The notes under the pieces were generated by a model. The model did not search any database. It was not told the DNA's origin and saw nothing but the letters and a program-made list of their open reading frames with translations. This document shows, in pieces, positions 1-64,000 of a stretch of DNA of 64,000 nucleotides. Source of the stretch: Eubacterium sp. Lineage in GTDB: Bacteria > Bacillota > Clostridia > Lachnospirales > Lachnospiraceae. The translations under genes were made by a program, and so were the position numbers. The stretch's first letter is position 1; every line of letters starts with the position of its first letter. Location: positions 1 through 64,000 of the forward strand of contig JAFZRN010000025.1 in assembly GCA_017619835.1 (NCBI GenBank). The letters run 5' to 3'.

Positions 1-71
1 ACCACTGAATTAATTATATCATATTGAGACATCTTTTTCAATGAAAGATAGACGATTTATTATAGATTTTT

Positions 72-128
72 AGAGCCCGTTAGTGCGATTCATCCCCGCC
101 TTAAAGAAGACGGAGTATTCTCGCTTAG
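72..128 (-). mobile_element. Possible solitary IS200/IS605-type right-end remnant
   Basis: Read on the minus strand, this stretch resembles the 3' end of IS605-family elements, where a short CCGTCTT/AAGGCGG hairpin with a CTTT loop (plus-strand arms 96-102 and 107-113) precedes a GGGGATGAATC-like tail. One base pair is G-U only on the minus strand, which fits a minus-strand single-stranded hairpin. No tnpA or tnpB reading frame lies next to it, so at most it is a decayed end. The call rests on remembered family appearance, and a chance hairpin is possible. Confidence 0.3.
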
Positions 129-337
129 AATTGATAAAAACTATTACACAACATCTATGTATTAAATCCACATATTACATAACCCATATACAATATACAC
201 CTATTTGAATTCAAAATCAATAACAAAATCGCATAATATACGAAATAATATATAATAATATACTTGAAATCGTAAAATAAACGAATTATAATATAATAGA
301 ACAAAAAGCCGAACAAAAAAACCGGGAGTATCCGAAC
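129..337. other. AT-rich intergenic region upstream of the first gene
   Basis: Very AT-rich sequence with many TATAAT-like words, for example in 240-300, so no single promoter can be chosen. It probably holds the promoter of the small gene at 338, whose ribosome binding site GGGAG lies at about 321-326. I see no other coding or structured element here. Confidence 0.35.
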
Positions 338-598
338 ATGATAGAAGAAAGCCCATTAAAAATATATGTAAATGTAAGTGTGGAATTCACGAAGGAAGGA
401 AGACTGATCCCGAGAGCCATTCACTGGGACGATGGGAGAGTCTATGAGATTCAGAAGATTACAGACATCCGGCGGGCGGCAAGTCTTGCCGCCGGAGCGA
501 CCGGAATCAGATATACGATCTATGTAGATGGATTTGAGAAGCACCTTTTCTACGGCGATAACCACCGCTGGTTCGTAGTTGCCAATCAGAATAACTGA
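338..598 (+). CDS. Small conserved hypothetical protein (86 aa)
   Basis: An 86-residue soluble protein with no signal peptide or membrane segment. The pattern is a short beta-rich domain: a basic N-terminal strand, then WDDGRVYEI (about residues 30-38), then RRAASLAAG and RYTIYVDG, ending RWFVVANQNN. Small Firmicute proteins with a similar 'W-DGR-YEI...RRAASL...G-RY' layout exist, and I recall some next to DNA-repair polymerase genes, but no such neighbour is visible here. The start is supported by a GGGAG site about 12 bases upstream. Function is unknown. The antisense frame over the same bases is a shadow. Confidence 0.7.
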   Translation: MIEESPLKIYVNVSVEFTKEGRLIPRAIHWDDGRVYEIQKITDIRRAASLAAGATGIRYTIYVDGFEKHLFYGDNHRWFVVANQNN

Positions 599-627
599 CA
601 ACTATACGCCGCTGATCAGCGAAATAA

Positions 628-1110
628 TTATACGCTGTACTTCTCATCCGCGATTGCCTGTGCCACCCAGAGCTTGAGTGACTCGACAGTAGCGGATATC
701 TTATTCAGATTTTTCTGAATAGCAGTGAAGTCGGCAATCTCGTCTTCGGATATCCTGCCATCCTCGGCAATTTCCATCAGACGATCCTTCTGGGTATTAA
801 GCGCATTAAGTGAATTGAGAATACCGAGTGAAAGCTCGGGCAGACTAGACAGCTGGAGCTCTGTGACATTATTCTTTCCGATGCTGCATTCGTGAGTGCA
901 GTAGTAGTTGCAGAGCTGCGGCTTTTTATATGCAGCGGCCATTGCTACTACATCATCAGGATGTACATTTGTACGGTCGTTCTCAATCTTATCGATACGG
1001 CTTTCGGAAATGTATTCCATAGCTTCACTTGCCTGAGAACGAGTGAGTCCTGCCTCCTCCCTGCTTGTGAAGTAAATATTCTTATTTTCCTTAATTGATT
1101 TTCTTCCCAT
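628..1110 (-). CDS. XRE-type helix-turn-helix regulator with C-terminal extension
   Basis: A 160-residue cytoplasmic protein. Residues 15-65 form a Cro/CI-type helix-turn-helix (TSREEAGLTRSQASEAME, then ISESRIDKIENDRTNVHPDD). The middle carries a small Cys cluster, CNYYCTHEC (about 67-75), which could bind metal. The C-terminal half is helical and could mediate dimerisation. It is probably a DNA-binding regulator; the target is unknown. The reverse-strand AGAGG site about 8 bases before the ATG supports the start. It is transcribed away from the CoA-transferase gene, so the 1111-1358 gap probably holds both promoters. Confidence 0.75.
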   Translation of the reverse strand: MGRKSIKENKNIYFTSREEAGLTRSQASEAMEYISESRIDKIENDRTNVHPDDVVAMAAAYKKPQLCNYYCTHECSIGKNNVTELQLSSLPELSLGILNSLNALNTQKDRLMEIAEDGRISEDEIADFTAIQKNLNKISATVESLKLWVAQAIADEKYSV

Positions 1111-1358
1111 TTTAAAACCTCTTTGTAACCTCTTTATATATTGTTCTTTACGAACACATTTTAAAACACTTACCCATTATAACCTACACAGCGAATAATT
1201 GCCACATGACTCAAAATAAAAAAACTTATTCCATTTTCCTCCATACTTGTGTTATATTAAGTCTTGGCGCCTCAGAACTCATCAGACGCCGGACCTGCCG
1301 AACAAAAAGCAAAAAACCCGAGCAGGCCAAACAGCTAATAAACGAAAGGACCCCAGCC

Positions 1359-2867
1359 ATGTACAAACTCATGACACCGCAGGAAGCCGTGGAACTGATA
1401 AATGACGGTGACTGTATCTGCGTTAATTCATTTGTCGGAATAGAGAATCCGGTAGAGCTGCATGAAGCAATCTATGACCGCTTTAAGGAGACGGGATCGC
1501 CGTCTCATCTTACAATGGTTTCAAGTGCGGGCTTCGGACTCTGGGACGAAAACAGAAATGCCGAGAGCTATATAAGAGAGGGTGCTGTGGATAAGCTTAT
1601 CTGCGGACACTTCGGTGCAATGCTCAGCACAAAGAAGCTTGTTCTCGAGGACCGCTTCGAGGCATATAATCTGCCCCTCGGATGTATATCCCATGCGATA
1701 AGAGCGCAGGCAGGCGGAATTCCCGGTGCACTTTCAAAGGTTGGTCTTGATATATTTGTAGATCCGAGACGTGAGGGTCCCGGTATCAATAACATTTCCA
1801 AGGATGAGAACCTTGTTAAATTAGTAGAAGTAGACGGAGAGGAGTTCCTCTATTATCAGCTTCCCAAGATCGACGTTGCACTTATCAAAGGTACCGCTGC
1901 GGATAGACGCGGAAATATCTCCTTTGATGATATGTACATGTCCGGCGATGCACTTTCAATCTGCCAGGCCGCAAAGGCAAATGGCGGAAAGGTCATCGTT
2001 CAGGTTGATAAGCTTGTAAGAAAGCCGGCACGTCCCCGTAATGCCATCATTCCCGGCTGTCTCGTGGATGCGATCGTAGTAGTGGAGCAGGAGCCTCTCG
2101 GAAGCGGTTACGAAGCCCTTACAGGTAGCTTCGAGATTCCTTCAGGCCAGTGGGATCTCTGGGTTGAGATCATCGACAGACTTTCCGCATCGGAGCGTAA
2201 GAACAGTGTCGTTGCCGATATAATCGGCCGCCGCGCAGCTCAGGAGCTTCATGAGGATGATATAGTCAACATAGGAATCGGTATCCCCGAATCCATTTCA
2301 AGATATGCAAAACAGACAGGTATGCTGAATAAGATCACTCTTACCGTCGAGTCCGGCGGTGTAGGCGGCTTCCCCGCATCTGGTCCCGTGTTCGGTGCCA
2401 TGATCGGTGCAGCATCCGTTTACGATATGGCAAACCAGTTTGACCTTTATGATAACGGCGGCCTTGATATCTGCTTCATGGGCGCACTGGAAGTAGATCA
2501 GTATGGAAATGTCAACTCCCATAAGGCGTGCGGAGCATACTCCGGAATCGGCGGCTTCGCAAACATAACCGCCAAGACACCTGTCGTTGTGTTCTGCCTC
2601 TCATTTACGGCTAAGGGCCTCTTTGTTGAGGAGGAGGACGGAAAAGTCAAGATCATCCAGGAGGGCCACATTCCCAAGTTCGTTGAAAATGTCTCGACCA
2701 AGAGTTTCTCTGCCAGAAGAGCACTTGAAAACGGCCAGAGAGTTCTCTATGTGACTGAGAGATGCGTCTTCGAGCTGACTCCGGACGGTATCAAGCTTAA
2801 AGAGGTATATCCGGGCATAGAAAAAGAACGGGATATACTTTCGCAGCTCCCGTTCTCTGTAGAATAA
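1359..2867 (+). CDS. Acyl-CoA:acetate/propionate-type CoA-transferase, fused alpha and beta halves
   Basis: A 502-residue family I CoA-transferase that carries both halves in one chain, as in propionate/acetate CoA-transferases. The N-terminal half begins MYKLMTPQEAVELINDGD and includes the SCoT-like glycine-rich segment GALSKVGLDIFVDPRREGPG. The C-terminal half carries TVESGGVGGFPASGP, where E331 is the expected catalytic glutamate that forms the glutamyl-CoA intermediate. It moves CoA between short-chain acyl-CoA and acetate or a similar acid; the exact substrate cannot be read. I chose 1359 because AAAGGA lies 8 bases upstream; the frame stays open to 1206, but those extra codons look unlike coding sequence. 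Confidence 0.85.
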   Translation: MYKLMTPQEAVELINDGDCICVNSFVGIENPVELHEAIYDRFKETGSPSHLTMVSSAGFGLWDENRNAESYIREGAVDKLICGHFGAMLSTKKLVLEDRFEAYNLPLGCISHAIRAQAGGIPGALSKVGLDIFVDPRREGPGINNISKDENLVKLVEVDGEEFLYYQLPKIDVALIKGTAADRRGNISFDDMYMSGDALSICQAAKANGGKVIVQVDKLVRKPARPRNAIIPGCLVDAIVVVEQEPLGSGYEALTGSFEIPSGQWDLWVEIIDRLSASERKNSVVADIIGRRAAQELHEDDIVNIGIGIPESISRYAKQTGMLNKITLTVESGGVGGFPASGPVFGAMIGAASVYDMANQFDLYDNGGLDICFMGALEVDQYGNVNSHKACGAYSGIGGFANITAKTPVVVFCLSFTAKGLFVEEEDGKVKIIQEGHIPKFVENVSTKSFSARRALENGQRVLYVTERCVFELTPDGIKLKEVYPGIEKERDILSQLPFSVE

Positions 2868-2878
2868 TCTTAGCCATA

Positions 2879-2898
2879 TTTCTGATCTTTATCAGAAA
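2879..2898. terminator. Bidirectional terminator between convergent genes
   Basis: A perfect 8-bp stem, TTTCTGAT/ATCAGAAA with a CTTT loop, lies between the converging CoA-transferase and diguanylate cyclase genes. Another perfect 9-bp stem (2825-2833 with 2848-2856) lies inside the last codons of the CoA-transferase gene and could assist. The T-runs are short, so strength is uncertain. Confidence 0.5.
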
Positions 2899-2899
2899 A

Positions 2900-4822
2900 T
2901 CATCCACCTTTATGAATTTTCTTTTCGACATACATCAGTGTATCTGCTTCGCGGAGGTAATCCTCGGAGATCTCGGAGATCGGTTTCGGATCGCCGGCCT
3001 GGGGGATAGCCTTGTAGCAGCCGATACTGATTCCTATGTCGAAAGGTTTGTCGTCTGATACACAGGTTTCTGTGATCAGCTGTCTGAGTCGGGACTTATA
3101 TGTCTCGACTTTTTCATCGTCATAATCTTTTGCAAGAACAACGAACTCGTCACCGCCTGCACGTATGCAGACCTCATCGCCGATCGATGCAGCCTTCATG
3201 CAGTTTGCGATAGTGCAGAGACAGTAGTCGCCTTCATCATGACCGAAGCTGTCGTTGATCTGCTTCATGTTATCCATGTCTATAAGGAATACCGCAAGAT
3301 TCGTCTTGGTCTCAAGACAGGAATTATAATATTCCTCAAAATTCATTCCGTAACCGCGGCGGTTATAAAGTCCCGTCAGCACATCCGTATTATACATCAG
3401 CTTAAGCTGGTCGAAGGATATCTTCAGCTCCTTTTTCAGTCGCCAGTTCTCGAGAAGAGTACTGATATTGATGAACCATGATTTAATGTTCTCATGTGTC
3501 AGATCTTCAAGATCAGGGGAAATGATGTAGTAGCCGATAAAGTACTGAAGATGATGCACCGGAATAATGTAGTAAGGCTCCGGATCATTTAACATATCAT
3601 CCGGAAGAAGCTGTCCTACCGGAAGCATTTCCCTCTTAACGGGCCTGTCGTTATAGATACCGCAGGCAACCTCGAAACGTACATTCCTGAAATCTTCATG
3701 AGTGAAGATTTCCTTCTGGTTTTCCCAGCCTTCCATAAGACAGAGGACTGCAGTCTGGAAGCCTGTATCGCTCCGACAGTTTGCCTCGATCCTGTCAAAA
3801 ACTTCCTTATCGGTCTCTGCCTGGGATACACTCAGGATGAGATTGGTGATGGAAGTAGAGAGCATTCCGAGTTTATCTATTGTTACACTGTAGGATTCCT
3901 TTAAGTTATCCTGCTTATAAGTCTTCTTGGGTTCGCAGCCACAGGTCTGGCGGCGCTTTATTATACCGGGTTCGGCAATCGTCTTAGGCGGCTCCTTACC
4001 TGCCCAGAGCTGAGCCAGTATATTGATTCCGTCCTTACCTACCTGCTCAAATGGCTGAGCGGAAGTAGTGATAGATGGATCATTATATTCGGCTTCGATT
4101 ACGTTATCATAGCCGACAACGATAACATCCTCGGGAACGGAGAAGCCCTTCTTTTCTATTGCGGTAACAACGCCCATTGCCATGTAATCATTTGCACATA
4201 CGATAGCATCGGGGAATATCTTGTCCGCATTCTTTTCATATTTCTTCATTATCTGGGCGACCATTTCATCGCCGCAGCTGTACCAGAGATTTCCGTAGAC
4301 AACTCTGCCTTCGCCGCCCGGAAGGTTATGCTTCTTGAGGGTATCAAGGAAAACCTGGAGACGTTCGCGGGAGAAAGGCATTTCCATTCTTCCTGCCACG
4401 TGCATCAGATCTGTGCAGTTATGCTCGATGATAAGATGCTCGATAAGCTCCATGTAGGAACGTTTCTGGTCATTAACAACGTTATAGGAGAAGTCCCTTA
4501 CATCACCAAGGGTGACAACAGGGCAGGGTGCTTCCTTTTTGAGCTCATTTACGGGCTCGATAAATCTGTCGGGCAGGTAACTGTCGAAAGTTACCAGCCC
4601 GTCATATTTCTCAAGATCAGGAAGCTTATAGATCGCAAAATCTCCATGATCGTAGTCGTTAAAGTGCTTAACCTCTATGTGATTGTAGTTATCGCAAAAG
4701 CTCGTAAAGAAGAGGACTTTTGCGTTATTCCTTTTCGCTGACTGGATAACACCGTACTGTGTCTTTCTGACCATGTCTCGGTAAATGTCTGCGATAAAGG
4801 CTGCAACCATTTTACGTTCCAT
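2900..4822 (-). CDS. Diguanylate cyclase with cytoplasmic LacI-type sugar-receptor sensor
   Basis: A 640-residue protein without signal peptide or membrane segments. Residues 5-300 match the periplasmic-binding-protein fold of LacI-type repressors (GVIQSAKRNN, then PDAIVCANDYMAMGVVTAIE and VVGYDN), but there is no N-terminal DNA-binding helix-turn-helix. A linker region follows (about 330-460). The C-terminal GGDEF domain (about 470-640) has TDVLTGLYNRRG and an intact AGGDEF active site, so it should make cyclic di-GMP. The layout suggests that a cytoplasmic small molecule, perhaps a sugar, controls second-messenger synthesis. It starts 19 bases after the AAA+ gene on the same strand and is probably co-transcribed with it. 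Confidence 0.85.
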   Translation of the reverse strand: MERKMVAAFIADIYRDMVRKTQYGVIQSAKRNNAKVLFFTSFCDNYNHIEVKHFNDYDHGDFAIYKLPDLEKYDGLVTFDSYLPDRFIEPVNELKKEAPCPVVTLGDVRDFSYNVVNDQKRSYMELIEHLIIEHNCTDLMHVAGRMEMPFSRERLQVFLDTLKKHNLPGGEGRVVYGNLWYSCGDEMVAQIMKKYEKNADKIFPDAIVCANDYMAMGVVTAIEKKGFSVPEDVIVVGYDNVIEAEYNDPSITTSAQPFEQVGKDGINILAQLWAGKEPPKTIAEPGIIKRRQTCGCEPKKTYKQDNLKESYSVTIDKLGMLSTSITNLILSVSQAETDKEVFDRIEANCRSDTGFQTAVLCLMEGWENQKEIFTHEDFRNVRFEVACGIYNDRPVKREMLPVGQLLPDDMLNDPEPYYIIPVHHLQYFIGYYIISPDLEDLTHENIKSWFINISTLLENWRLKKELKISFDQLKLMYNTDVLTGLYNRRGYGMNFEEYYNSCLETKTNLAVFLIDMDNMKQINDSFGHDEGDYCLCTIANCMKAASIGDEVCIRAGGDEFVVLAKDYDDEKVETYKSRLRQLITETCVSDDKPFDIGISIGCYKAIPQAGDPKPISEISEDYLREADTLMYVEKKIHKGG

Positions 4823-4841
4823 AGGTGTCCCTCAATTTAAT

Positions 4842-6509
4842 CTATACTTCGTCGTCATTCTTTGTTAATGATCCTGCAGTTGTATCCTCGATCATATCCT
4901 CACGTACGAAGGTTACGAGATCTTCCTCTGTCATGTTGGCATCCTGTACGATACGGTTTGCCTGTCTGTCGATACAGCGCTCGAAGTAGTTACGAACGAG
5001 ACGCGCATTAGCGAAGTTATCCTTCTTGCTCTCTGTCATACCGCGGAGATAAGTCTCTGCGATGGAAGCAGCGCTTTCGGTGAGCATGTAGTCTGTATCC
5101 TTACACATATATCTGAAGATGGACATAAGCTCACTACTTGAATAATCAGGGAAGTGAATATACTTATTGAAACGTGAACGAAGACCCGGGTTGGACTCGA
5201 TGAATTCGTGCATCTCATTTGTATATCCGGCAACGATTACGATGAAGTCATCACGATCGTCCTCCATACGTTTAAGGAGGGTATCAACAACTTCCTGACC
5301 ATAGTCGCCTGATTCCTTGTTATGTGTGAGGGTATAAGCCTCATCTATGAAGAGGATACCACCGATTGCTCGGTTGATAACTTCTGTTGTCTTAAGAGCT
5401 GTACCACCGGAGTAGTGGTCTACAAGTCCGGAACGGTCAACCTCTATAAACTGACCACGGCTAACAACGCCGAGCTGCTTATAGATCTTGGCAAGGATAC
5501 GTGCGATAGTCGTCTTACCTGTACCGGGGTTACCCGTGAATACGAGGTGGAAGGACATATCGATACGCTTGAGACCTTTAAGCTCACGAAGACGACGAAC
5601 CTTGATGATATTTACAAGGTGCATAACGTCATCCTTAACCGATGCAAGACCGGTAAGTCCCTGAAGCTCATGGATAAGGTCATCGAGCGGCTTCTCGATC
5701 TCTTCCGAATCATCGCTTCCGCGGCGGTTACGTCCTACACGTCCCTCACCACGTTTGAAGACTGCGTCTTCCTTTTCTTCCTCGGGCTGGAAGTTAAGGA
5801 ATTCGGATACGTCATCCGCACGTTTCTTCTGAATATTATATCCTGAGATATTGATCGCTTTCTTTGTTACGAAGCTTCCTGACTTCTCATCGAAAGTAGT
5901 AACGTTTTCAAGATCGGGATTGGTGCTGCTTGAAAACTGGGCTACACCCTGCTTTCTGTTCGGATTAGGCTGCTCCTGCATCCTGAGCACATTTGTATGA
6001 GAAGTGGTATATATTCCGGAGTTATTAAGAGTAGTATTAAGTACCTCTACAAATCCGGTAAAACGCTTTTCGGTTTCATCATGAACTTCGGAATAATTGA
6101 TGAAGCCCTGGCCTACCTTACGGAAACAGTCTGCGATGAATTTGGATCTGGAAACCTTATCCGTGATAAGCTCATCGGCACTGTCGGCTTTATCGGCTTC
6201 GATAAAGTAGCGAAGTGACTTGGGCGCTTCATTAAGGAATCTGTCGTCCGTACATTTCTGCTGAACGAATTCTTCGAACTTTTCCTCTGAAAGATTCATT
6301 CTGAGATTGGTCCTGATGTATTCCATCTGATCCCCAGAATGTTTATTGCCCGGTTCGTATAGATATCCGAGGAAAACAATGATGTCGTGTCTGAGAAGAT
6401 CTCTCAGCGGCATACGTGCATCCTCCGGATAGATTTGTCCGTTTTTGTTGATCTCGTCTGCATACGCGATGCATTCCATGATCATGTTCTGTAAATTTCT
6501 AACTTCCAT
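4842..6509 (-). CDS. AAA+ ATPase of the CbbX / SpoVK type
   Basis: A 555-residue soluble protein. The N-terminal 270 residues are helical, contain no motif I recognise, and end in a charged linker. Residues about 280-530 form one AAA+ domain of the CbbX/SpoVK class: Walker A FTGNPGTGKTT, Walker B GGILFIDEAYTL, then the sensor region FIVIVAGYTNEM and an arginine-finger-like NPGLRSRF. These enzymes remodel partner proteins using ATP; the partner is unknown here. A GGGGAG site precedes the ATG. The diguanylate cyclase gene follows at once, so the pair may act in one signalling route, but that is inference. Confidence 0.85.
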   Translation of the reverse strand: MEVRNLQNMIMECIAYADEINKNGQIYPEDARMPLRDLLRHDIIVFLGYLYEPGNKHSGDQMEYIRTNLRMNLSEEKFEEFVQQKCTDDRFLNEAPKSLRYFIEADKADSADELITDKVSRSKFIADCFRKVGQGFINYSEVHDETEKRFTGFVEVLNTTLNNSGIYTTSHTNVLRMQEQPNPNRKQGVAQFSSSTNPDLENVTTFDEKSGSFVTKKAINISGYNIQKKRADDVSEFLNFQPEEEKEDAVFKRGEGRVGRNRRGSDDSEEIEKPLDDLIHELQGLTGLASVKDDVMHLVNIIKVRRLRELKGLKRIDMSFHLVFTGNPGTGKTTIARILAKIYKQLGVVSRGQFIEVDRSGLVDHYSGGTALKTTEVINRAIGGILFIDEAYTLTHNKESGDYGQEVVDTLLKRMEDDRDDFIVIVAGYTNEMHEFIESNPGLRSRFNKYIHFPDYSSSELMSIFRYMCKDTDYMLTESAASIAETYLRGMTESKKDNFANARLVRNYFERCIDRQANRIVQDANMTEEDLVTFVREDMIEDTTAGSLTKNDDEV

Positions 6510-6599
6510 GTCTTGTTCGTACTCCCCAAATGTTTTCTAGCCATAACAAAAAAGAGCTATAGCGCTTTCTATTATACCATAAAAATATAGAAAATGTAT

Positions 6600-6665
6600 A
6601 GCAACTTTAGATAACTTTAAAGCAATATTTGAAAAGTAATTAAATGCCTTCTATGGTACTATTAT
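6600..6665 (+). promoter_or_regulatory. Promoter of the pentose operon with 21-bp-spaced direct repeats
   Basis: Two imperfect copies of AGCAAnnTTTGATAAnTA start at 6600 and 6621, exactly 21 bases apart. A -10-like TACTAT begins at 6657, 36 bases after the second copy starts. The same arrangement, with the same 21-bp period and 36-base offset, occurs before the sugar-importer gene (13773-13835). The geometry fits two adjacent AraC-family half-sites overlapping the -35 region, and an AraC-type regulator is encoded at 17715-18650. Confidence 0.6.
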
Positions 6666-6703
6666 AAGGTACGTAGTGGGCCTATGTTTTGGGGTGGTTT
6701 TCT

Positions 6704-8833
6704 ATGAAAGAAAAGTTTAAAAAGATAGCTGAAAATCTTGTGGATTCGATGACACTGGAAGAGGCTGCAAGCCAGATAAGATATGACAGTCCTGCCATTG
6801 AAAGACTGGGTATCCCGGCCTATAACTGGTGGGGCGAAGGACTTCACGGACTGGCAAGAGCAGGTACTGCGACGGTATTTCCGCAGGCAATCGCGCTGGC
6901 TGCCATGTTCGATAAGGATACGCTTAATAAGATAGCCGATGTCATTGCAACAGAAGCAAGAGCAAAATATAACGAATCTACCAAGCTCGGTGACAGGGAC
7001 CTCTATAAGAATATCACCATGTGGTCACCGAACGTTAATATATTCCGTGATGCCAGATGGGGCAGAGGTCAGGAGACCTATGGAGAGGATCCTTTCCTTA
7101 CATCCGAACTCGGAGTCGCATTTATAAAAGGACTCCAGGGTGACGGCGAATATATGAAGGCTGCCGGATGTGCAAAGCATTATGCGGTCCATTCCGGACC
7201 CGAGGCTACGCGACACGGCTTTGATGCAAAGGTAAGCAAAAAGGATATTGAAGAAACCTATACTCCGGCATTTGAGGCTGCCATAAAAGAGGCCGATGTT
7301 GCGGGTGTAATGGGTGCTTATAACAGAGTTAATTCCGAGCCGGCCTGTGCAAGCAAGGCACTTATAGTTGAAAGACTCAGAAAGCGATACGGCTTTGACG
7401 GATATCTCGTTTCGGATTTCCTTGCACTGATGGATTTTCATCTTCATCATAAGGTCACGGCAAATGAGGTCGAGTCCGCTGCAATGGCTCTGAAGGCTTC
7501 CTGTGATGTGAACGCGGGCTTTGTCTACAGGTCGATAATGAAGGCCTTCGAACAGGGTCTCGTTACAGAGGAAGAGATAAGAAATGCCGCTAAGAAGGCT
7601 TACGAGATAAGAGCCGCTCTCGGCATGTTCTCCGATGACTGTGAATATGACAGTCTCGGACTTATGGATATAGATACGGATGAATCCGACAGCTTATCAT
7701 ATAAGGCGAGTGTTAACTCGGTGGTAATGCTTAAGAATGATGGAATTCTTCCATTAAATAAAGATGAGATAAAGACGATCGGCGTTATAGGGCCTACAGC
7801 TACATCGGTAGATGTCCTAAACGGTAACTATAACGGAACGTCCTCAAGATATGTAACTAATCTCGAGGGGGTCAGAGACGCTGTGGGTGAAGGCACGCGC
7901 GTTCTCTATTCTGAAGGATGTCATCTTTTTGAGGACAAGGTACAGAACCTTGCCCTCAATGATGACAGACTCAGTGAAGCCGAAATGGTTGCAAGAGCAT
8001 CCGACGTAGTCATCCTTTCGGTGGGACTTGACTCTACCATCGAAGGAGAAGAGGGTGATACGGGAAATGCTTTCGCAGCCGGAGACAAAGTCTCACTTTT
8101 CCTTCCCGACTCGCAGAGGAGACTCATCGAAAGAGTGCTTTCTGTCGGGACTCCCGTGATACTGGTTTCCAATACGGGAAGCGCAATGGATTATACTCTT
8201 GAAGATGAGAGATGCAACGCGATCCTTCAATGCTGGTACAGCGGCCAGAGAGGCGGAAAAGCTCTTGCGGATATCCTGTTTGGAGCGGCCAGCCCGAGCG
8301 CAAAGCTTCCGGTAACCTTCTATAAGGATGGAACACAGCCTCCTATGGAAGACTACAGCATGAAGGGAAGAACTTATAGATATTATAAGGATAGACCACT
8401 TTATCCTTTCGGCTACGGCCTTACATATACCGATTTTGAATACAGCGATCTAAGTATCGATGGTAACACTGTCAGCATTAAGGTTAAGAACACCGGTAAC
8501 TTCGAAGCAGACGAGATAGTTGAAGTATATATCGATAAAGAACCAGCGGAGAAGCTTGCAAACGGACTCAACAACATCCCGGACAATTATCTTAATCCCA
8601 ACAATCAGCCATATGTCAGTCTCTGTGGATTTGACAGGGTGAGCTTAAAACCGGGCGAAGAAAAAGTGGTTGACATAACTATCCCTGAGAAATCATTTTA
8701 CACAGTATTCGAAAATGGCTCCAGGGCGATACTCAAGGGAGAGTACACAGTATTCATCGGCGGACAGCAGCCCGATGACAGAAGTAAGGAACTTACGGGT
8801 AAGTCATGCTTATCTGTTAAATTCAATAAATAA
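6704..8833 (+). CDS. GH3 family glycosidase, probable beta-xylosidase
   Basis: A 709-residue enzyme without a signal peptide, so it should cleave imported oligosaccharides in the cytoplasm. The order is that of GH3: N-terminal barrel (WGEGLHGLARAG, then NIFRDARWGRGQETYGEDP and KHYAVHSGPE), a sandwich domain starting near VMLKNDGILPL, and a C-terminal fibronectin-III-like domain after YPFGYGLTYT. D238 in YLVSDFLAL is the expected nucleophile. The 'GRGQETYGEDP' style and neighbouring xylulokinase favour beta-xylosidase, though arabinosidase or glucosidase activity is possible. The ATG at 6704 is chosen because GGGGTGG lies 6 bases upstream; a TTG at 6689 is less likely. It is the first gene of the pentose operon. 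Confidence 0.85.
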   Translation: MKEKFKKIAENLVDSMTLEEAASQIRYDSPAIERLGIPAYNWWGEGLHGLARAGTATVFPQAIALAAMFDKDTLNKIADVIATEARAKYNESTKLGDRDLYKNITMWSPNVNIFRDARWGRGQETYGEDPFLTSELGVAFIKGLQGDGEYMKAAGCAKHYAVHSGPEATRHGFDAKVSKKDIEETYTPAFEAAIKEADVAGVMGAYNRVNSEPACASKALIVERLRKRYGFDGYLVSDFLALMDFHLHHKVTANEVESAAMALKASCDVNAGFVYRSIMKAFEQGLVTEEEIRNAAKKAYEIRAALGMFSDDCEYDSLGLMDIDTDESDSLSYKASVNSVVMLKNDGILPLNKDEIKTIGVIGPTATSVDVLNGNYNGTSSRYVTNLEGVRDAVGEGTRVLYSEGCHLFEDKVQNLALNDDRLSEAEMVARASDVVILSVGLDSTIEGEEGDTGNAFAAGDKVSLFLPDSQRRLIERVLSVGTPVILVSNTGSAMDYTLEDERCNAILQCWYSGQRGGKALADILFGAASPSAKLPVTFYKDGTQPPMEDYSMKGRTYRYYKDRPLYPFGYGLTYTDFEYSDLSIDGNTVSIKVKNTGNFEADEIVEVYIDKEPAEKLANGLNNIPDNYLNPNNQPYVSLCGFDRVSLKPGEEKVVDITIPEKSFYTVFENGSRAILKGEYTVFIGGQQPDDRSKELTGKSCLSVKFNK

Positions 8834-8884
8834 CTACATTTATATAATGTAAGAAAACATTTATAAAGTGAATGGAGGTATAAA

Positions 8885-9538
8885 ATGAAATTCTTTATTG
8901 ACACAGCAAATGTAGATGACATCAGAAAGGCTAATGACATGGGTGTTATCTGCGGAGTAACAACAAACCCGTCACTTATCGCAAAGGAAGGCAGAGATTT
9001 CAATGAGGTTATCAAAGAGATCACTTCTATAGTAGATGGACCTATCAGTGGTGAGGTTAAGGCTACTACAGTTGACGCAGAGGGAATGATCAAGGAAGGC
9101 AGAGAGATTGCTGCAATCCATCCCAACATGATCGTTAAGATCCCTATGACAGTTGAAGGTCTTAAGGCAGTTAAGGTTCTTTCAGCTGAGGGTATCAAGA
9201 CAAATGTTACACTTATCTTTTCTGCAAACCAGGCTCTTCTTGCTGCAAGAGCAGGTGCTACATATGTTTCACCTTTCCTTGGAAGACTTGATGATATCAG
9301 CATGCCCGGTATCAACCTTATTGAGGATATCGTTCAGATCTTCGAGAACTATGGTCTTGAGACAGAGATCATCGCAGCCAGCATCAGAAATACTGTTCAT
9401 GTAACAGAGTGTGCACTTGCAGGCGCTGACATTGCTACAGTTCCTTATGCAGTTATCGAGCAGATGACAAAGCATCCTCTTACAGATCAGGGTATCGAGA
9501 AGTTCCAGGCTGATTATAAGAAGGTATTTGGTGAGTAA
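8885..9538 (+). CDS. Transaldolase / fructose-6-phosphate aldolase-like protein
   Basis: A 217-residue protein of the short transaldolase family (MipB/TalC type). It opens [16 protein letters not shown] and carries [13 protein letters not shown]; the lysine in MIVKIPMT (about residue 84) is the expected Schiff-base residue. The length matches the family's roughly 215-220. It should interconvert sugar phosphates of the pentose phosphate pathway by moving a dihydroxyacetone unit, which suits its place between a xyloside hydrolase and a pentose isomerase and kinase. True transaldolase and fructose-6-phosphate aldolase cannot be separated by eye. A strong GGAGG site precedes the ATG. Confidence 0.85.
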
Positions 9539-9596
9539 ACCACAAAGTTATTAAAACGGAAAGTTTTTCTATAAGAAACAAAGGAGGGTACAAAAA

Positions 9597-11078
9597 ATGA
9601 AAAACATACCTGAGGTAAAACTGGGAATCGTTGCAGTAAGCCGTGACTGTTTCCCGATGTCTCTCTCTGAGAGAAGAAGAAAGGCTGTTGTAGCTGAGTA
9701 CACAAAGAAATATGGCGACATCTATGAGTGCCAGACAATTATCGAGAACGAAGTAGACATGAGAAAAGCTCTTGCAGAAGTTAATGAAGCAGGCTGCAAC
9801 GCTATCGTTGTTTATCTTGGAAACTTCGGACCTGAATCAAGTGAAACTCTTCTTATTAAAGAGTTCCAGGGACCTGCAGCAGTTATCGCAGCAGCAGAGG
9901 AGTCAGGTGACAGCCTTCTCGACGACAGAGGAGATGCATACTGTGGTATGCTCAACGCAAGCTATAACCTTAAGCTTCGTAATCTTCGCGCTTATATTCC
10001 CGAAGTTCCCGTTGGTGACGCTGAGGAATGCGCAGATATGATAAATGATTTCAAGACTGTAGCAAGAGTAAGGATCGCACTCAGCGACCTTAAGATCATA
10101 AGCTTCGGTCCTCGTCCTCAGGACTTCCTTGCATGTAATGCTCCTATCAAGCAGCTCTACAATCTCGGTGTTGAGATCGAAGAGAACTCAGAGCTTGATC
10201 TTTTCGAAGCATTTAACAAGCATGAAGGCGATGAGAGAATCCCTGCAGTTGTAGAAGATATGGCTGCTGAACTCGGTTCAGGTAACAAGAAGCCCGAGAT
10301 CCTTTCAAGACTTGCTCAGTATGAGCTTACACTTCGTGACTGGGTTGAGGCTCATAAGGGCAGCAGAAGCAATGTTATCGTTGCCGGTAAGTGCTGGCCT
10401 GCATTCCAGACACAGTTCAAGTGTGTTCCCTGCTATGTAAACAGCCGTCTTTGCAAGGACGGAATCCCTGTTTCATGTGAGGTTGATATCTATGGTGCAC
10501 TTTCAGAGTACATTGGCGAGCTTGTAAGTGAAGATACAGTTACACTTCTTGACATCAACAATACAGTTCCTAAGGATATGTATAATGAAGAGATCAAGGG
10601 CAAGTTCGATTATGATTATAAGCTTACTGATACATTCATGGGCTTCCACTGCGGAAATACAGCTACAAACAAGCTTTCATTCTGCGAGATGAGATATCAG
10701 AAGATCATGGCTCGTTCACTTCCTGTAGAGGTTACAAACGGAACTCTCGAGGGAGATCTTCTTCCGGGAGAGGCTACAGTATTCCGTCTTCAGTCTACAT
10801 CTGACGGCAAGCTTCGTGCTTACGTTGCAGAAGGTGAGATCCTTCCTGTAGCTACAAGATCATTCGGAGCTATCGGTATCTTCGCTATTCCTGAGATGGG
10901 ACGTTTCTATCGTCACGTACTCGTTCAGAAGAACTATCCTCATCATGCAGCTATCACATTCCATCACAATGGAAAGCTTCTCTATGATGTATTCAAGTTC
11001 CTCGGAGTAAGATTCGACGAGATCGATTACAATCATCCTGCAGGAGTTCTTTACAAGTCAGAGAACCCATTTGCTTAA
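9597..11078 (+). CDS. L-fucose/L-arabinose isomerase-fold protein, candidate pentose isomerase
   Basis: A 493-residue protein of the FucI/AraA fold. Features include an N-terminal LGIVAVSRDCFPMSLSERR, the internal IISFGPRPQDF, and a C-terminal domain with FHCGNTATNKLSF and FAIPEMGRFYRHV. The family isomerises aldoses to ketoses at a divalent metal. The gene lies between transaldolase and xylulokinase, and no classical xylose isomerase (XylA) is in the window, so the likely job here is aldopentose to ketopentose conversion feeding xylulokinase. Whether the substrate is D-xylose, L-arabinose or another sugar is inference. AAAGGAGGG lies 8 bases before the ATG. Confidence 0.75.
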   Translation: MKNIPEVKLGIVAVSRDCFPMSLSERRRKAVVAEYTKKYGDIYECQTIIENEVDMRKALAEVNEAGCNAIVVYLGNFGPESSETLLIKEFQGPAAVIAAAEESGDSLLDDRGDAYCGMLNASYNLKLRNLRAYIPEVPVGDAEECADMINDFKTVARVRIALSDLKIISFGPRPQDFLACNAPIKQLYNLGVEIEENSELDLFEAFNKHEGDERIPAVVEDMAAELGSGNKKPEILSRLAQYELTLRDWVEAHKGSRSNVIVAGKCWPAFQTQFKCVPCYVNSRLCKDGIPVSCEVDIYGALSEYIGELVSEDTVTLLDINNTVPKDMYNEEIKGKFDYDYKLTDTFMGFHCGNTATNKLSFCEMRYQKIMARSLPVEVTNGTLEGDLLPGEATVFRLQSTSDGKLRAYVAEGEILPVATRSFGAIGIFAIPEMGRFYRHVLVQKNYPHHAAITFHHNGKLLYDVFKFLGVRFDEIDYNHPAGVLYKSENPFA

Positions 11079-11094
11079 TAAAATGATTTCTAAA

Positions 11095-11118
11095 CATCCG
11101 GCACTGCGGTGCCGGATG
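11095..11118 (+). other. Intercistronic stem-loop
   Basis: A perfect 10-bp stem, CATCCGGCAC/GTGCCGGATG with a TGCG loop, lies between the isomerase and xylulokinase genes. No T-run follows, so it is more likely an RNA-stability or processing hairpin than a terminator. It could let the isomerase be expressed more strongly than the kinase. Confidence 0.6.
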
Positions 11119-11143
11119 AATTAGACAACGAAAGGATAAAAGT

Positions 11144-12601
11144 ATGTTTATTGGAGTAGATTTAGGAACATCCGCAGTCAAGCTGCTTGCTATGGATTCA
11201 GACGGCAACATCTTAAAGACAGTTTCCGTTGAGTATCCCATAAGCTTCCCTAAGTCAGGATGGTCAGAGCAGAATCCCGAAGACTGGCTTGATGGTTCCA
11301 AAAAAGGAATAAAGCTTCTTCTTGACGGCCTTGATGATACAAATGTAGAGGGCATCGGTGTCGGTGGTCAGATGCACGGTCTCGTAATTCTTGATGAAGC
11401 CGATAATGTTATCCGTCCTGCAATCCTCTGGAATGACGGACGTACAACAGCTGAGACAGATTACCTCAACAATGTAATAGGTAAGGATAAGCTTTCAGAG
11501 TATACAGGTAATATCGCATTTGCGGGATTTACCGCACCTAAGGTTCTCTGGGTTAAGAATAATGAACCTGATAACTTTGCTAAGATCAAGAAGCTCATGC
11601 TTCCTAAGGACTATATCGTATACATGCTGACAGGAGCATATGTATCTGATTATTCAGATGCATCAGGTATGCTTCTCATGGATGTTAAGAATAAGTGCTG
11701 GTCCAAGGAAATGCTTGAGATCTGCGGAATCTCAGATGTTGAGATGCCGACACTTCACGAGAGTTTCGATGTTGTAGGCGAAGTTAAACCCGAAATCCTT
11801 GCCGAGCTCGGACTCAGCGGCACGGTTAAGGTAGTAGCCGGAGCAGGAGATAACGCAGCAGCAGCTGTTGGAACAGGTACTGTTGGTGCAGGTGGATGTA
11901 ATCTTTCACTTGGTACTTCCGGAACACTGTTTATCTCAAATGACGCATTTTCGGTTGATGATAAAAATTCACTTCATTCATTCGCTCACGCTGACGGCGG
12001 TTTCCATCTCATGGGCTGTATGCTTTCAGCTGCATCCTGCAACAAGTGGTGGATGGATGAGATATTAAGAGACAAGGATTATGCCGGAAATCAGGCAGGA
12101 ATCGATAAACTCGGTGAGAATAATGTATTTTTCCTTCCTTATTTAATGGGAGAGAGATCACCTCACAACGATCCGCTTGTAAGAGCAGGTTTCCTTGGTA
12201 TGAGTATGGACACAACCAGAGAGGATATGGTACTCGCAGTTCTCGAGGGTGTTGCCTTCGGACTCAGAGACAGCCTTGAGGTTGCAAGAAGTCTCGGAAT
12301 CAAGATCGAAGTTTCAAATATCTGCGGCGGTGGTGCTAAGAGCCCGCTCTGGAGAAAGATCATTGCCAACGTTATGAATATCAAGCTTGAGATCCAGGCT
12401 AACGATGAAGGCCCGGCACTTGGCGGAGCTATCCTTGCTGCAGTTGGATGCGGAAGGTTTAAGGACGTAAGTGAAGCGGCTGACAAGATCGTGAAGGTTG
12501 TTGAGACAGTTGAACCGGATGCAGAGCTTGTAGCTAAGTATGAAGCTAAATATGCTCATTTCAAGAAGCTGTATCCTACAGTTAAAGGTTTATATGCATA
12601 G
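11144..12601 (+). CDS. xylB: Xylulokinase
   Basis: A 485-residue FGGY-family sugar kinase. The N-terminal domain begins MFIGVDLGTSAVKLLAMD, which contains the phosphate-1 motif, followed by GGQMHGLVILD, the substrate-site segment characteristic of xylulokinases. The C-terminal ATPase half has NLSLGTSGT and FGLRDSLEVARSLG...CGGGAKSP. Length and motifs match XylB. It phosphorylates D-xylulose to D-xylulose 5-phosphate with ATP in the cytoplasm, downstream of the isomerase and upstream of the transaldolase-like enzyme. An AAAGGA site supports the start. The aldose epimerase follows directly. Confidence 0.88.
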   Translation: MFIGVDLGTSAVKLLAMDSDGNILKTVSVEYPISFPKSGWSEQNPEDWLDGSKKGIKLLLDGLDDTNVEGIGVGGQMHGLVILDEADNVIRPAILWNDGRTTAETDYLNNVIGKDKLSEYTGNIAFAGFTAPKVLWVKNNEPDNFAKIKKLMLPKDYIVYMLTGAYVSDYSDASGMLLMDVKNKCWSKEMLEICGISDVEMPTLHESFDVVGEVKPEILAELGLSGTVKVVAGAGDNAAAAVGTGTVGAGGCNLSLGTSGTLFISNDAFSVDDKNSLHSFAHADGGFHLMGCMLSAASCNKWWMDEILRDKDYAGNQAGIDKLGENNVFFLPYLMGERSPHNDPLVRAGFLGMSMDTTREDMVLAVLEGVAFGLRDSLEVARSLGIKIEVSNICGGGAKSPLWRKIIANVMNIKLEIQANDEGPALGGAILAAVGCGRFKDVSEAADKIVKVVETVEPDAELVAKYEAKYAHFKKLYPTVKGLYA

Positions 12602-12615
12602 AGGTGACATTTATA

Positions 12616-13665
12616 ATGAAGAAAGATTTTGGCATTACTAAAAACGGTGAAGCCGTAAGTGCATATACCATAAGTAATAGTAGTGGCATGTCGGCAACTA
12701 TCACCAGCTATGGTGCAACACTCGTAAGCCTCAACGTTCCCGATAAGGACGGAGGCACAAGAGACATAGTTCTCGGATATGATGACGTAAAGGGCTATGA
12801 GGCTAACGGAACATACTTCGGTGCTATAATAGGAAGAAACTCGAATCGTATCTGCGAAGGAAAGGTAACCCTCGACGGAGTGACCTACCAGATGGAGCAG
12901 AATGATAATGAGAACAATCTTCACAGCGGAGCAGCCGGAGTAGATAAGAAGGTCTGGACAGTTCTTTCGGAAGATGACAGTGCGGTAAGTTTTATCTGCA
13001 AGTCCAATGATATGGAACAGGGTCTTCCCGGAAATGTCACCATAACGGTTAATTACAGGATTACCGAGGCAAATGAGCTGGTTATAACCTACGATGCCGT
13101 AAGCGATAAGAAGACTATCATCAATCTTACCAATCATTCCTATTTCAATCTTAACGGACATGATGGCGGAAGTATTGAAGGACATGAGCTTCAGCTTTTC
13201 GCAGACTGCTATAATCCGGTGATCGATGCAAAGTCGATCCCTACTGAGGAAAATGCACCCGTAGACGGAACAGTGTTTGATTTCAGAACACCAAAGAAGA
13301 TAGGTACTGATATTGAAGCCGAAGAACAGCAGCTTAAGTTCGTAGGCGGATATGATCATAACTATGTTATAAATGGCAAGTCCGGCAATATGAGACCTTT
13401 TGCCAAGGTATACAGCGAGGACAGCGGGATACTGATGGAGTTTTCATCAGATCAGACCGGTACACAGCTTTATACAGGCAACTTTATCGGGGATCAGAAG
13501 GGCAAGGACGGTGCCGAGTATAATAAACGTTCAGGTTTCTGCCTTGAACCGCAGTATATTCCGAACGCCATGAACTTCGTTCCGGAGGGCAGTATTGATA
13601 GTCCAGTATTTGATGCAGATGAGAGATATCATTCAGAAAGCTGCTTCAAATTTTCCGTGATTTAG
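12616..13665 (+). CDS. galM: Aldose 1-epimerase (mutarotase)
   Basis: A 349-residue GalM-type mutarotase that interconverts alpha and beta anomers of aldoses. Visible family features are the N-terminal TSYGATLVSLNVPDKDG, GAIIGRNSNRI, LHSGAAGVDKKVW, and NLTNHSYFNLNG, which has the catalytic histidine; the conserved glutamate is in FCLEPQYIPNAMN. I start at ATG 12616 because GAGGTG lies 9 bases upstream; a GTG at 12604 is in frame but weaker. As the last gene of the pentose operon it would supply the right anomer to the isomerase. It ends just before a stem-loop. Confidence 0.85.
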   Translation: MKKDFGITKNGEAVSAYTISNSSGMSATITSYGATLVSLNVPDKDGGTRDIVLGYDDVKGYEANGTYFGAIIGRNSNRICEGKVTLDGVTYQMEQNDNENNLHSGAAGVDKKVWTVLSEDDSAVSFICKSNDMEQGLPGNVTITVNYRITEANELVITYDAVSDKKTIINLTNHSYFNLNGHDGGSIEGHELQLFADCYNPVIDAKSIPTEENAPVDGTVFDFRTPKKIGTDIEAEEQQLKFVGGYDHNYVINGKSGNMRPFAKVYSEDSGILMEFSSDQTGTQLYTGNFIGDQKGKDGAEYNKRSGFCLEPQYIPNAMNFVPEGSIDSPVFDADERYHSESCFKFSVI

Positions 13666-13693
13666 CTTAATTTAAACCGTTTTTCTTAAATTT

Positions 13694-13726
13694 ATGACCG
13701 GAAGGACTGTTAGTCATTCCGGTCAT
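13694..13726 (+). terminator. Stem-loop at the end of the pentose operon
   Basis: A 10-bp stem, ATGACCGGAA/TTCCGGTCAT, encloses a smaller GACT/AGTC stem. There is no strong T-run right after it, so termination may be partial. Confidence 0.5.
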
Positions 13727-13772
13727 CTATTTAGGACAAAAATGTTAATTTTTTGGTTTTTTGGCAAAAAAA

Positions 13773-13835
13773 AGCAATTTTTGATAACTAAATAGCAATA
13801 TTTGATAAGTATTTTTGTACAATATTTACTATAAT
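13773..13835 (+). promoter_or_regulatory. Promoter of the sugar-importer operon with 21-bp-spaced direct repeats
   Basis: AGCAATTTTTGATAACTA starts at 13773 and AGCAATATTTGATAAGTA at 13794, a 21-base period with only two mismatches over 18 bases. A consensus -10 TATAAT lies at 13830-13835, 36 bases after the second repeat starts, so that repeat covers the -35 position. The same motif and spacing occur before the GH3 gene. This is the expected shape of an activator-dependent AraC-family promoter. Confidence 0.65.
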
Positions 13836-13931
13836 ATGGATATTCCGAGGGCGTGATTTGTTCCACGCCTGAAGTGTGCATACTTTTAAGGAGACGGTTT
13901 ATAGTCAAGTATTTCAAGGAGGATTTTACAA

Positions 13932-15407
13932 ATGAGAAAATTCAAACGTGCTCTCGCTGTTGCACTTAGTGCAATGATGATTGCAGGCGTAGCTGCAGGC
14001 TGTGGAAGTTCTTCAACTGACACATCAACAGATACATCTTCTGATGATACTGCTGCTACAACAGACACAACTTCAGATGATACATCATCTGACGATGCTG
14101 CAGCAGATGATTCAGCAGATGATGCAGCAGCTGACACTGCTGATGAAGGCGGAGTTATTAATGTTTGGGCATTCACAGACGAAGTTCCTAACATGATCAA
14201 GAAGTTTAAGGAGTTAAATCCTGACTTCCCTTACGAGATCAACGAGACAATCATCGCTACAACTGATGGCGCTTATCAGCCCGCTCTTGACCAGGCTCTT
14301 GCAGCTGGTGGTGAAGATGCTCCTGATATCTACGCAGCAGAGGCAGCTTTCGTTCTCAAGTATACACAGGGCGATATGTATTCATATGCATGTCCTTATG
14401 ATGATCTTGGTATCGATACTCAGGCTGAGATCGACGAAGCTAAGATTGCTCAGTATACAGTTGATATCGGAACAAACCCTGATGGTAAGGTAGTTGGACT
14501 TGGTTATCAGGCAACAGGTGGTGCATTCATCTACAGACGTTCAATCGCTAAGGATGCATTCGGAACTGACGATCCTGCAGAAGTTGCAAAGATCATCGGT
14601 GCTGGATCACAGAACTGGGATAAGTTCTGGGAAGCAGCTGATACACTTAAAGCTAAGGGATACGGAATCGTATCTGGCGATGGTGATATCTGGCATGCAG
14701 TAGAGAACAGCTCAGACACTGGTTGGATCGTAGATGGAAAGCTTAACATCGATCCTAAGAGAGAAGCATTCCTTGATATCTCCAAGAAGCTTAAGGACAA
14801 TGATTATTATAATGATACTCAGGACTGGACAGATGCTTGGTTCGCAGATATGAAGGGTGAAGGTTCTAAGGGAATCCTCGGATTCTTCGGACCTGCTTGG
14901 CTCATCAACTACACACTTGCTCCTAACTGTGGTGGCGAAGCCGTTGGCGAAGGCACATATGGTGACTGGGCATGTTGTGCACCTCCAGTAGGTTTCTTCT
15001 GGGGTGGTACATGGGTACTTGCTAACAAGGATACAACAAAGAAGGAAGCTGTAGGACAGATCATCGATTGGATCACACTTAACTGTACAGAAGACGGCCT
15101 TCAGTATATGTGGGCTAACGGTACTTTCAACGGCGAAGGCGGTACAAAGGACTGCGTAGCTTCAGCAACAGTTATGGACATCTCTGATGGTACACTTGAG
15201 TTCCTTGGCGGACAGAATATGTTTGATGTATTCGGCGAAGCTAACAGCTATGCTAATGGTAAGAACCTTACACAGTATGATGAATCTATCAACTCATTCT
15301 GGAGAGATCAGGTTCGTCAGTATTCAGCAGGAGAGAAGTCAAGAGACGACGCTATCGCTGCATTCAAGCAGAACGTAGGCGACAACCTTGCAGTTACTGT
15401 TGAGTAA
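13932..15407 (+). CDS. Sugar ABC transporter, substrate-binding lipoprotein
   Basis: A 491-residue extracellular solute-binding protein of the carbohydrate-uptake (CUT1) class. Residues 1-24 are a lipoprotein signal with lipobox AAGC; C24 would be lipidated. A low-complexity Ser/Thr/Asp/Ala linker (about 25-72) tethers the mature domain to the membrane. The ligand-binding part starts with GGVINVWAFTDEVP and has the aromatic residues typical of sugar clefts. It delivers a sugar or oligosaccharide, probably xylo-oligosaccharides, to the permeases encoded next. CAAGGAGG precedes the ATG. No ATPase gene is in the operon, so a shared MsmK-type ATPase elsewhere is likely. Confidence 0.85.
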   Translation: MRKFKRALAVALSAMMIAGVAAGCGSSSTDTSTDTSSDDTAATTDTTSDDTSSDDAAADDSADDAAADTADEGGVINVWAFTDEVPNMIKKFKELNPDFPYEINETIIATTDGAYQPALDQALAAGGEDAPDIYAAEAAFVLKYTQGDMYSYACPYDDLGIDTQAEIDEAKIAQYTVDIGTNPDGKVVGLGYQATGGAFIYRRSIAKDAFGTDDPAEVAKIIGAGSQNWDKFWEAADTLKAKGYGIVSGDGDIWHAVENSSDTGWIVDGKLNIDPKREAFLDISKKLKDNDYYNDTQDWTDAWFADMKGEGSKGILGFFGPAWLINYTLAPNCGGEAVGEGTYGDWACCAPPVGFFWGGTWVLANKDTTKKEAVGQIIDWITLNCTEDGLQYMWANGTFNGEGGTKDCVASATVMDISDGTLEFLGGQNMFDVFGEANSYANGKNLTQYDESINSFWRDQVRQYSAGEKSRDDAIAAFKQNVGDNLAVTVE

Positions 15408-15463
15408 TTAAAACCTTAAATAATATTTTATGCTTGAAGTCAAATTAAAAGTATAATTGCTAG

Positions 15464-15491
15464 TCCTTCCCTCACGTAAGTGGGGGAAGGA
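15464..15491 (+). other. Intercistronic stem-loop after the binding-protein gene
   Basis: TCCTTCCC and GGGAAGGA flank an inner CAC/GTG stem with a GTAA loop. There is no T-run immediately after, so it probably stabilises the upstream message or limits read-through, giving more binding protein than permease. Confidence 0.55.
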
Positions 15492-15544
15492 TAATAGCTT
15501 GTAAAGAACAAAATTTTTTCCTAAATTATTTTTCGGAGGTCAAT

Positions 15545-16528
15545 ATGAAAAAGAAGAAAACCGGTGCGGTAAGATACGCCAAATATGGTTACATATTTAG
15601 TCTTCCTTTTGTTATTGCCTACCTTATATTCCAGCTATATCCTATTGTTTATACAGTAGTAATCGGATTTACAGACATGCACGGAGCTGTACCGGGGGAG
15701 GTACATTTTCTAGATAACCCATTTTCGAATTTTGCACAGGTTCTTTCAAGTCCGTCATTCAGACTTGCTCTTAGAAACACTGTACATATCTGGATATTAA
15801 ATTTCATCCCTCAGCTTTTTCTTGCACTGCTTCTAACAGCTTGGTTTACAGACAGAAGGTGGGATATTAAAGGACAGGGCATTTATAAGGTGCTTCTGTA
15901 TATGCCTAATATCATTACGGCAGCAACAATCGCTATTCTCTTCCAGAGGCTTTTCGACTACCCTACAAGCCCTGTTAATGATATCCTTGTTAGTCTGGGT
16001 ATCTTTGAGAAAGCTCATAATTTCTTCATCAGTAAAACTGCTGCAAGAAATATAGTAGCATTTATACAGTTCTGGATGTGGTATGGTTACACAATGCTCA
16101 TACTTATATCCGGTGTTCTCGGAATCAATCCTGAGATCTTTGATGCTGCTGAAGTTGATGGTGCAAGTAAAGTTCAGATATTCTTCCAGGTTACTTTACC
16201 TAATATCAAAACAATACTTCTTTTCACTCTTGTTACATCTCTTATCGGTGGTCTTAACATGTTCGATATCCCAAGGCTCTTCCTTCTTGGTGGACCGGAT
16301 AACGCAACAACCACTACCAGCGTGTATATCTACAATCAGGCGTTCAGCGGTAGTTACATGTATAACAGAGCAGCGGCAGCCAGTATGATCATGTTTGTTA
16401 TAATCATGGTTTGTTCAGCAGTCCTTTTCTATCTCCTTAGAGAAAAAGACAAGGATGGATACGGAGCAGCTGAAAGCAAGAGACTCAAGAAAGCCAGAAA
16501 GGCAGCGGCGAAAGGGGGTGCGTTCTAA
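15545..16528 (+). CDS. Sugar ABC transporter permease (MalF/UgpA-like)
   Basis: A 327-residue membrane protein with about six transmembrane segments. The binding-protein-dependent permease EAA loop is visible as DAAEVDGASKVQIFFQVTLPNI (residues about 200-220). A basic C-terminal tail (KRLKKARKAAAKGG) is cytoplasmic. It pairs with the next gene product to form the channel for the sugar bound by the lipoprotein. The downstream permease gene starts at the base right after its stop codon. A CGGAGG site precedes the ATG. Confidence 0.87.
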   Translation: MKKKKTGAVRYAKYGYIFSLPFVIAYLIFQLYPIVYTVVIGFTDMHGAVPGEVHFLDNPFSNFAQVLSSPSFRLALRNTVHIWILNFIPQLFLALLLTAWFTDRRWDIKGQGIYKVLLYMPNIITAATIAILFQRLFDYPTSPVNDILVSLGIFEKAHNFFISKTAARNIVAFIQFWMWYGYTMLILISGVLGINPEIFDAAEVDGASKVQIFFQVTLPNIKTILLFTLVTSLIGGLNMFDIPRLFLLGGPDNATTTTSVYIYNQAFSGSYMYNRAAAASMIMFVIIMVCSAVLFYLLREKDKDGYGAAESKRLKKARKAAAKGGAF

Positions 16529-17410
16529 ATGGCAACAGCAGCTAATAAAGCTTACGATAGCACAACCATGAAGCCGGCTAAAAGTCATAACGGAATTTTG
16601 ATTGTTATTCATGTGGTATGTATCATACTTTCAATACTTAGTATTATTCCATTCTGGATTATGATAGTTAATGCTACCAGATCTACAAATCAGATCCAGC
16701 AGCACGCATTATCAATGATACCTTCACACTACATGTTAAACAACTTTAAGATACTTACAAGTAAGTCGTTTAATCCTATCGTAGGTCTTGCGAACTCACT
16801 TATCATATCTATAGGATCAACATTACTTAATGTTTACTTCTCATCACTTACTGCATATGCACTTGTAGCATATGAGTGGAAGCTTAGAAATGCATTCTTC
16901 AGCTTTGTAGTTGGAGTTATGATGATTCCCGCTCAGGTTACCATGATCGGTTTCTACCAGATGGTATACAAGATCGGTATGACGAATCATCTGTCAATGC
17001 TTATTCTTCCCGCTATTGCCGCACCGGCAACAGTATTCTTCATGAGACAGTATCTGTATCCTACATTGTCAATGGAAATCGTACAGGCGGCCCGAATCGA
17101 CGGTGCCGGAGAGTTCAGAATATTCAACGGAATTGTTATTCCTATCATGAAACCGGCTATAGCTACTCAGGCTATCTTCAGTTTCGTTAACAGCTGGAAT
17201 AACCTGTTCACTCCTCTTGTACTTCTTACAAATAAGGATAAGTTCACAATGCCTATCATGGTTTCACTTCTTAGAGGTGATATCTACAGAACTGAGTTTG
17301 GTTCTGTATATATGGGACTTACACTTACTGTATTACCTCTTATCATTATGTACCTTATCCTTTCTAAGTACATCATCGCAGGTGTTGCACTTGGTGGCGT
17401 TAAGAGTTAA
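16529..17410 (+). CDS. Sugar ABC transporter permease (MalG/UgpE-like)
   Basis: A 293-residue permease with about six transmembrane segments and the EAA loop VQAARIDGAGEFRIFNGIVIP (about 190-210). It is the second channel subunit of the importer. Its ATG directly follows the stop codon of the first permease, which implies coupled translation, and a GGGGG site lies inside the end of the upstream gene. It is the last gene of the operon and is followed by a clear terminator. Confidence 0.87.
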   Translation: MATAANKAYDSTTMKPAKSHNGILIVIHVVCIILSILSIIPFWIMIVNATRSTNQIQQHALSMIPSHYMLNNFKILTSKSFNPIVGLANSLIISIGSTLLNVYFSSLTAYALVAYEWKLRNAFFSFVVGVMMIPAQVTMIGFYQMVYKIGMTNHLSMLILPAIAAPATVFFMRQYLYPTLSMEIVQAARIDGAGEFRIFNGIVIPIMKPAIATQAIFSFVNSWNNLFTPLVLLTNKDKFTMPIMVSLLRGDIYRTEFGSVYMGLTLTVLPLIIMYLILSKYIIAGVALGGVKS

Positions 17411-17441
17411 TTGTAAAGTAGGTTAATTCAGAAGATAATTA

Positions 17442-17471
17442 AAAGGTCATCCTTTCGGATGACCTTTTTTT
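17442..17471 (+). terminator. Rho-independent terminator of the sugar-importer operon
   Basis: AAAGGTCATCC pairs perfectly with GGATGACCTTT across a TTTC loop and is followed by a T-run. This is a textbook intrinsic terminator. Confidence 0.88.
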
Positions 17472-17482
17472 GTAACTATATC

Positions 17483-17707
17483 TTACTATTCACAGTGACT
17501 CAAATACACTCTTAAGTCCACATCGAACAACGACTTTTTCTTATGCAAGCATAAAAAAGTCTTATGTTCGATGTTTTATTGTTGCTAACGCAGCACTGAA
17601 TCGTGTATTTTGAGTCACCTGCTTCGCAGGTATCATGAGATAAAAAAACAAAACATATCTGTAAACAGTATGTTTTGCTTTTTTATCTCATGTACTGTGA
17701 ATAGTAA
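17483..17707. repeat. 225-bp nested palindromic element with three internal hairpins
   Basis: The outer arms are a perfect 14-bp inverted repeat (17483-17496 with 17694-17707). Inside, 17495-17509 pairs with 17603-17618 with one bulged T. That stem holds a long hairpin at 17520-17574 (10-bp, 8-bp and 6-bp stem blocks). Between the second stem and the right outer arm lie ACCTGC-TTC-GCAGGT (17617-17631) and a 22-bp hairpin (17635-17657 with 17669-17691, one mismatch). It fills the whole gap between convergent genes. It could be a miniature inverted-repeat element, a structured RNA, or an elaborate bidirectional terminator. Confidence 0.75.
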
Positions 17708-17714
17708 CTCTTTA

Positions 17715-18650
17715 TTACATGTTTGTGTGTCCTTTTTCCTTTGTGTTCAAAAATATCCTCTTATATTCACTTGGTGAATATTCCTTATACTTCTTAAAGG
17801 TTCGGCAGAAGGAGGGGAGTGTATTGAAGCCGGTCTGGAATGCGATATCTGTTATCGGCATATCCGTGGCCAGCAGCTCTTCAGCCTTGCTGATCCTTTT
17901 AAATGTCAGATAATCATGGAAGGTATAACCGGTCTGCAGCTTAAAGAGTCTCAGAAAATGATATTTCGAGAAGCCGGTATAATTAGCTGCCTGCTCGGTT
18001 GATATATCCTCTGCATAATTGATATCAAGATAGCGGAGCAGGGCATTTATTCTTGTGATCGACTGTGATGAGTTCTGTGCTTCCTCTGACTTAACTGAGT
18101 TTTCAGCATGTCTTGAGATCTCTATAAATACCTGATACATCTTGTCATAAACGATGGTTTCCCAGAAGTTTACGTTTGTAAAGTATACGGCGTTCATATC
18201 CATAAAAAGCTGATATACTTTGTGATAAATGTCCGGGCACGTCTTTTCATTGCATAGAAATGCATCGAAGAAGAGTGACTCGATAGTCTGATAATCATGA
18301 GATTTGAAGAAATGATTCATTTCGATAAGATAGATGAATCTGACACCGTACTTATCATTTACATACTCATGTACCATACGCGGAGGTATGATCAGAATAT
18401 CGCCTTCATCAAGAGTATAAACCTTGTTATTGGCATGTATTTCATAATTGTTCTGGATACAGATGAATACCTCTACAGCATCATGTGAATGAAGGGCATA
18501 GCCTTCAGACTGGTTGTTATACCATATCCTGATATTTGAAGAAGAGTTGAAATTAACAAGCTCTCTTAGGTTTCGGACAACTCGTCCGCCCAGGTTTTCA
18601 TCAGGCTGCAGATACTTATGAGGTATATCACTGCTTTGCATTAATGTCAT
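17715..18650 (-). CDS. AraC-family transcriptional regulator
   Basis: A 311-residue regulator. Residues about 30-130 form a cupin-like ligand domain (HSHDAVEVFICIQNN, then LDEGDILIIPPRMVHEY). Residues about 205-305 are the double helix-turn-helix of the AraC family (YAEDISTEQAANYTGFSKYHF, then ITDIAFQTGFNTLPSFCRTFK and SPSEYK). It probably senses a pentose or xylo-oligosaccharide. The repeats at 6600 and 13773, spaced 21 bp as for AraC half-sites, are its likely targets because it is convergent to that locus; this link is inference. GGGAG before the ATG supports the start. Confidence 0.87.
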   Translation of the reverse strand: MTLMQSSDIPHKYLQPDENLGGRVVRNLRELVNFNSSSNIRIWYNNQSEGYALHSHDAVEVFICIQNNYEIHANNKVYTLDEGDILIIPPRMVHEYVNDKYGVRFIYLIEMNHFFKSHDYQTIESLFFDAFLCNEKTCPDIYHKVYQLFMDMNAVYFTNVNFWETIVYDKMYQVFIEISRHAENSVKSEEAQNSSQSITRINALLRYLDINYAEDISTEQAANYTGFSKYHFLRLFKLQTGYTFHDYLTFKRISKAEELLATDMPITDIAFQTGFNTLPSFCRTFKKYKEYSPSEYKRIFLNTKEKGHTNM

Positions 18651-18774
18651 GTGTGATACTCCCTTTTATAACAACAGACTACACTGATTATATCATTTGT
18701 AAAAAAATCTAACAACAAAAAAACACATTTGCCCTGATATGTGGTATAGTAGTATTTATCCCGGAGGTATGGAA

Positions 18775-19209
18775 ATGAGTTATAAGTTTTACGGTTGGGA
18801 GAGAGCTACTGTCCCTGCAAAAAATGATATCTATAAAGGAATAAATTCTCCTCAGGAGCTTTATGATGCACTGCTTAATGTCTGGTGTGAATATACCTGT
18901 GCGCCAAGACTAAGAGAAGAGTGGAGTGAGGAGAATATCACTCTGGGCCAGTGTTCGATCACGGCATTTCTGGTTCAGGATATATTCGGAGGAGATGTAT
19001 ACGGTATCCTTCGCCCGGGCGGGAATTATCATTGCTATAATGTGGTAGGAGATTCGGTCTTCGATCTTACAAGCGAACAGTTCGGCGATGAGGTGCTGGA
19101 TTATACCGATAATCCCATTCAGACAAGGGAAATTCACTTCGCAAAAGAAGAAAAAAAGCAAAGATATGAATATCTGAAGGAATATCTGAAAAAATATCTT
19201 GAAAAATAG
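18775..19209 (+). CDS. YunG-like conserved protein
   Basis: A 144-residue soluble protein. Recognisable segments are ITLGQCSITAFLVQDIFGGDVYG and GNYHCYNVVGDSVFDLTSEQFG, a C...H...D arrangement typical of the small YunG-like family, which looks like a papain-fold remnant with Cys, His and Asp. The function is not established. The ATG at 18775 is chosen because GGAGG ends 7 bases upstream, although the frame is open further up. The gene stands alone between the AraC-type regulator and the ATPase operon. Confidence 0.65.
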   Translation: MSYKFYGWERATVPAKNDIYKGINSPQELYDALLNVWCEYTCAPRLREEWSEENITLGQCSITAFLVQDIFGGDVYGILRPGGNYHCYNVVGDSVFDLTSEQFGDEVLDYTDNPIQTREIHFAKEEKKQRYEYLKEYLKKYLEK

Positions 19210-19229
19210 TAAAAAATGTAAAATTATTG

Positions 19230-19289
19230 TTGCTTTAAAGCGATAAAATTAGTACAATTGGAGTTGGTGCGTTTTTCTGCACCGGCTCC
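19230..19289 (+). promoter_or_regulatory. Promoter and 5' hairpin of the V-ATPase operon
   Basis: TTGCTT (19230-19235) and TACAAT (19253-19258) are 17 bases apart and suit a vegetative sigma factor. A hairpin follows at once (19260-19270 with 19279-19289, 11 pairs including two G-U), placing it near the expected RNA 5' end. It could stabilise the long operon message, or be the terminator of the upstream gene; the T-run after it is short. Confidence 0.5.
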
Positions 19290-19333
19290 ATATTTTTATG
19301 GTATAAATTCATCTTTGATGAAAGGGGAAAACC

Positions 19334-19645
19334 ATGATAGAAGAAGCTATGAAGAAGGTCGAAGCTGCTGAAAAAGCCGCTAACGAGATGCTTCAGAAGG
19401 CAAGAAGCGATGCTGATCAGATCCGTAAATCAAGCGAAGCCGAATGTGAGCAGATACTTAAGGATGCTGAGGCTGATATCAAGAAAAACGAAGCTGATGC
19501 TATGCTTAGTCTTGAGCAGGAAAGACTCGATGCTGCTAAGGCTGCAGAAGAAGAAGCTGAGAAGAAATCTGCTGCTCTTGTCGAGGATATAAAGAAAAAA
19601 GAGAATGATGCAATAGCAGGTGTTTTAAAAGAGATCACCGGTTAA
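19334..19645 (+). CDS. ntpF: V-type ATPase peripheral-stalk subunit (NtpF / subunit G-H type)
   Basis: A 103-residue, almost fully helical and charged protein with repeated Ala/Glu/Lys heptads (AAEKAANEMLQKARSDAD, AECEQILKDAEADIKK). This is the coiled-coil stalk subunit that pairs with subunit E to hold the catalytic head still during rotation. Its place as first gene of the operon matches E. hirae ntpF. Sequence identity in such coiled coils is weak, so the call leans on position and length. Confidence 0.8.
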   Translation: MIEEAMKKVEAAEKAANEMLQKARSDADQIRKSSEAECEQILKDAEADIKKNEADAMLSLEQERLDAAKAAEEEAEKKSAALVEDIKKKENDAIAGVLKEITG

Positions 19646-19682
19646 GATCATTTTATATATTTAATGAAAGGCGGTAAAAACT

Positions 19683-22170
<2,488 letters not shown>

Positions 22171-22189
22171 TAAATAGAAGGAGATCGGT

Positions 22190-22780
22190 ATGGCAGGAAT
22201 AGATAATATCACGAAGGTGATAGCACAGGATGCCGAAGTGGAAAGTGCTTCAATCATTTCTGCAGCTGAAAAAGCAGCCGAGGAAGCCAGAGCTAAAGCC
22301 ACTGGCGAGGCTGATCAGTTAAAGCTTTCTGCCAAGGAAAAGCTTGATAGAAAGATAGCTGCCGAAAGAAAGAAGATCGAGTCCCAGTCCGAACATATAG
22401 AGAAGCTTAAGATGCTTGAGACAAAGCAGACTATCATAGAGGATACGCTTAAGAAGGCTAAGGATAAGCTCCTTGGCTATGATGACGCTGCCTATTTTGA
22501 AACTCTGCTGGGCCTTCTCGAGAAGGTTGTCCAGGCTGATAAGGGTACATTACTTCTCAGCGAAAAGGACTTAGGACGTATTCCCGCTGACTTTGAGTCA
22601 AAGGTAAATGCCGTCGCTACGAAAAAGGGCGGTATGCTTGATATATCAAAGCAGGCGGCTGATATTAACGGTGGATTTATTCTTAACTACGGTGATATAG
22701 AGATCAATTCATCTCTCGACGCCGTATTCGATGAGAATAAAGAGAAATTAGTGGATATAGTTAATTCACTTCTTTTCTAA
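22190..22780 (+). CDS. ntpE: V-type ATPase subunit E (peripheral stalk)
   Basis: A 196-residue protein with a long charged helix at the N-terminus (AEVESASIISAAEKAAEEAR...) and a compact alpha/beta C-terminal domain from about residue 95 (ETLLGLLEKVV, GGFILNYGDIEINSSLDAVF). This is the normal subunit E layout; it anchors the stalk to the catalytic head through its C-terminal domain. It sits between ntpK and ntpC as in the E. hirae operon, with GGAG before the ATG. Confidence 0.87.
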   Translation: MAGIDNITKVIAQDAEVESASIISAAEKAAEEARAKATGEADQLKLSAKEKLDRKIAAERKKIESQSEHIEKLKMLETKQTIIEDTLKKAKDKLLGYDDAAYFETLLGLLEKVVQADKGTLLLSEKDLGRIPADFESKVNAVATKKGGMLDISKQAADINGGFILNYGDIEINSSLDAVFDENKEKLVDIVNSLLF

Positions 22781-22800
22781 ATAATATAGAGGAAGATTAT

Positions 22801-23772
22801 ATGAAAGACGCGGATTATATCTACGCTGTCGCCTGTATAAGAGCAAAAGAGAAGACTCTTCTTACGGATGCGGACATCCAGACGATGATCGGCATGAAGA
22901 GTGAGAAAGAGGTGCTTGCTTTCCTTAACGAGAGAGGCTGGGGTGACGGTTCTCAGGATGCTTCCATGGAGGAAGTTCTTGCGGCCGCAGAGGAAGCTGA
23001 AATGAAGCAGCTTTACACCTTAGGCGTTGATAAGGAGATCATAAATGCCCTCTTTATAGAAGAGCTTTATCATAATCTCAAGGCTGCGATCAAGGAAGTG
23101 TGTACCGGTATTACCGATACAGAGGCTTTCTATGATCACGAGAAGTACGGTAAAGAGCAGATGCTCTCTATCATACGTAACAAAGAATATGAGAAGCTTC
23201 CCGAGAATATGCGTAAGCTTGCAAAGAATGCTTTAGATTTTATGTTAACCACTCGTGACGGTCAGAGACTTGATATCATGATAGACAGAGCATGTCTCGA
23301 TGCAACCGAGGATATCGCGGTAAAGACTAAGGATAAGTTCCTTAAGGATTATGCCGAGCGTAAGGTTGTCATCGCTGACATCAAGATTGCGGTAAGGGCT
23401 GCAGATACGAAGAGAAGCCTTAAGGTGATCGAGGAAGCTCTTGCTCCGAACAGAAGCTTTGATGTAAAGGCTCTTGCCAGGGCAGCTGCATCAGGCAGAG
23501 ACAGTGTATATGATTTTTTGGATAAGGTAGGTTATAAGGGCGCTGTGGAGGCTCTTAAGGAATCATTTTCAAGCTTTGAAAAGTGGTGTGATGATTCAAT
23601 AATGAGCAGTCTCATGTCACAGAAATCTAATATTGAGTCCAGCGGACCCATCGTTGCCTACTTCCTGGCTAAACAAAATGAGATCAGGACGGCTCGTATC
23701 ATTATGACAGCCAAGGCCAACGGTTTCAGCGATGAAACCATCTCGGAAAGGGTAAGGAAAATGTATGGATGA
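22801..23772 (+). CDS. ntpC: V-type ATPase subunit C (central rotor to c-ring adaptor)
   Basis: A 323-residue helical protein of the AtpC/NtpC (subunit C/d) family. Visible features are YIYAVACIRAKEKTLLTDADI near the start and the C-terminal VAYFLAKQNEIRTARIIMTAK, the family's best-conserved stretch. It forms the socket joining the rotor axle to the membrane ring. Its last bases overlap the start of the next gene by 8 bases, so the two are probably translationally coupled. Confidence 0.87.
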   Translation: MKDADYIYAVACIRAKEKTLLTDADIQTMIGMKSEKEVLAFLNERGWGDGSQDASMEEVLAAAEEAEMKQLYTLGVDKEIINALFIEELYHNLKAAIKEVCTGITDTEAFYDHEKYGKEQMLSIIRNKEYEKLPENMRKLAKNALDFMLTTRDGQRLDIMIDRACLDATEDIAVKTKDKFLKDYAERKVVIADIKIAVRAADTKRSLKVIEEALAPNRSFDVKALARAAASGRDSVYDFLDKVGYKGAVEALKESFSSFEKWCDDSIMSSLMSQKSNIESSGPIVAYFLAKQNEIRTARIIMTAKANGFSDETISERVRKMYG

Positions 23773-24091
23773 TGAGAACAAGATTGCTGTAATAGGCGAT
23801 TATGACAGTATCTATGGTTTTGCTTCCCTCGGACTGAGCACATTTCCGGTAGAAGGAGAGGAAGAGGCTGTAAGGACTCTTCGAAACTTAGCCGGAAGCG
23901 GATACGGGATCATATATATAACTGAAGAGATTGCAAGACTGACTGAAAAGCAGATCCAGAAATATAGTGAGGTCATGACACCTGCGATCATCCAGATACC
24001 CGGAGTCAAGGGTAATACGGGTGACGGCATCATGGCTGTAAGAAGATCTGTAGAGAAGGCAGTCGGCAGTGATATTCTGTTTGGTAATTAA
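23765..24091 (+). CDS. ntpG: V-type ATPase subunit F (NtpG type)
   Basis: A 108-residue protein with the Rossmann-like fold of subunit F ([22 protein letters not shown] at the start, [12 protein letters not shown] mid-protein, then PAIIQIPG). It is a rotor-axle subunit that binds the D subunit. In E. hirae this gene is called ntpG. It overlaps the end of ntpC and is followed at 24112 by ntpA. Confidence 0.87.
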
Positions 24092-24111
24092 TTTCAGAAA
24101 GGAGACTCTCC

Positions 24112-25884
24112 ATGGGAGTAGTTGGAAAGATTAAAAAGGTAGCCGGCCCTCTTGTTATCGCAACGGGTATGCGTGATGCGGACATGTTCGACGTTGTTCG
24201 TGTAAGTAACGAGAGACTTATCGGTGAGATAATAGAGATGCACGGTGATGAAGCATCAATTCAGGTTTATGAGGAGACAGCCGGCCTGGGACCGGGCGAA
24301 CCTGTTGAATCTACTGAGGTGCCTCTTTCAGTTGAGCTTGGTCCCGGACTTATGGGCTCCATCTATGATGGTATCCAGAGACCTCTTACCAAGATCATGG
24401 AGGTTACAGGCGGTAACCTTCTTTCAAGAGGTGTTGAGGTTCCTTCACTTGACAGAGAGAAGAAATGGGACTTTGTTGCTACAGCTAAGGCAGGCGACAA
24501 GGTTGTTGCCGGAGATATCATCGGAACAGTTCAGGAGACTGAGGTTGTTACCCAGAAGATCATGGTTCCGTATGGCATCGAGGGTACTATAAAGAGTATA
24601 AAAAGTGGCTCATTTACGGTAGTAGACACTGTAGCTGTAGTTGAGACTGCAGATGGTGATAAGGAGCTTACTATGATGCAGAAGTGGCCTGTTCGTAAGG
24701 GCCGCCCTTATAAGAAGAAGCTTCCGCCCCGTCAGCCGCTTATAACAGGACAGAGAGTTGTCGATACATTTTTCCCTATCGCTAAGGGTGGTGTTGCAGC
24801 TGTTCCCGGACCTTTCGGTTCAGGTAAGACGGTTATCCAGCACCAGCTTGCAAAATGGGCCGACGCCGAGATCGTTGTATATATCGGATGCGGCGAGCGT
24901 GGAAATGAGATGACAGACGTTCTGAATGAGTTCCCCGAACTTAAGGATCCCCGTACAGGCGAGTCCCTTATGAAGAGAACCATTCTTATCGCAAATACAT
25001 CGGATATGCCGGTTGCTGCCCGTGAGGCATCAATCTATACAGGTATAACACTTGCAGAGTATTTCAGAGACATGGGCTATTCAGTTGCTCTTATGGCTGA
25101 CTCTACATCACGTTGGGCAGAGGCTCTCCGTGAGATGTCGGGACGTCTTGAGGAAATGCCCGGTGAGGAAGGTTATCCCGCATATCTGGCTTCCAGACTT
25201 GCTCAGTTCTATGAGAGAGCAGGACATGTTGTTACTCTCGGATCAGATGAGAGAGAGGGTGCCCTTTCAGCTATCGGTGCCGTATCTCCTCCTGGTGGTG
25301 ATATATCCGAGCCGGTATCCCAGGCTACACTCCGTATCGTTAAGGTGTTCTGGTCACTTGATGCACAGCTCGCATATCAGAGACATTTCCCTGCTATCAA
25401 CTGGCTGAACTCTTACAGCCTCTACCTCGATGAGATGAAGGGCTGGTTCGATGAAAATGTCGACGAAGACTGGATGAAGACGAGACAGGAACTTATGAGC
25501 CTGCTTCAGGAAGAGGCTTCACTTAACGAGATCGTTAAGATGGTAGGTATGGATGCACTTTCTCCTCAGGACAGACTGAAGATGGAAGCTGCAAGATCTA
25601 TCAGAGAGGACTTCCTCCATCAGAACTCATTTGACGAGATAGATACATATACTTCGATGCAGAAGCAGTTCTATATGCAAAGGCTCGTTTATCAGTTCTA
25701 TGAGCAGAGCGTTAAGGCTCTCAAGGAAGGCGCTAACATCAACGATATCGTTGCAATGCCTGTAAGAGAGGACATCGGACGTTACAAGTACACACTTGAA
25801 GAAAATATAGAAGCACAGTATAACAAGGTTCATGATGAGCTGATTCGTGAGCTTTCGGGACTTATCGGAAAGGAGGAGGACTAA
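24112..25884 (+). CDS. ntpA: V-type ATPase catalytic subunit A
   Basis: A 590-residue catalytic subunit. The nucleotide-binding P-loop is GPFGSGKT (about 235-242), preceded by the extra non-homologous region typical of V-type A subunits. Other family segments are ECGERGNEM-like [14 protein letters not shown] and [24 protein letters not shown]. It hydrolyses (or makes) ATP in the A3B3 head. The stop codon of ntpA overlaps the ATG of ntpB by one base, which links their expression at the equal amount the hexamer needs. Confidence 0.93.
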
Positions 25885-27248
25885 TGCCTAAGGAGTATCG
25901 TACTATACAGGAAGTGGCCGGCCCACTTATGCTTGTTAAGGATGTTGAAAATGTAAAGTATGATGAGCTTGGTGAGATCGAGCTTGCAAATGGCGAGAAG
26001 CGTCGTTGTAAGGTTCTCGAGATAGATGGCTCAAATGCATTGGTTCAGCTCTTTGATGCTGCTACAGGTATCAACCTGGAGAGCAGTAAGGTTAAGTTCC
26101 TTGGTCGTTCACTTGAGCTCGGAGTTTCCGGCGACATGCTGGGTCGTGTCTTTGACGGACTCGGACGTACAATCGACGGCGGTCCGGAGATCCTTCCGGA
26201 TGCACGTATGGATATCAACGGTCTTCCGATGAATCCTGCTGCAAGAGCTTATCCTTCCGAGTTTATCGAGACCGGTGTATCGGCTATCGATGGACTTAAT
26301 ACACTTGTTCGTGGTCAGAAGCTGCCTATCTTCTCGGCTTCGGGTCTTCCCCATGCACAGCTTGCTGCTCAGATAGCACGTCAGGCTAAGGTTAAGGGTA
26401 AGGACGAAGAGTTCGCCGTAGTATTTGCGGCTATGGGTATCACTTTCGAGGAGGCTAACTTCTTTGAGGAGTCCTTCCGTGAGAGTGGAGCTATCGACAG
26501 AACAGTACTTTTTATAAATCTTGCAAATGACCCGGCTGTTGAACGTATCTCAACACCCCGTATGGCCCTGACGGCAGCTGAATTCCTTGCTTTCGAGAAG
26601 GGAATGCATGTACTCGTAATCATGACAGATATTACGAACTATGCCGATGCTCTTCGTGAGATCAGTGCCGCTCGTAAAGAGGTTCCGGGACGTAGAGGTT
26701 ATCCGGGATATATGTATACAGACCTTGCTACTATGTATGAAAGAGCAGGACGTCAGAGAGGTAAGAACGGATCTATCACAATGATCCCGATCCTTACAAT
26801 GCCCGAGGATGATAAGACTCATCCGATCCCCGACCTTACGGGATATATCACAGAGGGACAGATCATCCTCAGCCGTGAGCTTTATCGTAAGGGTATCACA
26901 CCTCCTATCGATGTTCTTCCTTCACTTTCACGTCTTAAGGATAAGGGTATCGGTGACGGAAAGACAAGAGCAGACCATGCAGCTACAATGAACCAGCTGT
27001 TCTCTGCATATGCCCGTGGTAAAGATGCTAAAGAGCTTATGGTAATCCTCGGCGAGGCAGCTCTTACTGATATCGACCTTCTCTATGCCAAGTTTGCAGA
27101 GGAGTTCGAGAAGAAGTATGTTTCTCAGGGTTATCAGGCTGACAGAGATATCGAAGAGACTCTTGATATCGGATGGGAGCTTCTCAGGATCCTTCCGAGA
27201 GCAGAGCTGAAACGTATTAGTGACAAGTTCCTTGATTTATACTATTAA
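25884..27248 (+). CDS. ntpB: V-type ATPase regulatory subunit B
   Basis: A 454-residue non-catalytic head subunit. It has [21 protein letters not shown] where the catalytic subunit has its P-loop, so it lacks the canonical Walker A sequence as the family does. Other family segments are [29 protein letters not shown] and [27 protein letters not shown]. It alternates with subunit A in the hexamer. Length matches the usual 455-460. Confidence 0.93.
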
Positions 27249-27262
27249 GATAGGTAAGTAAT

Positions 27263-27919
27263 ATGGCAACTCAGAATATAATTCCTACACGAATGGAATT
27301 AACCCGTTTAAAGAAGAAACTGAATACAGCCGTTAAGGGCCACCGTCTTCTTAAGGATAAGAGAGACGAGCTCATGCGCGAATTCCTTGAACTGGTTAAG
27401 GTCAACATGGAGCTTCGTGAAAAGGTTGAAAAGGGTATCGATGCAGCCAACAAGAATTTCGTTCTTGCCAAGGCCGGTATGTCGGAGCAGACACTCCGTA
27501 CGGCTCTTATGGCTCCGAAGCAGGAGGTAAGTCTTGTTCAGGATAAGAAGAACGTAATGAGCGTTGATATTCCTGTCTTTGATTTCAAGACACGTACGCC
27601 TGATGAAAATGATATCTATTCCTATGGTTTTGCATTTACCTCAGGTGACCTTGATCACGCTGTTGATTCGCTTTCCAAGGTATTTCCGGATATGCTTAAG
27701 CTTGCTGAGGTTGAAAAGTCATGTCAGCTCATGGCTGCAGAGATCGAAAAGACCCGTAGAAGAGTTAATGCGCTCGAGCATGTAATCATTCCCGAGACGC
27801 AGGAGAGCATCAAGTATATCACGATGAAGCTGGATGAAAACGAGCGTTCAACTCAGGTAAGACTTATGAAAGTTAAGTCGATGATGCTCGAAGAGGCACA
27901 TCACTATTCGGAAAAATAG
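27263..27919 (+). CDS. ntpD: V-type ATPase subunit D (rotor axle)
   Basis: A 218-residue coiled-coil protein that forms the central shaft. It begins with the family segment IIPTRMELTRLKKKLNTAVKGH and ends with paired helices (KTRRRVNALEHVIIPETQES, then STQVRLMKVKSMMLE). It is the last gene of the operon; E. hirae ntpH and ntpJ equivalents are absent. A terminator follows at 27965. Confidence 0.9.
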   Translation: MATQNIIPTRMELTRLKKKLNTAVKGHRLLKDKRDELMREFLELVKVNMELREKVEKGIDAANKNFVLAKAGMSEQTLRTALMAPKQEVSLVQDKKNVMSVDIPVFDFKTRTPDENDIYSYGFAFTSGDLDHAVDSLSKVFPDMLKLAEVEKSCQLMAAEIEKTRRRVNALEHVIIPETQESIKYITMKLDENERSTQVRLMKVKSMMLEEAHHYSEK

Positions 27920-27964
27920 CCGGAACGAAGGCATTTCCATGGTATCCAATGGATACTTTTAAAG

Positions 27965-28002
27965 AAATCCCCATTTTCGCATTGCGGACAGGGGATTTTT
28001 TT
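27965..28002 (+). terminator. Terminator of the V-ATPase operon
   Basis: AAATCCCC pairs perfectly with GGGGATTT across an 18-base loop, and a T-run follows. The long open frame that starts at 27949 and runs through this hairpin is not a gene start; the next gene begins at 28060. Confidence 0.75.
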
Positions 28003-28059
28003 AATACAATTAAAGTGTCTTTTTATGTTAAAGATTTTCTTGAGAAAGGAGAAGGGGAA

Positions 28060-29841
28060 ATGACAAGAAGTAAGAAAATTATGATGGCACCGGCTTTAAT
28101 TATGATAATGGTGCTGATGTTCTCGATGACCGTATTTGCAGGTGTGTCGAAGACACAGGAAAATGGTCTGCCGAACAGCACTTCAAATATACTTAAATCT
28201 CTTAAGTATAAAGATGTTGGGGGAAAGATCCAGATTTATTGTTATAGTATGGAGTTTTCCAAGTGCAAAAATGCCGGCGATTACATCTTTTATGTAGTTA
28301 ATAAGGCTGACAGATCTGTTCTTGCAAAGGAAAAAACAGGTCAGCCTAACAGATATGATGATAATGGATATTATGATTATACATTCCAGACCACATTTGC
28401 CGGTGGATCTACCGTATATATCGGTGCTTATTATCTTTCAGGTGAAGAAAAGGGTGTTGATCAGATGATAGCTGATGGTGCTGAGATCACACTTCCCAAT
28501 ATCATCCTTGATCCATGGACCAATATGACAGAGGTTACTCTTAAGGACGGCGCTGTAAATTATAATGGCGAATTCCTCGGAAGTACAACTGGTACATCTT
28601 CAAGCCTCTTTATCTATAAGCTTAACTGTACCGAAGATGCTGTATTAAATGTAAAGAATTACAATAACGGTACAGCTTCTCCTTACGGATATATCGGTGT
28701 ATTTGATAACCTTGAGGATGCTAAATCCGAATCGACAAACAGAGTTATCAATTATACGATCCCGTGCCGTATAATGCATAACGGTGAAACTATCGATAAA
28801 TACTGGCTTTCAAAGGGAACCTATTACATGCTTTTAGGCGGTGATAAGGGAGATACATTCAGCTTTGATATGGAGCTTCGTAAGTTTAAGCATGCTCAGG
28901 TAAAGTGGTCTGTTAAGGAAGGCGATTATAATGAAGCATTCCCTCAGAACAAGCTTCTTCACATTGCATGTGAGATAACCAATAAGGATAGTGATGCTTA
29001 CTTTGCTTCAGATACAAGATGGAGCTCACCGGGATATCTCGATGACAACAAGGTTACCGTTTCTGATAATGGCAAGAAGGCTGAGTTTACATTTATGACT
29101 CCTTCATGGTCAAATGTTACCGAGATCGAGCTTCCCGTAAAGGAGATCGATCCCGACAGAAACGATACAACGGTTATCAATCATTTCGGATATACTATCG
29201 AAATCATGACTGGTATGGCAGCTTCCGATCTTCCTATAATCACAGGTCCTGATTATATTCAGATCACTGACTTTAATGTTCCCGATTACGGAAATGGCAC
29301 GGATGCCAAGGTTAATGTTTACCTTAAGAAGGGCAAGAAGTGGGTTAAGAAGATCAAGAACGTTCCCATTGGTTCAAAGCAGCCAAAGAAGATAAAGAAG
29401 CTTAAGGCTAAGACAAAGTATAAGCTTAAGCTTGAATTCGTAAAGACACTTTCCAATGGTAAGGTTGCTAAGACTACCAAGACAGTTAATGTTAAGACAG
29501 GTATCAAGGTTACACCTGTTATCAAGTCTGCTTATATATCTAATGTCCAGAAGCATTCAAAGTGGGTTTGGGGACATTTCGACGGAAACTTTGTATGGCA
29601 TCCCGGATACAGATCTGAGTGGAAGACCTATGATGTTAATATCGTTCTTAAATCAAAGCTTAAGGGCTGTAAGGGTATCGAATATGCAGGCCGCAAGGCT
29701 AAGGGAACAGGTACCAAGTTCACCTTCAGCATGACCGGCGGAGATCCTTCGAACATCAAGAAGCTTAAGGTACGCGGCTATACAAATGATAGCTACGGCG
29801 GCTATACCAAGGATTCGAAAACCAAGAGTGTTTCTAGATAA
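28060..29841 (+). CDS. Secreted surface protein with lysine-rich C-terminal domains
   Basis: A 593-residue exported protein. Residues 1-27 are a signal peptide with likely cleavage in TVFA-GVS. The middle is beta-rich and Asn/Gly/Tyr-rich, with no catalytic motif I recognise. A fibronectin-III-like unit follows (about 405-480) containing repeated Lys pairs (KKGKKWVKKIKN, KKIKKLKAKTKYKLKLEF), which could bind an acidic cell wall or polymer. A second lysine-rich domain ends the protein. There is no LPXTG anchor. AAAGGAGAAGGGG lies before the ATG. Its function is unknown; an adhesin or wall-associated role is a guess. Confidence 0.7.
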   Translation: MTRSKKIMMAPALIMIMVLMFSMTVFAGVSKTQENGLPNSTSNILKSLKYKDVGGKIQIYCYSMEFSKCKNAGDYIFYVVNKADRSVLAKEKTGQPNRYDDNGYYDYTFQTTFAGGSTVYIGAYYLSGEEKGVDQMIADGAEITLPNIILDPWTNMTEVTLKDGAVNYNGEFLGSTTGTSSSLFIYKLNCTEDAVLNVKNYNNGTASPYGYIGVFDNLEDAKSESTNRVINYTIPCRIMHNGETIDKYWLSKGTYYMLLGGDKGDTFSFDMELRKFKHAQVKWSVKEGDYNEAFPQNKLLHIACEITNKDSDAYFASDTRWSSPGYLDDNKVTVSDNGKKAEFTFMTPSWSNVTEIELPVKEIDPDRNDTTVINHFGYTIEIMTGMAASDLPIITGPDYIQITDFNVPDYGNGTDAKVNVYLKKGKKWVKKIKNVPIGSKQPKKIKKLKAKTKYKLKLEFVKTLSNGKVAKTTKTVNVKTGIKVTPVIKSAYISNVQKHSKWVWGHFDGNFVWHPGYRSEWKTYDVNIVLKSKLKGCKGIEYAGRKAKGTGTKFTFSMTGGDPSNIKKLKVRGYTNDSYGGYTKDSKTKSVSR

Positions 29842-29937
29842 CAGAATATGGAAAATACCCTTGCCACTTTCAGTATAAAAGGATATAATTGATTTAGGAA
29901 ACTTAATGACCTTTACTTGAACAGGGGGTTATTGCTT

Positions 29938-30081
29938 ATGGCTTCATTGATCAAATGTCCGAAGTGTGGCTCAACCAGACTTGAGCCGGTAAAGTCTGCC
30001 GGCGGTCTTGCAGGTAAAATGGGTGTTAAGATTTACCTTTGCATGAACTGCGGTAAGCAGTCTAAGATCAGAGATAAATAA
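29938..30081 (+). CDS. 47-aa zinc-ribbon miniprotein
   Basis: A short frame with two Cys pairs, CPKC (residues 7-10) and CMNC (35-38), the spacing of a small zinc ribbon. It starts MASLIKCPKCGSTRLEPV. A GGGGG site 8 bases before the ATG supports translation, and a terminator follows directly. Lachnospiraceae carry many such small zinc-ribbon proteins of unknown role; nucleic-acid or protein binding is possible. Confidence 0.65.
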   Translation: MASLIKCPKCGSTRLEPVKSAGGLAGKMGVKIYLCMNCGKQSKIRDK

Positions 30082-30087
30082 TTTTAT

Positions 30088-30125
30088 AAAGAGTCCGAGC
30101 ATTATTGTCATGTTCGGACTCTTTT
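30088..30125 (+). terminator. Rho-independent terminator after the zinc-ribbon gene
   Basis: AAAGAGTCCGA pairs with TCGGACTCTTT across a 15-base loop and ends in a T-run. It separates the miniprotein from the galactoside locus. Confidence 0.85.
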
Positions 30126-30149
30126 ACAATGCGATCCGGAGGTTACAAA

Positions 30150-32630
30150 ATGAGGATTTACCTGAATAATGACTGGAAGTTTTCCGAGAAATTCACGGAA
30201 GACATGGTTAAGATTGACTTTAATGACGACTCTATGACAGCGGTCCGTATCCCACATACTGTAAAAGAGACGCCGTTCCATTATTTTGATGAAAGTATAT
30301 ACCAGATGGTAAGCGGCTATAGGAGAGTGCTTGACGTTCCCGCCGACTGGAAGGGGAAGAAGCTTCTCCTTACTTTTGATGCCGTCGGACATGATGCTGC
30401 GCTTTTCGTTAACGGGATAAAGGCAGCTGAGCACCATACCGGCTACACGGCATTTACGGCTGACATAACCGATCATGTGAAGTACGGTGAGTCGAATATC
30501 ATCACGGTCCGCTGCGACAGCAGAGAGACACTGAACACACCGCCTTTTGGTTTCGTGATCGACTATATGACATACGGCGGGATCTATAGAGATGTCTACC
30601 TTGATATTAAGGAAAATGTCTTCCTGAGCGATATCTTCATCAAGACAAAACTGGCGGAAAAATACGAGGAAGACGGGAAGTTTAAGGTTAAATCCTCACA
30701 GATAGTTTCCGATATCACTGTATCCGGGATTGCAGCTTCCGAGGAAGAGGAGGCTGTAAAGGGTCTTTCCATAAGGCAGTCCATGAGAAAGGTGGGAGAC
30801 TCAGATTATAATGTGATCGCCGAGACAAAGCTCGCTGAACTTAACTTTAAAGAAAATTCGAAGGGGCTCTGCTATGAGATAAGTGCGCTTTCGGGGGATG
30901 TTGAGCTCTGGGATGTGGATAATCCCGCAAGATATGAGATTAAGACCGAGATTGTTAAGACTGATGGTGAAGGTGAAAAGGTGCTTGATCTAAGCGAAAC
31001 GAAGATCGGTTTCAGAAGAGCACAGTTTAAGGTAAGCGGCTTTTATCTTAACGGCCGCAAGCTTAAGATAAGAGGGCTTAACCGTCATCAGAGCTATCCT
31101 TATTTAGGCTATGCGATGCCTGAATCCATGCAGAAAAAGGATGCGGATATCCTTAAGTATGAGCTGGGACTTAACGCGGTCCGTACTTCTCATTATCCGC
31201 AGAGTCAGTATTTTATCGATAGATGTGATGAGATAGGACTTCTGGTATTTACTGAGTTTCCGGGCTGGCAGCATATAGGCGACGAGCAGTGGAAGGATCA
31301 GGCAGTTGAAAATGTCCGTGAGATGGTGACTCAGTACAGGAATCATCCTTCGATCATGCTCTGGGGAATCCGTATAAATGAGTCCGTTGATGATGATGAA
31401 TTCTATACAAGGACAAATGAGCTCTGCCGCAAGTTGGATCCGACACGTCAGACCGGCGGTGTAAGATGCTATAAGAAGGGAAGCTTCCTCGAGGATGTCT
31501 ATACCTATAATGATTTTTCGCACTGCGGACCGAATAAGGGATGCGATAGGAAGTCTGATGTCACTCCCGATATGGATAAGCCTTACCTTATCACGGAGTA
31601 TAACGGACATATGTATCCTACGAAGTCATTTGACTGGGAAGAGCACAGAATGGAGCATATGAAGCGCCATGCAAATGTGCTCGATGAGGTTGCAAAGCAG
31701 ACAGACATTTCCGGATCCTTCGGATGGTGCATGTTCGATTACAATACGCATAAGGATTTCGGAAGCGGCGACAGGATCTGCTATCACGGCGTCATGGACA
31801 TGTTCAGAAATCCGAAGCTTGCTGCTGCGATATATGAGATGCAGCAGGATGAGAGGCCGGTGCTGAAGATAAGTTCGACGATGGATATCGGCGAGCACCC
31901 CGGCTCGAACAGGGGAGATATCTACATCCTCTCAAATGCCGACAGCGTTAAGATGTATAAGAACGGCCGCTTCATCAAGGAGTATTTCATGAAGGATTCA
32001 CCTTATGAGAATCTTAAGCATGGACCTGTACTTATCGACGATTATATCGGTGATGCGATCCTTGAGGGTGAGCCGGAAATGGGCCGGAAGGAGGCCGAGG
32101 ATCTAAGAGACCTCTTCAATGAGGTATCCAAGGTCGGACTTTACGGTATGTCAAAGAAGACCATGGCCAAGGCCGGTTTTGTAAGTGTCAAATACCGGAT
32201 CAGCATGACCGAGGCGGTTCAGCTTTACAACAAATATATCGGCGACTGGGGCGGTGAGTCCACAGTCTTTAAGTTCGAAGCTATAAAGGATGAGGAAATC
32301 GTGAAGGAGCTTACGGTTTCACCGATGACATCTCATAAGCTGGATGTGGATGTGAGCCACACATCTCTTAAGGAGGACGTGACCTACGATGTTGCATCTG
32401 TACGTATCCGCGACATCGATAATAACGGTAATCTGCTTCCTTATTCCAACGATCCGGTAAGCCTTTCGACGATAGGACCTATAGAAGTTGTGGGGCCGAG
32501 TATCATTTCCCTGCAGGGCGGAATGGGCGGAACCTATGTACGCACCACCGGCAAGAGCGGTGACGCCAAGCTCATCATAACCCCGCAGTACGGCTCCTCG
32601 GTAGAGATCAGTTTTAACGTAAAAATGTGA
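30150..32630 (+). CDS. GH2 family beta-galactosidase-like enzyme
   Basis: An 826-residue cytoplasmic glycosidase. The order is GH2: a jelly-roll domain (about 1-180), an immunoglobulin-like domain, a TIM barrel from about 295 (KLKIRGLNRHQSYPYLGYAM), and further beta domains. E411 in GIRINES is the expected acid/base and E483 in LITEYNGH the expected nucleophile. Beta-galactosidase is most likely because a galactoside-type symporter and an alpha-galactosidase follow, but other GH2 specificities cannot be excluded. The ATG at 30150 follows CCGGAGG; the open frame upstream to 30105 runs into the preceding terminator and is not used. Confidence 0.82.
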   Translation: MRIYLNNDWKFSEKFTEDMVKIDFNDDSMTAVRIPHTVKETPFHYFDESIYQMVSGYRRVLDVPADWKGKKLLLTFDAVGHDAALFVNGIKAAEHHTGYTAFTADITDHVKYGESNIITVRCDSRETLNTPPFGFVIDYMTYGGIYRDVYLDIKENVFLSDIFIKTKLAEKYEEDGKFKVKSSQIVSDITVSGIAASEEEEAVKGLSIRQSMRKVGDSDYNVIAETKLAELNFKENSKGLCYEISALSGDVELWDVDNPARYEIKTEIVKTDGEGEKVLDLSETKIGFRRAQFKVSGFYLNGRKLKIRGLNRHQSYPYLGYAMPESMQKKDADILKYELGLNAVRTSHYPQSQYFIDRCDEIGLLVFTEFPGWQHIGDEQWKDQAVENVREMVTQYRNHPSIMLWGIRINESVDDDEFYTRTNELCRKLDPTRQTGGVRCYKKGSFLEDVYTYNDFSHCGPNKGCDRKSDVTPDMDKPYLITEYNGHMYPTKSFDWEEHRMEHMKRHANVLDEVAKQTDISGSFGWCMFDYNTHKDFGSGDRICYHGVMDMFRNPKLAAAIYEMQQDERPVLKISSTMDIGEHPGSNRGDIYILSNADSVKMYKNGRFIKEYFMKDSPYENLKHGPVLIDDYIGDAILEGEPEMGRKEAEDLRDLFNEVSKVGLYGMSKKTMAKAGFVSVKYRISMTEAVQLYNKYIGDWGGESTVFKFEAIKDEEIVKELTVSPMTSHKLDVDVSHTSLKEDVTYDVASVRIRDIDNNGNLLPYSNDPVSLSTIGPIEVVGPSIISLQGGMGGTYVRTTGKSGDAKLIITPQYGSSVEISFNVKM

Positions 32631-32677
32631 CAAACTGATCTGAACTGTATGTCATATTTTGAGAAAAGGAGAGAGAT

Positions 32678-34099
32678 ATGAACTTGGGTATAAAAGAGAA
32701 AATATCATATGGCCTCGGGGCCGTCGGAAAAGATATGGTCTACATGCTCAGCGCAAGCTACGTTCTTTACTACTTTCAGGATGTGCTGGGTGTAAATGCC
32801 GTCGCAATGGGTATCATCCTCATGGCAGCCCGTGTGTTCGATGCATTTAATGATCCCATCATGGGAATAATCGTTGCAAAAACAAAAACCCGCTGGGGAA
32901 AGTTCCGTCCATGGCTTATGATAGGAACCATTACCAATGCGGTGGTTCTGTTTCTGATGTTTGCGTGCCCGCCGGAAATGAATGCGAAGGGCCTGGTTGC
33001 CTATGCGGCAGTTACTTATATTCTATGGGGTGTGACCTATACAATGATGGATATTCCCTACTGGTCGATGATCCCTGCATTCACAAAGTCCGGTAAGGAG
33101 AGGGAGAATCTGTCGACCCTGGGACGTTCCTGTGCAGGAGTCGGTTCGGCGCTCGTAACCATTTTCACTGTTATGATCGTTAATCTTATCGGTAAATCAA
33201 TCGCAGGTGCGGATGCTACCGCAAGACAGGTTGAGATTGCCGGTTTCAAATGGTTTGCCCTGATCATCGCAGTTCTCTTTATCATTTTCATTACGATCAC
33301 TTGCGTTAATATAAAAGAGAAGGCAACAGTCGATATGGATTCACCTTCAGTCGGCCAGATGTTTAAGGCTCTTATCACAAATGATCAGGCAATGACAATA
33401 GTTCTCGCAATCGTACTGATCAACAGTTCGGTTTACATAACATCTAACCTTGTTATCTACTTCTTCAAGTATGACTTCGGAGGAGAGGGCTGGAAGGGAA
33501 GCTACACCTTATTCAATATGTTCGGCGGAGCAGTACAGATCCTTTCGATGATGATCTTTTATCCGCTTCTCAGAAAGTTTGCTTCCAACATCAAGGTATT
33601 CTATATCTGTCTTGCGAGCGCAATGACAGGATATGCGGTTCTGTTTGCGATAACATTTACGGGAATGGGAAATGTTTTCGTTCTGTTCATACCCGGCTTC
33701 TTCATCTTCGCAGCTAACGGAGTATTACAGGTACTTACTACAGTATTCCTTGCAAATACCGTAGACTACGGTGATATCAAGAACAATAGAAGAGATGAAT
33801 CGGTCATCTTCTCGATGCAGACCTTTGTCGTGAAGCTTGCTTCAGGTGTCGCTGCGCTTATCGCAGCAATCTGCCTCCAGCTCAATAATCTTAAATCAGC
33901 ATCGGCTGATGAGGCCGACCAGCTCTATGACTTTTCGAAGGATGTTGCCGCATCTTCAAAGCTCGGCCTCAGGATGACCATGACCATCATCCCGATAATC
34001 GGCCTCATCATTGCAGTCATTGTCTTCAAGAAGAAGTTCATCCTCACCGAAGAGAAAATGAACGAGATCACGGAAGAACTTAAATCAAGATCAATGTAA
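32678..34099 (+). CDS. GPH-family sugar:cation symporter
   Basis: A 473-residue membrane protein with about twelve transmembrane segments. The family signature FDAFNDPIMGIIVAKTKTRWGKFRPWL-like stretch lies at about residues 49-75, with the conserved Asp and Arg residues of melibiose/lactose-type carriers. It takes up a galactoside or similar sugar with H+ or Na+. Its position between GH2 and GH36 genes makes galactosides the likely substrate. AAAGGAG precedes the ATG. The stop codon lies inside the palindrome at 34096. Confidence 0.85.
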   Translation: MNLGIKEKISYGLGAVGKDMVYMLSASYVLYYFQDVLGVNAVAMGIILMAARVFDAFNDPIMGIIVAKTKTRWGKFRPWLMIGTITNAVVLFLMFACPPEMNAKGLVAYAAVTYILWGVTYTMMDIPYWSMIPAFTKSGKERENLSTLGRSCAGVGSALVTIFTVMIVNLIGKSIAGADATARQVEIAGFKWFALIIAVLFIIFITITCVNIKEKATVDMDSPSVGQMFKALITNDQAMTIVLAIVLINSSVYITSNLVIYFFKYDFGGEGWKGSYTLFNMFGGAVQILSMMIFYPLLRKFASNIKVFYICLASAMTGYAVLFAITFTGMGNVFVLFIPGFFIFAANGVLQVLTTVFLANTVDYGDIKNNRRDESVIFSMQTFVVKLASGVAALIAAICLQLNNLKSASADEADQLYDFSKDVAASSKLGLRMTMTIIPIIGLIIAVIVFKKKFILTEEKMNEITEELKSRSM

Positions 34100-34140
34100 C
34101 ACTTTTGTAATAGGGCCTGACCCCATTACGAAAGTGTTAC
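34096..34140 (+). repeat. REP-like palindrome overlapping the symporter stop codon
   Basis: GTAACACTTTTGTAAT (34096-34111) pairs with ATTACGAAAGTGTTAC (34125-34140), one wobble pair, around a GGGCCTGACCCC centre. 'GTAAT..GGG..TGACCCC' words of this sort are seen in dispersed REP-like repeats in many bacteria, often in intergenic gaps. It covers the end of the symporter gene and most of the gap to the next gene, so it may also attenuate transcription. Confidence 0.6.
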
Positions 34141-34156
34141 GAAAAGGAAAAAGTAA

Positions 34157-36598
34157 ATGATAGTAGACGGACAAAAATACTTTATATTGAATACCAAGGG
34201 TACATCATACGCCATGCGGGTTACGCCTTCGGGACATGTGGAGCATATGTATTATGGGAAGAAGATAAGGGTGGCGCATAATCTTGGCGGACTTTTTGAG
34301 CGTCAGGAGTTTATTGTGGGAAACAATAATTCCTACAGCCCGGAATATCCGTATCTTACTCTCAACAATCTTTGCATGGAGTATTCCGCGGAGGGTAAGG
34401 GCGACAACCGTGAGGCGATGATCGTTGTCGAGACTCCCGATGGGAAACGCACCAACGACTTCGTGTTCGAGAGGGCAGTGATCGATAATATCAAGGAGCC
34501 CCTTCCCGGAATGCCGTCATCTTATAGCGACGCTTTCAATGTAGAAGCTCCCAACTCATATCTTGCAAACAATAACCACCTCGCGATCATTCTTACTGAA
34601 AAAAACCTCAACCTGACCCTGACTCTCGACTATTATATTTTTGAAGAGGAAAATGTCATCGCGCGTTCGACCCGTCTCAGAAACAACAGTGGTCAAGTGG
34701 TTTACATAAAACAATTATACTCCGCACAGCTCGATTTACATGACAATAATTATCTTATGTCCACCTTTAACGGCGCATGGACCCGTGAGATGATGAAAAC
34801 CGACAATCCGCTAACTCATGGTAAGCATATAAACTCCAGCTTTACCGGAACTTCATCGAGTAATGCCAATCCGTTCTTCATGATATCCGAGCCTCATACC
34901 ACAGAGGACCAGGGCAGCGTCATGGGCTTCAATCTTATCTACAGCGGCAACCACGCCGAAGTAGCAGAGGTAAATGAGTTCGGAAAGACCAGGATACTCT
35001 GGGGCATCAATCCGAGAGCCTTTACCTGGCAGCTGGCTCCCGAAGAAGAGTTCAGTACACCTGAAGCTTTGATGACATTTTCGGATAAAGGCTTTAACGG
35101 AATGAGCGTCAACATGCACTCATTCGTTCGTAACCATGTAATTAGAAAAGAGTGGGCTTATAAAGAAAGACCCGTTCTTCTCAACAGTTGGGAAGCAGCA
35201 TATTTTGATATAAATGAGTCAAAGCTCCTCAAGCTTGCTAAGGCAGGACGTGATGTGGGGATCGAGCTTTTTGTTATGGACGACGGCTGGTTCGGTGAGA
35301 GAAATGACGACAAGACCTCTCTCGGTGACTGGACACCTAATAAGAAGAAGCTTCCCGGAGGCGTCAAGCGCCTTGCCAAAAAGGTGAATAATCTCGGGAT
35401 GTCCTTCGGTATCTGGGTTGAGCCGGAGATGGTAAATGTCGAGTCAAAGCTTTATAAAGCACATCCCGACTGGGCTATTGAGATTCCGGGACAGGATCAC
35501 TCCGAGGGAAGAAACCAGAGGATACTTGATCTATCAAGGCCGGAGGTTCAGGACTATATTATCGATTCGATGAGTGATGTTTTCTCGTCCGGTAACATCG
35601 AATATGTCAAATGGGACATGAACCGGACACTCACTGATATATATTCGGTATACCTTGAAAAAAAGAACGAATCCTATAGCCATAAGGAAGAAAATATTAT
35701 AAAATATAACTATCATTTTCAGGGTGAACTGACACATCGATATGTGCTTGGTCTTTATAGATGCATGAAGACCCTGACAGAGAAGTTCCCCGACATTCTG
35801 TTCGAGGGCTGTGCTTCGGGTGGCAATCGATTCGACCTCGGTATACTCAGCTATTTCCCTCAGATATGGGGAAGTGATGATACGGATGCGATAATGCGTG
35901 CCGATATCCAGAACGGCTACAGTTACGGCTATCCGCAGAGCTGCTGGGGTTCACATGTTTCGGGTGTTCCGAATCATCAGACCCTTCGTGTGACACCGCT
36001 TGAATCGAGATTTGCTGTTGCGGCTTTCGGAAGTCTTGGCTACGAATGCAACTTGAGAGATCTGCCGAAGGAAGACATTTCCGAAATAAAAGAGCAGATT
36101 AAGATATATAAGAAATACAGAGCTACCTTCCAGCACGGTCAGTTCTACAGGGGCCGGAGCTTTGCCACATCGGATACGACCGAGTGGACAGTGGTTTCAC
36201 CGGATAAAAAGGAAGCAGTTGGAATGATCATTCATAAGAATGTGATCCCTAACAGTCCTTATCAGTATTTTAAGCCGAGGGGACTTGACGAAGATAAATA
36301 TTATCATTTTTACAATAGAGAGATTAAGGTCAACATCAAGCAGTTCGGTGATCTTATCAATATGGTTGCTCCGGTACATGTTCGTCCCGGCTCGGCTGTT
36401 CAGGATATGATCTCGAAGGTCTATAAGCTTGAGGGTGACAGGGATGACCTTAAGAATTTCGGCTCGGCCATGATGAATGCGGGTATCAAGCTGATGCCCA
36501 CATATGCGGGAACAGGTTTTAATGAAAAGACCATCGTTTTTCCCGATTATGCCGCAAGAGTATACTATTTTGAGGAAGAGAGCATAGATGAGATTTAG
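34157..36598 (+). CDS. GH36 alpha-galactosidase
   Basis: An 813-residue enzyme, somewhat longer than the usual 730. It has the N-terminal beta-supersandwich, a TIM barrel starting with LNSWEAAYFDINE and LFVMDDGWFGERNDD, the nucleophile D487 in VKWDMNR, and the acid/base region GSDDTDA (about 573-578). It cleaves alpha-1,6-galactose from melibiose- or raffinose-type sugars in the cytoplasm. The extra length includes a charged insertion just after the nucleophile (about 495-515). The final 11 bases overlap the next gene. It follows the GPH symporter, which probably supplies the substrate. Confidence 0.88.
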   Translation: MIVDGQKYFILNTKGTSYAMRVTPSGHVEHMYYGKKIRVAHNLGGLFERQEFIVGNNNSYSPEYPYLTLNNLCMEYSAEGKGDNREAMIVVETPDGKRTNDFVFERAVIDNIKEPLPGMPSSYSDAFNVEAPNSYLANNNHLAIILTEKNLNLTLTLDYYIFEEENVIARSTRLRNNSGQVVYIKQLYSAQLDLHDNNYLMSTFNGAWTREMMKTDNPLTHGKHINSSFTGTSSSNANPFFMISEPHTTEDQGSVMGFNLIYSGNHAEVAEVNEFGKTRILWGINPRAFTWQLAPEEEFSTPEALMTFSDKGFNGMSVNMHSFVRNHVIRKEWAYKERPVLLNSWEAAYFDINESKLLKLAKAGRDVGIELFVMDDGWFGERNDDKTSLGDWTPNKKKLPGGVKRLAKKVNNLGMSFGIWVEPEMVNVESKLYKAHPDWAIEIPGQDHSEGRNQRILDLSRPEVQDYIIDSMSDVFSSGNIEYVKWDMNRTLTDIYSVYLEKKNESYSHKEENIIKYNYHFQGELTHRYVLGLYRCMKTLTEKFPDILFEGCASGGNRFDLGILSYFPQIWGSDDTDAIMRADIQNGYSYGYPQSCWGSHVSGVPNHQTLRVTPLESRFAVAAFGSLGYECNLRDLPKEDISEIKEQIKIYKKYRATFQHGQFYRGRSFATSDTTEWTVVSPDKKEAVGMIIHKNVIPNSPYQYFKPRGLDEDKYYHFYNREIKVNIKQFGDLINMVAPVHVRPGSAVQDMISKVYKLEGDRDDLKNFGSAMMNAGIKLMPTYAGTGFNEKTIVFPDYAARVYYFEEESIDEI

Positions 36599-38876
36599 AT
36601 TTACTATCATCTTTATAATTCTCATAGTCGTTATGAGCATCGCTGCATTTTTGTCAAGACGCTCAAAACGTGCCGTCGGCAGGTCCGTTGCATGGATAGT
36701 GGCCGGTATAATACCGCCTGTCATCGGTAATCTGCTTATTGTTGCCTTTTCCGATAAGCTTACAACGACAATAGGCTACTATATCTATTTTCTCGGAATG
36801 GATGTAGTGGTCATCAGTCTTCTGAGATTCGCGTATATATACTGTGATATGACATGGTTTAACATGAAGCGAAGACTTATGTTCTTCGGTCTGTTTCTTA
36901 TAGATATCGTTCAGTATATTTTGAATCCCTTCTTCCATAACGCTTTTGAAACGGAACCTATAACCGTTGACGGAAGAGATTATTATAAGCTTATACCATA
37001 CGTGGGACAGACCTATCACAGAGTTATCTGTTATGGCGTTCTGTTTGCCGTTATCATTATATTTATTGTTAAGACAGTCCGCGCGCCCAGGATATATGCC
37101 GAGAAATATTCCATTATCGTTATTGCGCTGATAATCGGGACACTATGGGAAACCTATTATATCTTTTCAGGTGTTCCCATCGACAGATCCATGATCGGAT
37201 TTGCCGTGTTTGGAATTCTTATATTCTATTTTTCAATATATTATCGTCCGAGACGACTTCTGGACAGGATGCTGGTCGCCATTGCGGGCGAGATACGCCA
37301 GGCCATCTATTTCTTTGATGCCAATGGCAAATGTATCTGGGCAAATGATCTCGGTATAGAACTGCTGGATCTTAAGAATAATGATTATTCCACCGTGACA
37401 AAGCTTCTTAAGGAAAGATTCGGTGATATAAAACCCGATGTTGACGGATGGAATTCTTCCTCGATGGTCATGGCGGGTGGAAATACAAAGTATTATTCAC
37501 TTGAAACTCACATGGTCACCTATGGAGGTGAAAAGATGGCCGGCTCATTTATAAATATCAAGGATGAGACCGAGACCAAGATGGAGCTTCAGCGTGAGAG
37601 ATATAATGCAACTCATGATTCGCTCACAGATCTATACAATAAGGATTATCTGTTTGAGCGTATCCGCGAGACAATAGCAGAAAATCCGGACACGCAGTAC
37701 CTGGTTATCTATGCCAATATAAGCGACTTCAAGATCGTAAATGATATTTTCGGAAATGTCTTCGGCGACTTTGTGCTTAAGTATGTATCAGAGAGGATAT
37801 CAAACGAGATGCCGTCCGATTCCGTATATGGACGTCTCGTGGGAGATACCTTTGGAATGCTCATAAAGCATGATGATTTTAATCCGAGAACCATGGAAAA
37901 GAATCTGACTCATTTTACGGTTTCAGATGGTTCGACGGACCAGAATATCCTGATGAACCTGGGAGTCTATGAGGTTACCGAATCGGACCTCGATCCTTCT
38001 GCCATGTTTGACAGAGCCAGGATGGCGCTTTCTACTATCAAGAATGAGTATCATGTTCATATAGCATATTATGATGATGAGATGCGTAAGGAAGCTCTCT
38101 GGGGCCAGCACATTTCCACTCAGCTTGCAGATGCTATGCAGGATGGACAGATTCGTCCGTATTTTCAGCCGATTGTTGATATGAATGGGGATCCGGTTGG
38201 AGCCGAGGCGCTCGTACGATGGAATCATCCGACCGAGGGTCAGCTTAATCCCGGAAGATTCATTCCTGTTTTCGAGAAGAACGGAATGATAGCAGATATA
38301 GACAGATTCATGTGGCGGAGTGCCTGCGAGGTACTTACCAGATGGAAGAATAAAGGGATAGATCTTTTTATCTCGATTAATATTTCCCCGAAGGACTTTT
38401 ACTTTATGGATGTTGCTACCGAGATAAAGCAGATAGCATCGGAATATGATATCAATCCGGCCAAGCTCAGGATTGAGATCACCGAGTCCGTGATGATGAC
38501 AGATAATGAGAACAGATTTGCTATTCTCGAAGAACTGAGAGAAGCAGGCTTCCTTGTAGAGATGGATGACTTTGGCAGCGGATATTCATCCCTCAATCTC
38601 CTTAAGGATATGCCTGTTGATATAATCAAGATCGATATGGTCTTCCTCAGAAAGACGAAGGATGATATGAGGGCTCAGATCATCCTCAATAACATCATCC
38701 GTCTTACCGAGGACCTCGGGCTTTCGTCCCTTACAGAGGGCGTTGAGAACGAGAACCAGTATCAGATGCTTGGCGGTATGGGCTGCAAGCTCTTCCAGGG
38801 CTATTACTTTGCTAAACCTATGCCAATCGAGGAATTCGAAAAGAGTTACCTCAAAGAGAAAAAACTTATAAGCTGA
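36588..38876 (+). CDS. Membrane GGDEF-EAL protein, probable cyclic di-GMP phosphodiesterase
   Basis: A 762-residue signalling protein. About seven transmembrane segments (1-215) form a 7TM receptor-like sensor, followed by a PAS-like region (about 225-330). The GGDEF domain is degenerate: the active site reads LVGDTF instead of GGDEF. The EAL domain (about 505-755) keeps the catalytic residues: AEALVRW, SINISPKD, RIEITES, MDDFGSGYSSL and IIKIDMVFL. So it should degrade cyclic di-GMP, with the dead GGDEF perhaps sensing GTP. It overlaps the alpha-galactosidase gene by 11 bases, which implies co-expression with galactoside use. Confidence 0.85.
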   Translation: MRFRFTIIFIILIVVMSIAAFLSRRSKRAVGRSVAWIVAGIIPPVIGNLLIVAFSDKLTTTIGYYIYFLGMDVVVISLLRFAYIYCDMTWFNMKRRLMFFGLFLIDIVQYILNPFFHNAFETEPITVDGRDYYKLIPYVGQTYHRVICYGVLFAVIIIFIVKTVRAPRIYAEKYSIIVIALIIGTLWETYYIFSGVPIDRSMIGFAVFGILIFYFSIYYRPRRLLDRMLVAIAGEIRQAIYFFDANGKCIWANDLGIELLDLKNNDYSTVTKLLKERFGDIKPDVDGWNSSSMVMAGGNTKYYSLETHMVTYGGEKMAGSFINIKDETETKMELQRERYNATHDSLTDLYNKDYLFERIRETIAENPDTQYLVIYANISDFKIVNDIFGNVFGDFVLKYVSERISNEMPSDSVYGRLVGDTFGMLIKHDDFNPRTMEKNLTHFTVSDGSTDQNILMNLGVYEVTESDLDPSAMFDRARMALSTIKNEYHVHIAYYDDEMRKEALWGQHISTQLADAMQDGQIRPYFQPIVDMNGDPVGAEALVRWNHPTEGQLNPGRFIPVFEKNGMIADIDRFMWRSACEVLTRWKNKGIDLFISINISPKDFYFMDVATEIKQIASEYDINPAKLRIEITESVMMTDNENRFAILEELREAGFLVEMDDFGSGYSSLNLLKDMPVDIIKIDMVFLRKTKDDMRAQIILNNIIRLTEDLGLSSLTEGVENENQYQMLGGMGCKLFQGYYFAKPMPIEEFEKSYLKEKKLIS

Positions 38877-38888
38877 CAGGAGGGAAAC

Positions 38889-39530
38889 ATGTATAAGGAT
38901 TATGAAAATGTGATCGTAATGGAACATCCGCTCATCAAGCACAAGATATCGCTGCTGCGTGATAAGAGCACGGGTACAAATGAGTTCCGTAAGCTGGTAG
39001 AGGAGATAGCAATGCTCGAAGCATTTGAAGCATTCAGAGATCTGCCGCTTAAGGACGTGGAGGTAGAAACACCTATCGAAAAATGTATGACTCCGATGAT
39101 TGACGGAAAGAAGCTCGCCATCGTGCCGATACTTCGTGCCGGCCTCGGAATGGTTAATGGTATCACCGCACTTGTACCGACCGCAAAGGTTGGCCACGTG
39201 GGACTTTATCGTGATCCAGAGACTCATGAGCCTCATGAGTATTATTGCAAGCTTCCCGATCCTATAGATCAGAGAATGATAGCAGTACTTGATCCGATGC
39301 TCGCAACCGGCGGTTCAGCCGTAGCAGCAGTAGACTTCATCAAGAAGAGCGGCGGAAAGCACATCAAGTTCATGTGCATAATCGCAGCTCCCGAAGGAAT
39401 CAAGAGACTTGCCTCAGCACATCCCGATATCGAGATCTATATCGGAAACGTTGACAGATGTCTCAACGAAAACGCATATATCTGCCCCGGACTCGGAGAC
39501 GCCGGCGACAGAATATTCGGTACAAAATAA
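38889..39530 (+). CDS. upp: Uracil phosphoribosyltransferase
   Basis: A 213-residue salvage enzyme that makes UMP from uracil and PRPP. Family segments are [13 protein letters not shown], the PRPP loop [11 protein letters not shown], and the uracil-site GDAGDRIFG at the C-terminus. Length fits the usual 208-215. A GGAGGG site precedes the ATG, 10 bases after the GGDEF-EAL stop. A uracil permease lies 24 kb downstream (63900), beyond the RiPP island. Confidence 0.92.
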
Positions 39531-39546
39531 TATTATTAACGATGAT

Positions 39547-39571
39547 CCGGCGAGAAATCGCCGGATTTTTT
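39547..39571 (+). terminator. Terminator after upp
   Basis: CCGGCGA pairs with TCGCCGG across GAAA, followed by ATTTTTT. The same TCGCCGGATTTTTT end is seen at 51021-51034, and both copies are followed by paired TGTCGTTCAC repeats. Confidence 0.88.
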
Positions 39572-39639
39572 GTCGTTCACTCAATGATTTTGTCGTTCAC
39601 TTAATGAAGCTTGAATAATTATTGAAATATGAATATTAT
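39571..39639 (+). promoter_or_regulatory. Promoter of RiPP system A with paired TGTCGTTCAC boxes
   Basis: Two perfect copies of TGTCGTTCAC start at 39571 and 39591, a 20-base period. Downstream lie TTGAAT (39611-39616) and TATTAT (39634-39639) with a 17-base spacer. The second box starts 43 bases before the -10, close to the 41 bases seen at the system C promoter (51101-51167). Direct repeats with a period near two helix turns next to the -35 are typical of response-regulator activators such as LytTR proteins; none is encoded in the window. Confidence 0.65.
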
Positions 39640-39681
39640 CAGATGTATTAAAGATTAATAATGTTTTTTGGGGGTGCCGAT

Positions 39682-41130
39682 TTGTCAAAAGGTCCATTTA
39701 TTCAATTATTTGAATCACCAAACGGTTATTATTTTTTTGACGTAAATAAAGATAAAGTAATCTCTGTAAGTGAAAGTTTATATTCGTTTTTTGATTCCTG
39801 TGAAATGATTCCTGAAGATGTTTCAAGTATTGAAGAATTAAATGTTTCTGATCAGAATCATCTGAAAACTTTAATTGCCGAAGGTTACTTAAGTGATCAT
39901 CATGTTGAAAAAATCGAACACTATAATACATCTGATCTGGAATTTCAAGTTACGAATCGAATGAAACAGTTAACTATTCAGGTTACACAGGCATGCAATC
40001 TTTGTTGCAATTATTGTCCATTTGCAAATGTAACTAATAATGCTTACCAGAGAAATCATTCTTCTAAGAGAATGGATTGGGAAACTGCAAAGAAATCAAT
40101 AGATTTATATTTAGATTGTTCTTCGGAGTTGGATGACATATGTATTGCTTTTTACGGAGGAGAACCTTTTATTGAATTTGATTTGATTGAAAAAGCTGTT
40201 TTATATGCTAACAAAGTTTTTGTTGGAAAAAGAATAAAATATACCGTAACAACAAATGGAACTTTGATGGATGATAAAATCAGGAGGTTTCTCTTTGATA
40301 ATAATTTTACTGTAATGTTCAGTATTGATGGACCTGCTTCAATTCATGATTTTAACAGAAAAAAATACGATGGAAGTGGTAGTTATTCCCTTGCTGTCGA
40401 GAACTTGAAAAAGCTAAGTGCTTTATATGGTGAAAAATCATATGAAAAATTGCTTGTTAATACTGTTATTAATCCTGAGACGGATTATGATGAAGTATTG
40501 CATTTATTTGATGATCCGTTTTTCTTAGAAAAAAAAGTATATATCAGGGCAGATATTGCTTCATCGGATCTACTAGAAAAACCGCTTGGATATCGAGATG
40601 ATTTCATTCAAAAATTTAATTATTCTCGTTTCATTTCATTAATGAGCAGATTTGGTATCGTAAAAGATATTAAGCTGGATCCCATTTCAGAAACATTCAA
40701 TAATATGTTGTTTGATCATATAAATTGGAAGGATGAAGAAAAATCAGATTTGGGTAATATTTCTGCACCTGGAGGACCTTGTATTCCGGGACAACGAAGA
40801 TTCTTTGTAAATGCAGATGGGGATTTCTATCCCTGTGAAAAGGTAAGTGAACTTGTTGATGACGTTAAGATTGGCAATATACGAGAAGGATTTGATTTTA
40901 ATAAGGCAAAGCGAATTTTAAATGTTGCACAATCTACTGAAGAAGAGTGTAAAAAATGCGTTGCTTTTAGACATTGTTCTGTTTGTGTTGCAAATATTTC
41001 TGATGAAAAAGGTATATCTGATAAGAAGAAGCTTGATCTTTGTGAAGGAATCAGAAAACGTCTGTTTAAAGATATTAAACTAATTGTTTTAGAAAAAGAA
41101 ATCAATTCAATATATAAAAGGACAATTTAA
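39682..41130 (+). CDS. Radical SAM/SPASM peptide maturase (CcpM-like), system A
   Basis: A 482-residue RiPP enzyme. The first 95 residues look like a peptide-binding (RRE-like) module. The radical SAM motif is C105-x3-C109-x2-C112 in TQACNLCCNYC, followed by FYGGEPFIE. The C-terminus has a Cys-rich SPASM region (GGPCIPGQRRFFVNADGDFYPCEK, then EECKKCVAFRHCSVC and LDLCEG) for auxiliary iron-sulfur clusters. It resembles the 'Cys-rich peptide radical SAM maturase' family (CcpM) in clostridia. I prefer the TTG at 39682 because GGGGG lies 7 bases upstream; the ATG at 39661 has no ribosome site. Confidence 0.85.
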   Translation: MSKGPFIQLFESPNGYYFFDVNKDKVISVSESLYSFFDSCEMIPEDVSSIEELNVSDQNHLKTLIAEGYLSDHHVEKIEHYNTSDLEFQVTNRMKQLTIQVTQACNLCCNYCPFANVTNNAYQRNHSSKRMDWETAKKSIDLYLDCSSELDDICIAFYGGEPFIEFDLIEKAVLYANKVFVGKRIKYTVTTNGTLMDDKIRRFLFDNNFTVMFSIDGPASIHDFNRKKYDGSGSYSLAVENLKKLSALYGEKSYEKLLVNTVINPETDYDEVLHLFDDPFFLEKKVYIRADIASSDLLEKPLGYRDDFIQKFNYSRFISLMSRFGIVKDIKLDPISETFNNMLFDHINWKDEEKSDLGNISAPGGPCIPGQRRFFVNADGDFYPCEKVSELVDDVKIGNIREGFDFNKAKRILNVAQSTEEECKKCVAFRHCSVCVANISDEKGISDKKKLDLCEGIRKRLFKDIKLIVLEKEINSIYKRTI

Positions 41131-41132
41131 TT

Positions 41133-42203
41133 ATGAAATGTGCAATATATCCATATTCCGATGATTTATATGTGCTTCTTGAACATCAGGAGAGACTGAT
41201 TGATGATATAAAAATCTGTGCAGTTATTTATCCGCCTTCATGGAGGAAACAGATATATCATATAAATTTTTTGGATAATATATCTTCGGGATCTGATTAT
41301 GAACAATTAATTGATAGTGTTGAGTGCGTGATTTTTGCTGATATCAAGGATAGAGATTATATGTATTCTGATCTTTTGCAAAAAGCTGAATGCTCATTAT
41401 CGAACGGAAAAGATGTTATATTTTGTACGAAGATTGATGAAAAAGATTTATGTAGATTTAAAAAGGATTATCCCGATTGTGCTATTACGGTAAAATACGA
41501 AAATAAGTTAGAAATAGATGATGCTATCATCTATAAACATGAAGATATCAAGTGTGCGGCTATTGGAGTTGGAGGACTATATAGAGGGTTGAACCATACA
41601 GTAGCGGTAACGGAGGTATCGTTTGAATTTCAGAAAAAAGAAATAATAACTACAACTGTAGTTGATAATGCAACGCTTACTTTACTGGGATTTTATCAAT
41701 TTCCGACCCATATATTTGAAAGTCAAACGGATATAGAACAACAGGTCGGAAAGCTAAATACATTTTTTAATAATCTGGAGAATAAAACAAGATGTGATCT
41801 TATGGTTATTCAATTTCCAGATGGATTGATGAAGTTTATGGATTCAACAATGGATGCATATGGTGTAAAAACATTTATGCTTACCAGGGCAGTTTCATTT
41901 GACTATTTTGTACTTGGTACATTGTTGGAAATCACAAATATTAAAGCATATGATTGTATCCGTTCAATACTGTCAGAACGTTTTAATCTTTCAATGGATG
42001 CATGTGTTTTTCAACCCTTAAATATTGATAGAGAAAGCTCTGATGAAGATCAGAAAATTAATTATACCAGAAATCGTATTGATGAAAGATTTGATCATTA
42101 TGACGAGCTTAAGAAAACTATGAATAATATAATTGTTGATTATTATGATGATAATAATGTTTACAGAACAATTGCGGAAGATTTTATAAAAAAATTTTCA
42201 TAA
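41133..42203 (+). CDS. Peptide maturation system protein (TIGR04066-like), system A
   Basis: A 356-residue soluble protein. It begins MKCAIYPYSDDLYVLLEHQE. A nucleotide-site-like stretch, AAIGVGGLYRGLNHT, lies near residue 145, followed by a beta-rich half (LMVIQFPDGLMKF, KTFMLTRAVSFDYFVLGTLL). I recall a family, TIGR04066, of about this length always found beside CcpM-type radical SAM enzymes and acyl-carrier-related proteins; order and style match. No catalytic residues can be named. It is two bases downstream of the maturase gene and clearly co-transcribed. Confidence 0.6.
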   Translation: MKCAIYPYSDDLYVLLEHQERLIDDIKICAVIYPPSWRKQIYHINFLDNISSGSDYEQLIDSVECVIFADIKDRDYMYSDLLQKAECSLSNGKDVIFCTKIDEKDLCRFKKDYPDCAITVKYENKLEIDDAIIYKHEDIKCAAIGVGGLYRGLNHTVAVTEVSFEFQKKEIITTTVVDNATLTLLGFYQFPTHIFESQTDIEQQVGKLNTFFNNLENKTRCDLMVIQFPDGLMKFMDSTMDAYGVKTFMLTRAVSFDYFVLGTLLEITNIKAYDCIRSILSERFNLSMDACVFQPLNIDRESSDEDQKINYTRNRIDERFDHYDELKKTMNNIIVDYYDDNNVYRTIAEDFIKKFS

Positions 42204-42220
42204 TAATGAGGAGACCGGAT

Positions 42221-42469
42221 ATGGAAAGCATAATCGAAGAAGTAAATCAAATTGCTTATAACATTAAACAGAATCCTTTATTAAATGAATCAGATTGCAT
42301 TGATCTTCCGCTTACAGGAAATCAGCTTCAATTTGATCCAATGGATATGTGTTATTTGGCATTAGAAGTAATCTCTAAGTATCATATAAAGCTGAATGCG
42401 TCTGATATATATGACCAAAGATTTAATACTATACGCTCAATTTCGGAAACGATAGCAAATAAACAATAA
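42221..42469 (+). CDS. Acyl-carrier-related protein lacking the carrier serine, system A
   Basis: An 82-residue protein with an acyl-carrier-like four-helix pattern. Where carrier proteins have D-S-L-D, this one reads D-P-M-D (in QFDPMDMCYLALEV), so the serine that bears phosphopantetheine is a proline. A cysteine follows two residues after the second Asp. It resembles the 'peptide maturation system acyl carrier-related' family. It may be a docking scaffold for LuxC/LuxE-type enzymes rather than a thioester carrier. ATG 42221 is chosen because AGGAG lies 8 bases upstream; ATG 42206 lacks a site. Confidence 0.65.
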   Translation: MESIIEEVNQIAYNIKQNPLLNESDCIDLPLTGNQLQFDPMDMCYLALEVISKYHIKLNASDIYDQRFNTIRSISETIANKQ

Positions 42470-42487
42470 ATAATCTTTGAAATCTTT

Positions 42488-42511
42488 CCAACAATGTTGG
42501 TTAGTTATAAT
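42488..42511 (+). promoter_or_regulatory. Possible internal promoter/operator before the system A peptide
   Basis: A palindrome CCAACAATGTTGG (42488-42500) precedes TATAAT (42506-42511). A TTGAAA lies at 42477-42482, but 23 bases from the -10, too far for a normal promoter. This could give extra precursor expression; the support is weak. Confidence 0.3.
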
Positions 42512-42551
42512 CTGTGAACTGGTCTTTCACAAAAGGAAGGAGGCGAAAAGT

Positions 42552-42707
42552 ATGTCATTCAATAAGAAATCTACTCTTATAAAGGATAGAGTTGTATCAT
42601 GTCCTTCAGAAACTACAACTAAGCATGGTTGTAAGTGCCCTAGCAGTGGTGTTCATAAAGAAGTTAAAATGCCCAATGATGAAATAAAAGTACATACAGG
42701 AGCATAA
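42552..42707 (+). CDS. System A precursor peptide (51 aa, three cysteines)
   Basis: A 51-residue peptide with a strong GGAAGGAGG site 8 bases before the ATG. The N-terminal 14 residues are basic (FNKKSTLIKDRVV). The middle holds C17, C27 and C29 among Ser/Thr/Pro (SCPSETTTKHGCKCPSSG), and the end is KEVKMPNDEIKVHTGA. It has no double-glycine leader, so it differs from systems B and C. Position between the acyl-carrier-like gene and the exporter, and the CcpM-type maturase, mark it as the probable substrate. The Cys-SCPS and GCKCP parts are plausible sites for radical crosslinks. I start at 42552, not at the weaker 42477 start. Confidence 0.65.
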   Translation: MSFNKKSTLIKDRVVSCPSETTTKHGCKCPSSGVHKEVKMPNDEIKVHTGA

Positions 42708-42827
42708 AGTATTTATATTTGATTTTTTAAATTGCTTTTGTAAATCTATTCGCAGTTACATGAAAATGACCAATTCATGTGCTGCGAACTTTATAATAAG
42801 CCTATTTTTGTGAAAGTATATATAGTG

Positions 42828-44483
42828 ATGTTTAAGGAAAAAAAGTATTTAAAGAATATATGGAAGCTTTTTTATAATTATCGTAGATCATTTATTATTA
42901 TTTTGACGTGTTTATTTTGCTTGCTTGGAATTAATTATTTGTTGCCTTTTTTATCAAGATCGTTAATAGATGATGGATTTATTAAGGGAGATAAAATTAA
43001 GATTCTATATACTGTGTTATCTATTTTGGGATTAAACATGGTAGTTATAATTATTAATATTTTCAAAAAAAAGCAAGCTGTTCGATTGAATATTGGTATA
43101 AGAACACAGCTTGAAAGAGAAGCTTTCCAGCATCTTCTTAATCTTAGAATATCTTATTTTTATGACAAAAATGCAACCAGCACCTATCAGTGTATACAGG
43201 AAGATATAAATAGCATTTCATCTATTGCTGATGAATCTATGATTAGTGCAGTTACTGCTCTTTTTTCTGCTATTGGTGGTGGCATAGCTTTATTTATCAT
43301 TGATTGGCGTCTTGGTTTAGCCGTAATAGCAGTAACACCGTTAGGTATAGGTGTTTCTTCGGTTTTTGCCAAGAAGAATAAAGCGCTGATTGAAAAGCTG
43401 ATTAGTCTTCACCGTCGATATAGTGGATGGTATGGAGAGACGGTACTGGGAGCAAAGGAAATTCGATTATTTGGTCTTCAAAATCATAAAAGAAAAGAAT
43501 TAGAAAAACAACTAAAAGACATTAATACTACAACTGAGAATTGTTATATGCTTCTTACATATAATGAACAGGTTCAGGATTTGCTGGTTGAATTATTAAG
43601 GGCTTTTATATATATTCTTGCAGCATTCTTAATGATAAAAAGCAAATTAACGGTTGGAAGTATTATTGCTTTTCAGACATATATGTTAATGGTCTCCGGA
43701 TCTGAATTAACGATAATACAATTATTCATTATGGTTTATTCTTTGATTCCAAATGTAAAACGATATTATGGGTTTTTAGATGAACCAACTGAAAAAAGAT
43801 CAGAAGGGCATGTTAGTTTTACAGATGGAAATATAGAATTCAAAGATATTTGTTTTTCTTACAGTAATAATCAAAAAGAAGTATTACATGATATAAATTT
43901 AAAACTATCGTATGGTGATAAAGTAGTCGTTGTTGGAGATAATGGTGTAGGAAAAACTACATTTATTAATCTTTTACTATCTTTTCTTGAACCCGATCGT
44001 GGGAAAATTATGGTAAATGGAAAGAGTATCAGCGACATAAATATTGATGAATACAGACAACTGTTTAGCGTTGTTTCACAAGAAGTATTTCTATTTAATG
44101 ATACTTTAAAAAATAATATATGTCTTGGGAAAGAGGTTTCAGATGAATTATTGGAAGATACTATCAGAGAAGTAAATCTGGAAGATTTTGTTAGGAAAAA
44201 TGGTACTGATTATATTATTACGAATAATGGAGCTAATCTTTCCGGTGGACAAAGGCAAAAGATTGCACTTGCAAGAGCTTTGATAATCAATAGGCCAATA
44301 CTTGTATTTGATGAAGCTACTTCTAATCTCGATAGAATGAGTATGAATATATTTACCGATTTATTTGAAACTAAGTTGAAAGATACTACTGTAATATGTG
44401 TTTCTCATTCAGAAGAAATAATTAACTGCTTTGATAATAGAATTAGTATTTCTGATGGATACGTTGTTATGGAACGTATATGA
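42828..44483 (+). CDS. ABC exporter (half transporter), system A
   Basis: A 551-residue half transporter. Six transmembrane segments (about 15-310) precede an ATPase domain with Walker A GDNGVGKTT, signature LSGGQRQK and Walker B ILVFDEATSNLD. It lacks an N-terminal C39 peptidase, which agrees with the lack of a double-glycine site in the system A peptide. It probably homodimerises to export the modified product. The start is uncertain: no strong ribosome site is seen at 42828 or at the upstream 42777. Confidence 0.85.
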   Translation: MFKEKKYLKNIWKLFYNYRRSFIIILTCLFCLLGINYLLPFLSRSLIDDGFIKGDKIKILYTVLSILGLNMVVIIINIFKKKQAVRLNIGIRTQLEREAFQHLLNLRISYFYDKNATSTYQCIQEDINSISSIADESMISAVTALFSAIGGGIALFIIDWRLGLAVIAVTPLGIGVSSVFAKKNKALIEKLISLHRRYSGWYGETVLGAKEIRLFGLQNHKRKELEKQLKDINTTTENCYMLLTYNEQVQDLLVELLRAFIYILAAFLMIKSKLTVGSIIAFQTYMLMVSGSELTIIQLFIMVYSLIPNVKRYYGFLDEPTEKRSEGHVSFTDGNIEFKDICFSYSNNQKEVLHDINLKLSYGDKVVVVGDNGVGKTTFINLLLSFLEPDRGKIMVNGKSISDINIDEYRQLFSVVSQEVFLFNDTLKNNICLGKEVSDELLEDTIREVNLEDFVRKNGTDYIITNNGANLSGGQRQKIALARALIINRPILVFDEATSNLDRMSMNIFTDLFETKLKDTTVICVSHSEEIINCFDNRISISDGYVVMERI

Positions 44484-44507
44484 ATGAAAAAAATCAACGG
44501 AGGTATT

Positions 44508-45944
44508 ATGGAAACAGAAACAATTAGTTTACCATTGCTTATCGGCGGAAAAGAATTCGAAGGAAATAAACATTATCAGATGGAATACGATGATTTGATC
44601 ATCCGGTATCCCATGTTGGATGATGATTTAAGAATCAAGATCACATCAATGGATCAGGATGGTATTCATGATCTATCTCTTTCTGAGATCATATCATTTT
44701 TGCATAGAGTCTCAGAATTATGGTTTGATGAAAACTATCCTCTACGTAAAAAATTAATGGAATATGGTCCGAGGATTTCAGGACAATCTCCGGAAATGTA
44801 TAAACATAATATTGGACTGCTTCTTGAACTAATATCCTGTAAAGGTTATATGTACGATATTGTTGACTATGAATTGGGTGATAAAAGATTACTTGATGAA
44901 TGGATTCCAAGAGAAAATGCAGAAGTTCACATGGAACCGTTAGGCAAACTGTTACATATCATTTCCGGAAATGTTCCTGCAGTTGGGTTTTATTCCATTA
45001 TAAGAGGATTACTTACGAAAAACGTTAATGTTGTGAAATTATCTAAAAAAGATTTTTTGTCATCATATTATTTTATAAAGTCGTTTATGGATGTTGATCC
45101 TGATCATCCGGTCACCAAGTCTTTGGCTTCTGTTTATTGGGATAAGACTGATATAGAAAACATAGAATATTTTTGCAATTCTATGAATGGAATGGTTGTA
45201 TGGGGTGGATACGATACAATAAAAACATATAAAACAAGATGTCCTGTTGGCTGCGAATTCATCGAGTATGGACCCAAAAAAGGACTTCAGATCATAGATT
45301 ATGAGAACAATCATGACGATAATTTGGAGTTGGATGTAGCAAGAGATATAAGTGTTTTTGATCAGGAAGCATGTCTTTCGCCACAGATAATATTATTAAA
45401 AGGTGGGGATATGAGAAGATTTACACTTCGTCTTATGAATGGATTATATAAATATCTTGATTTATGGCCGACGGGTAAATATTCTGATGATCATTATATT
45501 CATATGAATTATCTGGAAAGATCACATGAATATCTTGGAAATTTTGTCATACCGGAAGATGATCTTCGTTGGATGATTATTGAGTTACACAATATGACCA
45601 ACATAAATTTAGATCATCCGCTTGGAAGGACTATATATATAAAGCAAATAGAGGATTTTGATGAATGTTTGGATTATATAGATGGAAATGTACAAACGGT
45701 TGGAATATCTCCAAAATCACTTGCAAGAGATATGCGTGACAAGCTTACAAGACGTGGCGTATCCAGAATAGCTAATATAGGAAATGTTGAAATGATACTT
45801 GAAGGAACTGTACATGAAGGTATCTGTTTAAGCAGATTTGTCCGTCTTGTTGGAATGGAAAAAGAAAGAGGCTATAACGTGAAGGAATATGATTTTCCGC
45901 CGGGATACTTTAAGGATTATCCATTTAGATTAGTATGGGAGTAA
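44508..45944 (+). CDS. LuxC-type acyl-CoA/acyl-protein reductase, system A
   Basis: A 478-residue protein of the LuxC family, which reduces an acyl thioester to an aldehyde with NADPH. Diagnostic parts are ISGNVPAVGFYSIIRGLL and VVKLSKKD (nucleotide site), and the active cysteine C289 in FDQEACLSPQ. In the lux system LuxC works with LuxE, and a LuxE-type gene follows five bases after this stop, but luciferase genes luxA and luxB are absent. Here the aldehyde is more likely a product or modification of the peptide pathway. ATG 44508 is chosen because GGAGG lies 4 bases upstream; the frame also opens at 44484. Confidence 0.85.
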   Translation: METETISLPLLIGGKEFEGNKHYQMEYDDLIIRYPMLDDDLRIKITSMDQDGIHDLSLSEIISFLHRVSELWFDENYPLRKKLMEYGPRISGQSPEMYKHNIGLLLELISCKGYMYDIVDYELGDKRLLDEWIPRENAEVHMEPLGKLLHIISGNVPAVGFYSIIRGLLTKNVNVVKLSKKDFLSSYYFIKSFMDVDPDHPVTKSLASVYWDKTDIENIEYFCNSMNGMVVWGGYDTIKTYKTRCPVGCEFIEYGPKKGLQIIDYENNHDDNLELDVARDISVFDQEACLSPQIILLKGGDMRRFTLRLMNGLYKYLDLWPTGKYSDDHYIHMNYLERSHEYLGNFVIPEDDLRWMIIELHNMTNINLDHPLGRTIYIKQIEDFDECLDYIDGNVQTVGISPKSLARDMRDKLTRRGVSRIANIGNVEMILEGTVHEGICLSRFVRLVGMEKERGYNVKEYDFPPGYFKDYPFRLVWE

Positions 45945-45948
45945 ATAA

Positions 45949-46998
45949 ATGACTGATTACTTAGATGAGGAAAAAGATATAAAAGAATATACTTTTTTAG
46001 AGATAAAAAAGAGTTTTGAATATCATTATAAAAACTGTGATTCATATAGGAAATATTGCGATTTATATAGATTTACTCCGGATCAACTGAATGTTTTTGA
46101 TGATATGAACGTGATCCCGCAGATACCTACATCAATATTTAAAAGTATTGATGTTTCTTCTGTCGAGATTGAATCATGTAAATGTTGCAAAAGCAGTGGC
46201 ACAAAGGGATTGATCAGTAAAGTATATAGGAATGATGAGACCTTATGGTCATTTATGAATACAGCTGTCAAGGCTATTGATAAATTGTATGATTTTAAAC
46301 TCGATAATACTATTATATATAATCTCGGGCCATCAATTGGAGAAGCTAATGATATATGGTTTTCCTATGCTACAGGATTTCTAGATAATGTTTTAGAAAC
46401 TCATTATTATATGCATAATGGAATATTGGAATATGATAAGTTTTTGAATGATATAAGTAATAGTGATCCGGAAAAAAACACCTTTTTGCTTGGACCTCCA
46501 TCTATATATCTGAAGTTGATAAATTATATGGAGGAAAGAGAAATAAAGCTTAGTTTGTCCGATAAATCATTTGTTTTTACTGCCGGTGGTTGGAAAAACA
46601 GAAATGGAGATGTGATGACCAGAAAGTCATTTTCAGCTCTTATTGATGTTTATTTAGGTGTGAACGAATCTCATTTGTTTGATATTTTCAACCAGGTAGA
46701 ATCAAATACATTATTATTTGAATGTAAATGTCATAACAAGCATGTTCCGGCGGGATTTCATGTAATTGTACGGGATCCTGTATCATTTGAAAAAGTTGAG
46801 GATGGAAAAGAAGGTGTTATAACTTTTCTGGACTCGAGTTCAAATAGTTACCCTGCTTTTGTTATTACAGATGATATAGGATATGTGACTAATGGATGTG
46901 AATGCGGATATAAGGGGCAGGTATTCCATTACGTAAGACGTGTAAAAACTGTTGAAACAAAAGGCTGTGCCATGAAAATGGATCAGATTAATTCATGA
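45949..46998 (+). CDS. LuxE-type acyl-protein synthetase, system A
   Basis: A 349-residue adenylate-forming enzyme. The phosphate-binding loop is SSGTKG and FTAGGWK is the family's second signature. A C-terminal cysteine, C340 in TKGCAMKM, lies where LuxE carries the cysteine that accepts the acyl group. It activates a carboxylic acid with ATP, takes it onto its own Cys, and passes it to LuxC. The substrate could be a fatty acid or the peptide's own C-terminal carboxylate. GGGAG lies before the ATG. It ends the system A operon. Confidence 0.83.
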   Translation: MTDYLDEEKDIKEYTFLEIKKSFEYHYKNCDSYRKYCDLYRFTPDQLNVFDDMNVIPQIPTSIFKSIDVSSVEIESCKCCKSSGTKGLISKVYRNDETLWSFMNTAVKAIDKLYDFKLDNTIIYNLGPSIGEANDIWFSYATGFLDNVLETHYYMHNGILEYDKFLNDISNSDPEKNTFLLGPPSIYLKLINYMEEREIKLSLSDKSFVFTAGGWKNRNGDVMTRKSFSALIDVYLGVNESHLFDIFNQVESNTLLFECKCHNKHVPAGFHVIVRDPVSFEKVEDGKEGVITFLDSSSNSYPAFVITDDIGYVTNGCECGYKGQVFHYVRRVKTVETKGCAMKMDQINS

Positions 46999-47047
46999 TG
47001 TATAATTTGATAAGACACATTTCCCGAATATAGATTAAGGAATTAAT

Positions 47048-47219
47048 ATGGATAATGTAGTGTTGATTATCAACAAATTTATAATAATTAGACTATTGCA
47101 ATAACAAGTCATACATTAATTGAACTGAGTAAACTATGTGACAAGTATTACTTTAATAAAAGTATTGAAGGGATATATATAGCTAGTAGTTCTTACTGAT
47201 TTTGTTGTTATGGTATGTT
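47048..47219 (+). pseudogene. Collapsed remnant of an ATPase-permease-permease operon
   Basis: Four pieces of the downstream transporter operon lie here in the same order and orientation. 47048-47083 resembles the ATPase start (48974 on, roughly 70% by eye). 47090-47162 matches 49512-49583 with about seven differences. 47162-47194 matches 49793-49825 with three differences. 47193-47219 matches 50940-50966 perfectly. So the start and end of the ATPase, an early part of permease 1, and the last part of permease 2 are kept, and the rest was deleted. The fragments have no continuous frame. Confidence 0.85.
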
Positions 47220-47281
47220 TATTTATGTGCTCGTAATAAAGTTGCTTTGATGGGTTTGTTAAACATATTGGAGGTATTAAA

Positions 47282-47506
47282 ATGTGGAAAAAACCTGAAA
47301 TTCAAGAAGTAGTTATTAATGAATCAATGTTTGAAACAATGGACGATAATAGCCTCAATCAGATTGATGGAGGTAAAGACTTTGGCTGGTATGGAGGCTG
47401 TGCTGGAGTTGGAAGCGCCTGTGGTTGGAATTATGGTGGTTTAGCAATAGGTTTATGTGTAGGTTTAGGTGGTACATATGTAACTAAATATACTTATAAA
47501 TCCTGA
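47282..47506 (+). CDS. System B precursor peptide (74 aa, double-glycine leader)
   Basis: A 74-residue precursor. The leader begins MWKKPEIQEVVINE, a common opening in radical-SAM peptide precursors, and ends LNQIDGG (G30-G31), a C39-type cleavage site. The core of about 43 residues is rich in Gly, aromatics and three cysteines (C40, C47, C59), in GWYGGCAGVGSACGWNYGG. Sactionine or ranthionine thioether links from Cys are the obvious guess. GGAGG precedes the ATG, and a radical SAM gene follows 60 bases later. The C39 exporter at 54042 could mature it. Confidence 0.8.
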   Translation: MWKKPEIQEVVINESMFETMDDNSLNQIDGGKDFGWYGGCAGVGSACGWNYGGLAIGLCVGLGGTYVTKYTYKS

Positions 47507-47566
47507 TAATTTATAAGGTCTATTAAAGCAACTTTATTATATTTTATAAAAAAACTCGAGGTTAAA

Positions 47567-48964
47567 ATGTATTTATATGATAATGGGAAGAACTATATAT
47601 ATAAGGTCGAACAAACACACGAGTTATTTCATGTGAATGAAGGGACTTATTTATTGTTTAATCCATATATATTCAAGTGGGTGACAATTGATGAAATTGG
47701 AAAAGATATTCTTCAATCAATTATTCTGCATAATAATTTGAATGTTGTCAAAAATTATATAATAAATAAATATAATATAACAAAGGATATATATGAAAAT
47801 GATGCCGTTCCTTATATAAATGATTTGGTCAAGAAGGGCTTCTTATGTACTCGTTTGGGTTCAAGTGAAAAAAAAGACGTGATTGATAATTGTCTGTATT
47901 CTCCAGATAATACTGTTTTAGAATCAATGTATTTAAGCTTGGAAGAAGGTTGTAATTTAAATTGTATTTATTGTTTTAATAAAGAAAACAGAAGAAAAAG
48001 AATAAATGATAATGCTTTATCATTGGATGAGATAAAGAGTTGTTTGAAACAGTATAAGGAACTAGGTGGTCAAGGCGTAGTTTTGACAGGCGGAGAGCCG
48101 ACGCTAAACAAAAACTTTATGACTATTTGTTCGTATGCTAAAGATATGGGTTTAATTGTATCTGTAATTACAAATGGTACATATTTAAATAGTTTTGATA
48201 TAAACGATATTGTTAATAATATTGATAATTTATCAATAAGTATAGATTCGGTTGATGACTCGGAACAAAAATTGTTGTGGAAGACGAATGGTTTTTCGTA
48301 TAATGAAAACGTAAGACCTTTTTTGAAAAAATATAATGAATTTGCAACCGTTTATCATAAAAATCTAGAAATAACTATAATGCCGGTGCTTACAAGTATA
48401 AATCTAGCGACATTAAAACAAACAGTTAATGAAATTTCAAAAGAATTAAATAATGTTAATGTGAGATGGGTTATTACAAAATATGGGAATATAGGCGTAA
48501 ATGAAATTGATGAACTTTTATCTATTAGTAATTATGAATATGATAAAGCTATTTGGGATTCAATGAGTGAAAATGTTGAAAATGATTCACTTAAACAATT
48601 TGTTTTAAGTAAAGGGGGAAAAGACCCTATCACTTTTCTGCCACATAAAGTATTATGTAATCCCTCCTTTTTTATCACATATTATGGTGATGTTTATCCT
48701 TGCCAAGGTCTTGAAAATCAAGATTTTTATTTGGGAAATATAAGATATAATACACTTGATAAAATATTGAATAATGATCTCTTTAATAATCTGAAAAAAG
48801 CTTTATATATTGATAATGTATCATATTGTAAAGATTGTGAATTAAGAACTGTATGTACAAATATAAATGGCAGGCCTTGTAATAAAACCTTTGATCAAAA
48901 TTGTAAGGCTGATATAGTTTATAGATTATATATGATGACACAAAAAGTTAATCAAAATAATTAA
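47567..48964 (+). CDS. Radical SAM/SPASM peptide maturase, system B
   Basis: A 465-residue enzyme. Residues 1-95 look like a PqqD-type RiPP recognition domain (a winged-helix pattern ending NDLVKKGFL). The radical SAM motif is C129-x3-C133-x2-C136 in GCNLNCIYC, followed by TGGEPTL. The C-terminus has the SPASM pattern (LCNPSFFITYYGDVYPCQG, then SYCKDCELRTVCTN and NGRPC), so auxiliary clusters are expected, consistent with thioether formation. It lies between its precursor and the ATPase gene. It is as AT-rich as its neighbours. Confidence 0.85.
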   Translation: MYLYDNGKNYIYKVEQTHELFHVNEGTYLLFNPYIFKWVTIDEIGKDILQSIILHNNLNVVKNYIINKYNITKDIYENDAVPYINDLVKKGFLCTRLGSSEKKDVIDNCLYSPDNTVLESMYLSLEEGCNLNCIYCFNKENRRKRINDNALSLDEIKSCLKQYKELGGQGVVLTGGEPTLNKNFMTICSYAKDMGLIVSVITNGTYLNSFDINDIVNNIDNLSISIDSVDDSEQKLLWKTNGFSYNENVRPFLKKYNEFATVYHKNLEITIMPVLTSINLATLKQTVNEISKELNNVNVRWVITKYGNIGVNEIDELLSISNYEYDKAIWDSMSENVENDSLKQFVLSKGGKDPITFLPHKVLCNPSFFITYYGDVYPCQGLENQDFYLGNIRYNTLDKILNNDLFNNLKKALYIDNVSYCKDCELRTVCTNINGRPCNKTFDQNCKADIVYRLYMMTQKVNQNN

Positions 48965-48973
48965 GGTATAAAA

Positions 48974-49663
48974 ATGGATGATATGGCGTTAATAATCAAA
49001 GAAATAAAAAAATGTTATAAAAATCAATATGTTTTAAAAGGTATAAATATGTCTTTTGAAAAAGGAAAGATATATGGGATTATTGGGCCAAATGGAGTTG
49101 GCAAAACAACATTAATAAGGATAATAGCTGGTCTAAGTAATGCTGAATCTGGCAAAATCATTTATGAGGGGAAGGAAAAGACTGATAATAGGAAAATAGG
49201 ATATATTATTGAGTCTCCATATTTAATTGAATCTTTGAATGCTAAAGATAACATGAGATTATATGCTATGTTAAATGGAATTAATGATAATTCGCGAATA
49301 GATGATCTTTTAAGTTGGATAGGTTTGAAAGATGCTAATAATAAGCTTGTAAAAGATTATTCTCTTGGAATGAAGCAGCGACTTGGAATAGCTTGTACTT
49401 TGATAAAAAATCCCGATATTATATTCCTTGATGAGCCAATGAATGGCATGGATCCGGAAGGCGTTTTTACTTTACGAAGTCAACTGTTACAATTGGCGCA
49501 TGATGATAATAAGACTATTGTAGTAACAAGTCATATATTAAGTGAAATGAGTAAACTATGTGACAAGTATTACTTTATTAAAGATGGTTTAGTGATAAAG
49601 GAAATAGATGATAACGTTGATAATCTTGAAGAATTATATATGGAGTTGATAGTGGGAAAGTAA
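48974..49663 (+). CDS. ABC transporter ATPase (self-protection type), system B
   Basis: A 229-residue ATPase: Walker A GPNGVGKTT, signature SLGMKQRLG, Walker B IIFLDEPMNGMD, and a switch histidine in TSHILSE. This is the bacitracin/lantibiotic-protection (BcrA/LanF) type. With the two six-helix permeases it probably removes the system B product from the membrane of the producer. Its stop overlaps the next start by one base. A decayed second copy lies at 47048-47219. Confidence 0.85.
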   Translation: MDDMALIIKEIKKCYKNQYVLKGINMSFEKGKIYGIIGPNGVGKTTLIRIIAGLSNAESGKIIYEGKEKTDNRKIGYIIESPYLIESLNAKDNMRLYAMLNGINDNSRIDDLLSWIGLKDANNKLVKDYSLGMKQRLGIACTLIKNPDIIFLDEPMNGMDPEGVFTLRSQLLQLAHDDNKTIVVTSHILSEMSKLCDKYYFIKDGLVIKEIDDNVDNLEELYMELIVGK

Positions 49664-50346
49664 TGATAGAATTATATAAGTGTGGGAGATTTATAATACA
49701 ACACAATAAGAAACTATTATTTTTTTCTTTGCTTTTTATGATCTCATATGTGGCATTTAATATCATAACTAATGTATTTGAGGAAGAGGCAGGTATTGAG
49801 GGGATATATATAGCTAGTTGTTTTTATTTTATAGTATCTGCGGCTATATATTTTTATGATGTTGAGAAAAACAAGATAATTTCTTTGGAAATAATTAATG
49901 ATCATTCTTTGAATAATGTTTTTTGGGGAAACTATATTTGTTGCATGATCCATTATATGTTGTACATTAGTATAATTCATATAGTTTTAATGATTATATC
50001 TCCGAGTTTGTTTGCACATTCGTTTTTACATTTTTTCGTTTTTCTTATTGTTTGTTGGAAGATTATTTCTATTGTTTTCATGATCTCGTTTTTTCTCAGA
50101 CAGGCATTATTGTTAGCTGTAGCAGAATGGTTTGTATTTTCTTTTGGACATATTGTTTTATTAATCGTTAATGAAACAAAAAATATTAAATGTTTTTGGG
50201 CGTTATCATTGCTATTGCTCTCTAAAATGAATAGTGATGGTATTAATATTTTTGATTTAACCATTTGGATGGTCTTATCATTTATTGAAATTCTTGTTTT
50301 ATATAATGCTTTAAAGCTTGTTAATAGGAATGCAGAGTGGATCTGA
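49663..50346 (+). CDS. ABC transporter permease 1, system B
   Basis: A 227-residue membrane protein with about six hydrophobic segments and no conserved catalytic motif. Small permeases of this size and position next to a BcrA/LanF-type ATPase usually act in immunity to peptide antibiotics. It overlaps both its neighbours: ATPase stop by one base, permease 2 start by ATGA. Very AT-rich. Confidence 0.75.
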   Translation: MIELYKCGRFIIQHNKKLLFFSLLFMISYVAFNIITNVFEEEAGIEGIYIASCFYFIVSAAIYFYDVEKNKIISLEIINDHSLNNVFWGNYICCMIHYMLYISIIHIVLMIISPSLFAHSFLHFFVFLIVCWKIISIVFMISFFLRQALLLAVAEWFVFSFGHIVLLIVNETKNIKCFWALSLLLLSKMNSDGINIFDLTIWMVLSFIEILVLYNALKLVNRNAEWI

Positions 50347-51002
50347 TGAAAGAACTGTTTATTACAAACATATATGTTTTAATCAAAAATAAGTATTTGC
50401 ATATTTTAAACATTTTATTGTATTTATTTGCGATATCCAGCTTGATTATGTCGGATAATAATATGAATTTATGGATATATTATACTTATGTTGTAACGCA
50501 TATAGTTTTTTATTTTGGAATATATATGTATTATATGATATCCAACAGAGTAATAAGTATTCAGATAATGAATTATAACAGAATTAAGGTTTTTTACGTA
50601 GTTGTACTAGAATTATCTATATATGAAATGATAGTTATTATGGTTTTTCATTTTATTATTTCATTACGAGAGGCTAGAAGCATATTATATAATATTATTG
50701 CTTCATCTATCATATATTTTCCTTTGGTTATTGTGTGTATAATTGTATCTCTGATAATAAATAATTATATTATCTCGTCTTTTACTATTTGGTTTTTTCT
50801 TTGTTTTACGGGTTTTGTATATTTGTTTATAGAGAATAATAAGTTTATAAAAATCTTATCAGCAACTTATCATTTGCAGGAATTATCTATGAGAAGAGTT
50901 GATTATGTGGAATTATCGATATATTTAATTATGATGTTTTTACTGATTTTGTTGTTATGGTATGTTCTAAAACGATTAATTGATAAAAGGGAATACAAAT
51001 AA
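50346..51002 (+). CDS. ABC transporter permease 2, system B
   Basis: A 218-residue membrane protein with about six hydrophobic segments. It is weakly like permease 1 in general layout. ATG 50346 overlaps the permease 1 stop codon (ATGA), the usual mark of coupled translation; the in-frame GTG at 50337 is less likely. It ends the system B operon, and a terminator follows at 51011. Confidence 0.75.
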   Translation: MKELFITNIYVLIKNKYLHILNILLYLFAISSLIMSDNNMNLWIYYTYVVTHIVFYFGIYMYYMISNRVISIQIMNYNRIKVFYVVVLELSIYEMIVIMVFHFIISLREARSILYNIIASSIIYFPLVIVCIIVSLIINNYIISSFTIWFFLCFTGFVYLFIENNKFIKILSATYHLQELSMRRVDYVELSIYLIMMFLLILLLWYVLKRLIDKREYK

Positions 51003-51010
51003 ATGGAATT

Positions 51011-51035
51011 CGGCGATGTATCGCCGGATTTTTTT
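51011..51035 (+). terminator. Terminator after the system B operon
   Basis: CGGCGA pairs with TCGCCG across TGTA, followed by GATTTTTTT. It is close in sequence to the upp terminator at 39547. A second weak GCTT/AAGC hairpin with a long T-run follows at 51070-51088. Confidence 0.85.
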
Positions 51036-51100
51036 GTTGAGGGAGGCTTGTTTCTGTCAGATTAAACTGGCTTGTCAAGCTTTTTTTTGTGCATAAACCA

Positions 51101-51167
51101 TGTCGTTCACACAAAAATCGTGTCGTTCACACAGTGAATATAGATTAAATGGTTAAATACATATAAT
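51101..51167 (+). promoter_or_regulatory. Promoter of RiPP system C with paired TGTCGTTCAC boxes
   Basis: Perfect TGTCGTTCAC copies start at 51101 and 51121, exactly 20 bases apart as in the system A promoter. A consensus -10 TATAAT lies at 51162-51167, 41 bases after the second box starts. No good -35 is seen (TATAGA at the expected place), so activation by a bound regulator is likely. Confidence 0.65.
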
Positions 51168-51217
51168 ATTTTAACGTAACTAAGTCGTTTGTCTTTTGAA
51201 GAAAGGAGAATGGAAAA

Positions 51218-51439
51218 ATGAAAAAAGACGAAACAAAAAACACTGAGTATGAAAGAGCCGAAATGGTTCCAATGTCAGATCTAGAAATGGAAAACTATAA
51301 CGGTGGTGGAGGAGTTCTTATAGTTCCTATCGCAGTAATCGCTTTAGTTGTTGGTTATATTGCTGCTATTGGTGTTGAAGTTCTTTGGGAGCATGTTGTA
51401 GCTCCGAAGACAGATCTTTATAAGGGGCCGTATACATAG
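51218..51439 (+). CDS. System C precursor peptide (73 aa, hydrophobic core)
   Basis: A 73-residue precursor. The leader is acidic and ends LEMENYNGGGG (G29-G32), which suits C39-type cleavage after a Gly-Gly pair. The core starts with a long hydrophobic stretch (VLIVPIAVIALVVGYIAAIG) and ends VLWEHVVAPKTDLYKGPYT, with no cysteine at all. A membrane-active toxin is likely, and an SdpI-type immunity gene in the same cluster agrees with that. GAAAGGAG precedes the ATG. The radical SAM gene starts two bases after the stop. Confidence 0.8.
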   Translation: MKKDETKNTEYERAEMVPMSDLEMENYNGGGGVLIVPIAVIALVVGYIAAIGVEVLWEHVVAPKTDLYKGPYT

Positions 51440-51440
51440 G

Positions 51441-52460
51441 ATGGAAAATTTAGAAAATAAAGCATTATTTGATAAGATGATCAAAAATGTTAATGCACAA
51501 AACCTTGAGGCTCCATTTTCTGTAGCTTTTACTGTTACAAGAAAATGTAATTATCTTTGTAGACATTGTTATAATAATAGTGGTGCTAATGTTACTGATG
51601 AAATGACAGATGATGAATTAATCGATGTTGCTCATCAGATAGCTGAACTTCATCCCACAGACGTTTGTCTTTGTGGTGGAGAACCGCTTATCAGAGGTGA
51701 TGTCATATATAAGATCATCGACATATTGATTAAAGATGTTGGCTCAGTAAATATTGTATCAAATGGTTTCTTGATCGATTTAGATACCTCAAAAAAACTT
51801 AAAGAACATGGAATTAATACATTACAGATAAGTCTTGACGGTAATACGGACTTTCTTCATAATTTTATGAGGATGAATTCAAAAGCTTTTTCAAGAGCTA
51901 TAAGTGCAATAAAAAATGGAGTAGAAAGCGGTCTCAATGTGGCTGTTTCTTGTTGTCCTAACAAACTAAACATAAATCATATTGAGGAAATATGTGAATT
52001 AACCAACAGCCTTGGAGCAACTGAGATAAGACTTATGCCTCTTATTCTAATGGGGCGTGGGTCGCAGATGGAAATGTTTCAGCCAAGTGCAGATGAATAT
52101 TTGATTCTTCAGCAAAAAGTAAAACAGTTAAATGATAAGTATACCAGAATGACTGTTGAATGGGGGGATCCTGTTGACCATTTATTCAGAATGCCTTCAA
52201 ATGGAGAAAAAAATATTACTTCTTTCTCTATGGAAATAAGATCAAATGGAAAAATATCAATATCTTCATATTTGCCAATTGTTGTTGGTGATGTAAGACA
52301 ACATACTTTAAAAGAGTATTGGAATGCTGGATTTAATCATATTTGGAGTAACAAAAAGATTTTAAAACTGATTGATGGAATTTATTCTACTTCTCAAATT
52401 TCGAATTATAATCCTATGGCATATACGGGTAAAGATATTGAAGTATTAATTCCGGTTTAA
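51441..52460 (+). CDS. Short radical SAM enzyme without auxiliary-cluster cysteines, system C
   Basis: A 339-residue enzyme. The radical SAM motif is C36-x3-C40-x2-C43 in RKCNYLCRHC, followed by LCGGEPLIRG. The C-terminal region keeps a SPASM-like outline (IRSNGKISISSYLPIVVGDVRQ, then LKEYWNAG), but it contains no cysteine, so no auxiliary clusters can form. There is no N-terminal recognition domain; the next gene supplies one. Since the precursor lacks Cys, the chemistry is probably not a thioether: epimerisation, methylation or a carbon-carbon or carbon-oxygen crosslink are possible. Confidence 0.83.
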   Translation: MENLENKALFDKMIKNVNAQNLEAPFSVAFTVTRKCNYLCRHCYNNSGANVTDEMTDDELIDVAHQIAELHPTDVCLCGGEPLIRGDVIYKIIDILIKDVGSVNIVSNGFLIDLDTSKKLKEHGINTLQISLDGNTDFLHNFMRMNSKAFSRAISAIKNGVESGLNVAVSCCPNKLNINHIEEICELTNSLGATEIRLMPLILMGRGSQMEMFQPSADEYLILQQKVKQLNDKYTRMTVEWGDPVDHLFRMPSNGEKNITSFSMEIRSNGKISISSYLPIVVGDVRQHTLKEYWNAGFNHIWSNKKILKLIDGIYSTSQISNYNPMAYTGKDIEVLIPV

Positions 52461-52470
52461 GGAGAAGACC

Positions 52471-53247
52471 ATGAAATATACTGTTAATAATGTAGATTAT
52501 TTTGTTAGAGACGACGCTGACGTTTCTGTTATATTTGTTAAAGATACTGCTCAAAGATTCATGCTTAATAAATCAGGGATGGCTATTTTTCAGTCTATTC
52601 TTGATAACAATGATACTGATGATGTATTAGATATATATACAGAAAAGTATCCTCAGGTATCCAATGATATTCTGCTTCAGGACATAAATGATATTTATAA
52701 TATAATGAATATCTTTGATATGGTCAGTGAAGTGGATAGGGGGCCGATTGATTCATTATATGGAATTGAAGCTTTAAATGAAGATGATTATAAGATTGCT
52801 TCGGATTTTATCAAATCAAATTTACGTCCAGATTGTTTACTTCCTTCAATGAATGGTAAGTATTATACTGCACAAAATATCCGTTTTTTAATCATGACAG
52901 ATAAGGAGTATTTCTACTGTAATAAATCTGATGGCGAAATTGATATGCTTGTTTCCATAAATCCGAACGTTGGAAACATTAATGTTATTAATGTTGTCAC
53001 GGTTGCTTTTAAATCTGATTTAAGTGATGATTATAAGGTTTCTCTGTTTGAGTCAATTCTTGAGCATATTAAGAAAAATATGGTGAAGCCGGTAACAAAA
53101 TTCAGAATTTCAATTCTTTCTGAAAAGAACTGTTTAGATCAGATTAAGTTTTTAAGTCTATTTAAATCCGTTGGATTTGAATTGGAAGCAGAATTGGAAA
53201 AAGAAACTGAAAAGGAAAGTCTGTTTATTTTCTCAAAAAAAATATAA
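52471..53247 (+). CDS. RRE-like domain fused to GNAT-like domain, system C
   Basis: A 258-residue soluble protein. Residues 1-95 resemble a PqqD-type peptide-recognition domain (VNNVDYFVRDDADVSV, LNKSGMAIFQSIL, then helices). Residues about 100-258 have the strand/helix rhythm of a GNAT acyltransferase and end with the typical SVGFELEAELE...SLFIFSKK pattern; the acetyl-CoA loop is not clear. It probably presents the leader to the stand-alone radical SAM enzyme, and may acylate the product or only bind it. GGAG precedes the ATG. The assignment of both domains is by eye. Confidence 0.55.
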   Translation: MKYTVNNVDYFVRDDADVSVIFVKDTAQRFMLNKSGMAIFQSILDNNDTDDVLDIYTEKYPQVSNDILLQDINDIYNIMNIFDMVSEVDRGPIDSLYGIEALNEDDYKIASDFIKSNLRPDCLLPSMNGKYYTAQNIRFLIMTDKEYFYCNKSDGEIDMLVSINPNVGNINVINVVTVAFKSDLSDDYKVSLFESILEHIKKNMVKPVTKFRISILSEKNCLDQIKFLSLFKSVGFELEAELEKETEKESLFIFSKKI

Positions 53248-53321
53248 TATACTCTCTCTCATTGTATATTGTTTTTCTTGATTTTTATTAACCTATAAGG
53301 GTATTATTGGTTCATATAGCT

Positions 53322-53364
53322 AAAGATTCTCTTAATAGGTTAATATTAATCAAGGAATCTTTTT
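53322..53364 (+). terminator. Stem-loop before the SdpI-like gene
   Basis: AAAGATTC pairs with GAATCTTT around an inner TTAAT/ATTAA stem, followed by TT. It may end or attenuate the precursor-maturase transcript, so the immunity and export genes could be made at a lower level. Confidence 0.55.
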
Positions 53365-53417
53365 ATTTCCGGATATTGCGTGAAATAGTGATATGGTATT
53401 TATACGAGGATGATGAT

Positions 53418-53999
53418 ATGAAAAAATTGATATATATTATTCCAGTTTTAACGCTTATTTATGCGATTGTAATGTGGTTTATTCTTCCGGATATTGTGCC
53501 AACTCATTTTGGTATATCTGGTAATGTTGATGCGTACGGAAGTAAAAATCTGTTATTTGTGATTCCTTTTGTATCATTTGCCTTTATAATTCTATCTAAA
53601 ACCGAGCTACAAAAAAATCAAATGATGTATGTACTTTCAATGTCCCTTTTGTTTTATGTTGAAATAATAATGGGCTTAAGTATGAAAAAACCTGATTTAG
53701 ATATCATAGCGTTGTTTTTTGTCGGATTTGGAATAATAATGATTTTGATAGGAATTATACTTCCTTCAAGTGAAACTAGTATAATTGTCGGAATAAGGAC
53801 AAAATGGACTCTTAGAAGTAAAGAGGTCTGGGAAAGAACTCATTTATTTGCAAGAATTATTTTTATCGTTGCAGGTGTGCTGGTTATTCTATCTTCGATA
53901 TTACTTAAAGGTAGTATTCGTTTTACAGTTTCGTTTGTTATTGCTATAATAGCTGTATTGATTCCTGCAGTCTATTCATATTTTATATCAGAAAAATAA
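53418..53999 (+). CDS. SdpI-family immunity-like membrane protein, system C
   Basis: A 193-residue membrane protein with about six hydrophobic segments. The N-terminal part has the DUF1648-like TLIYAIVMWFILPDIVPTHFG. The C-terminal part holds the SdpI hallmark GIRTKWTLRSKEVWERTH. SdpI protects Bacillus subtilis against the sporulation-delaying toxin SdpC, which is also a hydrophobic peptide. Here it is probably the immunity protein for the system C peptide. ATG 53418 is preferred because GAGGA lies upstream; the frame is open to 53307. Confidence 0.8.
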   Translation: MKKLIYIIPVLTLIYAIVMWFILPDIVPTHFGISGNVDAYGSKNLLFVIPFVSFAFIILSKTELQKNQMMYVLSMSLLFYVEIIMGLSMKKPDLDIIALFFVGFGIIMILIGIILPSSETSIIVGIRTKWTLRSKEVWERTHLFARIIFIVAGVLVILSSILLKGSIRFTVSFVIAIIAVLIPAVYSYFISEK

Positions 54000-54041
54000 T
54001 ATATAACTATATATATCTATACTTTTATTAAGGGATTTAAA

Positions 54042-56201
54042 ATGTATTATTGTATAAAACAGCATGATATTACTGATTGCGCTGCAGCTTGTCTGGCTAC
54101 AGTATCAAAACAATATGGCTTAAACTTACCGATATCAAAAATCAGAGAATATGCCGGAACCGACAAACAGGGAACGAATGTATATGGAGTTATTAAAGCT
54201 GCTGAAAAGCTTGGCTTTAGTGCTAAAGGTGTAAAGGGTACGCCTGATGCGTTCTTTTCTAATTTTCCTCTTCCTGCTATTGCACATGTAGTAACCCGGG
54301 AGGGTTTATTACATTATGTTGTAATCCATAAAATAAAAAAGAATAAAGTTATTATTGCTGATCCTGCAAAAGGAATTATTAAGTGTTCCCCGGAGGATTT
54401 TTTTAAATTTTGGACTGGAGTACTAATTATACTTGTTCCAACTACACAATTTGAAAAAGGTAATAAGAATCAGTCTGTCATATTGCGTTTTATTAAGTTA
54501 TTGGCACCTCAAAAACGATTGCTGCTTAATGTTTTTTTATGCTCATTATTGATTTCTATTTTGGGTATTTTAGCCTCATTTTATTTTAGAATAATAATGG
54601 ATACAATTGTTCCGAATTCATTAAGGACAACTTTAAAAACAGTATCAATTGGTGTTATCTTTTTATATATTTTTAAATATATTCTTGAGTTTTTTAGATA
54701 TCATTTAATGACATACTTGGGACAAAAACTCGATATTCCTTTGATTCTTGGATTTTTCGGACATACTTTGGGTCTGCCTATGAGTTTTTTTGGTACCAGA
54801 AAAACAGGAGAAGTAGTGTCAAGGTTTGCTGATGCTTCAAAAATCAGGGCAATTATATCATCTGCATCATTAACAATTATGGTCGATACCATTATGGCTG
54901 TTGCGGGTGCTATTGTTTTGTTTTCGCAAAATAGACTTCTCTTTGCCATTTCTGTATTAATAGCACTTATATATGCAGCATTGGTTTTTGCATTTAACGG
55001 ACCTGTTAAAAGGGTAAATGAAGAACAGATGGAGGATAATGCACAGGTTACTTCTTATCTGGTAGAAGGATTATCCGGAATTGAAACAGTAAAATCGTAT
55101 AATGCAGAGATTTTTGTAAAAAATAGAATGGATAGTCTGTTTGTAAAGCTTATGAGGAGTGTATTTAAGGGCGCTGTAATTACTAATTTACAAAAAACGA
55201 TTACTGATTTCTTATATATTATTGGTGAGACAGTTATTATCTGGGTTGGTGTTACAGAAGTTCTAAATGGTAAGATGACTATTGGTAGTCTGATCACATT
55301 TAATGTTTTGTTAGCCTATTTTTTAGAGCCGGTTAAAAACCTTCTTAATCTGCAACCCCAAATGCAGACTGCAATAGTGGCTGCTGAGAGATTATCTGAT
55401 ATTCTTGATGTTGAATTGGAAAAAACCGATATGGAATCCAAAAAGATCATTCCTGAATCTTTAGATGCACCGATAACAATTAAAGATGTAACATTTAGAT
55501 ATGGAACACGTCGTCCTGTTCTTGAGGATATAAATATCCGTATCGAAAGAGGTGAAAAAATAGCAATTGTTGGAGAAAGTGGATCCGGAAAGACTACTTT
55601 GGCAAAACTACTTTTAAATTTCTATGAACTGGAAAAAGGCGATATCTTTATCGGTGATTATAATATTAAGGATATTAACATAGATGTTTTAAGAGAAAAA
55701 ATGGCATATATTTCTCAGGATATATTTTTGTTTAGTGGAACTATAAGAGAAAATATAGAAATAGCCGATCAGGATGCTACATTAGATGAAATTATTGATG
55801 TATGCAAAATGTGTAAGGTTGATGATTTTATAAATGAACTTCCATTAAGATATGAAACAAAAATAGAAGAGAATGGCACAAACTTATCGGGTGGACAAAA
55901 ACAAAGGCTTGCGTTAGCTAGAGCTCTTATTAAAAAACCTGATATTCTGATTATGGATGAAGCAACAAGTAATCTTGATACTATCACCGAGAAGGCTATT
56001 TCTCAAACTATAGAAAATGTATCCGGTGGGACAACAAGTGTTATTATAGCTCATAGGCTCAGTACCATAATGAACTGTGATAAGATTATTGTATTAAGCC
56101 ATGGGAAAGTTGTAGAACAGGGTAGACATCAGGAGCTCATGAATCAAAAAGGTGAGTATTATAAGCTGTGGCAAGGTCAGATTATTGAACAAGAAAGTTG
56201 A
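54042..56201 (+). CDS. C39-peptidase ABC exporter (PCAT), system C
   Basis: A 719-residue bifunctional exporter. The N-terminal C39 peptidase (1-140) has Q7 and the catalytic C13 in QHDITDCAAACLA, with the His in LLHYVVIH and Asp in IADPAKG. Six transmembrane segments follow (about 160-440), then an ATPase with Walker A GESGSGKTT, signature LSGGQKQR and Walker B LIMDEATSNLD. It cuts double-glycine leaders while exporting the core. Both the system B and C precursors have such leaders. AAGGG lies before the ATG. Confidence 0.9.
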   Translation: MYYCIKQHDITDCAAACLATVSKQYGLNLPISKIREYAGTDKQGTNVYGVIKAAEKLGFSAKGVKGTPDAFFSNFPLPAIAHVVTREGLLHYVVIHKIKKNKVIIADPAKGIIKCSPEDFFKFWTGVLIILVPTTQFEKGNKNQSVILRFIKLLAPQKRLLLNVFLCSLLISILGILASFYFRIIMDTIVPNSLRTTLKTVSIGVIFLYIFKYILEFFRYHLMTYLGQKLDIPLILGFFGHTLGLPMSFFGTRKTGEVVSRFADASKIRAIISSASLTIMVDTIMAVAGAIVLFSQNRLLFAISVLIALIYAALVFAFNGPVKRVNEEQMEDNAQVTSYLVEGLSGIETVKSYNAEIFVKNRMDSLFVKLMRSVFKGAVITNLQKTITDFLYIIGETVIIWVGVTEVLNGKMTIGSLITFNVLLAYFLEPVKNLLNLQPQMQTAIVAAERLSDILDVELEKTDMESKKIIPESLDAPITIKDVTFRYGTRRPVLEDINIRIERGEKIAIVGESGSGKTTLAKLLLNFYELEKGDIFIGDYNIKDINIDVLREKMAYISQDIFLFSGTIRENIEIADQDATLDEIIDVCKMCKVDDFINELPLRYETKIEENGTNLSGGQKQRLALARALIKKPDILIMDEATSNLDTITEKAISQTIENVSGGTTSVIIAHRLSTIMNCDKIIVLSHGKVVEQGRHQELMNQKGEYYKLWQGQIIEQES

Positions 56202-56219
56202 TTTGGGAGAAAAGATTAA

Positions 56220-58088
56220 ATGAAGGATAAGATTATAGAAATAAATGAATTATCCGATAGCCGGGAGCTGTTAGAAACTCAAGAAGCACCCGGAATCAGA
56301 TGGTTTATATTTGCGTTATGTATTATAATTGCATCTTTTTTGATTTTTTCAAATTTCTTTAATATTGATGAATATTCAAAACAACAGTTTGAGATAAAGA
56401 CAGATTCCGTAGAGAGTAATGTAAAATGTATGTCTACATGTAAAATCAGTAATGTTTATGCTCATGAAGGTGACTACGTAAATAAGGGTGATGTTTTATA
56501 TGTATTGGATGCTGAATATGCTGAAACTCAGAAAGCAATGGTTGAAAATGATCTTGAAAAAAGAAAAGCTGAAATTAGTAACCTATATAAATTAAAAGAA
56601 AGCATTGAGAAGGATACAAATCTGTTTCAAAACAATGAGGAAGAATCTGAATATTACTATAAATTTGAACAATATAAAAGTGGTGTATTGTTGACTAAAG
56701 ATGATATTGAAAGTGCGATTAAAAGTAATAATGCTTCAAGTGCAGAAAAAAAGAGTAATATTGAATCGGCACGTCAGGATATCTCCGAAAATGAAAAACT
56801 GATCAATGAGTATAGTGTTCTTTTGGATTGTATTGAAAATGATAAGGAATATAAAGGAAATGATCCAACTATTTCTTCATTTTATAAGAATTATAAATCT
56901 GAATATGAAAAGGGTGTCAGTGCTCTGAAAACAGCAAAAGCAGATTATAAAAGCTATAAGAGCAAGTATGAAGAACAAAATGATCAGGATACTATTACAC
57001 CATCTCAAGTTCAGGAAGCTGAAAAAGATATGAATACAGCTTTAGGTAATATGTCTTCATATATGGATTCTTTTATTTTAAAGATCAATTCTATTATTCA
57101 GGATCTTGATAGTGGTTCAGATTCGGAATTAATAAATGAATATATGCGTCTGATAGAAAAAGTTAAACTTGATGAAAGCTTTGAATCATCAAATAAAGAA
57201 GTTCAGAGTTATTATGATGATTACTTGAAGAATTATTCGGATTATAAAAAAGCATATGAAGAAAAATGTAAGAACTATAATGATCTGTACGATAAATATT
57301 CGTCACAGAGTAAAATGAGTGCTGTTACAAAAAATGATGTAGATAAGTATAAAGCGGTATATGATAACGCAAAATCCAGTCTTGAATCGATTAAAACTGC
57401 TATGATCTATGAAATTAATAAAAAGATTCAGGCATTAGGTTCAGAGGATGAATCGTTAAAGGATAGTATTGATAATCTTAATCATCAATTATCGGGAATG
57501 AAGGATTATGAAAACAATGAAACGCTTTCAGTAGAAAAATTGAAAAATGATAGTATTGTTGAAATAGAGAGTGAAATTAATTCACTTGAAAACAGCCTTA
57601 CTTCATATGAATCTCAGATATCTGATTTGGAAAAAACAATTTCTGATTCTAATATCATCGCAGTGTGTTCTGGCAGGATTACATTGGCTTCTGATATATG
57701 TGAAGGAGATCTTATACAGGCCGGAGCATCTTTATGTACGATTATTCCTACAGATGAGAATTTAAAGGCTTGTGTATATATTTATGAAAAAGATATTCCG
57801 GGAATAGAGGTAGGACAAAAAGTTGAATATTGTTTTGATTCTTTGCCAATTGAAGAATATGGTGTCATATCAGGAAAAATCAATAAAATATCTGCTGATA
57901 CCTTAACTGATGAAAGAAGTGGTATAAGATATTATACTGCCGAAGCTGATTTTGACAAAACTTCATGTAAAAATAAACATGGTGAAGAAAGGAAGCTTAT
58001 AAATGGAATGCTTGGTGAAGCAAAAATAATTAGTGGAAAGAAAACAGTATTTACTTGGATGTTGGAAAAACTCAATTTTATTGATTAA
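56220..58088 (+). CDS. Long HlyD-type membrane-fusion adaptor, system C
   Basis: A 622-residue protein with one N-terminal transmembrane helix (about 29-48), a biotinyl-lipoyl-like strand region (STCKISNVYAHEGDYVNKGDVL), a very long coiled coil (about 100-470) rich in Lys, Ser, Asp and Glu, and the second half of the beta-barrel (IIAVCSGRITLASD...). The family links ABC exporters to the outside. It is much longer than the 400-450 usual for Gram-positive bacteriocin adaptors because of the coiled coil. It follows the PCAT gene by 18 bases. Confidence 0.82.
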   Translation: MKDKIIEINELSDSRELLETQEAPGIRWFIFALCIIIASFLIFSNFFNIDEYSKQQFEIKTDSVESNVKCMSTCKISNVYAHEGDYVNKGDVLYVLDAEYAETQKAMVENDLEKRKAEISNLYKLKESIEKDTNLFQNNEEESEYYYKFEQYKSGVLLTKDDIESAIKSNNASSAEKKSNIESARQDISENEKLINEYSVLLDCIENDKEYKGNDPTISSFYKNYKSEYEKGVSALKTAKADYKSYKSKYEEQNDQDTITPSQVQEAEKDMNTALGNMSSYMDSFILKINSIIQDLDSGSDSELINEYMRLIEKVKLDESFESSNKEVQSYYDDYLKNYSDYKKAYEEKCKNYNDLYDKYSSQSKMSAVTKNDVDKYKAVYDNAKSSLESIKTAMIYEINKKIQALGSEDESLKDSIDNLNHQLSGMKDYENNETLSVEKLKNDSIVEIESEINSLENSLTSYESQISDLEKTISDSNIIAVCSGRITLASDICEGDLIQAGASLCTIIPTDENLKACVYIYEKDIPGIEVGQKVEYCFDSLPIEEYGVISGKINKISADTLTDERSGIRYYTAEADFDKTSCKNKHGEERKLINGMLGEAKIISGKKTVFTWMLEKLNFID

Positions 58089-58113
58089 ATCCACATTATA
58101 TCAGGGGGATAAA

Positions 58114-58950
58114 ATGGGAACGGTTTCGATTTCTTCGATAATATGTATTATTATTTGCGGGTTTGCGTGCACAGCGATTCCAATCGCATTGTTTTTATAT
58201 TTTAAAAAGCTTGGCGGTCATTATCTGCCATGCATCATTGGTGCCTGTGTATTCTTTGTATTTGTCTTATTAGTTGAGAGTACGATAAATGCAATAATAT
58301 TTAATTATACTAAAATCGGTGATTATATTTCACATAAATTGGTTTTGTATTCTATATTAGCCGGTTTGATGGCTGGATTATTTGAGGAATCAGGTCGATT
58401 CATATCGTTCAAAACCATATTGAAGAAGTATAAAGATAATGATGTTAATGCACTAATGTACGGAACAGGACATGGCGGATGTGAGGCTATACTTCTTGTT
58501 TCAATGACGATGCTTAATAATCTTATAGTGGCTATTCTTATCAATACAGGCAATGAAGGTATGCTGCTTGGCTCTTTAACAGGAGATATCCTTGACCAGA
58601 CCCGGGCTCAGCTTCAGGAACTGATAGATACATCATGGTATATTTTTTTATTGTCATTGGTTGAACGGGTGTCAGCTATTGTGCTTCATCTTTCATTATC
58701 TGTTCTTGTATGGTATTCTGCGAAGAATAAAAGAAGAGTATTTTTGTTTCCTCTTGCAATCCTTCTTCATGCATTGGTAGATATGATAGCTACGTACCTA
58801 TCTCATAGTGATGTTAATCTCTTTGTGATAGAGATTGTGAATATAATAATTATTGCAGTTCTTGCTTTAGTTGTTAAGATACTATGGAATAAAGAAAGCA
58901 GAAAAAGTATGCTTATAAATGATATGGAGATTGAAAGTGAAAGAGTATAA
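58114..58950 (+). CDS. YhfC-type intramembrane protease, system C
   Basis: A 278-residue protein with about seven transmembrane segments. The pattern FEESGRFI, then HGGCEA and a later LLHALVDM, is that of the YhfC family, relatives of the CAAX/CPBP glutamic membrane proteases. Such enzymes in bacteriocin clusters act in immunity or processing. AGGGGG precedes ATG 58114; the open frame to 58033 is not used. The last bases overlap the start of the next gene. Confidence 0.78.
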   Translation: MGTVSISSIICIIICGFACTAIPIALFLYFKKLGGHYLPCIIGACVFFVFVLLVESTINAIIFNYTKIGDYISHKLVLYSILAGLMAGLFEESGRFISFKTILKKYKDNDVNALMYGTGHGGCEAILLVSMTMLNNLIVAILINTGNEGMLLGSLTGDILDQTRAQLQELIDTSWYIFLLSLVERVSAIVLHLSLSVLVWYSAKNKRRVFLFPLAILLHALVDMIATYLSHSDVNLFVIEIVNIIIIAVLALVVKILWNKESRKSMLINDMEIESERV

Positions 58951-60745
58951 ACCCCAAGAATATAACCTTTTTCAAAACTTACTATATGTATTTAAAGGTG
59001 TAAAAGAGCACAAACCCTATATTATAGGGCTGCTCTTTTTATCTATGGTCTGCACGGTGGGTTCACGGTTCGTGTGGCTGTTTTTGAGTAAGTATGTCAT
59101 TAAATACATTTGCGCTGGTATGAATACTGGAGATCTGATAAAAACTGTGATCATTCTTGTTAGTATAGGTATTGCATGCAATATCGGCCTTAATGCTGTC
59201 GAATGCTGGCTTGAAGCAGGTGCTTTTTATGTAAGGCCGATGTTTATGCTTAGACGGAATAAAAAACATATGGATATGTTATATGAAAACCTTGAGTTTG
59301 ATGAAGTTCTGGATATGATACAAAAATCCAGAAATGCTACAAGCTGGACGGAAAATGGCATTGAAGGAATTATACGTTTTTCGGTAAAGTTTTTTTCAGA
59401 TATATTCACATGTATTATTGCTATGATCATACTCTGCGTTTCTTGCCCTGTGATGATCGTAGTTGTTTTAGTTATTGGTTTTATAACGTTCCTTTTTACT
59501 GATCATGCAACAAAAAAGGAAAAATATCTTACTGTTGACAGCATCACTTATGAAAAAAACAAAAATCAGTATTTTAATGAAGTTACCAGAGATTTTAGCT
59601 ACGGAAAAGATATCCGTTTATATGATTGTCAGAATGAGCTGGTTGAAACACAGTATGAACTCAATTCTTTTATTCATAATAATGTACGTAAATCTAAGAA
59701 GATATGGATATTCAGTGACATTTATAATGCATTCTTTGAAATGCTGCGTGAAGGGGTAATGTACCTGGTGCTTATCATATCGTTTTTATCTGACAAGTTC
59801 GGAATAGACAGTTTGACTCTTTATATAGGCTGCGTAAGGAATTTTGCACAGTCGTTTCAGACGGTGCTGACTATCTATTCCAAGCTTCGTCAGTGCAGTC
59901 GTGAAGTAAATGATTTTAGAGCATTCTGTGATTTCTGTGATAAGGATACAGGAGAAGGAAAAGAAATCGAAATCTGTGATTCATATCTGATCGAATTTGA
60001 AAATGTTTCTTTTAAATATCCGTCAGCTGACAGGTATGCCTTGAAAAACTTAAATCTTAAGATTGATCCTCAGCAGAAACTTGCAGTTGTTGGTCTGAAC
60101 GGAGCCGGAAAGACGACATTTATAAAGCTGTTGCTAAGGCTTTACGAACCGACAGAAGGCAGGATACTTTTGAACGGAGTTGATGTAAAAGAGTATAACC
60201 GGAACAGTTATTACAGCATCTTTTCTCCTGTTTTTCAAGATATGGAGTGCTATGCCTTTTCACTTGCGGACAATGTTTCTATGCAACTTCATACCGATCG
60301 TGAGAAAGCAGAAAAATGTCTTGTAGAAGTGGGACTGGACAATAAATTAAATGAATGGAAGGAAGGGCTTGAAACACCTATTCTCAAAATCCTTCGTGAG
60401 GACGGAGTATTGCTTTCAGGTGGAGAAAAACAGAAAGTTGCTCTGGCCAGGGCCCTATATAAGAATGCTCCGGTTGTCATATTGGATGAACCGACTGCTG
60501 CCTTGGATGCTTTGGCAGAGAATAAACTATATGAAGATTTTGATAAGCTTGTAAAAGGGAAAACTGCTATTTATATATCGCATAGACTTGCCAGCACAAG
60601 ATTCTGTGATGTTATTGCTATGTTTAAAGATGGGGAACTGATTGAATACGGTAACCATGATAAGCTTATGGCTGATCACCATGATTATTCGAAAATGTTT
60701 GAGATGCAGGCGCATTACTATATGGAGGACATGGCTTATGAGTAA
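58937..60745 (+). CDS. ABC exporter half 1 of a heterodimer, system C
   Basis: A 602-residue half transporter: six transmembrane segments (about 30-330), Walker A GLNGAGKTT, signature LSGGEKQK and Walker B VVILDEPTAALD. I start at GTG 58937 because TGGAGA lies about 7 bases upstream; that start overlaps the YhfC-like gene's stop by 14 bases. The next gene encodes a similar half, and the two probably form a heterodimer. There is no peptidase domain. Confidence 0.82.
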   Translation: MKEYKPQEYNLFQNLLYVFKGVKEHKPYIIGLLFLSMVCTVGSRFVWLFLSKYVIKYICAGMNTGDLIKTVIILVSIGIACNIGLNAVECWLEAGAFYVRPMFMLRRNKKHMDMLYENLEFDEVLDMIQKSRNATSWTENGIEGIIRFSVKFFSDIFTCIIAMIILCVSCPVMIVVVLVIGFITFLFTDHATKKEKYLTVDSITYEKNKNQYFNEVTRDFSYGKDIRLYDCQNELVETQYELNSFIHNNVRKSKKIWIFSDIYNAFFEMLREGVMYLVLIISFLSDKFGIDSLTLYIGCVRNFAQSFQTVLTIYSKLRQCSREVNDFRAFCDFCDKDTGEGKEIEICDSYLIEFENVSFKYPSADRYALKNLNLKIDPQQKLAVVGLNGAGKTTFIKLLLRLYEPTEGRILLNGVDVKEYNRNSYYSIFSPVFQDMECYAFSLADNVSMQLHTDREKAEKCLVEVGLDNKLNEWKEGLETPILKILREDGVLLSGGEKQKVALARALYKNAPVVILDEPTAALDALAENKLYEDFDKLVKGKTAIYISHRLASTRFCDVIAMFKDGELIEYGNHDKLMADHHDYSKMFEMQAHYYMEDMAYE

Positions 60746-62513
60746 ATTGTTTTCGTTAATCGGTTTCTTTTATAAGACTGCTTTTAAAGAACGAAGTAAA
60801 TATCCATATATAATCATAAGCTATATCGTTCTATCAGCAATCGCTCCCTTCATTAACATAGTTGTTCCCAAATATCTGATTGATGAGCTAATGGGAGATA
60901 GGGATGTTAACAGGATTATAGTTCTCGTTCTTGTAATCATTTTCGGAAATCTGATATTTGCTATTATATTAAGGATCCTTAATCAGATTAGAGCAGAATA
61001 TGAGGACTGGTTTGGCCGATACTTTGATATGATGCTTTCACGTAAGGCTATGACAATGAAGTTCAGCCATACCGAGGAACAAAAGACTATTGATGCAGAG
61101 AAGAAAGCCGAAACCGGAATGTCCTGGTATTCGGGCGGAATAAGAGGCCTTTCAGACAGTATTATAGGCATTATATCTGCACTTATTACCCTTATTGGAG
61201 TTGTATATATTGTTACAAGGGTTTCTGTATGGCTGATATTGATAGCGTTTATATCAGTTGTTATTAATTCCTTTGCTACCTATAAGATAAATAAAGAAAA
61301 GCAGTACGTATTTGAAATGACTCCTGCAATCAACCGGTATTATTCATACATTTATCAAAAGATAATTAACCGTGAATATGCAAAGGAGATCAGATTATAT
61401 GATGCAAAACAATTGATAGAAAAAAAGGCTGTTGATAATGCCAAGGAACTTAACAAGATTGATAATAACTGTGCCTCGAAATCATTTAGGTGGGGGATAC
61501 TTGGCACTGTAAGTCTGGCTTTAAATTATGGGATTACATATAGCTGGCTCGGGATAAAGGCAATTAAGGGAGAAATCTCTGTTGCTGAATTTGTGCTATG
61601 TGTTACGGCACTTGAAACATTCAGTAATACTTGTCTTACTGCAATTATTCAGAACGTTCAGGCTCTTCTTGTAAAGTGTTTCTTTATGGGGGCATATACT
61701 GAATTTCTGACAATCGATGATGATGTTAAGACAGGTGAAAAAAAGGTTGACATTCAAAAGAACCATGAGATTGAGTTTAGAAATGTCTCGTTCAAGTATC
61801 CCGGTTCTCAGGAATACGTTCTAGAAGGTATAAATATTAAGATAAAAGATGGTGAGAAGCTTTCTATAGTAGGCATGAATGGTGCAGGAAAATCCACCTT
61901 TGTTAAGCTTATATGCCGGTTATATGATGTTACGGATGGCGAGATCCTTCTGGATGGTATAAATATTCAGGATTATGATTACGAAGAGTATAAAAAGCTA
62001 CTTTCTGTGGTTTTTCAGGATTTCAAGCTGTTCAGTTATACAATTGATAAGAATATTAAAATCGGAACAAGTGAAAATGGTGGTAATATCGATGAAGCCT
62101 ATCATCTGAGCGGTATAGATGATTGGGTTTCTTTACTGGAGAAGAAGGGTGAAACAAATCTGTATAAGAATTATGACAGTAATGGAGTAGAACCGTCAGG
62201 CGGACAGGCACAGAAGATTGCTATCGCAAGAGCTGTTTATCATAATTCGCCGGTTATAATACTGGATGAACCTACAGCGGCACTTGATCCGGTTGCCGAA
62301 TATGAGGTTTATAATCATTTTAACGGCCTTATTAAGAACAAAACAGCAATATACATATCTCACCGACTGTCATCGTGTAAGTTCTGCGACAAGATAGCGG
62401 TCTTTGATAATAAGAGTATTGTTGAATATGGTAATCACGATGAATTGATAAATTCCGGTGGGCTATATTCAAAGATGTATAAAACGCAGGCAAAATGGTA
62501 TACGGAAGAGTAA
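60738..62513 (+). CDS. ABC exporter half 2 of a heterodimer, system C
   Basis: A 591-residue half transporter with six transmembrane segments, Walker A GMNGAGKST, signature variant PSGGQAQK and Walker B VIILDEPTAALD. Its ATG lies 8 bases before the end of the preceding gene, with GGAGG 9 bases upstream; the open frame to 60642 is a reading of the previous gene in another frame. A terminator follows at once. Its role, export or immunity, cannot be told from sequence. Confidence 0.82.
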   Translation: MSKLFSLIGFFYKTAFKERSKYPYIIISYIVLSAIAPFINIVVPKYLIDELMGDRDVNRIIVLVLVIIFGNLIFAIILRILNQIRAEYEDWFGRYFDMMLSRKAMTMKFSHTEEQKTIDAEKKAETGMSWYSGGIRGLSDSIIGIISALITLIGVVYIVTRVSVWLILIAFISVVINSFATYKINKEKQYVFEMTPAINRYYSYIYQKIINREYAKEIRLYDAKQLIEKKAVDNAKELNKIDNNCASKSFRWGILGTVSLALNYGITYSWLGIKAIKGEISVAEFVLCVTALETFSNTCLTAIIQNVQALLVKCFFMGAYTEFLTIDDDVKTGEKKVDIQKNHEIEFRNVSFKYPGSQEYVLEGINIKIKDGEKLSIVGMNGAGKSTFVKLICRLYDVTDGEILLDGINIQDYDYEEYKKLLSVVFQDFKLFSYTIDKNIKIGTSENGGNIDEAYHLSGIDDWVSLLEKKGETNLYKNYDSNGVEPSGGQAQKIAIARAVYHNSPVIILDEPTAALDPVAEYEVYNHFNGLIKNKTAIYISHRLSSCKFCDKIAVFDNKSIVEYGNHDELINSGGLYSKMYKTQAKWYTEE

Positions 62514-62516
62514 AAG

Positions 62517-62551
62517 AACAGCACATAAGCATTTTGCTTATGTGCTGTTTT
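62517..62551 (+). terminator. Terminator at the end of the RiPP island
   Basis: A perfect 14-bp stem, AACAGCACATAAGC/GCTTATGTGCTGTT with an ATTTT loop, followed by TT. It serves the exporter operon and possibly the convergent DUF975-type gene. Confidence 0.88.
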
Positions 62552-62572
62552 GGTTATCATATTTTATTCATT

Positions 62573-63712
62573 TTACTGGTTATAATAACTGTTCGGGTCA
62601 AAATCTGTCGGATCTGGAATTGATGGATCCTGAGGAGCTGTCGGTTCCTGAGAAATCGTAGGTTCCTGTGAAGTATAGCCTGCATTATACTGCTGGTCCG
62701 GATTATACTGCTGACCAGCATCATACTGCTGAGTAGGCTGCTGCGGTGTGTATTGCTGACCTGCGTTATACTGCTGACCAGGACTATACTGTTGTCCTGG
62801 GTTGTACTGCTGACCGGGATTATACTGCTGCTGAGGCTGCTGTGGTGTGAACTGCTGGCCCTGATTGAACTGAGGGTTTACATTTCCGTAAGCGCCTGCA
62901 TAGCTTGGTGTATAGTAAGGTGTTGCACCTGGGAATCTCTTTTCTCTTATGAAAAGGAACAGCTCTGAGAATGTAGCATACATATACGGATTAACATAGA
63001 AGATACCTAAGATACCGCATGTAAGGATTGAGAGGATTCCCCATCCGATGAAGCTGAGCTCAAGTACGAAGGTGTCCATCTTATAGCCGTCCATCATGTT
63101 TTTACTCTGTTCAAGCGCATCCTTGTAGCTGAGTGTAGGATCCTCTGAAAGGATATAGTCAACAAGATAATACTCATATGCCTTAATGATTCCGGGGATA
63201 ATGAGAAGAAGCGTCCACAGGAAGATGAAAAGGTTCTTCATAAATTCCACCTTAACGATATTTAGATAGTTACCTTTCTTAAATCCAAAGCCAACCTCTG
63301 CAAAATCAGGCTTTTCATATGAGTTTATAGTAAAGTATCGTTTACACCCGACTATTAGCGGATTAGCTACAAATATACTGAAAGCGATACTGATTATCAT
63401 TACAACGATTATGATCAGAATCAGGATTCCGCCCATAACTCCAAGGAAAGCGAGGAGACCTGCTTTATCAGCAGCTGAAGAATCGCCGTGATTAAGATCG
63501 CCAAAATCAAAATCATCCATATCTAAGTTATAATTTGACGAAGTACTGTTGCTTGAATACTTCTTTGAAAAATTTTTGAAGCTGTTTGATCCACCGGTGC
63601 TGCCGGAACCGCCGGAGATAAGTCCGATGATAAGTGCTACAACAACACATGCCCAATAATTTCTTTTAAAGGCTGCCATGCCTTTCTCTTTAAGATTTGC
63701 TCTGCTAAACAT
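62573..63712 (-). CDS. DUF975-type membrane protein with Gln/Tyr-rich repeat tail
   Basis: A 379-residue membrane protein with about five hydrophobic segments in residues 1-265, in the style of DUF975 proteins (RANLKEKGMAAFKRNYW at the start; LLIIPGIIKAYEYYLVDYIL and SYKDALEQSKNMMDG inside). The C-terminal 100 residues are a low-complexity cytoplasmic or surface tail built from repeats such as QYNPGQ, QYNAGQ and QYTPQQP. The reverse-strand GGAGG before the ATG supports the start. Function is unknown. It is convergent to the island and GC-richer than it. Confidence 0.78.
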   Translation of the reverse strand: MFSRANLKEKGMAAFKRNYWACVVVALIIGLISGGSGSTGGSNSFKNFSKKYSSNSTSSNYNLDMDDFDFGDLNHGDSSAADKAGLLAFLGVMGGILILIIIVVMIISIAFSIFVANPLIVGCKRYFTINSYEKPDFAEVGFGFKKGNYLNIVKVEFMKNLFIFLWTLLLIIPGIIKAYEYYLVDYILSEDPTLSYKDALEQSKNMMDGYKMDTFVLELSFIGWGILSILTCGILGIFYVNPYMYATFSELFLFIREKRFPGATPYYTPSYAGAYGNVNPQFNQGQQFTPQQPQQQYNPGQQYNPGQQYSPGQQYNAGQQYTPQQPTQQYDAGQQYNPDQQYNAGYTSQEPTISQEPTAPQDPSIPDPTDFDPNSYYNQ

Positions 63713-63899
63713 AAGTATCCTCCTTAAATGTCATATTACAAAACAACATAAATATATTACAATATATAAAGGATAAAGTAAATATTTATGATGTTATTTA
63801 GATTAAAAATATGGCATATTTTCGGTAAAAAACAGTTTACTTTTTTTTGCGTTTGCAATATCATAGAAGTGGTGTGAATTAAATATATGGAGGGGTAAA
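63713..63899. other. Divergent intergenic region before the permease
   Basis: AT-rich. It holds the promoters of the DUF975-type gene and the permease. A weak hairpin GTAAA/TTTAC with a run of eight T follows at 63825-63848; it could act as an attenuator or a weak terminator. GGAGGGG before 63900 is the permease ribosome site. Confidence 0.4.
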
Positions 63900-64000
63900 A
63901 TGAGTACTAAGAATTCAAATGAAACAAAGGTTCAAGAAGCGGTTTATGATGCTAAGCAGCTGGGAACCCCCAGAATGCTTGTTCTCGGACTTCAGCACAT
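63900..64000 (+). CDS. Uracil/xanthine permease, N-terminal part only
   Basis: The first 33 codons of a gene cut by the window edge. The sequence reaches DAKQLGTPRMLVLGLQH, the start of the first membrane segment of NCS2-family uracil/xanthine permeases. A GGAGGGG site lies 6 bases before the ATG. With upp at 38889 it would form a uracil salvage pair, interrupted by the RiPP island. Confidence is limited by length. Confidence 0.75.
   Translation, partial: MSTKNSNETKVQEAVYDAKQLGTPRMLVLGLQH

Follow-up and report, generated by a model that had tools for sequence, protein, structure and literature searches.

Among the described systems, the one closest to the operon considered here is the CcpM system, which includes SacP23 of Paenibacillus polymyxa and brings together a radical SAM maturase, TIGR04066 and TIGR04069 proteins, an ABC transporter and a small Cys peptide (PMC10731318). 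Expressed in Bacillus subtilis, SacP23 is described as antibacterial (PMC10731318). The gene table given for SacP23 contains a subtilisin-like protease and lists neither LuxC nor LuxE, and in this it is unlike our operon (PMC10731318). Outside peptide maturation, LuxE and LuxC are described in the flagellar glycan islands of Aeromonas, where both share an island with genes for carriers and ligases (PMC7874193).

The operon under study occupies positions 39682-46998 of the window, by which we mean the whole stretch of 64,000 nt that was analysed, and its sequence suggests a variant CcpM-type RiPP operon with the bioluminescence-type fatty acid reductase pair LuxC/LuxE. Seven genes follow one another on the forward strand: a CcpM-like radical SAM/SPASM maturase (39682-41130), a TIGR04066-like maturation-system protein (41133-42203), a TIGR04069-like ACP-related protein (42206-42469), a precursor peptide of 51 aa (42552-42707), an ABC exporter with membrane and ATPase parts (42777-44483), a LuxC-type acyl reductase (44508-45944) and a LuxE-type acyl-protein synthetase (45949-46998). 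Each gene named in an earlier note on this DNA was recovered at the position and on the strand it had been given, and the absence of luxA and luxB noted there holds, since no LuxA, LuxB or LuxD is present among the operon's genes. The CcpM gene set is complete (maturase, TIGR04066, TIGR04069, peptide and ABC transporter), in the form of relatives that score below the family cut-offs. Unlike the CcpM system as defined by TIGR04065/66/68/69, the three modelled proteins that are shared fall short of their curated thresholds and the precursor belongs to a different type.

The maturase (PF04055, PF13186) reaches 431.9 bits with TIGR04068, against a cut-off of 500, and it likely starts at the TTG at 39682 rather than at the ATG at 39661 that opens the longest ORF, because, in the second genome introduced below, the start that has a clear ribosome site (L044 12369) aligns within about two codons of the TTG. 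The TIGR04066-like protein (89 bits; cut-off 200) could be aligned with 11 proteins from other CcpM-type loci. The TIGR04069-like protein (35.5 bits; cut-off 70) has a Pro at the position of the phosphopantetheine serine, and a Ser is found there in only 1 of 13 aligned ACP-like proteins. The role of an ordinary acyl carrier is therefore rejected, so that the acyl-carrier-like protein of the earlier note is not supported as a carrier. The exporter carries PF00664 and PF00005, and a Pfam domain search did not find the C39 peptidase domain (PF03412) in it.

A metagenome-assembled genome labelled Ruminococcus sp. Phil11, which is distantly related, contains the same gene set in the same order (locus L014). 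Identity between the two loci is 59% for the maturase, 55% for the TIGR04066-like protein, 57% for the ACP-like protein, 60% for the exporter, 67% for LuxC and 56% for LuxE; the Phil11 maturase, TIGR04066-like and TIGR04069-like proteins also lie under the curated cut-offs (450.9, 95.3 and 17.5 bits), and the last has a His at the carrier position. For its score, the Phil11 maturase was read from the codon that follows its likely start. The Phil11 locus has seven precursors and two extra genes, HlyD-like and MacB-like exporter parts, placed between the peptide exporter and luxC. The gene upp, the upstream neighbour in the window, lies on a different contig in the Phil11 genome. Recurrence of the set and its order in two genomes indicates that the link with LuxC/LuxE is no accident of one contig. 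In the window, the exporter and LuxC genes are separated by 24 bp and the LuxC and LuxE genes by 4 bp. The proposal that LuxC and LuxE form part of the peptide operon is borne out by two distantly related genomes with 55-67% identity, by the tight gaps, by the catalytic cysteines that are kept and by an alignment of both proteins, over almost their whole length, with a solved fatty acid reductase complex.

The window precursor (KKS...RVVSC...GCKC) matched no NCBIfam model at E 0.1, including TIGR04065, the model of CLI_3235-type precursors, and in Pfam it matched nothing above threshold. The two Phil11 precursors searched, out of seven, likewise had no NCBIfam match at E 0.01. An alignment joins the window precursor to six of the Phil11 precursors; the seventh is mis-framed there, yet it was recovered at 5180-5314 by a profile built with this mis-framed row included. 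Across the eight precursors, VSC is found in seven and CxC in all, the first Cys being missing in P1 of Phil11, and the Lys residues are conserved in the alignment too.

Each of the eight precursors has a 19-bp element ahead of it, in the window as CTGTGAACTGGTCTTTCAC at 42512-42530 on the forward strand, 5′ of the ribosome site of the precursor. A pattern search allowing up to three mismatches gave this single match in the window where 0.04 were expected, with a degenerate pattern that covers the window's own letters. The 18-mer of the element occurs once in its own genome and in four exact copies in the Phil11 genome, all inside the precursor array. A structured RNA was considered at this element and rejected: the small hairpin is nearly invariant, with changes on both sides in one of six pairs, and shuffled sequences fold as well as the stretch in the window (z -0.38). 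For the hairpin upstream, five of the eight copies do better than shuffles (P up to 0.032), and P4 (0.45), P6 (0.56) and the window (0.40) do not. A single weak match came from Rfam, far below cut-off. Upstream of the operon, two direct repeats TGTCGTTCAC (39571-39600, forward strand; exact, with a 20-bp period) may be an operator for the promoter of the operon. TATTAT, a -10-like hexamer, follows at 39634, 33 bp past the second repeat. The repeats recur exactly at 51101-51130, with TATAAT at 51162, 31 bp after, and a pattern drawn from the repeat site, made after the sites had been seen, matches only these two places in the window (0.00 expected).

LuxC and LuxE, encoded by adjacent genes, exceed the cut-offs of their Pfam domains (PF05893, 270.1 bits, E 4e-80; PF04443, 196.8 bits, E 7e-58), and among solved structures both have their best relative in the fatty acid reductase complex 7xc6 (chain A, E 2e-72; chain E, E 2e-56), with which LuxC aligns over residues 16-468 against 4-456 and LuxE over 6-345 against 33-369, each catalytic Cys being kept. 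The LuxC start most likely lies at 44508, where the longest ORF has M9, as judged from the alignment with the start of the Phil11 LuxC; its catalytic Cys would then be C289, which is C297 in the longest ORF. Both catalytic residues named earlier, C289 of LuxC and C340 of LuxE, are present and conserved in the alignment, where DQEAC and KGC match the corresponding motifs of lux-cassette LuxC and LuxE. With the long-chain models the window pair scores 289.6 bits (NF052251; equivalog cut-off 750) and 226 bits (NF052244; cut-off 550), the Phil11 pair 285.9 and 209.6, and three other pairs from Clostridia 89.5-115.1 and 77.7-109.2. The operon differs from LuxC-LuxE of bioluminescence in lying below these cut-offs, in being without LuxA, LuxB and LuxD and in standing beside a RiPP maturase. 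Apart from the Phil11 pair, the highest identity among the proteins compared (31.5% for LuxC, 33.0% for LuxE) is to the proteins of a lux cassette of Photorhabdus type that plasmid NZ_OQ683454 carries and whose own LuxC and LuxE exceed both model cut-offs. The window and Phil11 proteins also group with this cassette in trees with supports of 89/95 (LuxC) and 89/87 (LuxE), which are under the 95/80 mark, on long branches and with an odd letter make-up of the window LuxC; a Paraburkholderia LuxC falls in the LuxC group too.

The reading that we favour, and put forward tentatively, is that LuxE and LuxC make a fatty aldehyde that lipidates a radical-SAM-modified, crosslinked peptide, which is exported by the ABC transporter. 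LuxE would activate a free fatty acid with ATP and move the acyl group onto its own C340, from where it would be handed to C289 of LuxC and reduced with NADPH to the aldehyde, as the chemistry of LuxC and LuxE suggests. The maturase would crosslink the Cys of the precursor core (C...CxC), with the ACP-like and TIGR04066-like proteins as putative peptide-handling partners; the peptide may then capture the aldehyde through an amine or a thiol, and the lipidated, crosslinked product would leave through the transporter. In favour of this are the same set and order in Phil11, where upp is on another contig, the model scores, cassette identity, tree grouping, 7xc6 alignment and conserved catalytic Cys of LuxC and LuxE, and the nature of the two genes added in Phil11, which are exporter parts and not an aldehyde-using enzyme. 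Against it, no enzyme that would join aldehyde to peptide was recognised among the operon genes, and LuxD, part of the reductase complex in luminous bacteria, is absent from the operon. The sub-threshold Lux scores, the tree support below the mark, the long branches, the Paraburkholderia LuxC in the group and the odd composition of the window LuxC also count against it, as do the presence of the set in two genomes only and the precursor without the first Cys. Known lipidated RiPPs use prenyl- or acyltransferases. If the favoured reading is right, the product would resemble them, for example the prenylated lanthipeptides, in that a ribosomal peptide bears a lipid (PMC12715784). A literature search returned no lipidated RiPP with LuxC/LuxE among the matches listed.

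Alternatively, LuxE could activate a carboxylate of the precursor itself, either of a trimmed C-terminus or of an Asp or Glu, for reduction by LuxC to a peptide aldehyde that may close a ring on Cys or Lys. The remaining operon proteins look like peptide maturation and export, and the Cys residues that could trap an aldehyde are conserved. However, the eight precursors end in varying residues (A, I, I, Y, D, Y, Y, S), an argument against a reduced C-terminal carboxylate as long as the tail is not trimmed beforehand, domain searches found no protease domain in the window's genes or the two extra Phil11 genes, and the enzymes resemble those acting on fatty acids; we regard this route as unlikely. 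That the locus represents a RiPP pathway with a luminescence-type ATP- and NADPH-driven reductase, turning the peptide's own carboxylate into an aldehyde ringed onto the conserved Cys or Lys, is improbable. It is also rather unlikely that the fatty aldehyde of LuxE/LuxC remains unbound, acting alone or as the peptide's partner (a signal, a co-antimicrobial or a membrane change): the lack of a recognised joining enzyme fits this, and the extra exporter pair of Phil11 could export another product, but the genes form one operon in the same order and are inherited with the maturase in two genomes.

Direct acylation is improbable; here LuxE and LuxC would acylate the peptide at Cys, Lys or the N-terminus with no net reduction, LuxC serving as the acyltransferase. 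LuxE and LuxC both carry acyl groups on cysteines, the Cys and Lys of the precursors are conserved, and the reductase component is credited with acyltransferase activity in the title of an old paper; such a transfer would, however, need less than a LuxC that follows the reductase over almost its whole length.

Among the genomes searched, a close LuxC was found in only two, both times beside this type of maturase. A general co-occurrence of LuxC/LuxE with CcpM, for which the earlier note had proposed a search, was not found and is rejected: 12 other CcpM-type maturase genes, nine of them over the TIGR04068 cut-off, have no LuxC/LuxE beside them in the 11 stretches compared from eight genomes, some of which are short (L015 3.4 kb, L021 4.5 kb, L025 5.3 kb, L016 11.2 kb, L023 11.9 kb). 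That note also held that homologues of LuxC and LuxE without the maturase in related genomes would refute its reading. No close case was found in relatives; distant LuxE-LuxC pairs are without CcpM in all 14 Clostridia loci examined, one of which lies on a 3.8-kb contig. In these loci the two genes are likewise adjacent or fused, but identity to the window pair is only about 21-29% and they lie elsewhere in the trees. Ten neighbours from five such loci match transporter, dehydrogenase, ligase, GNAT and sigma-54-regulator families, with one having no match. A phylum-level search gave two LuxC matches at 28-29% (G1803, G1653). The plasmids searched held 54 records with LuxC, the best 20 of which are all at 31.5% or less, and nine records with distant maturases, and no match came from the viral collection with LuxC, with the two-row LuxC alignment or with LuxE as query. 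That LuxC and LuxE serve another process and stand at the end of the operon by chance, as the 14 Clostridia loci and the 12 maturase genes might suggest, is very improbable, given that the close LuxC is only beside this maturase type in both genomes, in the same order and, in the window, with tight spacing.

The favoured reading, if true, would mean that fatty-aldehyde (or peptide-aldehyde) chemistry has been joined to ribosomal peptides, a route for which the literature search returned no precedent among the matches listed. Aldehydes are reactive towards amines and thiols, and those of peptides act as protease inhibitors; given these properties, the products could be antimicrobials or signals. 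A LuxC/LuxE pair would then also have a use other than light, in Ruminococcus relatives that are probably anaerobes unable to run a luciferase that needs oxygen.

All seven genes that the earlier note had placed in one same-strand run were recovered at 39682-46998 on the plus strand, and their families were confirmed. A CcpM-like radical SAM maturase (39682-41130), a TIGR04066-like protein (41133-42203) and an ACP-like (TIGR04069-like) protein (42206-42469), all assigned by family search below the curated cut-offs, are followed by an open reading frame for the precursor peptide (42552-42707) and, again by family search, by an ABC exporter (42777-44483), LuxC (44508-45944) and LuxE (45949-46998). 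The successive intergenic gaps are 2, 2, 82, 69, 24 and 4 bp. Before the seven genes, a terminator-like hairpin (39544-39567, plus strand) lies 3′ of the upstream gene, presumably that of uracil phosphoribosyltransferase. Because the three maturation proteins are recognisable yet fall under their curated cut-offs both here and in the relative, the operon is, by these family scores, a divergent sister system to CcpM rather than a plain member. An expressed CcpM system, SacP23, is described as antibacterial, with a product of m/z 3404 whose N-terminus is blocked and whose structure is unsolved (PMC10731318). Literature searches on CcpM, radical SAM and Cys-rich peptide returned nothing under these terms.

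The relative emerged when 84,980 species genomes were searched for LuxC proteins close to the window's; one locus resulted, L014, in a MAG labelled Ruminococcus sp. Phil11. Maturase, TIGR04066-like protein, ACP-like protein, a run of precursors, ABC exporter, LuxC and LuxE follow there in the order of the window, with two extra genes (HlyD-like and MacB-like) between exporter and LuxC, and identities are 59% for the maturase, 55% for the TIGR04066-like protein, 57% for the ACP-like protein, 60% for the exporter, 67% for LuxC and 56% for LuxE. The window's upstream neighbour has a 71% identical copy in the Phil11 genome, but on another contig than L014; with set and order the same, the operon therefore moves or is retained as one unit across the two genomes. 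We infer that the two hosts belong to different families, since the 396 genomes of Phil11's family share no genome with the sample of the window's family. In the taxon samples, which overlap, the single close LuxC match was every time the window's own genome or Phil11 itself: the former alone among 397 genomes of its family (three other matches at 27-30%), 391 of its class (eleven others at 26-31%) and 319 of a phylum sample (two others at 28-29%), and 1 of 61 in its genus; around Phil11, a single genome each time among 396 of the family, 30 of the genus and 245 of the order.

L014 carries seven precursors, at 3188, 3509, 3813, 4162, 4515, 4859 and 5180. The layout common to these and the window's peptide is a short KK leader, VSC, a variable stretch, CxC and a variable tail: VSC occurs in seven of the eight (the first L014 copy, P1, lacks it), CxC in all, followed by xG in all seven L014 copies, and the last residues vary. 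The Cys-rich open reading frames at other CcpM-type maturases differ, having LQAY or EAY stretches ahead of C-x-C runs. Ahead of the precursor's ribosome site stands the element CTGTGAACYGGTCWTTCAC (42512-42530), the sole match in the window, where 0.04 would be expected with up to three mismatches, the Y and W of the pattern having been chosen to cover the window's letters. Near-identical copies lie just 5′ of the ribosome site in all eight precursors, while the proteins are 55-67% alike; those in L014 are at 3147, 3468, 3771, 4120, 4473, 4817 and 5144. The 18-mer left when the first C is dropped occurs once in the 2.7-Mb genome of the window; the second genome has four exact copies, all of them within its precursor array, and the other three L014 copies are one or two bases off the commonest form. 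With up to four mismatches, the element was not found in 11 stretches with other CcpM-type maturase genes nor in two Enterococcus plasmid stretches. Its inverted halves, GTGAA/TTCAC, can fold into a small hairpin; as it hardly varies, a function in RNA cannot be distinguished from one in DNA. A separate 38-nt sequence, CCGCAGCTGCGCAAATCTGACC..., is repeated in six copies between and after the L014 precursor genes (3366-5403).

The ACP-like protein resembles ACPs by sequence and weakly matches PRK09184. Across 13 aligned proteins of CcpM-type loci, window and L014 included and the last two rows under the inclusion line, the carrier serine position reads P, H, A, P, P, D, V, S, P, P, P, V, Y, that is, serine in 1 of 13. 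An ordinary acyl carrier role for this protein, called acyl-carrier-like in the earlier note, was ruled out by this absence of the carrier serine. Its presence in loci without LuxC/LuxE means that serving the Lux pair is not why this protein exists. The TIGR04069-like proteins of those loci mostly lack the serine, and the name 'acyl carrier-related' may mislead.

In the known LuxC/LuxE chemistry, fatty acid reduction proceeds in steps via two cysteines, and both motifs are conserved here (DQEAC in LuxC, KGC in LuxE). At E 0.01, LuxC has one solved-structure match, chain A of 7xc6 (E 2e-72), in which its residues 16-468 align with 4-456; LuxE matches chain E (E 2e-56), with a phenylacetate-CoA ligase as a further, weak match. 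The window pair scores 289.6/226 bits with the long-chain models NF052251/NF052244 and the L014 pair 285.9/209.6, compared with 89.5-115.1/77.7-109.2 for three other Clostridia pairs and 898/699.5 for the lux cassette on plasmid NZ_OQ683454. In trees of 21 LuxC and 19 LuxE proteins, read with warnings for long branches and for the composition of the window's LuxC sequence, window and L014 join this cassette with support 89/95 (LuxC, Paraburkholderia row included) and 89/87 (LuxE). Structure matches, model scores and tree grouping favour a fatty acid as the probable substrate. LuxC, D and E are described as recycling fatty acid back into aldehyde, which in vivo is tetradecanal (PMC5619816).

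Gene set, conservation, catalytic residues and the lack of a carrier serine in the ACP-like protein are established for the operon; LuxE and LuxC would then make a fatty aldehyde, which would end on the modified peptide. A peptide aldehyde, in which the precursor's own C-terminus would be reduced, ranks below this, because the C-termini are not conserved and the Lux enzymes look of the fatty-acid type. The full chain to a peptide bearing a fatty aldehyde is a tentative prediction with somewhat less than an even chance of holding; that LuxC and LuxE belong to the peptide system is far surer. Searches joining LuxC, LuxE, radical SAM and RiPP found no literature, and further ones likewise gave no LuxC/LuxE RiPP among the matches listed.

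GC content drops sharply near 40 kb, from ~43% to ~30%, and stays below 35% on to ~60 kb, which suggests that 40-60 kb may be an acquired island of specialised-metabolism genes. A second peptide system occupies 47282-58088, with GG-leader-like peptides at 47282 and 51218 (the latter recognised by eye), radical SAM proteins (47567, 51441), an ABC ATPase (48974), an SdpI-like protein (53307), a C39-peptidase exporter (54042) and an HlyD protein (56220). Exact direct repeats TGTCGTTCAC-N10-TGTCGTTCAC, of 20-bp period, stand at 39571-39600 and 51101-51130, the second pair ahead of the second peptide operon; a -10-like hexamer follows each pair, after 33 and 31 bp, respectively. Similar pairs occur beyond the window near 66.9 kb of the contig (stretch L076, 2899 on the minus and 2947 on the plus strand; one of them exact and the other with a mismatch), and the pair on the plus strand precedes an AMP-binding ligase cluster. 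That cluster (L076 3080-11927, contig ~67-76 kb) holds three AMP-binding ligases, of which one has a carrier domain, an ABC ATPase, two small carrier-protein-like open reading frames seen by eye and a weak BtrH_N match under its cut-off. The pairs are a possible shared operator of the two peptide operons and the ligase cluster; none was found in L014, in another stretch of the second genome (L044) or in eight other CcpM-type stretches scanned. Such direct repeats are like the operators of LytTR-type bacteriocin regulators, and a scan of flanking proteins, which covered a part of the neighbours, found no regulator of this type.

A TIGR04068 search (E 1e-80) found 13 maturase genes, nine over the cut-off, in 9 of 146 related genomes. 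On Enterococcus gallinarum plasmid pEG001, a short radical SAM gene (L069 9013-9543) that aligns with part of the window maturase at 41% identity looks like a remnant; a group II intron gene lies close by. Co-occurrence of CcpM-type maturases with LuxC/LuxE, which the earlier note had proposed to count, did not prove general: the 12 maturase genes outside the window lacked the pair in the 11 flanked stretches fetched, some of them short (tblastn, E 1e-3). The reverse control was formed by 14 other Clostridia LuxC loci taken from the family and class searches, of which L045 spans just 3.8 kb. LuxE adjoins or is fused with LuxC in all 14, and none matches CcpM, the TIGR04066-like or the ACP-like protein, except that L046 gives a weak radical SAM match (28% over 111 aa); general ABC matches occur in L048 and L056. 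Ten neighbours in L046, L048, L049, L050 and L057 are of ligase, dehydrogenase, transporter, GNAT and sigma-54 regulator families, one being without a match. LuxE and LuxC are naturally fused in a single 827-aa open frame in L046 (5549-8032), whose genome belongs to the window's family. Distant LuxC/LuxE genes thus do occur without the maturase, in these 14 loci, whereas close LuxC was found only beside it, in two genomes. The controls in both directions indicate that CcpM systems do not usually include LuxC/LuxE and that LuxE-LuxC loci do not usually include CcpM; the pairing of the two is the defining trait of this variant.
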